From: Diplonema papillatum
Lineage: Eukaryota > Euglenozoa > Diplonemea > Diplonemida > Diplonemidae
Length of the DNA stretch: 64,000 bases
Reading direction: 5' to 3'
NCBI GenBank assembly: GCA_030068145.1
Contig: JAPJBO010000385.1
Location: forward strand, 62,001 to 126,000
A model generated the notes under the pieces. It had not been told where the DNA came from. It was given only the letters and a program-made list of their open reading frames with translations, and did no database searches. Positions 1 to 64,000 of the stretch are shown one piece after another. The translations under genes were made by a program, and so were the position numbers. Within the stretch, counting starts at the first letter, position 1. Each line of letters begins with the position of its first letter.

Positions 1-558
1 AGAGGGGAAGTTCAGGGAGGGAATGCTGGAGCAGTTGCACGCTCTTTCGTTTTTCTTGGGGGTGGTTTCCTCCCCGTGTGTCGCCTCTTGCTGTGGTTTG
101 CTTGGGGCTTCTCTGCTGTTTTCGTGCGGTTCTGCCCCAGCATTCTCGTTTTTCGCACGAGCGCTGCGGCGGAGTGGGGAGGAAGTGATGGATGTAAGAG
201 AAGGAATGTGAAAACGGGAAAAAGGAGTAGATAAGAGGAAAAAGAAGGAATGTTTAAATGATGATGGGATGATGAGGCGTAGAGGAGGGTGTGAAGGGGA
301 GAGCAACAGCGGAGACAAAAAAAAAACACACAAGTTTGGTCCGGCTTGTGGTCGTGCGTCGTGCATTTCTCCCCTCAGTTACCAAAAAAAAAAAAAAAAA
401 AAACGTTTCAAACGTACTGTCGCCTTAGAGAGGCACATAGTACGAGTGACATAGAAGGGAAGGAAATAGAGGGATGACGCTAATCTTTAGGGCGGTTTGT
501 GCCTCTGCTTTGCTGTTTTGACACTGCTTTACCTCTCATCATGCTGAGAATGTTGTGG
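1..558. other. no gene seen; low-complexity flank
   Basis: Only short overlapping ORFs on both strands, none with a recognisable domain. There are two A-runs, near 318-326 and 384-402. I see no promoter or RNA gene. Confidence 0.5.
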
Positions 559-857
559 GGGGTGGATTCCCAATACATCACTCATTCGCATCTTTTTTCC
601 CAATACATCACTCATTCGCAACTTCTTCCCCAATACATCACACACGGTCAACTTCTTTCCCAATACATCATTCATTTACAACTTCTTTCCCGAAACATCA
701 CTCACCTGCAACTTACATCACTCATTTAAACTTTTTCCCCGATACATCACTCATTTGCAACTTCTTTCCCAATACATCACTCATTTGCAACTTCTTTCCC
801 GATACATCACTCATTTGCAACTTCTTTCCCAGTTGGTCACTAATTTGCATTTGGTAG
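559..857 (+). repeat. 30-bp iteron array, left arm
   Basis: About nine to ten degenerate units with core ATACATCACTCATT and spacer CAACTTCTTTCCC. One unit is truncated near 711-720. Units are less regular than in the right arm. Confidence 0.85.
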
Positions 858-1031
858 TGATTGCAACACAAATTGTATTCGTTTCCTGTCTCGGGTTCAA
901 TCCTCATTGCCACCATCGTCATGCTGTCTCTCTCAAGCTGTCGAGTCGACTTAGCTGCAAGTAAGCCACTGCAAGGAATCAAGAAGAGCGAATGAAATGC
1001 GTCTTGCAGTGCAAACAAAGCCAGGCGGCGA

Positions 1032-1445
1032 ACTCAGAATGCCCAGTGTGGCTCCTGCGCCAGCCGCGCCAGAAAACCCTGTTTTCTGGCGCGTTTGGCG
1101 CGATTGGCGCGCCCTTAGTGTTTTCACCAGGAATTGACAACTTTTTCATGTTGGGTTCATCATTCGTCCATTTTCTCGGCGATCCCGGCGTGCCTTCCGA
1201 CAAAATTGTTGTTCGATGAGAAGATCGATGACGAAATCTTCCAGAGAACCTGTTCTCAGAGGGTGTCAACCTATTCTGGTGCCTTCCCACACCCCTGTCC
1301 TTCCAGAGCCACTGAAAAACAAGCTTTTCACAGGGGATCGATCAGCCTTTTTGGACCAGTTTGGACGTGTTCGCCATGGTCATCCATGGTACCCTGCGGC
1401 AATGCAAGGCCGACGAACCACAGGGATCCACTTACGGCAGGGACC
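1032..1445 (-). repeat. dispersed repeat A, copy 1
   Basis: This segment is the reverse complement of 18108-18530, with shared blocks such as GGCGCGCCAATCGCGCC and the hairpin CGCGCCAGAAAACAGG. A partial third copy lies at 20130-20275. No ORF is shared between copies, so I treat it as non-coding. Confidence 0.8.
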
Positions 1446-1931
1446 ATGCTAATCTTCTCTGTAACGATCTAATTTAGCGGATGTCCCATTTCTAGTACGC
1501 AGGGAAAACCTGCTACACGGGAGCCAAGCTTACGTGCAGTGCCACGGGCTACGGGTCGATTACCCAACTAAGGCATCAAGTCGTGAGGCGCACCTTTGGG
1601 GCTTGCCGCTCGCGCTGAGCACAAGCTCGTCGAGACGTCGCAGATCGGACGGGGTTGTAGCACTGTGCTGCCTCCGACTCAAGCTTTGCAAGCTGTGGTT
1701 GACCGTCACGTTCCTGGACTCGGACTCCGGGCTGGAGCGGCCTTTGCCCTTTTCCTGATTTCGGTCATTCGACTGACTCACTGTACACAAATTAAATCCT
1801 CGTCGAATGCATTTTACGTTCAAGTGACGCACCTCAGGCCCCTATTATGTTCTTTTCCGTAGCTCATGATGACATTCGAGTGACACTACACTGTCAGAAT
1901 TCGGTGGAAACCTGAATTTGAGTCTGAACTT

Positions 1932-2092
1932 CAGCCAAATGCAAATGAGTGACCGAACGGGAAAGAAGTTGTAAATGAGTGATGTATCGGGAAAGAAGTT
2001 GCAAATGAGTGATGTATTGGGGAAGAAGTTGCGAATGAGTGATGTATTGGGAAAAAAGATGCGAATGAGTGATGTATTGGGAATCCACCTTG
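1932..2092 (-). repeat. 30-bp iteron array, right arm
   Basis: Inverted counterpart of the array at 559-857, with about five units of GATGTATTGGGAARAAG type. It ends at GGGAATCCACC, the reverse complement of the left edge. Confidence 0.85.
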
Positions 2093-2400
2093 TTTCAAGA
2101 GAACGCACCTGCCCCGGAGGTGCCGGGGGCAAGAGTTCTCGAAAGAGGTGAAGTCCTAAATATGACGTTGCAACTTTTTTTGCCCATTCTATTACCATTT
2201 CAAACTTTTATACCAATCTATTACTACCCTCACTTTTATCCGAGACTAGAGGTATGCTAATAGCTCTATCGAGCCAACCCCACTTTTTGGGGGGTCCGCG
2301 GGCGAAGCCCGAGGGCACTTTTTTATAGTGAGATTTTAGTAAGTAGTCAATTCCCACGGCTCCGGTTTTTTTTGCCCCGTGATTGAAAAGGGCTATTTGC

Positions 2401-2455
2401 ATCTAGATTTCAGGTCTGGAGGCCCGGGTTCGAACCCGGCCGAGGACACTTTTCC
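2401..2455 (+). other. tRNA-like B-box segment
   Basis: Contains GGGTTCGAACCC, a textbook T-arm/B-box, preceded by a possible anticodon-like stem-loop. No matching 5' acceptor strand or A box is visible and the T-stem has mismatches. I read it as a tRNA relic or SINE head, not a working tRNA gene. Confidence 0.35.
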
Positions 2456-2585
2456 AGTCGAAAATGGGTGTTGGAAATTGTTGGTTTTCGGGGTCGTGTG
2501 TGCCCGAAATTTGCGTTTTTTTGCAGAGTTTCTCAATGTCTCACGGCTTTTGGCCACCCCGGGGAATTTGAGTCAGTCTACCTTA

Positions 2586-3978
2586 GCTTCACCCGAACTT
2601 TACTGTTATCCGAAACAAACCCCGAAAATCATGTATGACCGGAAAAGTGCCTCGCCCGGGTTCGAACTCGGGAACCCTTGCGCTGTTCACTCTGCCATCA
2701 CGGTGTCATTTCCAGGGGGGCGAAAACTTCCTGACCCTTTACACTCCGGCCGGGGTTTCTTGACCCGTGATTTGTGCATACTTGAGGCCCGGACGGAACG
2801 TAGCCTCATGCTTGCTTCGCCGAACATACCCGAATAGAGCTTCACCAGAACTCAGCTTTGCTTCGCCCGAACTTAGCTCACCAAAACTTAGTTGCCCGAA
2901 CTTTGCTTTGCTTCGCCCGAACTTTGCGTTCACCAGAACTTAGCCTCCCCAGAACTTAGCTTCACCCGAACTTTGCTTTGACTTAGCTTCGCCCGAACTT
3001 TGCTCTGACTCAGCTTCGCCCAGACTTCACCAGAGCTTAGCATCGCCCGAACTTTGCTTTGCTTCGCCCGAACTTTGCCTTCACCAGAACTTAGCTTCAC
3101 CCGAACTTTGCTTTGCTTTGCCCGAACTTTGCTTTCACCAGAACTTAGCCTCCCCAAAACTTAGCTTCACCCGAACTTTGCTTTGACTTGGCTTCGCCCG
3201 AACTTTGCTTCACCAGCTTTGACTTAGCTTCGCTTCACCAGAACTTTGAACTTAGCTTCGCCCGAACTTTGCTTCACCAGAACTTTGCTTTGCTTCAGCA
3301 GAACTTTGCTTCGCCAGAACTTAGCATCGCCCAACCTTTGCCTTCACCAGAACTTTGCTTTGCTTTGCCCGAACTTTGCTTTGCTTCGCCCGAACTTTGC
3401 TTTCACCAGAACTTAGCCTCCCCAGAACTTAGCTTCGCCGAACTTTGCTTTGCTTCGCCCGAACTGTGCTTTCACCAGAACTTTGCTTCACCAGAACTTC
3501 CCCGGAACTTAACTTCACCCGACCTTTGTTTCGCCCGAACTTTGCTTCACCAGAACTTAGCCTCCCCAAAGCTTAGCTTCACCCGAACTTTGCTTTGCTT
3601 CGCCGAACCTAGCTTCACCAGAACTTAGCTTCGCCCGAACTTTGCTTTGCTTCGCCGGAACTTTGCTTTCACCAGAACTTAGCCTCCCCAGAACTTAGCT
3701 TCACCCGAACTTTGCTTTGACTTAGCTTCGCCCGAACTTGACTCACCAGAACTTAGCATCGCCCGAACTTTGCTGCCGAACTTTGCTTTCACCAGAACTT
3801 AGCTTCACCCGAACTTTGCTTCGCCCGAGCTTTGCTTTCACCAGAACTTAGCCTCCCCAGAGCTTAGCTTCACCCGAACTTTGCTTTGCTTCGCCGAACT
3901 TAGCTTCGCCCGAACTTTGCTATGCTTCGCCGGAGCTTTGCTTTCACCAGAACTTAGCCTCCCCAGAACTTAGCTTCA
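2586..3978. repeat. 16-bp satellite, left block
   Basis: Tandem units alternate between CGCCCGAACTTTGCTT and CACCAGAACTTAGCTT, about 16 bp each and considerably degenerate. The block stops at a T-run at 3979, resumes at 5706 and ends near 6047. The long ORFs across it are products of the repeat. Confidence 0.9.
2649..2705 (-). other. tRNA-like A/B-box segment
   Basis: On the minus strand an A-box-like TGGCAGAGTGA is followed about 20 nt later by GAGTTCGAACCCGGG, a B-box. Spacing is too short for a full tRNA and the T-stem is imperfect. A tRNA-derived SINE fragment or pseudo-tRNA is likely. Confidence 0.35.
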
Positions 3979-3992
3979 CATTTTTTTTTCCT

Positions 3993-5453
3993 CATGCGCA
4001 TGGCAGAACGAAGTCTTCTCCCCCACGTCCATCTAGATTTGCTTCAGCACATGCAAGGGAATTGCAGGCGCACGGGATTGCTCAGCGCGGTCGTGGGCCT
4101 AACGGCCTCCTCAATGTCCCGTTCACCGTTGTGGAGGAGAAAGAAGGGGCGCTTCGTCAGCGCTTTATTCTCTGGACGTACGACGCCAACGCCGTGGTCG
4201 AGACGGACGGTTACCAGGCACATGTCCCGCTTCAGCATGTCTCTCAGTACCTCGAGGCGGTCAGCGAGGAGTGTGGCTCGACGCGAGACTTCCGGTGTGG
4301 GTTCTACGGCATCGAGATTCCGATCGCCTCTCGCGGACTCTTCGCATTCCAAGATGATGCAGGAGAGTGGTGGGAGTTGACGAGGCTGCCGATGGGACAT
4401 TCCTGTGCGCCGGAGCTGATGCACACGGTGGCGTCGACGGCGGCGGGGCACCCGGAATACGTCGACGGCCAGTACGCGGTGTCCTCGGACGTGGTAGTTC
4501 ACGTGTGGGTGGACAACATCCGGTACGCAGGGCCGCACGATCTGGTGCTGGCGGTGACGTCGCGGTTGGACGAGCTCGCTTCGGAAGCTGGCATGACGTG
4601 GAAGGCCGCCGACACGCAGACGGCTGCGCAACGCTACGAGTTCATCGGCGTTGAGTGGAATCACGCCGACGGAACAGTGGGCGTATCGCGAAAAATGCGG
4701 TCGCGGTTGCAACGTGCAGAGGACGCCATCGAAGGGGGTTCAATGACGGCCTCGGATGTGGAGTCCCTTGCTGGCCGTCTCCTTCACGCCTCGGCCATCA
4801 CCGGCGTATTTGTGGGCGAGTTTTACTTCGTCTTGAAGTTCTTTCGCAGGGTGACGAACGCGTTGAACCGGGGCGAGAAGGCCGTAGATGAGAAGGTCGT
4901 CCTCTCCGACGGCATACGGCGGTCGCTCCCCGTATGGCTGCGACGGGTTGCGCGGCGACGTGCCGTGCCTGTTGCCGCGCAGACGCCGGAGTTGGCGGTT
5001 TTTGTTGACGCCAGCCTGGATGGTTGGGGCGGTGTACTCGTGGATGTCGACACCAACGACATGGTTGTAGTGGGTGCGCGGTGGAAGAGAGCCGAAAGGC
5101 GTTTTCACATCAACGAGTTGGAAGCCATGGCTTTGGAGAGGTCCGTAGCGGCCATCACACCAGCGCACGCGGGCTCCTCGGTGTCCATTGTGGTGGACAA
5201 TACTTCTGTGCAGGGGGTAGCCCGCAAAGGATCATGCCTGCGTTCGCAGGTTCTCAACGACTCTGTCGTGCGTGCATTGTTGTGTTTGCAGCGACTGAAT
5301 ATTGCATTGTCAGTTCGTTGGGTGAAGAGCGCGGGTAATCCTGCTGATCTGCCATCGCGGGTCCCGGTAACGTCTCTCACCGATAAGAATATCGCGGACA
5401 TTTCACTTGCGGTCCGGGATTTTTTAACTGGCGAGATGGGTTTGGTGGCGTGA
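3993..5453 (+). CDS. 5'-truncated RT/RNase H ORF of a YR-type retroelement
   Basis: The open frame has no ATG at its left end, so it looks 5'-truncated. The first part resembles RT finger/palm: a segment like motif A (D-x-R-C-G-F-Y-G), then R-L-P-M-G-H-S-x-A-P (motif B) at about 4390-4425. Next is V-W-V-D-N-I at 4503-4520, in the place of the usual x-x-D-D catalytic motif. The C-terminal part is an RNase H-like fold with VDASLDGWG at about 5007-5033, an acidic E, VDNTS, and NPADLPSR near the end, as in DIRS-type elements. It sits inside the 16-bp satellite and is followed by a 38-bp inverted repeat. I infer a DIRS/YR-lineage pol fragment. The second catalytic Asp is replaced by Asn, so activity is uncertain. 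Confidence 0.75.
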   Translation, partial: HAHGRTKSSPPRPSRFASAHARELQAHGIAQRGRGPNGLLNVPFTVVEEKEGALRQRFILWTYDANAVVETDGYQAHVPLQHVSQYLEAVSEECGSTRDFRCGFYGIEIPIASRGLFAFQDDAGEWWELTRLPMGHSCAPELMHTVASTAAGHPEYVDGQYAVSSDVVVHVWVDNIRYAGPHDLVLAVTSRLDELASEAGMTWKAADTQTAAQRYEFIGVEWNHADGTVGVSRKMRSRLQRAEDAIEGGSMTASDVESLAGRLLHASAITGVFVGEFYFVLKFFRRVTNALNRGEKAVDEKVVLSDGIRRSLPVWLRRVARRRAVPVAAQTPELAVFVDASLDGWGGVLVDVDTNDMVVVGARWKRAERRFHINELEAMALERSVAAITPAHAGSSVSIVVDNTSVQGVARKGSCLRSQVLNDSVVRALLCLQRLNIALSVRWVKSAGNPADLPSRVPVTSLTDKNIADISLAVRDFLTGEMGLVA

Positions 5454-5581
5454 CCTCCGGGCTAGCCCGTTCGCTCACTTTCTGCGGCTAGCTCGGGGGG
5501 TAACCCCATCGTATGTGACCTCTCGTGTTTTCTCCGTTCATTGCTTGCGTCTCAGGAGTGCGTGAACGACGGAGAATTCTA
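5454..5581. other. 3' non-coding part of the YR-type pol fragment
   Basis: Short GC-rich stretch containing GCTAGC twice within a small palindrome. No gene. Confidence 0.4.
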
Positions 5582-5704
5582 TTGGTTTATCAGGGGAATT
5601 CTACTAGGTAAAACAAACGCTCCTTTTCCCCCGCGATCCAAGTGCGCACCGAGGTGTCCTAAGGGTCGTTTGTTTTACCTAGTAGAATTCCCCTGATAAA
5701 TCAA
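5582..5704. repeat. 38-bp inverted repeat (hairpin) at the element end
   Basis: The arms at 5582-5619 and 5667-5704 are reverse complements with one mismatch (GGTTTATC against GATTTATC); the spacer is 47 nt. It lies just after the pol fragment and just before the satellite resumes. It may be the terminal or internal complementary region typical of DIRS elements. Confidence 0.85.
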
Positions 5705-5705
5705 T

Positions 5706-6047
5706 ATCACCCGAACTTTGCTTTGACTTAGCTTCGCCCGAACTTGACTCACCAGAACTTAGTATCGCCGAACTTTGCTGCCGAACTTTGTTTTCACCAG
5801 AACTTAGCTTCACCCGAACTTTGCTTCGCCCGAGCTTTGCTTTGACCAGAACTTAGCCTCCCAGAACTTAGCTTCACCCGAACTTTGCTGCTGACTTCGC
5901 CGAACTTAGCTTTACCAGAACTTAGTATCCCCGAACTTTGCTGCCGAACTTTGCTTTCACCAGAACTTTGCTTTGACTTAGCTTCGCCGAACTTAGCTTC
6001 ACCAGAACTTTGCTTCACCAGAACTTTACTGTTTCCCGAACTTAACT
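5706..6047. repeat. 16-bp satellite, right block
   Basis: Same unit family as 2586-3978, with many truncated units. The two blocks look like one array split by the retroelement fragment between them. Confidence 0.85.
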
Positions 6048-6429
6048 GCTGCCTCTAGTCTCGCTGGGCGCCGGTCTTTACCGGCGCAAATGTACTCACT
6101 CAATCCACGAAAACGTATCATTGATTTTGCTTCGTGCGATCCGCCATGTTTAGGCCAAATTTTGAGCAAAATTCGGAATTTTTTTTGGGATGGAAAGAGC
6201 TATCCACAACGTGTATCGGCACCTTTTTGGAACTCGATATAGCCAAAAATCTGACCCCCAGATGGCCCCCCAGAACCAAAAGTGGGTGTGCTACCCGTTA
6301 GACCATGGGCGAAAAAAACGCGGGCGATTTCATTTTTTTTATTGAGAAAAATAAATTCTGGTGGAAATGGCTTGCGGAGCGTGACGATAAATTTCGTTTA
6401 TTTTTTGACAGGATTCCATTGTGTTTACA
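6048..6429. other. no gene; AT-rich flank of the YR retroelement
   Basis: Contains a short GC hairpin (GCGCCGGTCTTTACCGGCGC at about 6066) and AAATAAATT / AAATTTCGTTTATTTT motifs that resemble the element's terminal repeats. No ORF of note. Confidence 0.4.
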
Positions 6430-6579
6430 CAGGCCGGAAAAATAAACGAATTTATTTTTTCTGAGATAGCAAAAACCGAGCGCAGCGAGCTTTTTGTGAG
6501 AAGGTTTTATTATCCAAACAACCAGGCGTGCTCTCTCATTTTATTTCTCACAAAAAAAGACAAAGACCCCCCCCGCACA

Positions 6580-7509
6580 ATGCCCCCGAAGCCTAGCCCG
6601 AAAGCCGCGGCTGCAAAGGCTCGGGAGAAGGAACTTGAGCTGAGGAGGAAGAACGCGCAGATCCGGAGCCTTGAGAAGCAGATTCGCGAACTCAAGGCTA
6701 AGGTCCCAGTTGACGAAGAGGAGAGCGACACTGGGTCCAGCTCCAGCAGCTCGCTGGTGCCGCCGTTGCCGGCTGCGAAGGTCGCACCCAAGGCCGCCCC
6801 CAAGCAGGGAAAGAAGCGGAAAAGGGACGACCCGTCGCTGCTGTTTCCCCATCTGTCATCCAGGGCCGTGGATAAGCTCGTCGTGGCGTACGAGGACTAC
6901 CCGAGCATGTTTGACCTGCTGGACGCGGAGACGCGTGGGGAACTTGCTGGGGCCACTGGGGAGGGGGAGGTGTACGAGATCCTGGACCGGTTCGCGGCAG
7001 AGAACTATGGTCATCAGGAGAAGGAGCGGAGTGAGGACAGGTTGCTCGAGCCGGAGACCTGGCCTGATGTAGTGACCCCTGGTTGGTTGTTCGAGTTCAA
7101 CAGCGCGGTGGAAAGGGCGTACCCCTTCGCTGGCAACGCGGCTCTCAAGGAAAGGCGCACTCGGGTAATACAGGACATCCGCGACCACTGGGAGCTGAGG
7201 GCGCCCAAAAACAAGGTGGTGTGGATCAGGAGGGCGCAGGGCATCCTCAATGAACTCGAGGCTGCCTGGGCCGAGTACACCGAGCGGGACCCCAGGGCGG
7301 GGGTGCACATGAGGAGGTTGCTGAAGATGGAGGACTGTTCAGAGAGGGTCCTCGGCAACCGGCGCAGATTCAGGGCGGATTTTCGTCGTCGCCCGCAGGG
7401 AAGGGAAGACCCGGGAAGGGTGCGTGCGTCGAAGACGCCGGTGTGCCGGAGTTTTGCCCGGGGCAAATGCGGCTTCAAGGACTGCAAGTATCTGCACGAA
7501 AAGCAGTGA
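6580..7509 (+). CDS. gag-like protein with coiled coil and CCCH zinc finger
   Basis: The ATG at 6580 (ACAATGCCC) gives 309 residues. The N terminus is Lys/Ala-rich, followed by a short charged coiled coil (about 15-45), an acidic/serine linker and a KRKR stretch (about 95-100). The middle is helical and unlike anything I can name. The C terminus is Arg-rich and ends in C-x7-C-x4-C-x3-H, a CCCH-type finger suited to RNA binding. I infer the structural/nucleic-acid-binding protein of the retroelement. The stop is a single TGA (AAG CAG TGA CTG), after which the same frame stays open for the recombinase, so read-through could make a fusion. Confidence 0.7.
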   Translation: MPPKPSPKAAAAKAREKELELRRKNAQIRSLEKQIRELKAKVPVDEEESDTGSSSSSSLVPPLPAAKVAPKAAPKQGKKRKRDDPSLLFPHLSSRAVDKLVVAYEDYPSMFDLLDAETRGELAGATGEGEVYEILDRFAAENYGHQEKERSEDRLLEPETWPDVVTPGWLFEFNSAVERAYPFAGNAALKERRTRVIQDIRDHWELRAPKNKVVWIRRAQGILNELEAAWAEYTERDPRAGVHMRRLLKMEDCSERVLGNRRRFRADFRRRPQGREDPGRVRASKTPVCRSFARGKCGFKDCKYLHEKQ

Positions 7510-8451
7510 CTGCTGTGGGAGAAGAAGGCGGCCGCTCTGGAGAACAAAGCGACGGTGGCTGCTACGAAGCAGCAGAAGAGCAGCCATCTGAGCAAGTTGG
7601 AAAGAGTGGTGGGAGTGATAGGTCTCTCCGACGCTCCTCCGCTCTTGAAGCTGCGGGCCTTCGCGGCGGCGATGGTGGGTCCGGGGCTGACGGTAAGGCA
7701 AAAAAGAGACTTGCAAAAGCGGTTGCCGGGTCAGCGGGGTCGGGCTCCGTTGGCAAAAATGCGCACCTCGTCGGTGCAGAAGTACCTCGCAACAGCAGCT
7801 GCACAGATGGACGTCCCTCTGGGCAGCCTGAGAGGTACGAACAAGGCGCTGGAAAAGGTGCGGCTTCAGCGCCGAGAGTTTCCGGCTCACGCGCCTCCAA
7901 TGAGTTTCTCGCAGTGGGAGATGATACGCGTGGCTCTGCAGGGAGGCTCGGCGGAGCTGGCGGCAGCGGGGGCGTTGGCGTGGACGGGGGCTCTGCGAAT
8001 GGCCGATCTGCTGGCGATCGAAGTTCGCAAGGACGTCATCCTCCCTCGGCCGAACACAGTGGTGATTCGTTGGTACACGTCGAAGGAAGCGAAGCTGAGT
8101 GGGGACCCCACGGAGAGGGCTTACACGCTCCCCCCCTCGCTGGTGAAGGCGGTAAAGAAGTGGAAGCTCGGAGGGAAGGACTTCGACGCCGGGACAGTTC
8201 GCGAGCTGATGGCTGTCGCGAGAACTGTGTTCCCCGAGGTGCAGGACCACAGCTGGAAAAGAGGTGCCCTGCAGCACCTGGCTCTGGGGGGCATGGGCTG
8301 GGAGGGGCTCCTGGCGGTGTCTCGGCACAAGTCGAAAGAAGTGCTGAGGCGCTACCTGTGGGGGTGTGTGTCCCCGGACACGGCGCTGCAACACAGGGCC
8401 ACGGCGGCGATGCACGTGCCGAGTGCGAAGAAGAGGAGGATGAGGGGGTGA
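7510..8451 (+). CDS. tyrosine recombinase of the retroelement
   Basis: In frame with the upstream ORF after its TGA. No ATG occurs before about 7672, so expression by stop-codon read-through (or a non-AUG start) is likely. The last two thirds carry the YR signature: first catalytic Arg in T-G-A-L-R-M-A-D-L (about 7987-8013), then H-S-W-K-R (about 8250-8265), then S-R-H-K-S followed by R-R-Y-L-W with the Tyr nucleophile (about 8323-8360). So R, H-x-x-R, H and Y are all present. The enzyme would integrate the circular DNA copy. It ends in a basic KKRRMRG tail and its stop overlaps the start of the pol frame. Confidence 0.85.
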   Translation: MLWEKKAAALENKATVAATKQQKSSHLSKLERVVGVIGLSDAPPLLKLRAFAAAMVGPGLTVRQKRDLQKRLPGQRGRAPLAKMRTSSVQKYLATAAAQMDVPLGSLRGTNKALEKVRLQRREFPAHAPPMSFSQWEMIRVALQGGSAELAAAGALAWTGALRMADLLAIEVRKDVILPRPNTVVIRWYTSKEAKLSGDPTERAYTLPPSLVKAVKKWKLGGKDFDAGTVRELMAVARTVFPEVQDHSWKRGALQHLALGGMGWEGLLAVSRHKSKEVLRRYLWGCVSPDTALQHRATAAMHVPSAKKRRMRG

Positions 8452-8522
8452 TTCTCCGTGTTGAGCGCAGGCAACGGGTATCGACCAAGTGTCCTGGTTA
8501 TGCCTCTGACGTGAAGTCGCGG

Positions 8523-10223
8523 ATGGCCGAACATCCGTTGATGACGTGGGCATACGCAGTTGATGCACGGGATGATGCTCTGTTGGCTGGCCTGCGTAGT
8601 AGTATGGACCTTAGTGGGGACTTGGGCGAGCAGGCTGAAGCGGAGTATCACAGTGCGGCTCCGTTGAGGGCGATGCTGGTTGATCAGGATGCCACGCCGG
8701 AGATGTTGAAACACGAGCTGGAGGTAGGGCGGCTGGCCTCGATGGCTTACTCGCACGGTGGTGCTCGCGCTGTGCACCGGAAATGCTCCGCGCCCCTGGA
8801 TGCCATGCCAGTCAGGCGTGTTGACTACTCTGTCGTGGAGTTGGGGTTGACAGGGTGGGAGCGCAACACCCTTCGGACATACGCGCAGGAGCCGATGCTC
8901 ACTGACAGTAAGGCCCGGACATCGATGACCTCCTTTGCGCTGGACTTGGAGGAGCTCGGGAGGTTGGAGGCGATCGGCATCATCGAGAAGTGTGCGAGGC
9001 CCAAGATCTCGCTTGGGGTTTTCAAGATCCCGAAGAAGAATCACAAAGCACGGCTGCTTGTTGACGGTAGAAAATTCGATGAAGCCTCTGCTGCGCCGCT
9101 TCCGCCGATTACGCCGACGCTTGGGGACATTGAGGCGTTTGTGTTGGCTTGGCGGTTTTTTTGCACGCTGGATTTCTTGGGTTTCTTTTACCAGCTCCCC
9201 GTTGCAGAGGCGGTGGCGGCGTTTCTGGGGTTTCGCACGCCGCATGGGTACTATCGTTTTAAGGTGGCGGTCCCCGGTATCGCGAGGGCTCCGTCGATGG
9301 CGCAGCTCACGACGTGTGGGCTTCTTCGGGGGGCTGGCTTGCTGAAGCGGTCGCTTGCCATCTATGACGATGTTGCTCTTGGAAGTCTCGACGTGGTCCA
9401 GCTTGCGGACGACAGGAAGAAGCTTATGCTGCTACTTGATAGGGCGTGTGTCACCGTGCGCGATGACAAGTGCTTGCCGATTTCCACTGAGGGGGTTTTC
9501 GACGGTGTTCTGCTAGATCTGGAGCGGAAGACTGTGTGCGTTGATCCTGAGTGGAGACAATTGGTTCTCGCGGAGCCGGTTCCTCAGGCGCTGACCTGCC
9601 GTGGGGCTGCTCATCACATCGGATGCTTGAGGTGGGCGCACTCGGTTATGCGGAAGTCTATGGCGGTCTACCCTGCGTTGCTGAGGCTAGCGAGGCAGTT
9701 GAATGCGTACTGCCTGACTGCAGCTTTGTGGGATCGTCGTCTGTGTCTTTCAGATGAGCTGATGGGTGAGTTTCGAAAAGCCGAGCGATGGTTGCGCTGT
9801 TGTGAGCCCCGTCTCTTGAAAGCCCATGGGCAAGCGTGGGATGTGTGGGCTGATGCCAGTGACTATGGTGGTGCTATTTGTGTCCTAGACCCAGCGAGAG
9901 AGCTCGTGGTCAAGAGGCATGCGTGGGCGTGGTCTTCTCTTCCGGCGCTGGGGCCTCCTGTCCCCATCCGGCGGAGGGAGCTGTTTTGTGCGGTTCTGGC
10001 AACTATGCTGGCGGACAAGCTCGCGCCTGATGGAGTGGCTTTGGATGTTTACCACGACAATGGCAATGCAGAGTCCAGGCAAAGAAAGCTTACTTCCTCG
10101 CATCCGGTGGAGAATCGCTGGCTGGCCACGATGCATGCTGGCTTGCGTGCTGGCAGGGTTGTTAACACGCACCTGGTGGGTACCAGGAGTATGGTCGCGG
10201 ACGTTGACACCAGGATTGGCTGA
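8523..10223 (+). CDS. reverse transcriptase-RNase H of the YR retroelement
   Basis: The first ATG of the frame is at 8523 (566 residues). The frame is already open at 8451, one base back relative to the recombinase, so a -1 shift or reinitiation is possible. RT motifs: FKIPKK, then LLVDGRKF; C-T-L-D-F (motif A, about 9166-9180); V-P-G-I-A-R-A-P-S (motif B); I-Y-D-D-V (motif C, about 9360-9374). RNase H follows with DVWADAS at about 9838, E in RRREL, HDN at about 10051-10059 and a final V-A-D-V-D. This is the usual DIRS-type RT/RH pair and all key acidic residues are visible. It stops at 10223, before a GC-rich tandem repeat. Confidence 0.85.
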   Translation: MAEHPLMTWAYAVDARDDALLAGLRSSMDLSGDLGEQAEAEYHSAAPLRAMLVDQDATPEMLKHELEVGRLASMAYSHGGARAVHRKCSAPLDAMPVRRVDYSVVELGLTGWERNTLRTYAQEPMLTDSKARTSMTSFALDLEELGRLEAIGIIEKCARPKISLGVFKIPKKNHKARLLVDGRKFDEASAAPLPPITPTLGDIEAFVLAWRFFCTLDFLGFFYQLPVAEAVAAFLGFRTPHGYYRFKVAVPGIARAPSMAQLTTCGLLRGAGLLKRSLAIYDDVALGSLDVVQLADDRKKLMLLLDRACVTVRDDKCLPISTEGVFDGVLLDLERKTVCVDPEWRQLVLAEPVPQALTCRGAAHHIGCLRWAHSVMRKSMAVYPALLRLARQLNAYCLTAALWDRRLCLSDELMGEFRKAERWLRCCEPRLLKAHGQAWDVWADASDYGGAICVLDPARELVVKRHAWAWSSLPALGPPVPIRRRELFCAVLATMLADKLAPDGVALDVYHDNGNAESRQRKLTSSHPVENRWLATMHAGLRAGRVVNTHLVGTRSMVADVDTRIG

Positions 10224-10370
10224 CCGCTTTCGTCTGCTCCGCATGCGCAAGGAGAAGGAGGGGGGTGGCAGTACTGCTCCGCAATCCCCGGTCGCGCGGC
10301 GAAAACTGCCTGTGTTCAGCACAGGTAGTGCAAAAGAATGCTCCTGCCCGCAGTGCAGGTAACCCGAACA

Positions 10371-10566
10371 ACCTCAGCCCGCAGAGCTGGGAAGACAGCC
10401 CGCAGTGCTGTGAACCTCGGCCCGCAGTGCTGGGAAGACAGCCCGCAGTGCTGTACCTCGGCCCGCTGAGCTGAGAAGACAGCCCGCAGTGCTGCAAACG
10501 GAGCCTCAGCCCGCAGAGCTGAGTTTGGCAGCCCGCAGTGCTACAACAACGCAAGCAGCCCGCTGT
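10371..10566 (+). repeat. 21-bp tandem repeat in the retroelement 3' region
   Basis: About eight copies of a unit like GCCCGCAGTGCTGGGAAGAC, alternating with AACCTCG-type spacers. It lies between the pol stop and the terminal hairpin. Confidence 0.8.
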
Positions 10567-10743
10567 GCTGCTGACCGCCATGGGAAGGGGGGTGATCCCG
10601 TGCACATCACAGGATCGGCACATGCGTGCCTCCCCAAAATCCCAAACCCCGAACCCTGAACTGTTTTTCCTTCTGATGATAGGCAGCCCAACGCTTTATC
10701 TTTGCGTCCTTTCTTCATTGTGCTTATAACGTGCGGAAATAAA

Positions 10744-10878
10744 ACGATCTCGGAATTTATTTTTTGCGCCGCCAGCTATTTTCAGTCGAAACAAATAAAT
10801 GAAATTTATTGTCCCTAGGGAAATAAATTCGTTTATTTTTCCGACTGAAAAATAGCTGGCGGCGCAGAATAAGATCGT
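10744..10878. repeat. terminal hairpin of the YR retroelement
   Basis: Arms 10766-10788 and 10842-10865 (GCGCCGCCAGCTATTTTCAG and its complement) match almost perfectly. Outer bases ACGATCT/AGATCGT extend the pairing. The loop carries AAATAAA motifs shared with the element's 5' side. The next element begins at 10880. Confidence 0.8.
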
Positions 10879-11075
10879 ACCTACCCCCCCCCGTGTTTAA
10901 GATCGCGTTTTTCCGTGTTTAAGATCGCCCCCCAAAAAAACCGATCTTATACACGGGGGGGGACGATCTTACTGGGGGGGGCCAATTACAATTGAGTTCA
11001 ATTGTAATATAACGATACACGGCGTGGAATTGGGGGGTCGCAGACCCCCCAAAAAAACACTAGTGTATTACAATT

Positions 11076-11740
11076 GAAGTGCAGCTTGCTGTTGGAAACA
11101 CGTTGTTGTCGGGACTAAATGACAGTCTGAGTACAGTGCAACTCCGAGCAAAAACTGAAGGAAAAACCTTCACAAAACAAGTGAAAGGTTCGAGCCCGCA
11201 GTTCGGACTCCGAACCCTGATTTCTCGTAGATACCCAACTGGTGCATGCCGTGGGTGTTTCCACCAACACCTGGCAAGACTCCTGCCAAGAACTCTTGGC
11301 AAGAGAGTACCCTAACTTGGGCCTAAGGTTCACTTTCTGGGGCGGTTGCTCAGTATCAGAGTTTCCAACAGCATGGCGACCGCAGTCCGACGCTTACTGC
11401 TTTCTCTTTTTGACAGAGAGCGCTGGCGGCAGACAGGCACCACCGATAAATCTGGGGATAACAAGATGTCCCATCCGATGGGCCATCGCCCCCATTCCGG
11501 GCCACGGTCACGATTGACAGTGTCTCCGGCTGGCTCCGAAGCTCAACTCCGGAGCTGGCTCAGCAGCTCCGGAGCCACCCACACTGCGATTGCCGACCCA
11601 TTGCCATGTTTGTGCTTCGGGATCCCCGCACACAGCAGCTCCAAGACTTTGGCACGAGCAACGGCATCAGCGACATCATCATGATCATGCTCAAAACCTT
11701 TGGAAGACCCGGGTTCGGAATGCACGCCAAAACCTCGTTT
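11076..11740. other. interior of E2 without a clear gene
   Basis: Several short ORFs with no recognisable domain. A B-box-like GGTTCGAGCCC occurs near 11188 without tRNA context. Confidence 0.4.
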
Positions 11741-11880
11741 TACAGGGGGGGGCTAAATACAACTTTCTTGGAATACAACTACCGCCGCTAAATACAACTA
11801 CGTACGTGAGCCAATTCACCTACCCCCCCTGAAAGCGACTTGAGCTCGATTACACTCGATTACGCGTCGATTACACTCGA

Positions 11881-13124
11881 TTACACTCGACTACGACGTC
11901 TCGACGGCAGAGCTCGCAGTAGACTTCGAAGTGTACACCGGGCTCGATCTACCGGGCAGTTTAGTGGCGACGACAGGTGGGACGCCGCTGTGTATCCGTG
12001 CGAGAATGTTGGCGCGGATGCTGAAAACGATCGGGGAAGCGCTTGAGCGGAAAGGGGTGGGGCCGCTTCTGCCGGGTAGAAAGCTGGAGAAGATAGGTTC
12101 ATTGAGAACGGTAGGGGCCCCCCCATGCCTCACGGGCTACGAGATGAGGCCAATTTTCCGCGGCGGCGAGGAGACGATGGGAATCTTGGAGACGCAGCTG
12201 AAGGCGAGCCGGCATGCGTTCACCGGCGAGGCGTGGGGGATGGACCTTTTCCCGACGTACGGAAGAGAAAGGGCGGAGCGTGCGGCGAGATGGGCGGCCT
12301 TCGATGACGCTACGGAGAAGAGGAAAGGGAAGAAGTCGGCTGTCGTCGGAGGGGATCCGTGGCTCGTGCCGGAAGGGATTCCCCGACACGAAAAGTGGGG
12401 TGAGCGGGTGTGCCCCGGGCACCAAAAGGTGAAGTGCGACGTGTGTAAGCGCCGGGGCAAGTCGGTGGCGTGGTGCTGCCAGGCCCATCACAGGGAGGGT
12501 GATGGCCTAGCCGTAAAAATGTGTGCCGAGCACCGGATGACGCAGTGCGCCACGTGTAAGACGACAGCGGAGTGCTGTCGCAACCATCACCACCGATGCC
12601 TCGATCATGGCATGCCGACGTGCGACGGCTGTAAGAAACACGCCGACCTGAGGAGTAGGAGACCCGGGCACTGCTGCAGGAAAGGGCACCACCGGGCGGC
12701 CGTGGCGAGAGGTGAAGAAACAACGGCGAAGAAGAGGAAGGCGGAGCCGGAGGGTCCCGCGCCAGCGCCGAGACAGGCGAAACGTGAGAACGTGGTGCTC
12801 GTTCTGCCGGAAGCAGAGGAAGACGAGCGAGAACCCGCAACATCAACGCCGACATCAGCAGCGAAGGTCGGGAAGACGGCGCCAACGCCAGCGAAGAAGC
12901 GGCAACCAGACTCCGCGGCGGAGCCGGTACCGAAAAGACGCAAAGGACGCGTCGATGCGCCACGACCATCGCCCAGGCGCTGGGAAAAAGCAGAAATCGA
13001 CGCGCAACCGATGAACCTCGACGAGCAATCGAAGAAGAAGCGAAGCACCAAACGCGCGCCTGAGCGCGACGATCAAGACGAGCTAAAGAGGCGAAAGCAT
13101 GACACATCACGTGCGAAGAGATAA
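11881..13124 (+). CDS. Cys/His triple-repeat protein of a YR-associated family
   Basis: Open from the left iterons with no ATG in the conserved N-terminal part, so it is partial, spliced or non-AUG started. The N terminus has E-L-A-V-D-F-E-V-x-T-G-x-x-L-P and then a helical domain (G-G-T-P-L...A-R-M-L) that also occurs in the broken ORF at 55.2-55.7 kb. Next come three tandem modules of pattern C-x2-H-x4-C-x2-C-x(n)-C-C-x2-(H)-H-H at about 12411-12490, 12522-12593 and 12597-12692. Each could bind zinc. The C-terminal third is Lys/Arg/Pro-rich with NLS-like KKRRS/KRRK runs. I do not recognise a named family. The kinship with the 54-56 kb locus suggests a mobile-element protein. Confidence 0.6.
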
Positions 13125-13230
13125 CCGCGCCGTCGGCGATGCAGATTATCGCCACAGATTCTTTGCATTCTAATCCAAACGATTACGATCGATTACAATC
13201 GATCAGCTTTTGGTGAATTGGGGGGGTACT

Positions 13231-14685
13231 GTAACAATTGATTAAACACACAGCACTCAGCCAATCCTGATTAGCTGATGCAACGTGTCTATTATCGAGC
13301 CTTCTTCTGGGGCTAAAGATGCTGATAGCACGATCATCGAATATCGAACAAAAAGAAGCATATTCGTCTGAAAAAAGGATGTAGCCAGGCAGTGCAGCAG
13401 GGGACGAGGAAGTTCGGACTGACTTGTGGAAGCAGGTTGTCGAGTGCATAGGGGCTCGGGTACCCGTTTTCCCGTATTAGCAACCTTTGCAATTTAGCGC
13501 AGCTAATACTCGAGCCTTTTGGCATTCCCTGCGGGGCAGTTCCAGGCGATAGGGCAAGCGCTTGGCAGACACCCTGTCCTCGAAGATGTCAAGTTTCTGT
13601 TTGTGGGTTCGATCTCCCTGGCGACAACAAGGCGGTTGAAAACGGAGGCTAATCTCACCTTTAGGCACTGCAATGTCACGCATGCCATTGTCAGACGCTA
13701 CCGTCTGGCATTGCGCAATAGTCGTTGGGGGTATTGGCAAGGGGGTTCAGTGGACACTCATCTGTTGGCTCCTCGTTACTGCCCACGTAGGTTCCGGGAG
13801 GTCTGCTTGGCTGCACGCGGCTTGTGGTGTTGCTTCGTTCTTGAACTTTCTTCGGCTTCATGCGGTTCATCGTCCCGGCCTGCCCCTGGTACATGACTCG
13901 TCTCGTCTCCGTAGCTCGTCTATCCTGCTTCACTTCGTGCTTCCATCGAGCCTACTTGCGCTGTCACATTCCGATGGGTAGTGCGTCTGCGGGAGGAACC
14001 TGCCGTTATTGTGGCTGACACACCCTGTCCCTGCGGCCTTCATCGCTGTCTGCTCTCGTGCGGCCACTGTGGGGCATGATTCCGCCTCGGATCCTCGGTT
14101 GTGCTCCTTAGCTGGATCGCTAGCTCGATAAGAAGAGCTGGTGGTGGGCACAAGCGAATGTGGTTGCGGTTGCGGGCCGGCCGGCGTGACTGCGAGCAGA
14201 CAGGCTGCATGCGCGTGGGCCCAATCGCGCCATTCACGCGGTACTCCAAAGGCCTAATCGGGCCGGGCCGGCACATACAGATTGCGACCGGGGCCAGCGT
14301 CGCACCTCGGTCTCGTCCCTTACAGCCGGAGCACGTGGCTCTCCCCAAGCCTCTGGGAAGGTGGCGGAGCTGGGAAGACGCGAGAGAAAACCAAAGTAGC
14401 GGCGGCCGACCTCTGTCTGCAAGCACGTCTCTGGTAGGGCAGTCGGCACCAAACGGAGCACAGTACCTCTTCCAAAGCAGTCGGCTGAAGCGGAGCACAG
14501 TCAATGGGCATTCAGAGAGTGCAAAGCATGTCTCTTGTAGGGCAGTGGGCAGCGGGCTTTGAGGGAAAGGTCAGCGCGGTAGCGATGATCAGGAGAACAC
14601 ATACAGATGGGTGGGGAGAGGCCCTGGGACTAAGGCGTGACTACCCCCGTCCCTGTCCCTCCCAGGGCACCACCCCGAATCTAGC
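13231..14685. other. no gene seen between E4 and E5
   Basis: Overlapping short ORFs only. A polypyrimidine stretch and GC-rich sequence give no domain match. Confidence 0.4.
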
Positions 14686-14693
14686 CTGGCTCC

Positions 14694-16370
14694 ATAGCTG
14701 TCAGCCACAAGGTAGCCACTAGTGGCTAATTGGGAGCCACAAAGTAGCCACAAACCTTGTGGCTACCTTTGTGGCTAATTATGCAAAATTTGGATACCCA
14801 GGAAAACCACGTGAAACTAGTTTTTTTGGCCAGAAAATGCATCTAAAACACAAATTCTGATGATTTTGACAGGTTTTTGGGCCCGAATTTGGGTAAGCTG
14901 CTTCGCCCTGGCCTCGTATCCTCATCCGCGAGTCAGCGGCAACGTTGGCAACTCTATCAGTAACTTCGTACAACACTGCAAGTAATTCAAGGCTTGAAAA
15001 GTTCAGAAAACATCAACAAGCTGCTGCATCTTGCCAACACGGTCGCAGCACCAATGCTAATGCCATTGTTCTGGTACATTTTGAGTCAGAGAGTGCACCG
15101 GAGGAAGACGAACCCGTCGAAAGCGATGTTGATATTTCAGACCGCAGAGTCAGTACGAAGCTGCCAATGCTTCTGTTGCCAAGTTTTGGAGCAGGCAAGG
15201 AATCAATTTAGTTCAAAGGGTCGCTTGTCCGCAAACCCGTTTCAGTTGCGGGGTGCATAGTCTCCAACTTTTCCTGCTAAAGGACCCAAACCACGCCGGT
15301 GACAGCCGTACTAGTAACGGCGATGCACTGATATTCTAAGATACCCAAGGTTAAACAGGACAGCAACGACCCAGCAAACGGAGCATTTCACAATTACGAC
15401 AGCTCTTCTACTCGGTGTGCAAGCTACCCCGTCACCAGCGAGTTTGCTTGCTTGCTTGCAAAGTGCACAGAGCTCGCAACTTCACACGACAGCAGGCATA
15501 GTTACTATGATAGTACAGCAGGAGCACACTGACAGTGTGACTGACTCCCTGTAACAGCTGTCACTGAGTGGCACTGTTACACTTGTTGCAATCAGCGTCC
15601 GAAAGAGTTCAAGGAGGAGCCAAAGATCCGAGAAAAGTAGCGGGGGCAATCTCTCACACGTCTTGGAAATTCCTCGCAGGCTCCTGTAGCACAGGCCCAG
15701 CCAAGGCACAAGGGAAAGTTGAAAGTGACTGACTTGCGACAATACCAGTCCAGCAGGGCAGCACGGGCCGCAGGCCCGCGGCAGGGAGCTCAAGCTCAGT
15801 CACCATCCGCCAGCTCCTGACTATTATCAGACGGCTGCCACGTTTTCTTTGCAGCTTTCTGGCAGCATTCAAATCTGTTTGGCTGCGGCGGTACTTGCCG
15901 CTCTCTCCCACTCCTCCTCTGGGGTCATTCAAGAGGCTCGGAGAGCGCCGGTCGCTGGTTGAGAGGCCCTCTCAGAGGGTTTCAGGACAGAAATGGTAAG
16001 CGCTTTGCAAGTAGAATGGGTCTGTCACTCTCGCCAACCTGAATTATGCATGATTCTGTGTGCATAATGCCTACTACTACTTTAGTAGCAGTAGCGGTTT
16101 AGTAAACCGTTTACCAATGGTACCCCAGGGTGCGCAACCAGGATGCCGAGCCCAGGGTGTAGCAACTAACCCGTATTCTGGCCCAAAACCCTGTCAAAAT
16201 CGTCAGAAAACGTGTTTCAGATGCATTTTCTGGCCGAAAAAGTTAGTTCCACGCGGTTTTCCGTGATACCAAAATTTTGCATAATTAGCCACAAAGGTAG
16301 CCACAAGGTTTGTGGCTACTTTGTGGCTAAATGGGGCCACAATGTGGCAACCTTGTGGCTGACAGCTATG
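14694..16370. mobile_element. hAT-like non-autonomous element (E5), 8-bp target duplication
   Basis: The ends ATAGCTGTCAGCCACAAGG are inverted at 14694 and 16370. They are flanked by CTGGCTCC at 14686-14693 and 16371-16378, a perfect 8-bp duplication. The inverted arms are about 210 bp, with many GTGGCT/AGCCAC subterminal motifs. The 1.25-kb interior lacks a transposase. The 8-bp duplication and subterminal clustering are hAT features; the class call is inference. Confidence 0.8.
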
Positions 16371-16592
16371 CTGGCTCCACCATGGTGAAGGCCCACACCT
16401 GCGGTTTCCGTCCCTCGTATGCTTGTGCTTGGCACTTCTTGGGCCAGACAGTGGTCAACATGGTCGCTCATGGGTCAGCCAGGGGTCCACCAGTGGTCGA
16501 ACCCAAAATACTAGTGTCAATTTCGATCACACTCTACAACGCTCGACTACACTCTACTACACTCTACTACACTCGATTACACTGTTCGATCC

Positions 16593-17182
16593 GGATGACG
16601 CAGTGCGCCACGTGTAAGACGACAGCGGAGTGCTGTCGCAACCATCACCACCGATGCCTCGATCATGGCATGCCGACGTGCGACGGCTGTAAGAAACACG
16701 CCGACCTGAGGAGTAGGAGACCCGGGCACTGCTGCAGGAAAGGGCACCACCGGGCGGCCGTGGCGAGAGGTGAAGAAACAACGGCGAAGAAGAGGAAGGC
16801 GGAGCCGGAGGGTCCCGCGCCAGCGCCGAGACAGGCGAAACGTGAGAACGTGGTGCTCGTTCTGCCGGAAGCAGAGGAAGACGAGCGAGAACCCGCAACA
16901 TCAACGCCGACATCAGCAGCGAAGGTCGGGAAGACGGCGCCAACGCCAGCGAAGAAGCGGCAACCAGACTCCGCGGCGGAGCCGGTACCGAAAAGACGCA
17001 AAGGACGCGTCGATGCGCCACGACCATCGCCCAGGCGCTGGGAAAAAGCAGAAATCGACGCGCAACCGATGAACCTCGACGAGCAATCGAAGAAGAAGCG
17101 AAGCACCAAACGCGCGCCTGAGCGCGACGATCAAGACGAGCTAAAGAGGCGAAAGCATGACACTTCACGTGCGAAGAGATAA
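16593..17182 (+). pseudogene. truncated duplicate of the Cys/His-repeat gene
   Basis: Nearly identical to 12535-13124, starting in the middle of the second Cys/His module and reaching the same stop. The shared 3' flank runs to about 17220 with very few differences. The 5' half, including the conserved N-terminal domain, is absent. Iterons adjoin both sides. I read it as an internally deleted copy. Confidence 0.8.
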
Positions 17183-17409
17183 CCGCGCCGTCGGCGATGC
17201 AGATTATCGCCACAGATTCGTTGCATTCGAACCCAAAATATTACACTCGATTACGCTCGATCAGGGGGTGGGTGAATTGGCTCTATGTACTACTGTTTTT
17301 TTCCCCTAGTTTTTTCTCCTTGTTCCGTTGAATACTACTGTCTTGGAATAGTGCTGTTTCACTGGAGTTCTGCACTATTCTCGTTTCAGTGAAGCCTCTA
17401 AGATTGATT

Positions 17410-17560
17410 AGGGCTCGCTGTGAGTCGGCGTTTCCTCTTCGGACTGGATGCCGAGGGCCTGGGCCGGAGGAAGTTCGTCCAAACCTCTCCGGCGTCCTCC
17501 GACGGAAAGCTGGCCTCCGTCGGCACGAACCCAGCCTGGCCCAGGTGAGCCTGGATGGGG
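17410..17560 (-). pseudogene. fragment of the RLE-LINE N-terminal coding region
   Basis: On the minus strand, V-P-T-E-A-S-F-P-S-E-D-A-G-E-V and L-R-P-x-P-S-A match the frame at 26125-26215. The nucleotide identity (GTGCCGACGGAGGCCAGC block) is high. It is a detached piece of the same LINE family. Confidence 0.6.
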
Positions 17561-17700
17561 AGCCTCCCAGGGGTCCTCGGAGGCAGTGTGGCTCCTGGGG
17601 CCTGGCGCGTTTGGCGTGGCGTGGCGCGCGCCAAGCGCGCCAAGCCTGGCGCGTTTGGCGCGGCGCGGCGCGTTTGGCGCACCCTGTAGCCCCAAGGAAA
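17560..17700. repeat. GGCGCG-rich short repeat
   Basis: Repeated GGCGCGCCAAGC / TGGCGCGTTTGG words close to dispersed repeat A. Non-coding. Confidence 0.45.
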
Positions 17701-17814
17701 TTTAGGCTCCCTCGTCACATGCACGGGGCAAAAAGAGTGCCTCGGGGGAATTGATAATTTTCCCGGGCCATTTTCCAATGCACAAACAGTGGAATCTGGG
17801 TCTGGCAAAAGTTG

Positions 17815-18105
17815 TGGTGATATTTTCCCGCTGGTCCACGTAGCAGATCTTTTTCAACGACGTTTTGCTCGCCCTCAGCTCCGATGAAGAGAACGCTTCA
17901 AAATAGACTCGGGGACCCATACGTATGTGTGTGGTTCGTGACTCCTCATAAGATGCAGAGCACCGGGCGGCAGGTTTACCACGGGAAGGACAGGAATCGT
18001 CCCCAGGTAGGTGACAATTTCCCGCTGGTCCACGTAGCAACTTTTTCCCGACGACTTTTTGCTCGATTTTTTCTCGGATGAAGAGAACGGTGCCAAATAG
18101 ACCCG
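17815..18105 (+). repeat. dispersed repeat B, two units
   Basis: Two units of about 190-210 bp contain TTCCCGCTGGTCCACGTAGC and GATGAAGAGAAC...ATAGAC. Related units lie at 29080-29370 and 51280-51490. The second unit runs directly into repeat A. Confidence 0.75.
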
Positions 18106-18107
18106 GA

Positions 18108-18530
18108 ACCGTAAGTGGATCCCTGTGGTTCGTCGGCCTTGCATTGCCGCAGGGTACCATGGAATACCGTGGCGAACACGTCCAAACCGGTCCAAAAACG
18201 CTGCTTGCAGGGATCGATCCCCTGGAAAAAGCTTGTTTTTCAGTGGCTCTGGAAGGACACAGGGGTGTGGGAAGGCACCAGAATAGGTTGACACCTTCTG
18301 AGAACAGGTTCTCTGGAAGATTTCGTCATCGATCTTCTCATCGAAGAAAAAATTTGTCGGAACGCACGCCGGGATCGCAGAGAAAATGGACGAATGATGA
18401 ACCCAAAATGAAAAGGTTGTCAATTCCTGGTGAAAACACTAAGGGCGCGCCAATCGCGCCAAACGCGCCAGAAAACAGGGTTTTCTGGCGCGGCCTGGCG
18501 CGGCTGGCGCAGGAGCCACACTGTCGGAGG
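18108..18530 (+). repeat. dispersed repeat A, copy 2
   Basis: Plus-strand copy of 1032-1445. It ends in GCGCGCC words and the hairpin at about 18466-18494 (CGCGCCAGAAAACAGG against CCTGTTTTCTGGCGCG). No conserved ORF. Confidence 0.8.
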
Positions 18531-18559
18531 CGCCTGGTTGTCTGCGGCAAACGGGTGCC

Positions 18560-19300
18560 GGCGTGTCGACCGGCGAGGGCGATGCCGGCCTACCTTGGTT
18601 GTGGGGCGCCCCCGAGCATCCCAGGGCGTCCGGCTGGGTTCCTGTTTCCGCAGCGCCTCGACCGGCTGCTTCCATTTCGCAACCGGACCAGGAACTGGTC
18701 CGGTTGCGGCCCGGTCCAATGCCGTCCATCCCTGTCCAGCCGGTCGAACGGAGGTCGCCCGGCCCTCCGTCACTCGTCGTCAGACTTCGTGGGGGGAGGT
18801 CCCGACGAGTCCACTTCCGATTCGGGCTTGTCCGATTCCGAACTAGAGTCAGACTTGGAGTCCTGAAACTTTGTGAAAGGGTTCCAGGGTGAGGTTCACG
18901 CTCGAGTCGACCCCTGTGGCTGAAACGCCGCTGCTACTTCCGGATCCAGTGACGGCCTGCCGCTCGCGGAAGGGAGGTCCGCCTGGCAGCGGCCTGGCCG
19001 GCAGCTGCGTGGTGGGCCTCGTCGGCCTCTTGCGGTGGCGGGGTCAGCCTGGGCGCCGGCTGCGAGTCCAGCCTGTTCGACGCACCCCTTGCGGGCCAAG
19101 TTGCCGCGACAAAGCCGGCCTGGACGGCGAGCGGGGCGGGGGTCCGAGTCAGACGGCCGTCTGACTTTTTTCTGACTCGGAAAGAAGTACGAAAACACCG
19201 GTCCGAGTCGGTCTGAGTCAGACCGACTGCGAAGTACGAAATGCTGCTCGAAATCTGCTCCCTCTGTACGGGGGCACGGAAACCCACGGTTGATTAGCAT
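18560..19300. other. GC-rich DNA without a supported gene
   Basis: Open frames exist on both strands because stops are rare in GC-rich DNA. Short palindromes around GTCTGACTCAGAC occur near 19150-19230. Nothing is recognisable. Confidence 0.4.
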
Positions 19301-19672
19301 GGAAAAACAGTTGTATTCCAAGACAGTTGTATTCGAAGACCACGTTCTGCCGCGAACCTGCATTTTGAGCTTGACGCTTTAAATACAACGGGCGCTCGTT
19401 GTATTTAGCCCCCCCCTGTAAGATTTCTTCTCCGCTTTGGAGGTCCAACATGACTTGTCCAAAAAAAAGCCGAAACGAAAACGGCCCTGAAACCGCCTCA
19501 CTGGCTGGCTCACACTCAACGGCAGTGCGAAAGTGTCAGCCGTACAGTAACACTACAATTCAATTGTATTATACGGTTGGGATGCGCCGATTCCCCGAAA
19601 AAAAGTTCAATTGTATTATACGGTTCAATTGTATTATACGGTTCAATAGTAATTAGCCCCCCCCAGTAAACA

Positions 19673-19726
19673 CGGGGGGGGACAAAAACACCCCAAAAAA
19701 TTTTGGGGTGTTTTTGTCCCCCCCGT
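19673..19726. repeat. near-perfect palindrome in the E1 right arm
   Basis: GGGGGGGACAAAAACACCCC pairs with its complement across AAAAAATTTT. It is absent from the E1 left arm, so it looks like a private insertion or local duplication. Confidence 0.75.
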
Positions 19727-19823
19727 GTTTCAGATCGTCCCCCCCCGTGTATAAGATCGGTTTTTTTGGGGGGCGATCTTAAACACGGAAAAACGCGATC
19801 TTAAACACGGGGGGGGGTAGGTA

Positions 19824-20129
19824 GGCAGAAATCTGTAGGGGAGACCCCTCGCAAATTTTTTTTTCTCCCTGTGGTGAGTCAAATCGCGTGTTTTGAGCTC
19901 GCTAAATAAACGGAAATTATCTTGCCGAATAAATGCTTAGTATTTGAACGATCGTTCGTGACCCGCCAGGGAATCTGTGGAAGTCTGCCGATACACCACC
20001 ACTGCAGCAGTTCCGGTACTACTGAGCTCACAAACGCTCGAACACAGCGAGGAACCGAACCAGTGACCATTTTGTTGGTTCGTGCGAAATGAAGAGAAAA
20101 TTTTTTTCGGATTTTTGGCACGAATAGCA
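19824..20129. other. no gene seen
   Basis: AT-rich flank with a CTAAATAAACG motif like those of the 6.4-kb retroelement. No domain. Confidence 0.35.
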
Positions 20130-20275
20130 TAGCCGGGACGAATGATGATCCCAAAATGAAAAGGTTGTCAATTCCTGGTGAAATCACTAAGGGCGCGCCA
20201 ATCGCGCCAAACGCGCCAGAAAACAGGGTTTTCTGGCGCGGCCTGGCGCGGCTGGCGCAGGAGCCACACTGCGCG
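20130..20275 (+). repeat. dispersed repeat A, partial copy 3
   Basis: Matches the 3' third of repeat A, from GGACGAATGATGA to GGAGCCACACTG, including the GGCGCG hairpin. The 5' part is replaced by unrelated sequence. Confidence 0.75.
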
Positions 20276-20487
20276 AGAGACGGACTACAGAGACGGGACG
20301 CGAGCCGTGCACCAAGGGAAGACCGGGCGTTGGGAATCGTCAATGATCCTGCGAAACCGGAACCCCAACTTCCAAAAAGAAGCAGCATCGACATGGAGCA
20401 CAATCCAAGGACAGCCAAGCAGGCCTCCCTGCCCTGGGAGTCCCAGGGCAGGGGAACCTACGGCGGTGAAGTAACGAAGCTCACGAC

Positions 20488-23400
20488 TTTGGACCCAAGA
20501 ATTTGGACCCAAGAATTTGGACCCAAGAATTTGGACCCAAGAATTTGGACCCAAGAATTTGGACCCAAGAATTTGGACCCAAGAATTTGGACCCAAGAAT
20601 TTGGACCCAAGAATTTGGACCCAAGAATTTGGACCCAAGAATTTGGACCCAAGAATTTGGACCCAAGAATTTGGACCCAAGAATTTGGACCCAAGAATTT
20701 GGACCCAAGAATTTGGACCCAAGAATTTGGACCCAAGAATTTGGACCCAAGAATTTGGACCCAAGAATTTGGACCCAAGAATTTGGACCCAAGAATTTGG
20801 ACCCAAGAATTTGGACCCAAGAATTTGGACCCAAGAATTTGGACCCAAGAATTTGGACCCAAGAATTTGGACCCAAGAATTTGGACCCAAGAATTTGGAC
20901 CCAAGAATTTGGACCCAAGAATTTGGACCCAAGAATTTGGACCCAAGAATTTGGACCCAAGAATTTGGACCCAAGAATTTGGACCCAAGAATTTGGACCC
21001 CAAGAATTTGGACCAAGAATTTGGACCCAAGAATTTGGACCCAAGAATTTGGACCCAAGAATTTGGACCCAAGAATTTGGACCCCAAGAATTTGGACCCA
21101 AGAATTTGGACCCAAGAATTTGGACCCAAGAATTTGGACCCAAGAATTTGGACCCAAGAATTTGGACCCAAGAATTTGGACCCAAGAATTTGGACCCAAG
21201 AATTTGGACCCAAGAATTTGGACCCAAGAATTTGGACCCAAGAATTTGGACCCAAGAATTTGGACCCAAGAATTTGGACCAAGAATTTGGACCCAAGAAT
21301 TTGGACCCAAGAATTTGGACCCAAGAATTTGGACCCAAGAATTTGGACCCAAGAATTTGGACCCAAGAATTTGGACCCAAGAATTTGGACCCAAGAATTT
21401 GGACCCAAGAATTTGGACCCAAGAATTTGGACCCAAGAATTTGGACCCAAGAAATTTGGACCCAAGAATTTGGACCCAAGAATTTGGACCCAAGAATTTG
21501 GACCCAAGAATTTGGACCCAAGAATTTGGACCCAAGAATTTGGACCCAAGAATTTGGACCCAAGAATTTGGACCCAAGAATTTGGACCCAAGAATTTGGA
21601 CCCAAGAATTTGGACCCAAGAAATTTGGACCCAAGAATTTGGACCCAAGAATTTGGACCCAAGAATTTGGACCCAAGAATTTTGGACCCAAGAATTTGGA
21701 CCCAAGAATTTGGACCCAAGAATTTGGACCCAAGAATTTGGACCCAAGAATTTGGACCCAAGAATTTGGACCCAAGAATTTGGACCCAAGAATTTGGACC
21801 CAAGAATTTGGACCCAAGAATTTGGACCCAAGAATTTGGACCCAAGAATTTGGACCCAAGAATTTGGACCCAAGAATTTGGACCCAAGAATTTGGACCCC
21901 AGAATTTGGACCCAAGAATTTGGACCCAAGAATTTGGACCCAAGAATTTGGACCAAGAATTTGGACCCAAGAATTTGGACCCAAGAATTTGGACCCAGAA
22001 TTTGGACCCAAGAATTTGGACCCAAGAATTTGGACCCAAGAATTTGGACCCAAGAATTTGGACCCAAGAATTTGGACCCAAGAATTTGGACCCAAGAATT
22101 TGGACCCAAGAATTTGGACCCAAGAATTTGGACCCAAGAATTTGGACCCAAGAATTTGGACCCAAGAATTTGGACCCAAGAATTTGGACCCAAGAATTTT
22201 GGGACCCCAAGAATTTGGACCCAAGAATTTGGACCCAAGAATTTGGACCCAAGAATTTGGACCCAAGAATTTGGACCCAAGAATTTGGACCCAAGAATTT
22301 GGACCCAAGAATTTGGACCCAAGAATTTGGACCCAAGAATTTGGACCCAAGAATTTGGACCCAAGAATTTGGACCCAAGAATTTGGACCCAAGAATTTGG
22401 ACCCAGAATTTGGACCCAAGAATTTGGACCCAAGAATTTGGACCCAAGAATTTGGACCCAAGAATTTGGACCCAAGAATTTGGACCCAAGAATTTGGACC
22501 CAAGAATTTGGACCCAAGAATTTGGACCCAAGAATTTGGACCCAAGAATTTGGACCCAAGAATTTGGACCCAAGAATTTGGACCCAAGAATTTGGACCAA
22601 GAATTTGGACCCAAGAATTTGGACCCAAGAATTTGGACCCAAGAATTTGGACCCAAGAATTTGGACCCAGAATTTGGACCCAAGAATTTGGACCAAGAAT
22701 TTGGACCCAAGAATTTGGACCCAAGAATTTGGACCCAAGAATTTGGACCCAAGAATTTGGACCCAAGAATTTGGACCAAGAATTTGGACCCAAGAATTTG
22801 GACCCAAGAATTTGGACCCAAGAATTTGGACCCAAGAATTTGGACCCAAGAATTTGGACCCAAGAATTTGGACCCAAGAATTTGGACCAAGAATTTGGAC
22901 CCAAGAATTTGGACCCAAGAATTTGGACCCAAGAATTTGGACCCAAGAATTTGGACCCAAGAATTTGGACCCAAGAATTTGGACCCAAGAATTTGGACCC
23001 AAGAATTTGGACCCAAGAATTTGGACCCAAGAATTTGGACCCAAGAATTTGGACCCAAGAATTTGGACCCAAGAATTTGGACCCAAGAATTTTGGACCCA
23101 AGAATTTGGACCAAGAATTTGGACCCAAGAATTTGGACCCAAGAATTTGGACCCAAGAATTTGGACCCAAGAATTTGGACCCAAGAATTTGGACCCAAGA
23201 ATTTGGACCCAAGAATTTTGACCCAAGATTTGGACCCAAGAATTTGGACCCAAGAATTTGGACCCCAAGAATTTGGACCCAAGAATTTGGACCCAAGAAT
23301 TTGGACCCAAGAATTTGGACCCAAGAATTTGGACCGCAGAATTTGGACCCAAGAATTTGGACCCAAGAATTTGGACCCAAGAATTTGGACCCAAGAATTT

Positions 23401-24045
23401 GGACCCAAGAATTTGGACCCAAGAATTTGGACCCAAGAATTTGGACCCAAGAATTTGGACCCAAGAATTTGGACCCAAGAATTTGGACCCAAGAATTTGG
23501 ACCCAAGAAATTGGACCCAAGAATTTGGACCCAAGAATTTGGACCCAAGAATTTGGACCCAAGAATTTGGACCCAAGAATTTGGACCCAAAATTTGGACC
23601 CAAGAATTTGGACCCAAGAATTTGGACCCAAGAATTTGGACCCAAGAATTTGGACCCAAGAATTTGGACCCAAGAATTTGGACCCAGAATTTGGACCAAG
23701 AATTTGGACCCAAGAATTTGGACCCAAGAATTTGGACCAAGAATTTGGACCCAAGAATTTGGACCCAGAATTTGGACCCAAGAATTTGGACCCAAGAATT
23801 TGGACCCAAGAATTTGGACCCAAGAATTTGGACCAAGAATTTGGACCCAAGAATTTGGACCCAAGAATTTGGACCCAAGAATTTGGACCCAAGAATTTGG
23901 ACCCAAGAATTTGGACCCAAGAATTTGGACCCAAGAATTTGGACCCAAGAATTTGGACCCAAGAATTTGGACCCAAGAATTTGGACCCAAGAATTTGGAC
24001 CCAAGAATTTGGACCCAAGAATTTGGACCCAAGAATTTGGACCCA
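20488..24045. repeat. 14-bp satellite, about 254 units
   Basis: Tandem GGACCCAAGAATTT runs almost without interruption for 3.56 kb. Variants gain or lose one base (GGACCCC, GGACC, GAAATTT, TTTTGG). Fourteen is not a multiple of three and the unit forms no stop, so most frames on both strands stay open and give spurious repetitive proteins of 1,000-1,250 residues. No coding evidence beyond that. Confidence 0.97.
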
Positions 24046-24050
24046 AAAAA
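24045..24050 (-). terminator. Pol III terminator of tRNA-Gln
   Basis: Six T residues on the minus strand start one base after the tRNA discriminator. The run is formed where the last satellite unit changes from CCCAAGAA to CCCAAAAAA. Confidence 0.85.
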
Positions 24051-24122
24051 CGCTCCCACGCGGGTTTGAACCGCGGCTACTGGATTCAAAGTCCAGGGTG
24101 CTAACCACTACACTACAGGAGC
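24051..24122 (-). tRNA. tRNA-Gln (UUG anticodon)
   Basis: It folds as a full cloverleaf of 72 nt including the discriminator. The acceptor GCTCCTG pairs with TGGGAGC (one G-T pair at each of the two inner positions). D-arm GTG/CAC; anticodon stem CTGGA/TCCAG with loop CTTTGAA, giving anticodon TTG, which reads CAA; T-arm CGCGG-TTCAAAC-CCGCG. A-box (TGTAGTGGTTA) and B-box (GGTTCAAACCC) are intact, no intron is seen, and a T6 terminator follows at once. It looks functional. It lies between the 14-bp satellite and a LINE poly(A) tail. Confidence 0.93.
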
Positions 24123-24147
24123 CACGCCCGCTTTTTTTTTTTTTTTT

Positions 24148-24290
24148 GAGTAAGCAACTACGGAAGACATGCAGGGGGCGAGAACTGCATTTACTTGTAC
24201 GGGCAAGTCGTTCTTTTGTTCCTTTTGTCAAACTAGGAAAGAAGAAGGACGGACTCTTCCTGTGCATGGAGTAGAACTCCGACCGTGACT
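24148..24290 (-). repeat. shared LINE 3' end (family X), copy 1
   Basis: Ends in GTAGTTGCTTACTC followed by poly(A) on the minus strand. It is nearly identical to 49460-49592 and, for the inner 107 bp, to 35917-36027. Confidence 0.85.
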
Positions 24291-24669
24291 CATGCCACCA
24301 TCGCCAGATAGTCGTTGTTAGGATAGCTTACCCTTAGGCTGCTAAGTTGTCTGTCGGTAAAGATCGTCAGTCGAATCAGATTCGAACATTGTAGTGGCAG
24401 CGACAATAATCAATTCAATCTCTTAGTGTTATGTAGAAGGACCACCAACGAAAAGTTGATGGAACGCAGGCTGGGAGGACATGTGGAGGGACTAGAACTT
24501 AGGTCAGCCAGAGAAGGGGCGTTGCCCAGAACTGAGTCTACAACGTAGGGGGAGAAGGAGCATTCAGACAGTACCAGATTGTGACCAATCCATTAACAGA
24601 ATCCGTTTCGTGAGTACAAGCGGCGAACTAACAGTAATCCGATCACTGAGAACATTGTAAAATATCCAA

Positions 24670-26085
24670 TCACTGAGTAAGTTTGTAGAAGGATCCACCA
24701 ACGTAAAGCTGATGGAAGCGCAGAATCAGGAGAGCGGTCAGGGGATACCTACCCAGTATGTCCCGCAAGGTCCATTTCTGCCTCGGCCAACGGAGAAGGT
24801 CGAGGTATCTGGCTGTGACCCGGCATTTTGTGAATAGGTGTTCGTAGGAGAAGCCGGAGCCACAAGCCCAGCAGTGCCCTTTATTGGATGCCGACAGTCC
24901 GGGGACAAATGACTCAGCGCAGAGGTGCCCGCAGAAATCTTGCATTCTCAGGTGAACGCTTGGGGACTGGTTGACTCGAAGCAGCGAAACCGCTACCTGA
25001 GTGAGCCGATTCCACCGATTGTCCACGAGAGGTCGGTGACCACCAGTGCAACGGTAATGCGGATGAGACATGTAGTCCCGAGTGAGCACGGGGCAGTTGA
25101 CCGCTTGTTTCAGCAGGTCGGAGGCAGCCCAGTAGTCGAGGACCTGTAGTGCCGTGCCCGAAGTGACGCCGCGCTTCGCAAGGTCGTCCGCCTTCTCGTT
25201 TCCGACCAAACCACAGTGTGCCGGGACCCACATCACGTGCACACGAATATGGGGGAGGGAAGCGAGCACCCTCATCAGCCTCCAGTTGCGGCATAAAACG
25301 TGACGGGGGTTCTGCAGTCGCTGCACTTCAGACAAGGAGTCCGATAGCAGGTGTATGACCGTCACCTTGGCCGTGTTGAACGGGACGGTCTGGAGTTGTA
25401 GCGCCGCACGGATGACCGCTTCGTGTTCGGCATGGCAGCTGGAGGCGCAACGGATCATCCGATAGGAGAGACCGCGGAGGAATCGACCAGACCTGTTGTA
25501 AAAGGCAACCCCAACGCCCCCTACCGCACGCTTGCCGACACCAGTCATTGAGCCATCGGTGCATATTGTGAGATCAGCTGGAGGGAGCGCACGGATCGCC
25601 CGGAGGGTATGATCGAGCTTGACCGCCTTGCTGTCGTTGATGGAGACAATGGAAGCCAAATCGAGGTGGATTCTCATGTCGGGTTTGGGCCCCCATGGTG
25701 GATACGGGGCATGCGAGCGGATGGCGGACGGTTGATAATCATCCGACCGGAGTGCGAGCAAGTACTCTGCATCCTTGGCCGCTTTCAGCCACCTGGTGGG
25801 TTGTTGGACGTTCCCTCCAGGGGAACGCAACAGTTTCTGCCGCAGTCTGGCGGTCGCACGGAGAGCTTCCGACTTCCACGGCAGTAGTACCGCTTCTGCC
25901 AGCAGGGCGGCGCGCTTGGTGGAAACAGGGCAACCGGTGATCAAGGAAGCAGCCTTGTAGTGCAGTGTCTCAAACTGCGTTACGAGGTCGTCAGGAATGA
26001 GGCAGCCCCAGACACCCAGCCCGTACCTCCACTTGGCGGCGACGAAGGTGAGGTAGGCTGTCCGGATTGTGCCGTAGCGCCCCCG
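24670..26085 (-). CDS. LINE pol C-terminus: RT thumb and RNase H
   Basis: The frame is open across the 5' junction at 26086, so no true start exists. The first 60 residues (Y-G-x-x-x-W-G-C, then A-x-x-L-I-T-G-C-P) match the region after the RT palm in jockey/I-type LINEs. RNase H follows: C-T-D-G-S-M (about 25550), H-A-E-H-E (about 25420), L-S-D-S-L-S (about 25345) and V-P-A-H-C-G-L-V-G-N-E-K-A-D (about 25200), so all four acidic positions are present. A Cys/His cluster near the C terminus (C-x2-C...H-x4-C at about 24830-24870) fits the usual LINE CCHC tail. A 3' UTR of about 380 bp follows. Confidence 0.85.
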   Translation of the reverse strand, partial: RGRYGTIRTAYLTFVAAKWRYGLGVWGCLIPDDLVTQFETLHYKAASLITGCPVSTKRAALLAEAVLLPWKSEALRATARLRQKLLRSPGGNVQQPTRWLKAAKDAEYLLALRSDDYQPSAIRSHAPYPPWGPKPDMRIHLDLASIVSINDSKAVKLDHTLRAIRALPPADLTICTDGSMTGVGKRAVGGVGVAFYNRSGRFLRGLSYRMIRCASSCHAEHEAVIRAALQLQTVPFNTAKVTVIHLLSDSLSEVQRLQNPRHVLCRNWRLMRVLASLPHIRVHVMWVPAHCGLVGNEKADDLAKRGVTSGTALQVLDYWAASDLLKQAVNCPVLTRDYMSHPHYRCTGGHRPLVDNRWNRLTQVAVSLLRVNQSPSVHLRMQDFCGHLCAESFVPGLSASNKGHCWACGSGFSYEHLFTKCRVTARYLDLLRWPRQKWTLRDILGRYPLTALLILRFHQLYVGGSFYKLTQ

Positions 26086-26097
26086 CAAAAAAAAAAA

Positions 26098-27678
26098 TCC
26101 GCACATCCGGGCTCGCCTGGGGGTACGTGCCGACGGAGGCCAGCTTTCCGTCGGAGGATGCCGGGGAGGTGGGGGCAAACGTTCTACGGCCCGGGCCCTC
26201 AGCAGCCAGTCCGGGCCAGCCCGCGCCGATCCCCCAGCCGGCCTCCCCCGAGCTCGCCGGCGGGGAGCCCGACGCCCCCGCACAGGAGCCACACTCGCCG
26301 GTTCCGCACCCCTCCGTCGACGGGGCGATCCTGGATGAGGTCTGCGGGTCCGAGCCGGAGAGACCGACCAAGGGCACCAAGCGCCCCGCGTCGCGTTCGC
26401 CAGACGGGACGCCGGCGCCCGTGAGGCAGAGGCCAGTCGTCGGCGAAGGGCGGGGGGCAGGGTTCGCCGCGTCAGTGCGGGCTCTCGCCGCGCGGGTCAG
26501 GGACAGGGTGGCGCCACCACACGCCCTGCATGCACCCGCCGCCCCCGGCCGGGGGAGGGGCACAGCCATGGGGCGAACCCCCTCGGCCCAGGCTTCGCAG
26601 CCCAGCCAGCCGCTGACGCCTGTCCTGTTCCCGGACAGCATCAGGGCAGCGCACCTGGCGGGACCGGCGGGGCACGTGTCGTTGGGCAGGGGTGGGGACG
26701 ACCCGTGCGACGACGGGGACGTCCCCCGCCACCCGGGCCCACGCTCTCAAGGCCGCCCGGCCCAAGCAGCGGCCAGCGCCACGGACGTCCCCGCGGCAGA
26801 GTTCGTCTCCTCCGGGCGAGGAGGGGACGACCTCTGTGTCGACGGGGACATTGAGCCCAACCCCGGACCTCCGGGAGACGCTCCCGCGGCCCCGGCCGGG
26901 GCGGGCCCCGCCGGACCGCCGCAGCCGCAGCCGCAGCCGCAGCCACCGATCCCGGCGCAGCCAGTCGGGTCACAAGGCGCGGCGGCCGCCTGCATTTGCC
27001 GGAACGCAGCAGGGGCAGGCGAACGAAGGGGCAGGCACTGCAACTGGTGTCCGCGATCCCGGGCCTACCGAGCCCGCGTGGCAGCAGGACAGGATCCGGC
27101 ACCCAGGCCTCCGCCCCCCCAAGCCCCAGAGGTGGGCGCGGCCCAAGGCAGGGTGTTCCAAGGGGCGGCGCTCCCGTTCACCTTTGCCCAGGTGGCCGCA
27201 GCCAATGTGCCCACGCTGAACAGGGTGCCCACGACGGCGAAGCCGCAGGTAGCGGCCCTGTTCGAGACCGTGCTGCGAGCGGCATCAGACGACGCGGGGT
27301 GGCTGCGGGTATACGCCTTCGCCCCGCTCGTCCTGGCCGCCACCACGCGGGGGGGCCGAAGGGCAGTGACGGAAGCCCTCCGCCGGCGGGTTCGACTCTG
27401 GAGGGACGGCCTGTTCGAGACCCTCTGGTCTGAGGCCCAGGCCATCACGGCTGGGAAGGCACAAGGCCGCGCGCGCCGGCGCGCCTACCCAGTCGAGGAC
27501 GACCTGGACTACAGGGTCGAGCTCCAGACGGCGGTCAGGTCAGTTGACGACCTGGACGGTCCCACCGTGCGCCAGGTCATCAAGAGGGCGCGCGACAGGT
27601 GCTACTCGCGAGCCGTGTCTGCGCTGTCGGCAGCACAGACGGCCCCGTCGGACGAAGCCACCCTGGCACAGCTCAGAG
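26098..27678 (+). CDS. RLE-LINE ORF, N-terminal part with 2A-like motif
   Basis: The frame is open from the 5' edge and the first in-frame ATG lies near 26568, so the start is uncertain. The protein begins Pro/Ala-rich. At 26826-26870 it reads D-D-L-C-V-D-G-D-I-E-P-N-P-G-P, an exact D-x-E-x-N-P-G-P 2A motif. A degenerate relative (D-G-D-V-P-R-H-P-G-P) lies at 26697-26741 after the same G-G-D-D lead, as if duplicated. A Pro/Gln stretch and C-x-C...H-C-x2-C follow at about 26990-27056, possibly a zinc finger. The frame is interrupted at L-A-Q-L-R (27663-27677) by the insertion and resumes at 32067. Translation of the fused frame would give at least 1,460 residues. Confidence 0.75.
26697..26741 (+). 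other. degenerate 2A-like sequence
   Basis: Ends D-V-P-R-H-P-G-P: the Glu and Asn of D-x-E-x-N-P-G-P are replaced by Pro and His. Probably inactive in ribosome skipping. Confidence 0.5.
26826..26870 (+). other. canonical 2A-like ribosome-skipping motif
   Basis: D-I-E-P-N-P-G-P in the LINE frame; the skip would fall between the Gly codon at 26865 and the Pro codon at 26868. The preceding residues are less hydrophobic than in strong viral 2As, so efficiency is unknown. Confidence 0.75.
27669..27678. repeat. target duplication, left (CAGCTCAGAG)
   Basis: Ten bases repeated exactly at 32067-32076, flanking the 4,388-bp insertion in the LINE ORF. Confidence 0.85.
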
Positions 27679-27685
27679 GGGTCAT

Positions 27686-27832
27686 TTCCCATTATAGTAC
27701 ACACTTTCTTAGAGTTACCCATTATAGTACATACCTCTTAGAGTTACCCATTATAGTACATGTTTCCTTAGAGTTGATCAAGATAGTACATGTTTCCTTA
27801 GAGTTGCCCATTATAGTACACACCCTTGAAAA
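27686..27832 (+). repeat. E6 iterons, left arm
   Basis: About five units of 29-30 bp, alternating CCCATTATAGTACATG and ATCAAGATAGTACATG, each followed by TTTCCTTAGAGTT. Confidence 0.85.
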
Positions 27833-28144
27833 CCCCCGGGAGAACCCCAAAAATGCCAAAAAAATGCACAGAGAGATAGTTTCTGCTTTTTTTTCGTTTT
27901 TTTTAGGGACCCCCTTCCCCCGGCCGCTGCCATGCACGGCATGGCCCTGCCATGGGTGCTGCTGGTTGGGCACGGGGTCGCACCACGGAGTCAATTGCCA
28001 TTATAGTCCGTGTTTTGTTAGATTTTGCCATTATAGTCCAGGTCGCTTAGATTTTTCCATTATAGTCCATGTTTCCTTAGATTTTTCCATTATAGTCCGC
28101 GTTGTTAGATCTACAGTCCTGTCCGCTGTGAACAAGATTTTGGC

Positions 28145-28296
28145 AAGTTTGGGTCCCAAGTTGGGGACCCAAGTTGGGGACCCAAGTTGGGGACCCAAGT
28201 TGGGGACCCAAGTTGGGGACCCAAGTTTGGGAACCCAAGTTTGGAACCCAAGTTTGGGAACCCAAGTTTGGGAACCCAAGTAGGGGACCCAACTTG
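28145..28296 (+). repeat. 13-bp tandem repeat, left
   Basis: Units of TTGGGGACCCAAG / TTGGGAACCCAAG. The inverted counterpart is at 28676-28855. Confidence 0.85.
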
Positions 28297-28625
28297 GGGT
28301 CAATTCCCATTCACGAGCAATCTTTAACTTTTTGCCCATTCACGAGCATGGCTTAACTTTTTGCCCATTCACGAGCATGTTTCAAACTTTTTGCCCATTC
28401 ACGAGCACCTTAAACTTTTTGCCCATTCACGAGCATGGCCTAACTTTTCGCCCATTCACGAGCATGGCCTAACTTTTCGCCCATTCACGAGCATGGCCTA
28501 GCTTTTTGCCCATTCACGAGCATGCTCAAAACTTTTTGCCCATTCACGAGCATGCTTCAAAATATTTGCCCATTCACGAGCATGTTGCAGACCTTTTTGC
28601 CCGTTCACGAACTTTGTCTACTCAC
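28297..28625 (+). repeat. CATTCACGAGC iterons, left cluster
   Basis: About eleven units of roughly 29 bp (CCCATTCACGAGCATG then AACTTTTTG), starting at GGGGTCAATTCCC. The inverted cluster is at 30645-31002. Confidence 0.9.
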
Positions 28626-28675
28626 GAGCTATTCTTAACTGCACAAAGAGCGCGAAGGAAGTCTGCTGTTCTCTC

Positions 28676-28855
28676 CTGCAACTTGGGTCCCCAACTTGGG
28701 CCCCAAACTTGGGCCCCAAACTTGGGTCCCAAACTTGGGTCCCAAACTTGGGTCCCAAACTTGGGTCCCAAACTTGGGTCCCAAACTTGGGTCCCAAACT
28801 TGGGTCCCAAACTTGGGTCCCAAACTTGGGTCCCAAACTTGGGTCCCAAACTTGC
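28676..28855 (+). repeat. 13-bp tandem repeat, right
   Basis: About thirteen units of TTGGGTCCCAAAC, followed by CTTGCCCAAAATCTTGG, the complement of the left-side AAGATTTTGGCAAG. Confidence 0.9.
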
Positions 28856-28978
28856 CCAAAATCTTGGTCACAGCGGACAGGACTGCAGATCTAACAATGT
28901 GGACTATAATGGCAAAATCTAAGGGCTTGGACTATAATGGCAAAATCTAAGGAACATGGACTATAATGGCAAAATTTA

Positions 28979-29505
28979 CTGGGGGGGGTCGAATTCAGGA
29001 GGTACCTTGAATAGAAGAGGTACCTTGAATACAAGAGGCATTTTGGAAATCTGGAAAAAAGTTGGATTTTTTCTTGGTCCGCATAACAGACCTTTTTCGA
29101 CGGTTTTCTGATCGCGATGAGCTCCGATGAAGAGAACCGCGAAAAATAGACCCGGGGACCAAGAATTATGTGCGTGGTTCGTGGGTCTTTACCAGATGCG
29201 GGGCACCGGGCGTGGAACCCACAGGTTTGCAATGGAAAGGACGGAAATCGACCCACTGGTTGGTGACAATTCTTTGCAGGCCCGTGCAGCAGACCTTTTC
29301 CGGCGAATTTGTGCTCGCGTTCAGCTCCGATGAAGAGAACCGTGAAAAATAGACCCGGGGACCACAAATTACGTGCGTCTTTCAAGAAGAAGGGAGTTCC
29401 CGCGGTTTCCGGGTTTGCGGTACTTTTTTCCATTTCTTTTTCGGGAAAATTGCAGGATCGGCACGCCGAATAGAAGAGGTACCTCTTGTATTCGACCCCC
29501 CCCAG
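28979..29505. mobile_element. 527-bp TA-target element (E8) with G8 termini
   Basis: The termini CTGGGGGGGGTCGAAT are inverted, with TA at 28977-28978 and 29506-29507. Removing it with one TA restores AAAATTTAAGAATCGTGGAC, which fits the E7 iteron. Its body is two units of dispersed repeat B, so it is non-autonomous. Confidence 0.85.
29080..29370 (+). repeat. dispersed repeat B inside E8, two units
   Basis: Each unit contains CTCCGATGAAGAGAACCG and AAAAATAGACCCGGGGACC. Related to 17815-18105 and 51280-51490. Confidence 0.8.
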
Positions 29506-29545
29506 TAAGAATCGTGGACTATAATGGCAAAGTTCCCGGCTTTGC

Positions 29546-30640
29546 GACCGCACAGGCTCATGCCTAATATGCGGCAGCCTAACAAACCCGATGAAGAAAA
29601 AGTGGTAAAGGTGACCATGGCCATCTCCATTCTTCTCCGCGCCGGGAAGCTCCCGCACCGGCCCAGAGCTCAACCTTTTTACAAAGGGAGCCGAGGGCCA
29701 GAACAGGAACTTTGACGCGAAAAAAAATGGCGAGGGGGTGAGCCCGAGAGGGGGCATTTTAGCGGGCGAGGGGTCACCTCGCGACGAAATCTCAAAGCTT
29801 GTCTCCCTTGATTCCCAGTCAACGACAACACAATCCTGGTTCAATCCTGGTTCTGCAAGGGGTACTGTTCAGGATGTGTCTAACGTGCTCTAAGTCAGTG
29901 AGTTGCAGTAGTTCTTGGACTCGAGATTCGATTTTTCAAATGACCAAACAAGGAAACCGTACACCGCGAGAGTAGGAAAAACGTAGAAAGGGAAAGTTTT
30001 TTTATGGTAACAACCGCGGTTGTCATTATCAAAAAGTGACGGTTGGCAGCGTACTGTGGAAATTACCATACAGGTGATACACATACGCACAAACAAACGG
30101 CTGTGCGTAAATAATAAGAGCCACGTCACTTTTTTTTGACCGCACTACCCTGAGCCAAATCCTGGACGTGGTTTCAGGTGGTAAATTTGGCAAATGATCA
30201 TGATCAGAAGGTCCTACTTGGGCGGTTCAGTTTCCTCACACATTGCATGTGGCTAAGAAAAAAACTCAAAGGTCGAAATACATCTGTCAGAGCAGGCCGG
30301 TGTCAATACCCAAAGTACGGTAATACCCAAAACGCCGTTTTAAACGGGCCGACTTTCATCATGGTCGGCGACGCAAAACTATTAGGAAACACTTGAAGAA
30401 GGAAACGTAATTGAGAAAAACGGGATCGTCGGAAACACAAAACAGAACTGGACAGTCGACATGCACGACTGAGCTGTTGAGAGATCCGTATCACCGAATG
30501 GGAGCGACAGAATTGAACTGATCCTGCTCTAAGCTGAACGGCTGAAAGTTTGAACTCGCCTACACGTGTAATGTGCACTCGGTAGCTTGAGCCAATTTGA
30601 CTTATGGCAAGTTATGCTTGAATGAATAAGAATACTCGTG
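29546..30640. other. no gene seen inside E6
   Basis: AT-rich DNA with short ORFs only; no inverted partner could be assigned. Confidence 0.4.
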
Positions 30641-30644
30641 AAGG

Positions 30645-31002
30645 GCAAAAAGTTTTGAGCATGCTCGTGAATGGGCAAAAAGTTTTGAGCATGCTCGTGA
30701 ATGGGCAAAAAGTTTTGAGCATGCTCGTGAATGGGCAAAAAGTTTGAAGCATGCTCGTGAATGGGCAAAAAGTTAGGCTATGCTCGTGAATGGGCTAAAA
30801 CTATTGAGGAATGCTCGTGAATGGGCTAAAAAAAAAATCATGCTCGTGAATGGGAATGGCAGTGCTCGTGAATGGGCGAAAAGTTAAAACATGCTCGTGA
30901 ATGGGCAAAAACTTCGAGAATGCTCGTGAATGGGCGAAAAGTTCAAGCATGCTCGTGAATGGGCAAAAAGTTTTGAGAATGCTCGTGAATGGGATTTGAC
31001 CC
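30645..31002 (-). repeat. CATTCACGAGC iterons, right cluster
   Basis: About eleven units of GCTCGTGAATGGGCAAAAAG, ending in TGACCCC, the complement of the left cluster head. Confidence 0.9.
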
Positions 31003-31204
31003 CCCAACTTGGGGACCCAACTTGGGTCCCCAAGTTGCAGGAATGCGTGGATGGTGAGAGCTGCTCTTGAACACCAAAAGGCGAGCATGAAAAGTAAGAA
31101 TGAGCTTTTCACGCAGTGCGGACCCAAAGTTGGTCCAAAATCCGCCCAAACTTGGACCTACAAATTTGAACCAAAACTTGAACCCAACTTGAGTCCGCCA
31201 CTCC

Positions 31205-31720
31205 TGCACCGAGATCACACCGCTGGCAGTTAAATGCCTGAGCAAGGTGGTGGGAACAGAGATGAAACATCTCATCCTCACCGATGGAAAGGTCTCGGCG
31301 AATGCCGTCGCCAGCGCTTTCCAAAGCAAGACCGGTGTCGCAGATCATGCCAGATGTGACTTACCGAGTCGCGTACGATGCTATAAAGCGCGTCGTTGAC
31401 GAACAGTACGGAAGTACTGAATCGGGAGCAGAACACCGCCTGGGAAAGTTTTCTCGGGTACGTAGAAGGGGTTTACGGCGACTTGCCAGGGTGCACCCTG
31501 ATAACAGTCGGGTTGTGCACGCAGCCTGTGTGGCCCACCTGCAAGGCAATGTCAAGACCAAATTCAAGACACAAGCCTACAACAACCACGTGTGGGATTT
31601 GGAAAACAGAAACAATTCTCGGAGGTTCCTGTTGACACAAGACGTCAACAGGAACACAAAGGGGGAAAACCCCATCCGGGGTCACAAGGCCTGGACAGCC
31701 CTGTTGCTGAGCTGTTGAGT
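31205..31720 (+). pseudogene. possible Mutator-like transposase remnant
   Basis: Two overlapping frames give a pattern of N-A-V-A-S-A-F followed by Y-R-V-A-Y-D-A-I-K-R and, after a frame change near 31410-31440, S-F-L-G-Y-V-E-G-V-Y. This resembles the conserved stretch before the catalytic domain of Mutator-like transposases. No DDE residues or SWIM finger were found. The position inside E6, with its 10-bp duplication, supports the reading, but the match is weak. Confidence 0.3.
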
Positions 31721-31794
31721 GACCCTGACCACAACTAATTCCTGGTTTCTCATCATAAGAGACCGTACTATGCACAATAATGCACAACTATGTA

Positions 31795-32060
31795 CTATAA
31801 TGGACAACTCTAAGGAAACATGTACTATCTTGGGTAACTCTAAGGAAACATGTACTATAATGGGTAACTCTAAGGAGGTATGTACTATAATGGGTAACTC
31901 TAAGGAAAACCGTACTATCTTGGGATGTACTATAATGGGCAACTCTAAGGAAACATGTACTATCTTGATCAACTCTAAGAGGTATGTACTATAATGGGTA
32001 ACTCTAAGGAAACATGTACTATAATGGGTAACTCTAAGAAAAACCGTACTATCTTGGGTA
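31795..32060 (-). repeat. E6 iterons, right arm
   Basis: About nine units of GGGTAACTCTAAGGAAACATG plus TACTATAAT, inverted relative to 27686-27832. One unit is partly duplicated at about 31920-31935. Confidence 0.85.
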
Positions 32061-32066
32061 TTGACT

Positions 32067-34847
32067 CAGCTCAGAGACCTACACCCGGCCGCCGAGGAGT
32101 GGCAGGGCGACCCAGCGATGCAGATCCCCAACGTGGCGCGGCCCGCGCCGAGCGCCGTGCGGAGGCTGCTCAAGAAGATGCCGAAGGGCACGGCGGCCGG
32201 CCCCTCCGGGCTGTCAGCTCAGCACCTGCTAGACCTGTGGGACAGCTCCGGCTCCTTCAAGGAGGCCGTGGCGGATGCCGTTTGGGCGGTCTCGTCCGGG
32301 AGGGTACCGACGGCCGCCAGGCCATACCTCTACGGGGCCAAGCTGGTCCCACTGGTCAAAAGGACGGGCGGGATCAGGCCCATCGCCTGCGGCGAGATTC
32401 TGAGGAGGGTAGCCGGCAAGGTCCTCGCGTCCGACCGGGCGGTCAAGGAACTCGGCCAGAACGTCCTCCTGCGAAGCGGGCAGGTCGGAGTAGGCGTGAA
32501 GGCCGGCGCGGACGCCGGGGTCCTGGCCGTCCGGAGGGTGGCGGCCTTGTACCGCAGGGAGGGCGGGGCAAGTAAGGGCGTCCTCCAGGTGGACCTGGAG
32601 AACGCATTTAACTCCCTGCAGAGGGAGGCGATCATCCGCAGCGCCAGCCGGCATGCCCCCCAGGTCCTGGCCTACACCCAGGCGGCGTACGGCAAGCACT
32701 CCATCCTGCAGGTGGGGGACAAGACGCTCACATCTGAGTGCGGGGTGCAGCAGGGGGACCCGTTGGGGCCCCTGCTCTTCAGCCTGGCGATGCACGACGT
32801 CGTCTCGCCGCCGCCGCCACCGGCCGAAGCAGCGGCGCCGCCGGCCGGCCCGGCGGACCCACCCGGGCCAGGGGAGGGCGTCGTGCCGCCGCCACCAGTC
32901 GGACCTGCAGGCCCAGCAGGCGCGCCGGTCGCGGCGGACGAAGCGGCGCCCCAGGGACAGCCAGCGCGCGAGCTGGCACCAGTTCAAGGGCCACCGGCAG
33001 TCCCGGCCCAGGCCGGCCCCCCCCCGGGGGCGGCAGAGCCGCAGGGGATAGCGCACGTCGACCCCGGACCAGCCCAGGTCCTGCCGGCCCCGGAAATCCC
33101 GCCGGCGGTCGAGTTGGGGGCCCCAGGAGCCGAGCCCGAGCCGCAGGGCCCGGAGGGACAAGGGCAGCCGGAAGTCGGGGGGCCGGAGGCAGCGCTCGGC
33201 CATTCAGCGTTGAGCCAAGCCGACCTCGATCTCCTGACATTCTACCTTGACGATGGAGTGTCAGGCGGAGACCTCGACGCGATCGCGCGCTGGCTGCAGG
33301 GATACGAGCGGCGGGCAGCGGCCGTCGGACTGCGCCTGAACCGGGGCAAGTGCAGACTGGCGATCGCGGCGGGGGCGGAGATACCCGACGGCCTGCAAGG
33401 CATCGAGACGTGCTCGCTCGACGAGATCGAGCATCTGGGAGTCCCGTGTGGCTCGCCAGAGAAGATCCACGCGTTCGTCGAGCGGGCGGCACAGGGTGCG
33501 GAGAGGAAGCTGAGGATGATAGCGTCCCTGCCCGACGCGCACGTGGCGCTCACGCTAACGAAGTTCTGTGCGGGCTTCGTCGGCGTAGTACATCTCATGC
33601 GCGCGACGGGGTCCGTCTTCGACTTCGCGGGAGTCGACCGGGCCACCCAGTCCTGTCTCGCGACTATCACCGGGATACAGACCGACGAGGCGGCGTGGAC
33701 ACAAGCGTCCCTCCCGGTCAGGATGGGTGGCCTCGGCCTCCACAGCTGCGCAGACGTGACAGGGATTGCGCACATCGCGGCGGCACTAGATGGGGGGACG
33801 CATCTCCCCGCCCTCGTGTCCGAGGCCCTGGGGCCACGCCTCACGTGGCAGCAGGACGACACCGTCCAAGCGTCCCTCGCGGACCCGCGCCTTGCAACGT
33901 ATGAGTCCGTCCTGGAGAAGATCCAGGACGTCATGCAGGCGCGGACCCAGTACGAGGGGCGAGGACAGAAGGTGTGGTCGTCCGCCTTGGCCACCGAGAA
34001 GCGGAAGAACCTCCTCGACCTGCTAACGGAGGAGCTCGCCCGCTCGAGCCAACTGCAGGGAGCGGCCCTGTCCCAGGCGCAAGACCGGATCCGGGCGAGG
34101 ATCCAAAGCAGCTCCGGCAAGCACGCCTCGGCGTGGCTGTACGGCAACCCGGAAGCGGATACCGGGATGTGGTTGTCCTCGGCCGAACTGGCGGTGGCAG
34201 TACGCCTTCGGCTGGGGCTGCCAATTGCGGCCGCGCCAGGGGAGTGCCGCCTCTGCGGGCACGGGGCGACCGACGTCATCGGCTCGCACGCCCAAACGTG
34301 TTTCGGCAGCGGCCGCCGGACGCGCCTGCACAACGCGCTTCGGGACATTGTCGCCGACTTCGCACGTCGAGGGCTGCTGGGCCCCTCGATCGAGCGAGCC
34401 GTGTTCGCGAACACGCGGCGCAAGCGCCCGGACATCAGCTACGTCCGGGACGGCACCACCGTCCTACTTGACGTCGCAGTCACATACCCCCTACAGCTCT
34501 CGCAGCCCCACTACGCGACCAGGGCCGCAGCGGAGCCAGGGGGCGCAGCAGCCGCGTATGCTGTTGCCGTCAAGGAGCGTGTCTACAACAGGATCATCGC
34601 AAATGAGCCGGACCCGCGGGAGTGGCGAGCGGTGCCGCTAGTTGTAGACACGTTCGGGGCCTGGTGCCCAGGAGCAATCACGGAGCTGCGGCACATCGCC
34701 CGCGCGAACGCCCTCCGTGAAGACCGGACCGCTTCGGCCGCCTGCCAGGACCTCTTCCACCGCTTGAGCTTTTCTATAGCCCAAGGGGTGGCGAGGATCG
34801 TAATTGCATCTGGTGGGGCGCGACCGGACGAAGCGAATCCACCCTGA
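32067..34847 (+). CDS. RLE-LINE ORF, RT and restriction-like endonuclease
   Basis: Continues the frame broken at 27678. RT: K-G-T-A-A-G-P-S-G (about 32185), G-G-I-R-P-I-A at about 32370, V-D-L-E-N-A-F-N-S (motif A, about 32590-32616), G-V-Q-Q-G-D-P-L-G-P (motif B, about 32741-32770) and F-Y-L-D-D-G (motif C, 33240-33257). Between motifs B and C lies a Pro/Ala/Gly-rich insert of about 135 residues (32805-33210), which is unusual. The C-terminal part has C-x2-C-x8-H-x4-C at about 34245-34301, R-x-H-N, R-P-D-I (34425-34436) and L-L-D-V-A-V with the Asp at 34470. This is the CCHC plus PD-(D/E)xK endonuclease of R2-group LINEs. No RNase H is seen. Confidence 0.85.
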   Translation, partial: QLRDLHPAAEEWQGDPAMQIPNVARPAPSAVRRLLKKMPKGTAAGPSGLSAQHLLDLWDSSGSFKEAVADAVWAVSSGRVPTAARPYLYGAKLVPLVKRTGGIRPIACGEILRRVAGKVLASDRAVKELGQNVLLRSGQVGVGVKAGADAGVLAVRRVAALYRREGGASKGVLQVDLENAFNSLQREAIIRSASRHAPQVLAYTQAAYGKHSILQVGDKTLTSECGVQQGDPLGPLLFSLAMHDVVSPPPPPAEAAAPPAGPADPPGPGEGVVPPPPVGPAGPAGAPVAADEAAPQGQPARELAPVQGPPAVPAQAGPPPGAAEPQGIAHVDPGPAQVLPAPEIPPAVELGAPGAEPEPQGPEGQGQPEVGGPEAALGHSALSQADLDLLTFYLDDGVSGGDLDAIARWLQGYERRAAAVGLRLNRGKCRLAIAAGAEIPDGLQGIETCSLDEIEHLGVPCGSPEKIHAFVERAAQGAERKLRMIASLPDAHVALTLTKFCAGFVGVVHLMRATGSVFDFAGVDRATQSCLATITGIQTDEAAWTQASLPVRMGGLGLHSCADVTGIAHIAAALDGGTHLPALVSEALGPRLTWQQDDTVQASLADPRLATYESVLEKIQDVMQARTQYEGRGQKVWSSALATEKRKNLLDLLTEELARSSQLQGAALSQAQDRIRARIQSSSGKHASAWLYGNPEADTGMWLSSAELAVAVRLRLGLPIAAAPGECRLCGHGATDVIGSHAQTCFGSGRRTRLHNALRDIVADFARRGLLGPSIERAVFANTRRKRPDISYVRDGTTVLLDVAVTYPLQLSQPHYATRAAAEPGGAAAAYAVAVKERVYNRIIANEPDPREWRAVPLVVDTFGAWCPGAITELRHIARANALREDRTASAACQDLFHRLSFSIAQGVARIVIASGGARPDEANPP

Positions 34848-35051
34848 TGCAGGGGGAAGAGTCACTGCATCGCGGGTTTTTTTACCTGGTCGGACCTGCA
34901 CTCAGATGCAGGCCAGCCCAGGTCGCAGTGAGGTGGCGTTCACTGTGTGCTGAAGAAGCATTTCTTTGGACTACCGCTCCGGAAGCAACCGGATACCGGC
35001 AGCCCCGCTGTACCAACATGGCTAGTACAGTGTCCCGCGCTCCAAAAAAAA
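34848..35051 (+). other. RLE-LINE 3' UTR and poly(A)
   Basis: GTCACTGCATCGCGGG through GTCCCGCGCTCC plus A8 matches 41461-41656 closely. Short direct and inverted words around GCAGGCCAGCCCAGG suggest RNA structure. Confidence 0.75.
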
Positions 35052-35528
35052 GCATTTTTTTTTTTTAGATGAGGCACTTTTTCCTTCTATCCTGTCTTCT
35101 TTGGAGAACAAAAAGGAAAGGAGAGGAAGAGGCCAGCTGGGCTGATTGTTCTTGCCGTGGGAGAGGTTCTTTCGCTGGTTCCTGTAGACATGTTGGTGTG
35201 TTTTGAAAAGATGCTTTGGCAGCCTTCTGTAGTATGCTGCTAATCACGTCGGAGACCCCCGTTTCGGCCCCTGAGCTCGTTACGCATCCCCCCACACGCG
35301 GGGCACTCGTCAGACGAGTTACGTGTGAGGGGTTCTGTCCTCGTGAGGGTACAGATTGACCTGACACTCGGGACCGACAATGATTCTTGAATCGAATGAT
35401 GTGTCGGTTGGCCTTCCCTAATGTCAGGCAGGGTCTCCGTGAGGGCAAAGGCCCCGTTTTTCTGTAGCTGTGTGTGCGTTCGGTTGTTGAGAAAGGACGG
35501 AAGAGCGAAGCGAACAAAGGTTCTTTTG

Positions 35529-35860
35529 GCGCGAAGAGATCATGCAAGCCGTGTGTAGCCGCAACTCGTCTGTCTGCTCTGCAGTGGCGTGGTTGTCGTG
35601 CGGGCTTGTGTCCTTGCTGGAATCCTTTCTTCTGTCTTCTGTATTTCTCTCAGTGTGTACCTTCGCGTGTGTTCGGTGCGTGAAAAGAAGAAAGAGCAGT
35701 AAGTGTGGTACTGTGAGCGCGAAGTGATCATGCAAACCGTGTTTAGCCGCAACTCGTCTTTCTGCTCTGCAGTGGCGTGGTTGCCGTGCGGGTTTGTGTC
35801 CTTGCTGGAGTCCTTTCTTGTGTCTTCTCTCCTTTCGCCCGTTGTGTTCGGCTCGCTTGC
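35529..35860. repeat. imperfect tandem duplication, 188-bp spacing
   Basis: GCGCGAAGAGATCATGCAA at 35529 and GCGCGAAGTGATCATGCAA at 35717 start units sharing AGCCGCAACTCGTCT and TGGCGTGGTTG. Confidence 0.75.
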
Positions 35861-35916
35861 GGGGGGTGTCGCTACTCACCCGCCGTTGACACGGCTGCTG
35901 CCCATAACGCATTTCA

Positions 35917-36027
35917 GGGCGAGAACTGCATTTACTTGTACGGGCAAGTCGTTCTTTTGTTCCTTTTGTCAAACTAGGAAAGAAGAAGGACGGACTCTTC
36001 CTGTGCATGGAGTAGAACTCCGACCGC
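35917..36027 (-). repeat. family X segment, internal copy
   Basis: Shares about 107 bp with 24148-24290 and 49460-49592 but lacks the terminal GTTGCTTACTC and poly(A); different sequence continues instead. Confidence 0.8.
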
Positions 36028-36214
36028 AACTGGCCAACTTCTCCAGGCGTTTGGGGATGAACTCCCAGATGAAAGCTCTAGTTCGCACAGTACTTGTACT
36101 GCTAGCGGAAATTGCTCCGCAGTAAAGGATGGCTTCCATACTTGATTGTATGGTCTCCCAACCATCCCCATCAGGGGACCTCAGAGGAGTGGAGTAAGGT
36201 GCCCTGGTGGCCCG

Positions 36215-36258
36215 AAAAAAAAAAAAAAAAAAAACCGCAATTTTTTTTTTTTTTTTTT
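36215..36258. other. two convergent poly(A) tails
   Basis: A20 (36215-36234), CCGCAA, then T18 (36241-36258). The T-run is the tail of the minus-strand LINE; the A-run would be a plus-strand tail, though no ORF precedes it. Confidence 0.6.
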
Positions 36259-39200
36259 GCAAGAGGCACCACATTCTTTTGGCAGCTCCGGAGAGCCGCG
36301 TTCCAGTTTTCGGGCAGGCTTTACGGGCCTCTTCGGGCCGGAAGGCTATGCAAGGGGGATTAGGTGCGTGGGTGTCCAGTTTCTGAGCCTTTCACTCGAA
36401 CCTGCCTAGTGGCGGTTGAGTGAGGTCAGGTGGAAGACCCGTTGTTTGCTGTAGGGCGCCGATACCGCTTATTGCTTGTAGTCAAGTGCGCTTCTCCCCT
36501 TTGGGCCTTAAGGCATGCCAGAGAGACACAAGACACATGCAAGAGTGGGAAGGGCTATGGTACAAGGGGGGGGGATAACTGTGTGTGGGTGTCCAGTATC
36601 TGAGCCTTTCACACAAACCAGCCAGGTGGCGGTTGAGTGAGGTCAGGTGGAAGACCCGGGAGACCTCTCTGGCTTCTTTCTTTCTCTGCCACTGGAACTT
36701 TGAGGGGGGGAAGTTGGAATGTGGGAATTGGTATGGTGTGGCGGAGCCCACGGTTGCTTGTTTGTTGCGGGCCTCTCCCCGTAGGGCCTTGACGGCCGGG
36801 TATCGAGGCACCGGCGGGAAACGTTGGGGACCGACTAAGAGTCAGACACTGAAGTCAGAGGTCAGAGGCTGTGTACTGGGCATGGTCTGAAGATCGGCGC
36901 CCGCTCACTCTGCCCCGGCGGCCGGGGTGCCGAAGCAGGCGTTTACTGAGACGTTAGGCGGGAGCAGCTGCAGATCGACCGTCGGCGCAAGATGGCGTCT
37001 TCGGAAACGCCGCGAGGAGTTGGCGTCTGGCGCGTCCGAGCGGTACAGCCCGCAGCGCGCAAGTTGGTGGTGAGCGCCCTCAGCGAGAGATCGCGTCGTC
37101 CGAGTCGGCGGAGCGCGAGGAGGCGGCGTCAGGCGTTATGGAGCGATTGACGCCGCCGCCCACGGGCTCGGCGGACGTCTGGCCGGCGAGGATACCGTAA
37201 CTCGGCAGAGTGCCGCACCTCTGCAGGTACGCCAGAGCGAGTTCCGGAAAAACGAAGAGGATTGCCCAGAGGCGCTCCATGGCATCGACGGGCGGCGGCT
37301 TCGCATGGAGGCGGCTCTTCGCGTCGAGGTCGGCGTCCATCGTCAGCCTGGACAGCGCTGCAGCGGGGGCGTCACATCCGACGAAGAGGTGGAGTAGCGG
37401 GGCCAACGACCGGGTGCCGCAAATAGGGCACGGGAGAAACGCCTGTCTGCGATCCGCCCTCGAGAGGTCGCGCCATTCGGTGGCGTACATGGTCATCACC
37501 AGGTGGTGGTGGCCAGTGCGGAGCTGCCGCACCTCTCTTTCCGCCCGTGGTGCCAAGTGCTTGGGGCGGGGGATGCGGCGGCCAGAGACCAACCTGGCGA
37601 ACGACGACGGGTTCCTGAGGAGGGTGGCCCTGTCCAAGGCGTCTCGTGCTCCAGCTTCACTGCTCTCCAGCCAGAGGACGGAACGATAGCGGCTGTTAGC
37701 GGCCGTGGCGCAGAGGCGTGCCGAGAGCGGAGGGGGTAGATTCTTGGCCGCGGCGTCGGTGGCCGCCCGCATGAACGCGAGTGCACCACGTTTTGCGGTC
37801 TTGTCCGCCCTCTCGTTGCCTTCGAGGCCGCAGTGGCCGAAGACGAACTGCAGCGTCACGGTGTAGCCCAGCGACTCCAACTCGGCCAGGTGCAGCCAGA
37901 TCGCGATTGGGTACGGCTGCGTCTGGCAATGGGGGCCGTGGCTCAGCGTCATCAGGAGTGACTGAGAGTCACTGAGGACGAGGATGTTGAGCGGCGTCGG
38001 GGTTGGCGGGAGGAGGCGCAGGAGGAACTTCAGGCAGCTGTAGAGCGCGAACTCCTCGGCGCGGTAGCTGTGCGGGTGTTTGCCGGCGGGCAAAGAGGCA
38101 TCGAACGTGCGTCGGTCGCCGGAGAGCTTGACGGGCAGGCCGTGGTCCGGCTTGATGGTGACCGACGGCCCAAGATCAATAAACACGCCGGCAGCCCCCC
38201 AGGTCGTACGGTCCGCCGTGCTCCTCAGCCACGGGCGTAGGGCAGCGCTGGCGTTGGCGTCGCAGATCGAGGGCAGAGGGGGGTCACCGTGTACAACGGA
38301 GCCGTCTGGCCAGGCGACGCAGTCCGGGTGGGGTAGTTCCGCCAGGCGTTTCAGCACCGCTTGTTTTTTCTCCGCATTGCTGGCGTGCTTGCGGACTTTC
38401 AGCGACGTGTAGATCTCGACGTCGGGCCTGGGAACCCAGGGGGCGAACAAATGGAAGTCGCGGAGCTCCCGACGGCAACCGTCCGTGCCCGCTTTCTTGC
38501 GGATGTTGTCGGACGTCGACTTCAGGAGCGTGTCCAGGGAAAGCTCGTGCGCCCACAGAACCTTGTTGAATTCAACCTTCTCCCGGAGGGCCGCGATCCT
38601 GCACTTTGCGAGCGCGCGGATCGGGAGGATACCAGTCTCCTGTTGCCCGGCGAATTCAGCGACGCCTTTGCGACAGCCCAGGATGAGGGTAAGGGCACGA
38701 CGATGCATGCGTTCAAGTGTTGTGAGGGGCCCATTAGCGGGGAGGATGAATGGCCCGTAGATTCCGAGTGCGTACGTGTACGTGGGTAGCACATAGGAGA
38801 GATACAGGGTGCGGAGAACCGTGCCGTTGAAGCCGTAATCCTTGCCGGCCAGGTGTCGAAGGAGGTTCATCCTCAGCGAGAATCCATCGACAACCCGTTG
38901 GAGGTGAGGGAGGAAGGTGAATCCTTGGTCGATGGTTAACCCAAGAAGCTTCACTTTGTCAACCCACTGAAGGGTAACCACCGAGTGGAGCAGTGTGAGC
39001 CCGGCATTGGCCTCTGTTACGGGCCCGAACGCGATGCCAACGAATGTTTTGCCGTCATGTGGCGTGTTCGTCCCCACCAATCTACCCTCTGCCGACACTC
39101 GCCGTTCGGTGTCAGCAGGGGGAACAGGGACGTCAGCCCTCGTCGCCTTGAAGACTACGTTCGGTGGGGGGAAAGGGGCTGCGTTCTTTCCAACGAAGAA

Positions 39201-40186
39201 GACACCTCTGGTCTTCAGGACGGACAGGGACATCAGCGCCTGCGCCGTCCAGCGCTCCACCACGTCGACAACATCTTGCGCGTACTGCTCGAGGGCGGCA
39301 AACGTGCGGGCCTCCACTGCAACGCCGTCATCATCAGCATACAGGGAGAAGGTTATCGTCGCCCCGACGTTGTCCAGATGGATGCGGCGCTGCAGCCGAT
39401 CGAGGTCCGAACCGAGGTCGTCGATGTAATACAAAAACAGAAGGGGGCCGAGCACCGTCCCCTGGGGGACGCCGGTATACAAATCGAAGAAGCGGCCAGT
39501 CGCTCCGTCGATTTTGTAGGCAGCCTTCCTGTTCCGTAGGAAGGCCTCGATCCAGCGAAGGAACTTGGCGGGCACCCCTCTTCGCTGCAGGATGTCCATC
39601 AGCTTGCCGTGGTCGACGGTATCGAACGCGTTCGCCAGATCGAACGACAGCAAACACGTGAAGAGCAGACGGTTCCTGGCAGAGTCGAGAGCCGAAACTA
39701 TCGAGAACAGCTGCTCTTCGGGACCGCGACCCTTGCGGAAGCCACCCTGCCGCGAGTTAAAACGCCGGACCTCAGGATGTTGCGGGCTTTCCGTGAGGTA
39801 CTCGAGCCGATTCTTCACGATGACTTCCATTACCTTGGAGATCACACTCGTTAGAGATATCGGCCGGTAACCCTCCGGCAAGGAGTGGTCCCGTCCAGGT
39901 TTCGGGACGGGGACGACGTGGGCGTCTCGCCAGGATTCGGGAACGAAGCCTTCCTCCCACGAAATGTTGACCAACTCAAGGATGAGGGCCCTGGCACCGT
40001 CGGTGAGTCGGCGGAGGAACTCACTGCAAAGCCCGTCAGGGTCGAGCGAAGTCTTCGGGTCGAGGTTGTTGAGGGCCCGATCGAGCTCGTCGGCGGTGAT
40101 GAGCCCGCAGCCAGCGTCGTCGTTGGATGGTTCTTTAGCGGGGAACCACGGCGGCGGTTTGGTAGCTGTCGAACCGCAATCTTTCT
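36241..40186 (-). mobile_element. RT/RNase H LINE, 5'-truncated
   Basis: Minus strand: the frame starts at the truncated edge near 40186 and stops at 37080. A 3' UTR of about 820 bp follows, with two direct 80-bp repeats (36363-36443 and 36580-36660), ending GGTGCCTCTTGC plus A18. The 3' end resembles that of the LINE at 46321-49409. Confidence 0.8.
37080..40186 (-). CDS. LINE pol: RT and RNase H
   Basis: The first ATG is at 39974, but the frame is open and conserved up to 40186 (D-P-D-G-L-C-S-E-F-L at about 40040), so the 5' end is lost. RT: P-V-P-K-P-G-R, Y-R-P-I-S-L-T (about 39860), F-D-L-A-N-A-F-D (motif A, about 39640), G-V-P-Q-G-T-V-L-G-P (motif B, about 39465) and Y-A-D-D-D (motif C, about 39340). 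RNase H: A-W-P-D-G-S (about 38315), R-A-E-E-F-A, L-S-D-S-Q-S (about 37970) and G-H-C-G-L-E-G-N-E-R-A-D-K (about 37830). The tail has C-x2-C...H-x4-C at about 37360-37430. All catalytic acids are visible; this is an I/jockey-like LINE. No upstream endonuclease remains. Confidence 0.88.
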
Positions 40187-40216
40187 CTCAAAAAAAAAAA
40201 AAAAAAAAGCAATCTT

Positions 40217-41460
40217 TTCGTCATCGTCGTCCACCTCATGCGCGCAGTGGGGGCCGTCTTTGACTTCGCTGGCATCGATCAGGCCACGCAGTCTTGCCTG
40301 GCGACGATCACGGGCATAGAGACGGACGCATCCGCCTGGGCCCTGGCTTCCCTTCCCGTCAGGCTGGGCGGCTTGGGCCTGCACTCCTGCGCAGATACAG
40401 CGGCGATCGCGCACATCGCGGCCACCTTTGACGGCGAGGCTTGCCTGTCGTCCCGTGAACCGTCGTGGACCACACTTTCTGTCCACGCCCCCCGTAGTTA
40501 TCCCGTGCCTGCAGAACGTCCTGAATCTTCTCCAGGACGGAATCAAAGGGTGCAAGGCGCGGGTCTTCGAGGGACGCTAGAAAGGTGCCGTCCTCGTTGA
40601 GAAGCATCGCGTGCGGCAGGACGTAGGGGGTCACCAGGCGAGCGGCGCAAGGCCCTCCTTGACTCGATGACAGAGGAGCTTGGCCGGTCGGGCCAGCTCC
40701 AAGGGCCGGCACTGGCCCTGAAGCAGGTCCAAATCCGGGCGCGGATCCAAAGCTGCTCCGGCCAGCATGCGTCCGCGTGGCTTTACGGCAACGCGGAGGC
40801 ATCCGGCTTCGGCTCGGGCTGCCCATCGGCCCCATGCCGAGCATCTGTCGTCTCTGCGGGACAGGCTCGGCAGACGTTGACGGAGTGCACGCGCGTAGTT
40901 GCTTCTCCGGCGGCCGCCGGACGAGAATGCACAATGCACTCCGCGACGTCATCGCTGACTTCGCCCGCCGCGGGCTGCTGGCCCCGGCGGTCGAGCGCCC
41001 CGTGTTTTCGAACACGGAGCGAAAGCGCCCGGACATCAGCTATGTCCGGGACGGCACCACCGTTGTGTTAGATGTCGCCGTCACCTTCCCCCTGCAGCCA
41101 TCGAATCCCCAGTACGCTAAGAGGGCAGCGGAGAAGCCAGGGGGGGCGGCGACAGCCTACGCAACAGCTGTCAAAGAAGGCAAGTACCGCGGCATTATCG
41201 ACAACGAGCCAAACCCTCGGGAATGGCTCGCTGTCCCGCTAGTCGTGGACACCTTCGGAGCGTGGTGTCCTGGAGCACTCACGGAGTTGCGGCAAATAGC
41301 CCGCAAAAGCGCCCTCCGTGAAGACCGGACCGCTTCGGCCGCCTGCCAGGACTTCTTCCACCAATTGAGCTTTCAGGTAGCCCAAGGGGTGGCAAGAATA
41401 GTCATTGCATCTGGTGGGGCGCGACCGGACGAAGCGGTCCACCCTGTTGCAGGGGGTAGT
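40217..41460 (+). pseudogene. broken RLE-LINE pol
   Basis: 40222-40447 encodes H-L-M-R-A-V-G onward, like 33590-33790. Next, 40450-40635 reads correctly only on the minus strand (L-E-D-P-R-L-A-P, V-L-E-K-I-Q-D-V, G-Q-K-V-W-S). From 40637 the plus frame resumes (K-A-L-L-D-S-M-T-E-E-L). Near 40795 a frameshift/deletion removes about 10 residues. The endonuclease part (C-x2-C...H, R-P-D-I at about 41027, L-D-V-A-V) is intact in its own frame at 40777-41529. Confidence 0.8.
40450..40636 (-). other. inverted segment within the LINE copy
   Basis: The minus-strand translation aligns with 33850-33990 of the plus-strand copy; flanking segments on both sides are plus-strand. Confidence 0.75.
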
Positions 41461-42039
41461 GTCACTGCATCGCGGGTTTTTTTACCTGGTCGGACCTGCT
41501 CGCTAGCAGGCCAGCCCAGGTCGCAGTGAGACTGGCGTTCACTGTGTGCTGAAGAAGCATTTTTTTGGGCTCCCGCTCCGGAAGCAACCGGATACCGGCA
41601 GCCCCGCTGTACCAACATGGCTTGTACAGTGTCCCGCGCTCCAAAAAAAAAAAAAAGCAATCTTGGTGTGGTCGGTGGGCCAGTTCCCCGTAGTTCCCCC
41701 GTAGTTCAACCAGGGGGGTGTCGTTTTTTTTTTTTGCTTTTTCAGTTTTTGCTGAGTACTTCAGGGCTGTGATTCTTGATCTTGGCGAGGACTTCCTAGC
41801 GACTTTGCACCTTTCTGTCACACAATGTGGACAATTCTGATGATATTTGGCCCACGAAGGTCGGAAAGCCAAGAGGATGAAGAAGAAGACACTGCGTAAA
41901 AACAAAATAAAACGACCAAAAAACAAGACGGCACACGTCCTCCGGAAATTGGAAAGCGAAATTTGTGGGATCTCGACGGTCAAACGGTTCCAACATCTTG
42001 ATGAAATAACCCAGTCTGCAAACCTGTGACGTTTCTGCG

Positions 42040-44400
42040 CTACATCTCCTCGCTGCTTTCACTATCCTCGCTATTAGCTGTCTCGAAGCGCACCTTTTTC
42101 AGGGGGGGCTCGTCTTCTTGGGGTTGCTTCTTTCGCTGCCGGGAGGGAGACCTCGGACGCGGCAAAGCCTCGGGTTCTTCGGTTTTTGCATCCTTCTGTT
42201 CCAGGTCATGGAGCAACTTGCCAGCAACAACATTAGCCCGGAATCGCATGCTTCGGGCAAGGGCGTGCTGTTTTAGCTCGTCAAGAAGCAACTTCTCATC
42301 AGCTTCCTGACATGCAGACACAAGCTTGTCTTTGCTCCAGTTTTGGCAGGACTTGATACCTCGCCGTTCAGCTTGCTGCACAAGCGCATCCTTTCGCCAA
42401 TGACTGTCTGCATCGAATCGCCAAGGAATCCTTTTGATGAAGTCATTGCGTTCTGCCTGCCACTTTTTCCTGTCGTCATGAGAAACTTGCTTCGCCTTGT
42501 AGTGGGTCAACTTCAGCAAACCGCATCGGTCTTTCCTCGCCTGGATAGTTTCTATCCTTTGCGCAGCATATTGCTGAATTGTCTTTGGGTAGGGCTGGTG
42601 AATGCTCAGGTGAGCGTTGGTGCTCGATAGCTTTGCCCTGATGCATTCATCGCGGATGCGCGTGTTTGTCTGCTGTTGCAGGTGACGTTTCATGGATCCA
42701 ACGGTGCCCTCTATGAGACTCGGTCCTAGCTTTACGGGTCTTGGGGTATCCGCTGTTGCCTTGCTGTACATGGTCAGCTCTGCAACAATGCCGCAGGCAA
42801 ACCTGTGGGCAACAGAAGACAGGAAAGCTGAATCTGTTGCCTCGTCTATGGGTTTAATGGTTGGCATCTGCACGCCGGGACCTCCGTAATAGCTCGCAAT
42901 AGAGCCAGCCGCGTCTAAGTGGGCTTTCATACGCCGAATGAACTGCTGAACGGAGTTCCGCTGGCACACAAACTTTACTTCCGGGGCCTTCGTAGGAAAT
43001 GTCACACCTCGTCTCGCTTTTTCCATCCACAGCGGATTCCCGAAAATGTCCTTTCCAGTTCGAATTTTTGTGAAATAGAGACCCAGGGTAGCCATCAAAT
43101 CGCTGGCAAAGCCGGCAGTAAAGTCGTCGTCGAGTACTTCTTCCCCAGCGTACTGCCAGATTCGCCTCAACGCCGGATATGCAATGATCTCAAATGCTAA
43201 ACCTATTCGACGGAAGCGCTCCTGGGTACCACGAGGAGTCAGGTACATGACGATATTCTTCTTTTTTTTCGAATACTCTGTCGTTTCATCAAAGCTGCCG
43301 AGGAAGTCCAAGTACCATCCCAATAGGGTCTTCTGACCAACGGTGCATGATAGAGACCACGCGGCTGCCCAGGACGTTCCGAATCTCCCTGTCGTCGCCC
43401 TCTGCCACAACACACCTTTCAACTCCGGGCCGCCCTGTTCCCGCAGCCATACAGCAAATGCAGGTGAAGATGCCACGTCGTTCGCTGCTGCACACAGGAA
43501 CGTCATCTCCTTCCCAATCTTGAGCTCGGTCACAACCCTGCTCATCGTCCGATGCAACCTGTGCACTGGTTCGTATACCCGGGGTTGTTTGAGGCCCCCC
43601 ACACCTGCTCCGCGGTCCGTAAACATACAGCAGAAGCGGTCTTGCTCGAAAAAGGCATCAGGGCCGAGAACGCCAAGCCCTCGAAGTTCTTGCGTGAGAG
43701 ACGAGAAGTAGCAACAGATTTCTGTCACTGCGTCTTCCACCATGCTGCCATCGTGCACGGTTGAAAGGCACGCCTTCAGGAAATGGTGCCTTTGTGATGT
43801 TCCTTGCATCCAAGTTGCTGTCAAGTGGATTGCATGCCAATTCTCGTTAACAGGTGTGCTATCGTGCTGCAAGGCGACATCCTTGTCTTCGATGGCACAC
43901 AAAAACGAGATATCACGCGCAACCAGGTTGCTCTGCCATGCTCGCTCAACCCTGAAACGACTCACTTTTACTCGCTGGATAATGAGGAGTACCCGGGGTA
44001 TGCGTCGGATCTTGACATCTTCCGCCATCAGGCTGTCTACGATACCTCGCAGTTCTCCGTCGGCCAGGCCTCCGCCGTCCGTCACCACAGCGCGATTCTT
44101 GTCGAGGACTGGTACAAGCACGCAATGGCCGCAACTGAGCTTCCACAAGTCCTCTCTGAGAACAACAGGACAGTCGGCCAGACAAACTGTTGAAGGGGGG
44201 CCGGTAGCGAGGCGCACATATGTCCCAGCAAGCGCGTAGCCAACCGACTTCGCAAGTCCTACGATAGCGTTCCAGTCAGCATTCTCGACGAGAAAACCTT
44301 CATGGCGCATTCCACACGGCTTCACGAAAGTAACGTCAATCTTCATCTCCCCGTTGTTCCAGGCTTTCCTGACTCGCTCTCGTTCCTTTTCCTGCAACAA
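42040..44400 (-). CDS. unrecognised 769-786-residue protein with SAP-like tail
   Basis: Open from 44430; the first in-frame ATG is near 44349 (769 residues). I do not recognise the main body. It has scattered Cys pairs, W-Q-R-A-T-T-G-R-F-G-T-S-W near the middle, and D-E-A-T-D...F-A-C-G-I later. Residues about 670-705 (counted from 44400) look like a SAP-type DNA-binding helix pair (A-L-V-Q-Q-A-E-R-R-G-I-K then K-D-K-L-V-S-A-C). The C terminus is Lys/Arg/Pro-rich and ends in an acidic Ser stretch. A SAP motif and the bracketing inverted modules suggest a transposase or element-encoded DNA-binding protein, but no DDE triad could be assigned. A host gene is possible. Confidence 0.55.
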   Translation of the reverse strand: MLQEKERERVRKAWNNGEMKIDVTFVKPCGMRHEGFLVENADWNAIVGLAKSVGYALAGTYVRLATGPPSTVCLADCPVVLREDLWKLSCGHCVLVPVLDKNRAVVTDGGGLADGELRGIVDSLMAEDVKIRRIPRVLLIIQRVKVSRFRVERAWQSNLVARDISFLCAIEDKDVALQHDSTPVNENWHAIHLTATWMQGTSQRHHFLKACLSTVHDGSMVEDAVTEICCYFSSLTQELRGLGVLGPDAFFEQDRFCCMFTDRGAGVGGLKQPRVYEPVHRLHRTMSRVVTELKIGKEMTFLCAAANDVASSPAFAVWLREQGGPELKGVLWQRATTGRFGTSWAAAWSLSCTVGQKTLLGWYLDFLGSFDETTEYSKKKKNIVMYLTPRGTQERFRRIGLAFEIIAYPALRRIWQYAGEEVLDDDFTAGFASDLMATLGLYFTKIRTGKDIFGNPLWMEKARRGVTFPTKAPEVKFVCQRNSVQQFIRRMKAHLDAAGSIASYYGGPGVQMPTIKPIDEATDSAFLSSVAHRFACGIVAELTMYSKATADTPRPVKLGPSLIEGTVGSMKRHLQQQTNTRIRDECIRAKLSSTNAHLSIHQPYPKTIQQYAAQRIETIQARKDRCGLLKLTHYKAKQVSHDDRKKWQAERNDFIKRIPWRFDADSHWRKDALVQQAERRGIKSCQNWSKDKLVSACQEADEKLLLDELKQHALARSMRFRANVVAGKLLHDLEQKDAKTEEPEALPRPRSPSRQRKKQPQEDEPPLKKVRFETANSEDSESSEEM

Positions 44401-44612
44401 ACCCCTGCATTGGTTTTGAACACACCGACATTACAAACGTTAATTTCTCTTCGTCAGCTAGTCGAATACCCGAGTTGCCGCCGGATAGACAGGCCGTCGC
44501 TTCCAATGGACATCCAGAACAAAAGAGAATTGAGACAACAAAAAACTATAATTGATCGTCGGGAACACACAAAAAAAGAAATGCCTTTACGATGGAGGCT
44601 ATCACCAGAAAG

Positions 44613-45566
44613 CTAGATTTTTGCCTCTTTGCGTGGGTTCTCGACCTCTGCTTCCTCGTCTGCCTTTCGTTTGAAGCCAACCATTTCAAACATCTTTTTG
44701 GCGTTGGCCTTTTCTTGTTCGGACATGCCCCTTGTGAGATCCTTCCTGGCCGCCACCTTCTTCTTATTTTTAGCAGCTTCTTTTTCTCTGAAAGCTTTTA
44801 GGTCTGCTTTCGCGTTCTTTGACAGCTTCTTGGCGAACTTCGGGCATCGACAACCGTGTCGTACAAACGACGTCCCGTCAGAAAGCCTGTCCGGCGGGTT
44901 GCTGACCTTTGTGCCACAAATACAAAGCACCCAAGAGGGTCCGAACTTCAGCCCCACCTTGCCGAACCTGTCACACAGCGCCTCCTCCAACTTGTTCGTA
45001 ATCATCGAGCTACTGTCCGCCCGCGATGTGTATGAGTTGTCGTGCACTTCCGCGTCGTGTGTTAGCAGGTGCTTTCGGACGTGCTTTGCCGAGTGCTTTT
45101 TCAGCTCCAAACGGACCACTATATGGAGGTTCAACTTCTTTTCGACGACCTTTTGTAGTCCCGCGTCGTTGAGCACTTCCGTCTCGTCGTCGCGCTCCTT
45201 ATAAAACCAGCGACGTGCGACACCGGTAGCCCCCCTAAGGAAAGGAGCGTCTTTCTTTTCTGCAAGCTGGTTTCCGCATTCCAGCAGGTGCGGCCGTATT
45301 GTGGACTCGTGGAACGTTTGCAGCGAGCCGTTAGTCATAAAGTCGGCGTTGTACTTCATGTCTTCTTCCTTCAGGTCGATGGTGTCGCTTTCTTCGGTCT
45401 CGCTGTTGTCGTTCTCCTCACGCTCTTCCGTCGTGCGGACTTGGAGATATTTCGTAAAGCAGTGAAACGTAACGCCGATACAGAATTGCATTTTACGCTT
45501 TTGAATTTTGTTTCGTGCCTTTATTTGGGTACTTTCTTTTGTAGCCAGTTCAATGGAAACGATCAT
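44613..45566 (-). CDS. unrecognised 317-residue protein with CxC/HxCxC cluster
   Basis: ATG at 45566. The N-terminal part is acidic (about 45-75). The centre contains R-R-W-F-Y-K-E-R. At residues about 227-258 there is C-I-C-G...R-H-G-C-R-C, a small cluster that could bind zinc. The last 60 residues are Lys/Ala-rich and probably helical and nuclear. It is transcribed in the same direction as the 42.0-44.4 kb ORF, 213 bp upstream of that frame. Together they may form one element. No family assigned. Confidence 0.55.
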   Translation of the reverse strand: MIVSIELATKESTQIKARNKIQKRKMQFCIGVTFHCFTKYLQVRTTEEREENDNSETEESDTIDLKEEDMKYNADFMTNGSLQTFHESTIRPHLLECGNQLAEKKDAPFLRGATGVARRWFYKERDDETEVLNDAGLQKVVEKKLNLHIVVRLELKKHSAKHVRKHLLTHDAEVHDNSYTSRADSSSMITNKLEEALCDRFGKVGLKFGPSWVLCICGTKVSNPPDRLSDGTSFVRHGCRCPKFAKKLSKNAKADLKAFREKEAAKNKKKVAARKDLTRGMSEQEKANAKKMFEMVGFKRKADEEAEVENPRKEAKI

Positions 45567-45703
45567 TTTACGAGAGAGATGATTTGCGCTTTATTTAGAG
45601 TTCGAGCTCGCTTGAGATTCCGGATGCAAAAGTCACCTGTAAGGCGATTGCATCGTATTGGGGTCACATTTCGTTTAGGCTACAGCAGCAGATGTTAGAA
45701 CAC

Positions 45704-45752
45704 AGAGAAGCATTTCATAAAGCTGTCTAGCTTTATTATGCAATGCTTCTCT
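45704..45752. repeat. 49-bp hairpin
   Basis: AGAGAAGCATT pairs with AATGCTTCTCT, and AAAGCT with AGCTTT around a GTCT loop. It lies 2 bp before the adjacent MITE and upstream of the 317-residue gene. Confidence 0.75.
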
Positions 45753-45753
45753 G

Positions 45754-46112
45754 TTAAATTTAGGGTCAACGACAAAACGGATTCTATATAACTGGATTAC
45801 GACAAAGTGGATTATTAGTGGATTATAATCCAGTAATAATCCACTTTGTCGCTTTTGATAATCCACTTTGTCGCTTCTGACAACCGGCATGAATTATATA
45901 GGGGGACCCTTTCACAAAAAGTTCCCACAGGGAAAGTGACTATTTTGAGCTGTTTGAGTTCATTGAAACCATCAAAAGTGAGCTTAGGTCCGTCATACGG
46001 GGCGACAAAGTGGATTAGGCGACAAAGTGGATTGGCGACAAAGTGGATTATAATCCACTTTGTCGTAATCCAGTTATATAGAATCCACTTTGTCGTTTTC
46101 CCTAAATTTAAA
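45754..46112. mobile_element. 359-bp MITE built from CGACAAAGTGGATT units
   Basis: The ends TTAAATTTAGGG are inverted, continuing as ACGACAAAGTGGATTC and CTATATAACTGGATTACG on both arms (about 60 bp). The interior has further CGACAAAGTGGATT units in both orientations. TTAA at both tips could be a piggyBac-type duplication, or simply part of the palindromic terminus. Confidence 0.75.
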
Positions 46113-47139
46113 CGCGCCGGTTTGAAGACCCCTGGCGCCCCTGTCCACCAACACCCCCAAAAAGCCCCAAACCCTTTAACTACCTCCAAAGCCCCCGCAG
46201 TCTGAGGGAAACATGAGACCTATGCCCCTCAAGAACCACCAAAAAAAAAAAGGACACCCCAAGGCCAGTTCCCCGTAGTTCCCCCGTAGTACCCCATGGT
46301 TATACCGATCACACCAAATCTTTTTTTTTTTTTTAGATGAGGCACCTTTTCCTTCTATCCTTTCTTTTTTGGAAACAAATTGAAGACATGAGAACACACA
46401 AACGCAAACGGTGGTGCCGTCATCAAAGGAAGAACCCAAAAAAGGAAAGGAGAGGAAGAGGCCAGCTTTACTGGGCTGCTTATGCCGGGAAGATAATGAA
46501 AAACAGGTGAAAGGGTGGGTAGGGGGGGAAGTAACGAAAGACAAGGGATGGCTATGATAACATAGGGTTAGCCTGCTCTGCAGCCTTCTTCTGGTGGTTT
46601 TTGACTCCAGCCCTGAGTTTGAGTCAGGGCGTTTGCGTCTGGGGGGCTGTCAGAGTGGCTTGGGCCGTGTCCCGCACTCGTTTCAGCGCAGGCACAGCGG
46701 TGTGTCGGTGGTCTTCTCAGGGAGTTGACTCACCCGTTTCGCCAGTTTTTGGCTGGGGGGAACAGTGGGGCTGTTTTCACGCCCCGCCTCCCCGGCCTTG
46801 GGGAAGAGAAAAGATGATGGAACTCAAGACTTTTATGGAGAAGAAGATCTGGTACTTCCGCGAAGTAACCACCTGGTCTCTGGGGCCGTCGTCGTTTCGC
46901 CCGGCCGGCGGCGTCGCTCTGTGGCGTGTCTGCCGTGGCCGCTTTCGTGCTCGCTCCGGGTGGCGCTGTGTGCGGCCGCCTGGCCCTGGGGCACTTGTTT
47001 TTGAGGGTGGTTACTTCGGGAAGCGGTAAACACAAGAAGGGCGCGGTGGTGGGGTTTTGGTCTGCTCTGTGCCAGACTATGGTGCCCGTTGTTCACGAAC
47101 GTGGTTCTGGCTGTGTCAGTCGATCGCCACTCGCATCAA

Positions 47140-47720
47140 CTCGATGCTCTTCTGCGGTTTCCTACCCGCTACCCGGTGACCGGTAACAAGCAGTCTCTCC
47201 TGTTCTTGACCTTCAGCTGAGTGGTCAGGAGAGCCGCCGCGGTGCACCAGGTTCCAGTCAGAAAGAAGACGTTGGTTGTGGACCGAAAGGTAGGGCACGG
47301 GGAGTTGGTGAGAACGATTTTTGGTTGTCGACGCTGGCGCTGTTGCCCGTTCCTGAAGCCGTCAGTGACGGCAGTGCCCGCGACGGATCTCTCGCAGTTT
47401 TCTATCTGCAGCCCAGTGATCGGATATAAGCTGCCTCGCCCAGTTTTTGACCTTGTGCTTGTTGGTCAGGAGGGCTGCCACGATGCACCGAGTTCGTTAA
47501 AAAAAGACGTTGGTTGTTGCGGGCTACGGGCCCGACATTGGAGGGGCAATGTGTCGTCGGCGGTTGGGCCGTGTAAGGTCCGACACTAGTTGTGTGCCTC
47601 TCGCACAAGTCCCAACTCTCCTGCAGTTTTCTTTCTGCAGCGGTCTGTGACCGGGCACAGTCTGACTCTCCCGGTACGGGGTGGTCAGGAAAGGCCGTTG
47701 GAGCACCGCGGCTCGACCGC
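47140..47720. repeat. degenerate 235-bp tandem units in the LINE 3' UTR
   Basis: Three related blocks near 47150, 47394 and 47622 share a GTTTTCTATCTGCAG-like start, GTGACCGG and TGGTCAGGA...GCACC. Identity is low. Confidence 0.55.
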
Positions 47721-47852
47721 GGAGCGGTCTTCTTTCAATGAAACAAAACACTTTTCCCCATCTTTCCCCAAAGAAGGTGGCTAAAGCCCGTGCGGGCACG
47801 TCGGCGTCGACTTCGAATGCGGCGTCGTGCAATGCCTTCGGCCTTCAGTGCG

Positions 47853-49407
47853 TCAGCCGGACTCAGAGTCGCTCTCCCGCGGCCGCCACTGGCTGGGGAG
47901 AGGAGTTAGTTCGTCATCCCCCGTGTTGCCAGGTTCCGTCGAGGAGGACGACGACGACATCGCAGGGGACGAGACCGGTGTGCGAGTGGAGAGGTACGGG
48001 GAGGGCTCTTCTTCTCGCTCCTGACTCTCCAGAGATGGGGGTCGAGCCGCCTCCGCGTCCTTGCGCAGTATCGCATATGTCGGGATGACATCGATCCGCT
48101 GCAAGTAGCGCAGGGCTGCCTCCGGGTGCTTGAAGAGCAGCTCCCATAGGCGAACTTCGATCGCGGCTGACCTGTCGAATCCAACTGCGTCCCACATAGC
48201 TGCCCGTGCTGCTCCCGACTCCGCGTGCCGACACGAGATGAAAATGTGTGGAAGGAAGTTATGGACCCGGTGTCCACAGAGGGGGCAGGGTCGGAAGTAC
48301 TGCTCCTGCTCTGAGGCCGGGAGGCTCCTATACCCCGTAAAGTACCGGGTGATAAAGAGACCGTGGTGCATCGTTCGGAACTGGCGGATTTCCTTCTCTG
48401 CCCTCACGGTCAGTTTGTCCGGCACTGGGATCTTGCGTCCCCCAACGATCTTCACGAACGGCATGCCTACAGCAAGGCGGCGAGCCCTCACTATCGCACC
48501 TTTAGCTCCCCTCTCGCCGTCCTCCCTGAGCAAAAACAGCTTGAAGCGGTTTGTCGCTTCGACGTACGAGAGCGGCGGCGGGCGGGAAACTCCGGCAGCG
48601 AGGGTCAGGTCGGGGGACTGCGTCAGTTGGCGGGCTAGCAGAGCAGCCTTCTTCGCCAGCTTGTCAGCGCGGTCATTCCCGGGGAGCTTGCAGTGACCGA
48701 ACACGAACTGCAGGATCAGAATATACCCCCTCCTGGCGATGTTGCAAAGTTTCAGCCAGATCAGCTGGTTCATGAACCGCTTCTGTCGGTGGGGGCCGGG
48801 GGCGAGGTCTTTCAGAAGCGACTGCGAGTCGCTGAGCACCCACGCCACCTTAGGTTCATCGAATGCCATCTGCGCGGTTGCTTCCCGAGAGGTCTCTTCA
48901 TCCAGGATTTCAACCGCATTGAGGAAAGCGACCTGCTCCGTGCGGAAACTGTTCGAGTGGGCCCCGACCGGGCAAGTCCAAGCGATGGCGTTACCGTCCA
49001 CCGGTCGCCTCCAGTCCGGGCCACGGTCGCCGAATGGTTTCTGCACATAGACCCCGCCGCCTCCCCACACGGTGAGGTCGGTAGTGTTGATGGCCCACGG
49101 CTTCAGCTCGGCTGGTCCCGTGTACAGTGGCAGCCGAGCCCCCGTCCGGGCGGAGCCGTCCGCCCATGCTATCCGGTGGGGCTTGGGGAGTGAATCCAGC
49201 CTGGTTGCCACCGTTCTTCTGTTGACGGCCGGGTCTTTCGACCGCTTTTTGTCGAGCGTGCTGTGTACCGTCACCTTGGGGGCACTTTCCCAGGGTTTAA
49301 ACGGGCGGTACATCGGGATCTCACGGCTCCTTTTGTTGAGGCGTGCGCGCGTGTTCAGTTCCGCGAACTTCAAGAGCAGCAGACTGCGCGTGTCCAGCAC
49401 CTCGGAC
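47853..49407 (-). CDS. LINE pol C-terminus: RNase H
   Basis: Open across the 5' junction; no start. RNase H: A-W-A-D-G-S (about 49165), R-T-E-Q-V-A (about 48945), L-S-D-S-Q-S (about 48825) and F-G-H-C-K-L-P-G-N-D-R-A-D-K (about 48680). The tail carries C-P-L-C-G-H...H-I-F-I-S-C at about 48235-48290 and Y-L-Q-R. It is clearly related to the C terminus of the LINE at 37080 (R-Q-x-R-T-x-H-H, Y-L-Q-R-C), so they belong to one clade. A C-terminal acidic/Ser tail is extra. RT is lost by truncation. Confidence 0.85.
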
Positions 49408-49409
49408 CA

Positions 49410-49459
49410 TTTTTTTTTTTTTTGGAGCGCGGGACACTGTACTAGCCTTTTTTTTTTTT
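49410..49459 (-). other. stacked poly(A) tails with a 24-bp LINE end
   Basis: Minus strand: A12 (49448-49459), then 24 bp (49424-49447) identical to the RLE-LINE 3' end at 35020-35043, then A14 (49410-49423), then the RNase H LINE body. Confidence 0.85.
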
Positions 49460-49592
49460 GAGTAAGCAACTACGGAAGACATGCAGGGGGCGAGAACTGC
49501 ATTTACTTGTACGGGCAAGTCGTTCTTTTGTTCCTTTTGTCAAACTAGGAAAGAAGAAGGACGGACTCTTCCTGTGCATGGAGTAGAACTCC
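49460..49592 (-). repeat. family X 3' end, copy 3
   Basis: Near-identical to 24148-24290, including GCTTACTC before the tail. Truncated at the same GGAGTTCTACTCC point. Confidence 0.85.
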
Positions 49593-49593
49593 C

Positions 49594-50213
49594 GCAAGCT
49601 GGCTTGGATGTCTGCACATGACAGGCATACCCGTTTCTTCGGGCTTAAGTGGGGGAATTGGGTGTATCATACCGTTTTTTCCGGCTCGCTACGCGAGCCG
49701 AAGAAGGGGATGATAAATACTCCATTAGTTCGATGACCGCCAGGGCCGCATATGATATGATCATTCATCAGAGTGCAAGAGACAAGTTACCACAGTCCGG
49801 AAAGCAAAACAGACATAGCATGCCGTGTGGCTCGGCTCGATTTCTTCGTTCGATGAAGAACTATTCAGAAATGTTTTGTGACCAAGCTAGGAGCCTCTGA
49901 AGGTCTTAGCTTTATATTGGCAAGCGTTGACACAAAGCCATTCGAGTTCCTGTTGGAACTTGCGCCTGACAAACTTCCGATTGTGATGATGGTGATGATC
50001 TTAGCGGCAGTGCTGGTATAACCTCCTTAGCACAGACGACAGAAAGAAAGCGAAAGCGCGAAGAGTCCGACATTCCTCCGTCCGAAATCTTTCACCCTCT
50101 CAGTGTAGCTACGATCCAAAACGGGTGCAAAAACAGGCGGAAAAAGTGCAAAAAAACGTAAATAGGATCTTGGATTTTGCCCAAAAAGAGCGTAAATAGG
50201 GCCACACGTGGAA
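49594..50213 (+). repeat. direct duplication, unit 1
   Basis: Matches 50494-51065 from GCAAGCTGGCTTGGATG to GGGCCACACGTG, with small indels. Contains CGGCTCGCTACGCGAGCCG. No ORF is conserved between units. Confidence 0.9.
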
Positions 50214-50232
50214 ACACAACAGGTGTGGCCCT
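50198..50232. repeat. short hairpin
   Basis: AGGGCCACAC and GTGTGGCCCT are inverted around 15 nt. Only unit 1 of the duplication carries the right arm. Confidence 0.6.
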
Positions 50233-50493
50233 AAAGCGTGAATGTAAATAGAGATTTTGCCCAAACACATTTTTTTGCACTTTTTTTTTTGCACTTTTTT
50301 TGCACCAGGCTACAGCCAGGCCTCACGTTCAGCATGCTAAACGTACTGATTTCAGCACGTTAATTCTTTTAGTTTCTCTCTGTACACATGCTGAATCAGT
50401 ACGTTATCAGCACATATCTTGTGTCCAAGATGCCACCCGAAGGCCACCCAAGCAGGCCCATGCAGGTCTTTCGAAGAACTGGTGGAGGAGGGA

Positions 50494-51065
50494 GCAAGCT
50501 GGCTTGGATGTCTGCACATACCCGTTTCTTCGGGCTTACGCGAGTGGGGGAATTGGCGTTTTTTTCGGCTCGCTACGCGAGCCGAAGAAGGGGATGATAA
50601 ATACTCCATTACTTCGATGACCGCCATAGAGGGCCGCATATGATATGATCATTCATCTGAGTGCAAGAGACAAGTTACCACAGTCCGGAACGCAAAACAG
50701 ACATAGCATGCGGCTCGATTTCTTCGTTCGATGAAGAACTATTCAGAAATGTTTTGTGACCAAGCTAGGAGCCTCTGAAAGTATTAGCTGTATGTTGGCA
50801 AGCGTTGACACAACACCATTCGAGTTCCTGTTGGAACTTGCGCCTGACAAACTTCCAATTGTGATGATGGTGATGATCTTAGCGGCTGTGCTGGTACAAC
50901 CTCCTTAGCACAGACGACAGAAAGAAAGCGAAAGCGCGAAGAGTCCGACATTCCTCAGTCCGGCTACGATCCAAAACGGGTGCAAAAAGCAGGCGGAAAA
51001 CGTGCAAAAAAACGTAAATAGGATCTTGGATTTTGCCCAAAAAGAGCGTAAATAGGGCCACACGT
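50494..51065 (+). repeat. direct duplication, unit 2
   Basis: Second copy, offset 900 bp from the first, lacking short segments such as TCTTTCACCCTCTCAGTG. Confidence 0.9.
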
Positions 51066-51069
51066 GAAA

Positions 51070-51279
51070 CACAAACCGACGGTGACCCCCAAAACCTTTT
51101 TCAACCTTTCCAATACCTTTCAAGCTAAAACCATTCTACAACGACCCCCCCCTTCCCCCAGAAGCCCGGAATCTCTGGCGGCTTCTCCCCGAAATTCCCC
51201 GAAACTCCCCGATACTCCCCGATATTCGCCTGGACCAGGTGGATAATGGGAAATTAGCAAACTTGAACGGGGAATGTCC
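51070..51279. other. no gene; short CCCCGAAA repeats
   Basis: TCCCCGAAA/TCCCCGATA words repeat about five times near 51186-51230. Nothing else. Confidence 0.4.
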
Positions 51280-51490
51280 CCCGATGAAGAGAACGGCGCA
51301 AAATAGACATGCGGACCAAAACTTACGAGCTTGGGTCGTGGATATTTACATACCGCAGGGAAAACCACCAGATTTCAGTGGGAAGTAAAGGAATCGATCC
51401 CCTGGTTGGTGACATTTTCCCGCTTTTCCGCAGAGCAGACCTTTTGTGGCGAATTTTTTGCTCGCGAACAGCTATACCGTACCATTCGCC
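51280..51490 (+). repeat. dispersed repeat B, single unit
   Basis: GATGAAGAGAACGGCGCAAA, GATCGATCCCCTGGTTGGTG and a TTTTCCCGC block match the units at 17.8 and 29.1 kb. Confidence 0.75.
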
Positions 51491-51599
51491 GGGAAAGTTG
51501 GTCGGGAAACCGAGGCGAAAATGAAGCTTATAACCTGCACACGGGGGGGAAATTTTTTAGGGGGCACACAAGGATCGCCGGAAATACAACAAAACACCC

Positions 51600-52170
51600 A
51601 TCCAATACTATCCACAGACCGGCACAGATGTTAACGCTGAAGACAGCAGTGGTAACACCGCTCTCATCCATGCCTGCGAAATGGGTCATGTCGGCGTGGT
51701 GGAAATTCTTGTCAACCAAGGCGCTAGCGTGGGCGCTTTGAACACCGGGTCATTTAGTGCTCTCATGCGGGCTTGCTGTCGTGGGCATAATAATGTAGCC
51801 GTACCTTTGCTGCAATACTGGACCCGGCATGATGGTCTCACATCCGCCACAACCTCAGTACTTCACTGTGCCGTCGAAGGAGGGTGCGATGGGGTAATAG
51901 AACTTCTCATGAATGATTTCGATCATCGGACAATCAACGTCTTGGAGAAAGATGCACACCCAAATTCTGCCCAAAGCTCTGCATTGTGGCTGGCGTGGGC
52001 TCTTGGTAGGTGGTCGGTGAAAGCCAAGCTCTTGGAACACCTCCAGCTACGTGAAAAAGATGAAACCGCAGAGCAACCACAAAGCCAATCCGATGCGATT
52101 CTCATAGCGAAAGTCGGAAAGCGAGAATCAACCACCGATGAACCCGAAGAGCAGTTTCCGGTATGCATTA
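51600..52170 (+). pseudogene. ankyrin-repeat gene fragment
   Basis: An open frame gives D-V-N-A-E-D-S-S-G-N-T-A-L-I-H-A-C (51621-51671) and G-H-V-G-V-V-E-I-L-V-N-Q-G-A, one clear ankyrin repeat, then weaker ones (S-A-L-M-R-A-C, V-L-H-C-A-V-E-G-G). A possible 3' splice site (CCACAG) lies at about 51615. After residue E-E-Q-F-P the frame runs into unrelated T/G-rich sequence and the iterons at 52232, so the gene is truncated or spliced away. It may be related to the ankyrin/filamin-like gene at 57 kb. Confidence 0.65.
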
Positions 52171-52231
52171 AATTCCGAATAACTGCCGTCTGGCGGGTTT
52201 TTTTTTTGGGGGGTTTGGTGTCATGGGGGGG

Positions 52232-52490
52232 AGTCAATACCCAAGATAGTACGGTTTTTCTTAGAGTTGATCAAGATAGTACATGTTTTCTTAGAGTTGA
52301 TCAAGATAGTACATGTTTCCGTTTCCTTAGAGTTGTCCCTTATAGTACATCCCAAGATAGTACGGTTTTTCTCAGAGTTGATCAAGATAGTACATGTTTC
52401 CTTAGAGTTGATCAAGATAGTACATGTTTCCTTAGAGTTGTTCACTATAGTACGTTTTGCTCTGGTATGGTCTCTTATCCTGTTCTGTTC
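52232..52490 (+). mobile_element. second end of the E6 Mutator-like family
   Basis: Starts AGTCAATACCCAAGATAGTA, identical to the E6 right terminus. Seven to eight iterons with TAGTACATGTTTCC follow, then a TGGTCTCTTAT stretch like E6 at about 31756. No opposite end was found before 54 kb, so it may be a solo end. Confidence 0.75.
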
Positions 52491-53164
52491 TGTCCTGTGG
52501 GGCGGAACGAAGCCCGGGCAAAAGGAGGCTGGAATGAGGTCCAAAACAGTACGTTTCCCGAGTTTGTGCCCAAAACAGCACCTTTTCCTGTTTGTGCCCA
52601 AAAGAGTACTTTGTTCCAACTTGAGTGCGGGTCCAAGTTTTGAGACCAAGTTGGTCCAAGTTTCTGCAGAACCAGGTTCGGTTTGCAGATCCAGACTCCC
52701 ATCGAATCAAGGACCAAAATGGCAAGGTTTGCTGCCATGCCGATCTCAAGAAATGAACAGGCATCAATTCCCCTTAGCCGGGTTTTCCTCGCATGCAGCA
52801 CGGTGCACCGCGTTTGAGACCCATGTTTCCAAGTTTGGGACCCAAGTTTGGAACAACTTTGTAGAAGCGTTAGTTCTTGTTGGAAAAGTGGAAACTAGTA
52901 TTTTGTTTGTAGTCGACGATGCACCCGCTTCTGTTGAGGTCATCGTAGTTGACAACGCCTATCCGGGATCGTGAAATTGACCCGGCGCCTGTATTTCCTG
53001 CTGATGTGGAGATCGTAGAGCACGATGCACCTCTAGCGGCTGTCGACAAAGTGACCCCGCACCACAATTTGATTCAGACACAGCGGAAATGGTCGGTGCA
53101 CACCCTACGGCGACCTTGACATGGGGACCAGCCAGTGGATCGATTGGCATAGGCGAGTCGCTTT
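52491..53164. other. no supported gene
   Basis: Short GTCCAAGTTT-type words and ORFs without domains. Confidence 0.35.
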
Positions 53165-53651
53165 TTGGACCTTGCTACGACAATAGTATGGAAAACTATG
53201 GAGGTGGCGAAGACACTGATCAAAAGCGAGTTGATACCCGAGGTGGAACTTTCAAACGTTCCTCTCGCGAAGATCAAATCGCAGAAGGCTAGTGAACATG
53301 ACGTCACAGAAATCATCTGGGCATTCCGCTTTCTTCAGATCGAAGGTGAGGGCGATAGCGACAGCAGCTATGATCAGATGGTGTACAATGAGGAGACGGA
53401 GGACGAGAGCACCACCGATGCAAACAGCAGCGAGAATAAGCCCTCGTCTCTCACCTCGAGTTAGAAGGCACCGAAGAAGTATGCAAACGGACTGCGCGTC
53501 GCGTTGTTAGGCCAAGCACGTCCAAGCAGGGACTGCACTGCAGCGGCTGCGACACAGCGATCCGGAACACGGTCGGTACTCGTCGTTGTACACATTGCGA
53601 CGTGAATTTGAATGGTGCTTGCGCTTCTGACAAGTTGGCCAACGAAGATTA
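53165..53651 (+). pseudogene. acidic ORF followed by a CxxC...CxxC segment
   Basis: A 99-codon frame (53165-53463) ends in an acidic/Ser region. An overlapping +1 frame then runs to 53651 and contains C-S-G-C and C-T-H-C 11 residues apart, with a further Cys: a small zinc-ribbon or cross-brace-like end. Such Cys tails close piggyBac-type transposases, but no catalytic domain is visible, so the identity is open. Confidence 0.35.
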
Positions 53652-53831
53652 GGTCTTCACCTTAAATCCGCGTCGCAGTGCCCACTGATTAGCTCGCTGT
53701 ATGCCTGCCTTTCATAGGGTACGGTCACTGTTCAGTCTCAAAACTCATCATCCGCAACGACTGCTTTTTTGTCCACGGCTACTTGACTCCGTTGGCTTCA
53801 TTTCACAAGGCATCCAGTGAAACTAGTTTTG

Positions 53832-53935
53832 CCGGAAAAATATTTGGACCGGAAAAATGTGTGGACCTGAAAATTTTTGGACTTTTGGGGGGTCTGAAAA
53901 ATATTGGGACTTTTTTCCGGTCCAACATTTTTCCG
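53832..53935. repeat. inverted repeat near the YR remnant
   Basis: CCGGAAAAATATTTGGACCG and CCGGTCCAACATTTTTCCG pair across about 64 nt of GGACTTTT-type repeats. Confidence 0.65.
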
Positions 53936-53969
53936 AACACGGTAAGCGAATTTGCCCAAAAAAATAAAC

Positions 53970-54355
53970 CGGGGGGTGACGTGTTAGACAGAGGGCGCAC
54001 ACTGTGGAGAGGGCACAGTGAGAAAGGGATGGCGAGCCATCTGCCCAGTGCATGTGTTGTGGCCATACGCCAGGGACGACGTCCCGGAGGGCGAAAGGAT
54101 GAACCTGATACCCTACGTGGACATGTTAGCATCTCTGAAGGAGAAGGCATCACACCATTGAGGCGCGGGGCTGCCCAAGATCTGAACGATCTCAACCCCA
54201 ACCTGGCTCTACTGCTCAGTGCTGGATCATGGCAATCCTCGGCCTTCAAAGCCTACCTGGACTGGAATAAGGTTCAGACACGAGCCATGGATAATGTCGC
54301 TCAAGCTGGAGAGTCACCCGATTCCGGTTCCGAGGACAGCGATTCCGCTGAGTAA
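53970..54355 (+). pseudogene. tyrosine recombinase, catalytic C-terminal half
   Basis: The frame shows T-P-L-R-R-G-A-A-Q-D-L, then A-G-S-W-Q-S-S-A-F-K-A-Y-L-D with the presumptive Tyr nucleophile (about 54150-54265). This is the box II layout of YRs in Crypton/DIRS elements. The His normally two residues before L-R appears as Pro, and the box I Arg is absent upstream. An acidic Ser tail and TAA follow. The same frame continues downstream after the TAA. Confidence 0.7.
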
Positions 54356-55843
54356 AGCTTTCGAGTTCGCGTGGTCAGGCAACGGTTACACATCGCCATC
54401 TGCCTACGTGAACGGACGATGTTTCCACACCGTCGTTGTGCCATGTGCAAGAAGGAGCGTGAGGAAGCCTCCATACTCCGCAACAGGGGTTACCCATACA
54501 TTAATTCTAACACACTCACCCACACATCTGTAATTGCCGCCAGACGCGCGCCCTCAGCGGTTTCAACCAAGTGGAAATACGGCCCTGAGATGTGGATGGC
54601 GTTCACGGACTGGCTGAGAGAGTTGAACTGGGCGCCTCCAGGGCATGAGCTGGGGGTAGCTGGGTGTGCTTCGTTGAGTTAGCGGTGGACTTCGAGTTGT
54701 GCACCGGATGCCGGCTCCCGGCGCTCAAGAACCGGTACTACTCGGCGCCAAAAACCCCAGCACAGAAGGCCACTACAGCGCGTCGGGTGCTACCAGAAGG
54801 CGCAGCAGGTGGCGGGATGGCGGTTTATTTTGACGGAGGAGCAAGGGCGAACGGTACAGCTTTTGCTGTGGCGGGAGCAGGAGCAGTCCTGTACAAAGAA
54901 GGCGTAAAGGTCTCGCAGATTGTGCTCCCGCTGCCAAATGTGCGCAGCAACAACGTTGCCGAGTACGAAGGAATGTTGGCAGGGCTACAGCTTTTGGAAG
55001 AGGCAGAAGGAACGGAAGGAAAGCAGTGCACCATCCGCGGCGACTCGGCTCTGGTAATTGGGCAAACCAACCGAAAAATGGCGTGTTCGGAAGGCCTGAA
55101 GCCGCTATTGACCCGTGCAATAGAAAAGATGGTAGCCCTGCGGCAGCGACTCACGCTGCGGGCGGAGCACGTCAAGCGCGAGGAGAATGTGGACGCGGAT
55201 GTGCTCAGCAACGCGGCATGGAAAAGTCGTGCAAAGACAGCGCCCAACACGAGAGCAGCAGGAGGCAGATCTCGCAGCATTTCGGGCCTCCGGACTCGGA
55301 AAGGCGATGAGTCTGGGCGAACTAGGCAGTGCCTACAAGAAGGTGACAGGACGGCCGTGGTTCTACGGCCACGAATGTGCGACGACGATCTTGACCTCCG
55401 TCGGGGGAACAGTTGTGAGGGGTGCTTCGCGGCGCGCGCAACTCACGGAGACAACCGACGCGGTCATCCTCGGCATCCGGGAGCACGTAAGAACGCTGAG
55501 GCCGACACAGACGGAGACCACGTTGTACCCCAACACCTGGAATGGGCGGCAACCTATATCCCGGAGGAAGCCTACCCCGGCCGACTGGAAGGCGAGGGCG
55601 GAGATGATAAACAAGGTTTCAGGTGCAGGAGCGTGCAGAGGGTCGCAACCGAAGAAGGCCCCGGAGGACGCGGTGAACACATCACGCCCCGGCGAGATTT
55701 GCACGCAACACAGGAAGCCCCGATGTAAGGAATGCGCGAAAAAGCGTTTACCAGCGGAGACGTGTTGCAAACAACACCACCATGAAGGAGACGGCCTAAG
55801 GCCGCGGATGCTATACTGCTCGATCCAAGGGGGTAAATCTTAG
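54356..55843 (+). pseudogene. RNase H plus Cys/His-tail protein, frameshifted
   Basis: Three frame segments: 54356-54670 (C-x2-C, then W-L-R-E-L-N-W); 54664-55245 with E-L-A-V-D-F-E-L-C-T-G and an RNase HI domain (Y-F-D-G-G-A-R-A-N at about 54820, A-E-Y-E-G-M-L at about 54958, R-G-D-S-A-L at about 55037, D-A-D-V-L at about 55192); and 55245-55843, with a domain related to 11.95-12.1 kb and one Cys/His module at about 55699-55783 (C-x2-H-x4-C-x2-C-x9-C-C-x2-H-H-H). The first and third share a frame, so two compensating indels or programmed shifts are needed. RNase H here resembles cellular type I, not the LINE ones. Confidence 0.65.
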
Positions 55844-55849
55844 TAGTAG

Positions 55850-56528
55850 TAGTGTTCACGCAGAATCTTGCGTTTCATGGGGGGGGCCGTTGTTATTTTT
55901 TGATGCTGATTTTGAGGGATAAGGAACTAAGAGGAAGGGCAAGAAATCTTTCGCGGTGGTCTCCGTTGGCAGAACTTGCCTCCCATGAGACGGGGAGAGG
56001 GAGGCGCTGCTGCGAGTGTGAGCAGACAACGAAGGGATCGCGAGGTGCTGTTCAAGGCACCACCCCCAGTTGAACACGGACCGCCACTCGCAACCTGCGG
56101 GAGCATCGGCGGTTACTTGAAACTGAAGGAGTCGTGGACGCCTCTCGCACAGGGAGGCACCACGTGAAAACAGGTCTACAACACACGCACCCACACATCT
56201 GTAATTGGATAATGTTGAACTGGACGAAGACAACGGCATCTAGGGGTCGAGCTGAGTATTGAGCACCCCAAGACCTGGGGATTTCATCTCCAAGCACCCA
56301 AGGCGCCCACCAATGCGACACCTACAAACGCTTCCTAGGCAGTATTCTGCCCAAAACATCAAACTAACATCTTCTCACCCCTGTACTTGTGTTTGTGTGC
56401 TACAACATTGGCAACCCCTCGGTCTTCTTGAGCACCGTGGGTTTACCCGGTTCAACATTATTCCAATTACGGTATACTCCGCGTCAGGTGTTACTCATCA
56501 TTGAATTCCACACAAACACCCACTAGGG
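55850..56528. other. no supported gene
   Basis: A short TAGTAGTAGTAG run at 55842 and a G-run at 55879. Short ORFs only. The word ACACTCACCCACACATCTGTAATT near 54506 recurs in part at 56186. Confidence 0.4.
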
Positions 56529-56940
56529 ATGGCTTTTGCATTCGGTGCAGATGGCTGCCAGAATCCACTCGAAGCTCGCGAACGCGAAAGGACCGCAATC
56601 GTTTCCCACGGACCTCGTTTATGCGCCGACAACCCCGTCACTCAGAGTATGGAATTCAGTGTTGTCGTCACGGAGTGCCTCACAAAGGAAACGTATTTAT
56701 GGCACAATGGAATTCTTCTACTCGTCAGCATAATGAATGGAGAAGACACATTTGGATTTGCAGCAACGTGCCTTCAAATCTGGAAAACAGTTTGTATCGA
56801 TTTCCCAACCGCGATCGCGGATTTTCTTGTAAAGCCATGTGCTTTGCTTCCTGGTGCAGATCCGCGATACATGAGGAACTGCTCAGCTCTATCAGCTAAA
56901 AAACACACAGGACTCGCTGCGTACGGGCTGCACCGTCCCG
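56529..56940 (+). CDS. possible upstream exon of the ankyrin/filamin-like gene
   Basis: ATG at 56529 (GGGATGGCT) opens 165 codons that end inside the next gene in another frame. The segment to about 56940 is hydrophobic-rich with several Cys and unlike noise, but I recognise no domain. A splice from near 56924 (GTACGG) into the downstream frame is possible and not provable here. Confidence 0.35.
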
Positions 56941-56943
56941 CGC

Positions 56944-59900
56944 ATGAAAAGCAATCGAAATGCAGGGCGCAATTCAGAAGAATCGGCCAAACTCGAATCT
57001 CTTTGCTTAAAACCGCACGAGATTGAGCGCCGAGAAAGCTTTTTGAAATGGTCGCTGCTTGAATGGGCTGCTCGCGCTGGGCAAGCAGTAGTGGTCAAAG
57101 TCCTGGGTGATCACTGTGTACCGGATACATGCGAAGCCCTACACTTGGCTGCTGAGCGCGGAAACCTCGATGTTGTTCAAATTCTGCTCCAGTTGCAGAT
57201 GTCAGCCGTACCCACCGTCGACAAGAAGGGGCTGACATCATTAATGAGAGCGATAGCAGCAAAGAAAGAAAAGGTCGCGCTCTTTTTGATGTCAAAGACT
57301 CCTGCACGAAAGCTCCTAAAGCTGACCGCCGATGGCAAGTCATTGCTCCATCTATCGTCCATCGCTGGAATGGAAGACGCTGTGGCACACATGATCGGAT
57401 GTTTAGTGCAGCTTGAAAGACGCTTGAAGGGAGACGAAAACTTGAGCTTGCATGATTTTATTAGTATCCCTGACAGACACCCGCAACTTACTGATTATGA
57501 GTCCGAAGATGAAGAGGAAGAAGGTAGAAACGATACTGTCCAGCCCAATGGTACCGAAGAGCGTGCTGCGCGTCCTCCAGTACTGGAAACCGAACCTACG
57601 ACGGGATTCACACCGTTTGAATATGCTCTAATGTTCGGCCACCCTTCTGTTGCTCTGAGACTGGCTTACGGCTCCACAATTTCCCAGTCGAATCGAGCAG
57701 CAACGCCTTCCATCACGCTGAACCCCAGGTTTCCTGGTCCTGCCGGCTACAACCTACCTATCATGTCGGCTGGTGTTCGCGCCCTCCTATCGGAATTTTT
57801 CAGTGACCCAAGCCGAGGTTTCGATCATGCACCTTTTCTCATCCGAGGAGATTTTGTACGACATCCGCATATTTGGAGCCCGAATGAAGACGGCAGGTGG
57901 CCGAAGGAGAAGTCCCATATTCGGTTCAACCGCTTGCTGTGGCCGGACGTTCGTGCCTTGGGTATCGCCTCTTTGTCAAGAACGCCGTGGGTAGCGGAAA
58001 AGCTTGCTGAAATCCTGACTCTGGACCACGAACGTGCTGTTTACGCCACCCTGCTGTCGTCGGTTGAATTACACGGTCGAGCGTTCCGCCTCAACACGGC
58101 GTCACTTCAAGAGCTATCTCCCAAACAACGGCTTGTCGTCCTGCAGCACTTGGCCTCGACTCTGATTATTCACCGATACACCGTACGTGATCATGATTGG
58201 GCCAGCATTACGGGCGCTATTGAGTGCAATGTGTTGGGGCTTGATAAAGCAAAGGCTGAGAAAAAAGCGAAAAAGGATGCAAAAAACAGAGTCGCTGTCG
58301 TAGAAGACGGTCCTTCGGGGCAAGTTTCGTGTGTGCAGTTTGAATACGTACCAAGTGTCCGCCAAGTGCGTGTGTTGGTCGATTCAGAGGGTGTTGTGCA
58401 CGAACGATTTAGTTTTGACGACGAGCGTATCGTTTGTGGCAACTTAGATATCGCTCTTGAGTCTCAGTTCAAGCGAAAAGAGCGAATCGCGAAGACAGAC
58501 ACAGACACAGTCGTCAAGGAGGTCTCGAAGCTGCTCCGGGCATCGAAGAACCCGCTCCTTCAAGATCTCCATGTCGGAGTTGACTGGAAGTCCGTAGACC
58601 AGTACCAATTTCATTCACCTGGTGATAGGCTCAAAGCGTTTGAAGTCCTGTCATCAAACCGAGGTGTTTGGTCAGTGATACCGGCTCTAGGCCACATGCT
58701 CGATTTTGTGCCACCCGAGAATGCCAAACGTCGGTTGTCACCTTTCGCGGGCATTTTGTTTCGTCGTGCAGCGTGGAGTGATGGCCGCTTCTTCTTAACC
58801 GCGGTTGCAAATGCTGAGGCTCAGGATACTGGTGGCTCAGAGCTTGTCATCTTCTTCGATGTTTGCGATGGCTCTGCCTACTTCAGCAATCCTGCGGTCA
58901 CCCTGGCTCCGTTGTTCCTGCAACATGAGCTTGATTGTCTGCGGTTCAAGATGGCCGTCGAGCAAGACACTTTCAAAGCAAAGCTCTCAGAGTATCTGCC
59001 AGATATGAAATGTAAATTCGAAATAGAAGAATGTTGGGCAATTCCAGTTAACGGTTCTGAGGTACTACAGTTCCATGTGACGACTCTTCTGTCCGAAATT
59101 TATGAGATTGTCCGCGCAGTTGCTCTTGCTGCCGTGCACGACGTCGCAAGGCTTTCAAACAATGCAAGAGTGTGGACGTTGACTGACAGCGGCAAGGTCA
59201 TGAGCGACTTGGACGTGACCCTCGCGAACCTTACCCTCGCAGCTTTGCGCCACCATATTAGGAGCATCGGGGTTTTGATTAGCCCTTCAAGAGAGCCGAC
59301 AGTAAAACTCGCGTCCGGCTCAAGAACCTTGATTGCATGCGTCCGCAGTAAAGGAGGCGCAGTTCTGCTGCCGTCAGAAGCCCAGCTTAAGAGCGCTCTT
59401 TACTCTTCCTTAATAGATGTGGAAGCGAACCGTCTTCAGCAGCACATGCAAACGACTGTGGTCGACGCGCAGCATCGCTTGATGACGTACTTGCCAACGA
59501 CAACACTGTCGGTGGACTGGAAGTCTTTTGACGACCTTGAGGCCGAAGCGCGGTTCGTAGCAATAGGGGCGCTTTGTGCCAGCCGCGGAGCTAAGGTTCT
59601 GCAGCCGCTGATCTCGGGCATGAGCGTTGGCTGGGATTCAAAACTCGGCGGCTTTGTCCGGAAACATGTCAAACACATTGTCATCCACAGCACCGTTGCT
59701 TGGCAATCGTGGATGGTCCTCGACTCGAAAGAGACCCTTCACTACCACGCAGCTCTTTTGGCCTCGGGCTCACCACGGTGTAGCTCAGGAAGTCTCATGA
59801 CAGCTCAGGAGGTGGCTACGAGTGTCATCATCCACGTGGCAGAAGTCGGTGACTTGCAGATTCGCCTTGAAGACTACGTTTCGAGGGTGTCAGTGGAGCG

Positions 59901-61572
59901 TACAAGTGCTCCAAATATTACGGATCATGTCGATACCTCCAATGCGTTTCCCACGTGGTGCCGATGTCAAGGAGCCCACCTGCGCGAGACCGAGGCAGGA
60001 TCAGAGTCCCGTTTCACGATTCGTGCATGCAACATCCTCAACCAGCCGTGTACAGCTTCTCCTGGGACGAAAGCCAACGAGCCGTTTGCCGTCGTCATTC
60101 GAAAATACCGAAGACATGCCGGCTCGTCCACTGCCGATGAGCATGTTGTTGAAGCTGTCATAAAACCACCCAGGGGCAAAGACACGTCCCTATACACCGT
60201 GGAATACACAGCGCCAACGAAGGCTGGGTTGTATGAGGTGAGTGCAACGCTGAACGGCGTTCCACTGATTGGCTCTCCCTTTCGCCTGCGTGTCGCAGCA
60301 AAAAAGAAATTGTACACACTGCAGCCTGCCGATGTCGCCATCACAGCCGTGTCGCTTCTGATGCCTGTCACCTTCCGCTTTCAGGCGCTCGATGAGTATG
60401 GGAATAAGTCGTCATCATTTCAAGATGACCTGAAGTACGGTGAAGTGGTGCGCGTGAAGTCAGATGTGCCGGCTGTGAAGATGGCGCTTAAAGCGCTGCG
60501 GTTGTGGGATCGACGTGTGCAGAATATGTGCGGAGAAGAAGTTGTCATCTTGAAGGTTATGAAACAAGCAAAGCTGGCAGTCGTCATGCACAAGACGCGG
60601 CAGATGAAGACGGCTGTAGCTGTGACGAGGACGGTGAGTTTCGAGTGTTTGGATCTGCACCCAGCGCAGTTTAGAGTGTCCGTGTCGGATCGAGAGATGG
60701 AGTTGGGCGACGTTGTTGATAACAAAGACGGATCGTGCTGTGTCCGCATTGTACCCCACGAAGTTGGGGAGGCCGAGCTGACCGTAAACGTGTCGACCGG
60801 GGATACCGAATTAGCAGCAAGCCATCAGTTCACGGTCTTGTCGCACAAACAGGCGGTCGATCATGTTCGAAAACAGGTGTTGCTGCCATGGGAGTTGACC
60901 CTGCGGCAGACACTTTCCAACAGGTTGGAAAAAGAAGGCTGGAAGCTATTCAAACTCGGTGAGGTTCCAAGGACGCAACCTCTTATGTTCCCCATCGCCG
61001 CTTCTCACGACGCAAAGAGAAAGCATTTTTTTGACGCGGAGCTGAACACGTGGTCCGCCTCTCTTCGCACACCGCACGCATCTCATCGAAAACAACACAA
61101 CTTCCGTGAATGGATGCTTTTTCGCAAGGAGCGCATCACAGATTACGATATGGTCCCTCGCTGGTGGTACAAACAGCCTGGTGCTACTCGAACAAAGCAC
61201 TTGCACAGTCACGCCCTCCGATTGCCGCCTGCACAAGAAAAGATATTCCTCCGAATTGCTCTGCAGCCGGCAGAAATCCAACGGTCACTTACAAAGCAGC
61301 TGGCTCAGCTCAGGCGTGCTCCACGGGTTTTGAATAGCAAACAGAAGCTGTGCAATGGGCGAAAGCGGATAGCGCCTCTTGATTACTCCATGGGAGAGTC
61401 TGACAAGCAGCTTCAGGAAGTACTCGACAGAAACGGAGGCGGGAAAGCTGCGACTGGAATTAAGCTTCCGCTCTCCTCTCCTCCGATCGCCGACGAACAA
61501 TTGGTGGCTGCATTGCGACGGCGCGACTGTGCTACTTTCACAAGTTGGCAAACGAGGCTCCTGCGGGCCTAA
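56944..61572 (+). CDS. large ankyrin-repeat and filamin-like-repeat protein
   Basis: An ATG at 56944 opens 1,542 codons without a stop. Residues about 35-155 contain ankyrin repeats (A-L-H-L-A-A-E-R-G-N-L-D-V-V, then K-G-L-T-S-L-M-R-A-I, then S-L-L-H-L-S-S-I-A-G). An acidic linker (about 185-205) precedes another ankyrin-like helix pair (about 222-243). The middle 800 residues are not recognised. Residues about 1020-1120 resemble a filamin-type Ig repeat (Y-T-V-E-Y-T-A-P-T-K-A-G-L-Y then G-S-P-F-R-L-R-V), and about 1225-1300 a weaker second one (D-G-S-C-C-V-R-I-V-P...V-G-E-A-E-L). The C terminus is basic. No signal peptide or membrane segment. A scaffold or cytoskeletal role is inferred. It is the best host-gene candidate in the window. 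Confidence 0.8.
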   Translation: MKSNRNAGRNSEESAKLESLCLKPHEIERRESFLKWSLLEWAARAGQAVVVKVLGDHCVPDTCEALHLAAERGNLDVVQILLQLQMSAVPTVDKKGLTSLMRAIAAKKEKVALFLMSKTPARKLLKLTADGKSLLHLSSIAGMEDAVAHMIGCLVQLERRLKGDENLSLHDFISIPDRHPQLTDYESEDEEEEGRNDTVQPNGTEERAARPPVLETEPTTGFTPFEYALMFGHPSVALRLAYGSTISQSNRAATPSITLNPRFPGPAGYNLPIMSAGVRALLSEFFSDPSRGFDHAPFLIRGDFVRHPHIWSPNEDGRWPKEKSHIRFNRLLWPDVRALGIASLSRTPWVAEKLAEILTLDHERAVYATLLSSVELHGRAFRLNTASLQELSPKQRLVVLQHLASTLIIHRYTVRDHDWASITGAIECNVLGLDKAKAEKKAKKDAKNRVAVVEDGPSGQVSCVQFEYVPSVRQVRVLVDSEGVVHERFSFDDERIVCGNLDIALESQFKRKERIAKTDTDTVVKEVSKLLRASKNPLLQDLHVGVDWKSVDQYQFHSPGDRLKAFEVLSSNRGVWSVIPALGHMLDFVPPENAKRRLSPFAGILFRRAAWSDGRFFLTAVANAEAQDTGGSELVIFFDVCDGSAYFSNPAVTLAPLFLQHELDCLRFKMAVEQDTFKAKLSEYLPDMKCKFEIEECWAIPVNGSEVLQFHVTTLLSEIYEIVRAVALAAVHDVARLSNNARVWTLTDSGKVMSDLDVTLANLTLAALRHHIRSIGVLISPSREPTVKLASGSRTLIACVRSKGGAVLLPSEAQLKSALYSSLIDVEANRLQQHMQTTVVDAQHRLMTYLPTTTLSVDWKSFDDLEAEARFVAIGALCASRGAKVLQPLISGMSVGWDSKLGGFVRKHVKHIVIHSTVAWQSWMVLDSKETLHYHAALLASGSPRCSSGSLMTAQEVATSVIIHVAEVGDLQIRLEDYVSRVSVERTSAPNITDHVDTSNAFPTWCRCQGAHLRETEAGSESRFTIRACNILNQPCTASPGTKANEPFAVVIRKYRRHAGSSTADEHVVEAVIKPPRGKDTSLYTVEYTAPTKAGLYEVSATLNGVPLIGSPFRLRVAAKKKLYTLQPADVAITAVSLLMPVTFRFQALDEYGNKSSSFQDDLKYGEVVRVKSDVPAVKMALKALRLWDRRVQNMCGEEVVILKVMKQAKLAVVMHKTRQMKTAVAVTRTVSFECLDLHPAQFRVSVSDREMELGDVVDNKDGSCCVRIVPHEVGEAELTVNVSTGDTELAASHQFTVLSHKQAVDHVRKQVLLPWELTLRQTLSNRLEKEGWKLFKLGEVPRTQPLMFPIAASHDAKRKHFFDAELNTWSASLRTPHASHRKQHNFREWMLFRKERITDYDMVPRWWYKQPGATRTKHLHSHALRLPPAQEKIFLRIALQPAEIQRSLTKQLAQLRRAPRVLNSKQKLCNGRKRIAPLDYSMGESDKQLQEVLDRNGGGKAATGIKLPLSSPPIADEQLVAALRRRDCATFTSWQTRLLRA

Positions 61573-62559
61573 CAGTTTTGCAGTACCGATTCGTGAAGTG
61601 GTTGTCGCGTGCTTTTCGGCGCTCACGAGCCACCACGAACCAACATGCCATAGCAATGCAACGGCAAGCGCCGTTTCTTCCCGCTGATTGCATCCTTTTG
61701 ATAAGAGCCGCAATGACACCGTCAAGTCAAGTACCGATCCAACAAAAGCCTCTACCCCGAGCCCTCCGCCCCTCACCCCTTTTCTCATCGTCATCAACGG
61801 TGAAATAGAGTTTTACAAGCAAATATAGATTCGTGTGTATTCGCGTGGTCCAGTCCTGCGACCCCGCTACTAGCCCCACCGTTCCATTGAAAACGATTCG
61901 ATGTCAAAAACCCGTGTACTGTTACCACTGTTCACCGTGTCCGATTTTGTTGTCGTATCTGTACACCGTGAGACCTTGCTGTTATAACCGACGAACGCTC
62001 CACTTGCAACCCAACTTAGCCACCGCGTTAGATGTCGCTACATGAACGACCGTTTTGCTTTCCATTCGCGATTTCTTTTACAAAGCGAACCCGCAGAAAG
62101 AGGAAATGAGACGTGTAGGGCTGCGACACTTGTAAGCTTTTGCCGAGCCGCGTTTCCAGTCAGCTGCAGCAGTCACAAACGAACCGACCAGAAACTCCGC
62201 TTGGCACTCCGTGGTCCTCTGCGAAGTTTTTGTCCTTGCAGCAGCTGTGACGACTTTCCACTGAGTAAATTTACAAAGACACGAAACCCCACGTTTTTAG
62301 TACGAAACGGCATTCCAAACTTTGTATGATCTTGCGACGTGGTGTTGAATGTTTTGAAAACGAACCAGGTTTAATGCCAGAAACGGGCATCGGTGCACAG
62401 AGACAGGACCAACTGATCGGGTCAATTGCTGCACCTTCCAGAAAGGTTCGTGCGTTGTCCAATGTTTACCTTTAACCTTCTCGATGGCGCTCAAGAACCT
62501 AAACTTCTACCCCAATTCCCTGGAACTGCATCGAATTGCCTGCTGCTGTGCAACAGGCA
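61573..62559. other. no supported gene; 3' flank of the large gene
   Basis: An 88-codon frame overlapping the end of the large ORF (to 61808) has no domain. Other ORFs are short. Confidence 0.4.
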
Positions 62560-62760
62560 TTCCCACCGAAGTCAACACCAACACCGCCCAAGACACCATC
62601 GAAGCGCTGCCGAAGAGGCCGGATGCGCAGGCGAAGAAAGGGAGAAGCGCTCGCCTGAACGCGGCGATCAAGACGAGCTGAAGAGGCGAAACCATGATAC
62701 ATCACGTGCGAAGCAGATTATCGCCACAGATTCTTTGCATTCTATCCCAAACTATCAGAG
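62560..62760 (+). pseudogene. third remnant of the Cys/His-repeat gene 3' end
   Basis: GCGATCAAGACGAGCTGAAG, CATCACGTGCGAAG and GCAGATTATCGCCACAGATT match the end of the 11.9-kb gene and its 3' flank, with several substitutions. Only the last 40 codons and the flank remain. Confidence 0.75.
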
Positions 62761-62878
62761 TTTATCAGCAGGGGGCACCGGCTCATACACATCTAAATAA
62801 CGCTACATCATCTATCCTCGTTGCTGACGGTGTCTTTTACAGAGGCAGGAAGAGGGAGAGGAAACAAGGGAAGAAAAG

Positions 62879-63127
62879 ATGAAAATCGATCCCGACTATC
62901 TGTACTTCTTGGTGCCGACGATCCTGCTTTTCTTGCTTCTTATCCTTTATACTCTTCAGTCTGCACCGTCGAAGAGAAAGCTCGCGTATGACTCACTTTT
63001 GCTGCAAGCAACGTACATCTGCTCCGTTAGATTTCTCCCGCACAAATTGGAGGTTCTCGGGCATCGTGCCTGCCCGCCCTTGCGGCTGACGCATCCCAGG
63101 CAACTGGAACTTTGCAAGAGCATTTGA
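62879..63127 (+). CDS. small ORF with one membrane segment
   Basis: ATG at 62879, 82 codons. Residues about 8-27 are strongly hydrophobic (Y-F-L-V-P-T-I-L-L-F-L-L-L-I-L-Y), followed by a Lys/Arg stretch, as in a type II or tail-less single-pass protein. No family recognised. Could be chance or a first exon. Confidence 0.35.
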   Translation: MKIDPDYLYFLVPTILLFLLLILYTLQSAPSKRKLAYDSLLLQATYICSVRFLPHKLEVLGHRACPPLRLTHPRQLELCKSI

Positions 63128-63136
63128 ACAGAGGCC

Positions 63137-63385
63137 ATGAAAGCGTGCAGCCAAGCAAGGGGAGAACCTACATTCATTGGTCTTGAAACCGTGCGTCGTG
63201 CAAACTGGCAGTGTGGCTACCTGCGCAAGTTGGAGCCGGCCCGTGTTTGTTCGCAGCACCGAAGTTGTACATCAACAAACAACAGCCCGCCGACAGCTCT
63301 AGAAGACGAAGCCGGCAGCGGATCGGGAAGCGGGAACGAGACTGGCATCAAGAGGCGTAATAAGAAGATTGGCAGAGCCGAATGA
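63137..63385 (+). CDS. small hypothetical ORF
   Basis: ATG at 63137, 82 codons, ends in Gly/Ser and KRRNKK stretches. Its TGA overlaps the ATG of the next ORF (ATGA at 63382). No domain. Confidence 0.3.
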   Translation: MKACSQARGEPTFIGLETVRRANWQCGYLRKLEPARVCSQHRSCTSTNNSPPTALEDEAGSGSGSGNETGIKRRNKKIGRAE

Positions 63386-63513
63386 AGCGCGCATCGTGCT
63401 TTTTCTGCGCACATCCCGAAGGCCGCCTACCCTGCATGATGTGCTCCATAGACGTTGCACGTCAGGACATTGATGCCGGCCGAATCAAAGCTGTTCCGGT
63501 GTATCCGGATTAA
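63382..63513 (+). CDS. 43-residue ORF with paired CxxC
   Basis: ATG at 63382, stop at 63511-63513. Contains C-F-F-C and C-M-M-C 9 residues apart, a possible miniature zinc ribbon. May be an exon of a longer protein. Evidence is only the motif and the ATGA overlap. Confidence 0.3.
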   Translation: MKRASCFFCAHPEGRLPCMMCSIDVARQDIDAGRIKAVPVYPD

Positions 63514-64000
63514 CTGCTCCACCGCATCCTTGTGGTTTCTGCGAGCATATCGAAGCTAAACTGCTCAAGGCTCAGCCGAAAATGAGTCAGGACCCGGCGA
63601 AAGCATTTCACTAGCCAAGACCTCACACCAGCTTTCATACTAGTGTTGTTCTCACCTGTTCTCGTCGTACTCGTTCTTGGCTCTTCGTTTTGCTGTTGAG
63701 AAGTATGCACATCTTGAAAAGATTAGTCGAGTGCATCTCTTGAGTTTTTGGAGCTCAAATTGCGGGAGTCGAAAAACCTGCACCCTACAACATGAAATAG
63801 TGGTTGTCATGATTTCGCATCGAGGACCGGTGCTGATAATCGTGTATCGAGCGAGCTTATACCCTTATGCTCGCGAGATTGCTGTTCGTGCCCAGATTGC
63901 CTGAGTGCCCGCAATAGCATCTGCTGAGCAGCCCCAACCAAACTCCCTGCGGCGGAGTCCACCCTAAACCCGACGTTAACGTTAGAACGTCGTTCAATGA
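63514..64000. other. no gene seen
   Basis: Short ORFs with no domain; the window ends here. Confidence 0.4.

Follow-up and report, generated by a model that had tools for sequence, protein, structure and literature searches.

Tandem 2A-like peptides in the single open reading frame of an R2-like LINE from Diplonema papillatum

An interrupted LINE copy and its class

The window, the whole 64-kb stretch of D. papillatum DNA analysed here, contains an interrupted LINE copy on the forward strand. An open frame carrying two 2A-like sites begins at 26052 (+) and covers 546 codons (26052-27689), and homology to an intact copy of the element (L021) was found from near 26104. The segment 26104..27678 (+) holds the 5' part of the 5'-truncated ORF, from a Pro/Ala-rich region to the pre-RT region, of what we term below an RLE-type LINE. 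The ORF is then split by an insertion of about 4.4 kb (27679..32066), which is rich in tandem repeats (30, 29 and 13 bp), bears imperfect terminal inverted repeats (GGGTCATTTCCCATTATAGTAC and AGTCAATACCCAAGATAGTAC) and is flanked by a 10-bp target duplication, CAGCTCAGAG, at 27669-27678 and 32067-32076. This insertion looks like a non-autonomous DNA transposon, which we take to be perhaps MULE-like. The remainder of the ORF, with the RT and the C-terminal endonuclease, occupies 32067..34847 (+) and ends in a stop codon at 34845-34847. Truncated at its 5' end and split by the 4.4-kb insertion, the LINE copy of the window is dead, and because of the truncation near 26104 its N-terminus is not native.

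Only one in-frame ATG was read within 26052-27689. It lies at 26568, 5' of both motifs, and encodes a Met that is internal in the intact copy L021 (residue 1115). The first-pass annotation had named a frame starting downstream of 26870 as the case against its own reading. Because the only ATG precedes both motifs, no such start is possible before the insertion at 27679.

The catalytic part was examined for the class of the element. An RVT_1 match was obtained at 32358..32807 (+; Pfam E 7.5e-10), and a FYLDD motif is located at 33240-33254 (+), with a Pro-rich insert between the two. Further downstream are a CCHC zinc-knuckle pattern, C-x2-C-x10-H-x3-C (34245..34301, +), which is invariant in both window copies, and an RLE-like motif PD-x12-D, PDISYVRDGTTVLLD (34428..34472, +). 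The second copy, at 40217..41445 (+), is a relative from the same element group that lacks its 5' part and has a broken frame; it is 72% identical over the endonuclease part. When the RT was compared to PDB, the best matches were R2 proteins for the single sequence (E 4e-8), and the best three for a four-member profile were likewise named R2 (E 4e-10 to 3e-8). Behind these came 8gh6 (E 1e-6) and 8ibw (E 1e-5), which bear the name reverse transcriptase-like protein and are presumably Bombyx R2. LINE-1 ORF2 appeared after the R2 matches in the profile search, at E 0.035 or worse. The endonuclease stretch was collinear with that of R2, including PD-x12-D; taken alone it was not significant, with an i-Evalue of 35 for the profile and 5.8e3 for the single sequence, and Pfam gave no match to it. 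An AlphaFold model of the RLE region from the two window sequences was unusable (pLDDT 34). No APE domain was found by Pfam in the N-terminal parts of L021 and L032 or in the window ORFs, and the sole Pfam match in the N-terminal parts scanned was a sub-threshold Cornifin match in L021. Because the RT was closest to R2 among solved structures, the PD-x12-D stretch was collinear and no APE was detected, we call the element an R2-like, RLE-type LINE, a term that carries no clade assignment and derives from the PDB matches of the RT and the collinear alignment. The first-pass annotation had likewise read an endonuclease of the R2 group. No relatives of the element were found in viral contigs or prokaryote genome contigs.

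The window contains several other features. LINE ORFs or fragments are located on the reverse strand at 24673-26000, 37083-40187 and 47856-49469; RVT_1 was detected in the second, and RNase H matches of varying strength, two of them below the Pfam cut-off, in all three. About 3.5 kb at 20482-24046 matches itself at 14-bp shifts and is open in several frames on both strands. At 56875-61569, Pfam detected ankyrin and filamin repeats in a long open frame, probably a host gene.

Intact copies and the layout of the ORF

The 271-Mb assembly containing the window was searched with the protein encoded at 26697-27599. The search returned 131 scored matches from 2,480 first-look candidates, and these grouped mainly at about 100, 83, 67 and 65% identity, the window stretch itself being 100% identical to other copies. 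No stop was present within the match in 129 of the 131, and 69 of the 131 scored copies sit in open frames of at least 2,000 aa. The sequences of 20 short loci and 20 longer stretches were read.

Intact copies contain a single ORF of about 2,050-2,380 aa from Met to stop. In intact copies with a 5' end, it extends about 855-1,130 aa upstream of the first 2A-like site (site 1). The copies form four subfamilies, A to D, and in those with a 5' end the ORF starts with MAAPDPGG (A and B) or MPPSPGG (C and D; two copies show only MP). Such an in-frame start was absent from L022, L027, L030, L036 and L039.

The N-terminal part of the ORF comprises two CCCH-type zinc-finger patterns, a CxxC...HxxxH-like pattern and a long Pro/Ala-rich stretch, in this order, followed by the two 2A-like sites, a Cys/His cluster, the RT and the C-terminal endonuclease. 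The CCCH and CxxC...HxxxH patterns were recognised by eye, and Pfam gave no zinc-finger match in the N-terminal parts of L021 and L032. The 2A-like sites are thus in frame between two coding regions of a single ORF, CCCH upstream and RT-RLE downstream. A Pro/Ala-rich region lies upstream of the sites, as first suggested, but the predicted upstream product is a large protein with CCCH patterns rather than a short Pro/Ala-rich leader.

The arrangement of copies was also recorded. Subfamily A copies occur head to tail, about 7.4 kb apart, on G000:C2062 (L023, L024), C1784 (L026) and C2654 (spacing only). At the three junctions read, two on C2062 and one on C1784, the poly(A) that closes the 3' UTR is immediately followed by the 5' end of the next copy. 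Many copies among L021-L026 and L032-L038 begin after an A tract, which gives Lys runs in frame, and three of eight 3' ends (L021, L025 and window 35040-35070) show a T tract that adjoins the poly(A) or starts three bases beyond it. This suggests A/T tracts or poly(A) tails as insertion targets.

The two 2A-like sites and their conservation

Site 1, GRGGDDPCDDGDVPRHPGP, is located at 26685..26741 (+) and is non-canonical, with P at position 14 and H at position 16. Site 2, GRGGDDLCVDGDIEPNPGP, is located at 26814..26870 (+), and its core octapeptide D-I-E-P-N-P-G-P occupies 26847-26870. In the published 2A mechanism, the break at site 2 is expected between Gly 26865-26867 and Pro 26868-26870. 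The exact core claimed for this position is real: it was the sole match to D[VI]ExNPGP in the six frames of the 64-kb window, for which composition predicts 1.4e-4 matches, and the chance expectation for the 546-codon stretch 26052-27689 is 2e-6. Site 2 follows the pattern GD[D/N]LCxDGDI[E/H]PNPGP, and site 1 lies 37-44 residues upstream. The hexapeptide preceding the site 2 core was DLCVDG or DLCCDG, and NLCVDG in three copies. Just 3' of site 2, a Cys/His cluster, CICRNAAGAGERRGRHCNWC (26991..27050, +), was read from the sequence and is a possible zinc finger; it had no Pfam match, and one position varies among the aligned subfamilies (HC in A and B versus HR in C and D).

To count the sites, distinct copies in 34 loci were used, and six longer stretches repeating copies already counted were left out. 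The counted copies were the best matches to the query spanning the sites, so that truncated copies are under-represented; the count does not include scored copies with a match starting only 3' of the sites. Both sites were present in all 35 counted copies, namely 21 of subfamily A (including the window copy), 5 of B, 4 of C, 4 of D and one D-like copy; the conservation across further genomic copies proposed as a check therefore extends over four subfamilies. Since the subfamily A copies are near-identical, the independent evidence amounts to four subfamilies at most, all from one genome. The site 2 core was DIEPNPGP in 21 copies and DIHPNPGP in 14. The site 1 core was DVPRHPGP in 26 copies (A and B), DVQRHPGP in 4 (C), DVERNPGP in 4 (D) and NVERNPGP in one (L040), so that site 1 was canonical, or the N12 variant, in 5 of 35 copies. 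The sister motif ending at 26741, 129 bp upstream of site 2, is a duplicated motif as first described, but it is not decayed, since it is conserved across subfamilies and canonical in one of them.

The pN/pS ratios were calculated from one representative per subfamily, giving six pairs. Every pair gave 0-0.19 at site 2, and five of the six gave 0-0.18 at site 1, compared to 0.44-1.14 in the linker, in the 200 columns upstream and in the stretch downstream. The exception was site 1 between C and D, the two closest subfamilies, with a value of 1.0; three amino acids are replaced there between C and D, namely D by V at the third residue ahead of the core, Q by E and H by N. Fisher tests, which treat sites as independent, gave p values of 1e-9 to 9e-7 in the four of six pairs tested. 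The part preceding the RT, divided into 1,605 windows of 20 columns each, had a mean A/B-to-C/D identity of 0.39; 44 of these windows scored at least as high as the site 1 window and 25 at least as high as the site 2 window. Segments with at least 0.8 A/B-to-C/D identity upstream of the RT were the CCCH fingers, a KRPASRSP motif, the two sites and the pre-RT domain. The pN/pS values indicate that purifying selection acts at both sites.

The pattern G-D-[V/I]-[E/D/H/Q]-x-N-P-G-P had 885 matches in the assembly versus 0 for the reversed pattern. Among the 100 matches listed, position 14 was Glu in 49 and His in 51, with neither Asp nor Gln. These 100 matches represent only 20 distinct 26-mers (7 Glu and 13 His), and are therefore mostly repeats of a few families. 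In other LINE families, the motif ran in frame into an APE-like stretch in all six fragments fetched (two judged by eye only), and an exo/endonuclease-phosphatase domain was confirmed by Pfam in all four fragments scanned. A motif placed ahead of an APE-like endonuclease, as in these six fragments, was previously known from APE-type LINEs. One APE-type LINE, L043 (G000:C3:102270-105070), provides a second tandem 2A case in this genome, with two GDVHPNPGP sites in frame at a distance of 252 bp. In one family, pairs of 2A-like motifs lie 336 bp apart (G000:C23:91283/91619; C45:229845/230181; C80:431267/431603).

Proposed ribosome skipping and alternative readings

We consider it likely, from the conserved cores and their position in the ORF, that a 2A/StopGo peptide divides the single long ORF of this R2-like LINE during translation. 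Site 2 would make the ribosome skip the Gly-Pro bond and release an N-terminal ORF1-like protein with CCCH patterns (about 1,180 aa in subfamily A), which probably binds RNA. A separate RT-endonuclease of about 1,190 aa, with Pro as its first residue, would follow. Site 1 would be an old duplicate retained by selection, canonical in D and non-canonical in A, B and C. It may serve as a second skip site of altered efficiency or as a regulator of the product ratio, with partial or tuned activity. Of the initial interpretation, the 2A core in an R2-like LINE, the duplicated motif and the conservation were upheld, and the views of the upstream product and of site 1 as decayed were corrected.

The variants at the two sites were compared to known 2A sequences. 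PMC12846837 describes viral variants carrying H14, H16 or N12 that were active, each in its own natural context; E or H at position 14 of site 2, and N12 of one site 1, are of kinds active there. DLTxDG is given in the same paper as a class of upstream hexapeptide. The DLCVDG of the element resembles this class, but a counterpoint is that its Cys stands in place of the Thr of the published class, and altering the characteristic residues upstream left hardly any activity in nearly every case reported there (PMC12846837).

The element was also compared to other LINEs. Among APE-type non-LTR retrotransposons, trypanosome L1Tc and the elements of Odon et al. 2013 reportedly bear 2A. The element shares with APE-type 2A LINEs an in-frame 2A-like peptide upstream of the catalytic protein; unlike the six fragments of this genome, in which an APE-like endonuclease follows the 2A, it gave no match to APE, ends in an RLE-like stretch and encodes a long CCCH protein ahead of the sites. 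Its RT, zinc-knuckle region and PD-x12-D stretch are ordered as in R2 and RLE-type LINEs. To our knowledge, R2 makes one protein from one ORF and has no 2A, whereas in this element a CCCH region of about 1,180 aa (subfamily A) precedes the break predicted at site 2. We also know of little work on how RLE-type LINEs yield more than one protein per ORF.

Utopia RLE elements, which target U2 snRNA genes, are similar in having N-terminal zinc fingers, RT, and a zinc finger with RLE in one ORF, and differ in that the main text of PMC4640811 has no occurrence of NPGP or of "self-cleav". 2A in non-LTR elements and in multi-2A viruses is treated in parts of PMC4981915 and PMC11512398, and the accessible portion of PMC5009743 added nothing on LINEs with 2A. 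Among the titles and opening lines of abstracts searched, none described 2A in an RLE-type LINE. Multi-2A-NPGP picornaviruses resemble the element in having several 2A sites separated by short tracts, but theirs are viral polyproteins with inter-2A tracts of about 50-150 aa (PMC11512398, in part).

Three other explanations were weighed. The tandem pair could be a dosage device, in which site 1 would partly stop or skip and site 2 would skip, giving more ORF1-like protein than RT. This overlaps with the skipping reading and is credible but somewhat unlikely: both sites are conserved, some 2A of multi-2A picornaviruses apparently terminate translation (sections of PMC11512398) and a tandem pair also occurs in L043 of the same genome, but core positions 14 and 16 of site 1 vary among subfamilies. 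It is rather improbable that the repeated GRGGDDxCxDGDx...PGP is a conserved protein motif, such as a binding, metal or protease site, that merely resembles 2A. Site 1 of A, B and C has neither E14 nor N16 but is conserved to the same degree as site 2, which would allow a different reason for the retention of the motif, and the Cys and the GRGGD lead are conserved as strictly as the core. However, all 35 site 2 cores are D-I-[E/H]-P-N-P-G-P, which falls among the variants tolerated in 2A, the conserved block, about 20-25 residues long, matches the length reported for 2A activity (about 25 aa), and 2A-like motifs are abundant in the genome and present in other LINEs. A chance match or functionless relic, and likewise simple decay, was rejected as highly improbable, since although the window copy is truncated and interrupted, only 1.4e-4 matches are expected in the window, both sites are conserved across subfamilies under apparent purifying selection and 69 of the 131 scored copies sit in open frames of at least 2,000 aa.

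A broader form of the skipping reading is offered tentatively, as a possibility suggested by the sequence comparisons. R2-like elements may have acquired 2A as a gag-pol-like splitter between the CCCH ORF1 protein and RT-RLE, the conserved tandem pair with its non-canonical site 1 may tune the product ratio, and host His-14 2A peptides may be as common as Glu-14 ones.

The four subfamilies provide a natural series of core variants (E14, H14, Q14, P14, N16 and H16). If the skipping reading is true, 2A occurs in the RLE-type class, and ribosome skipping would not be confined to APE-type LINEs.
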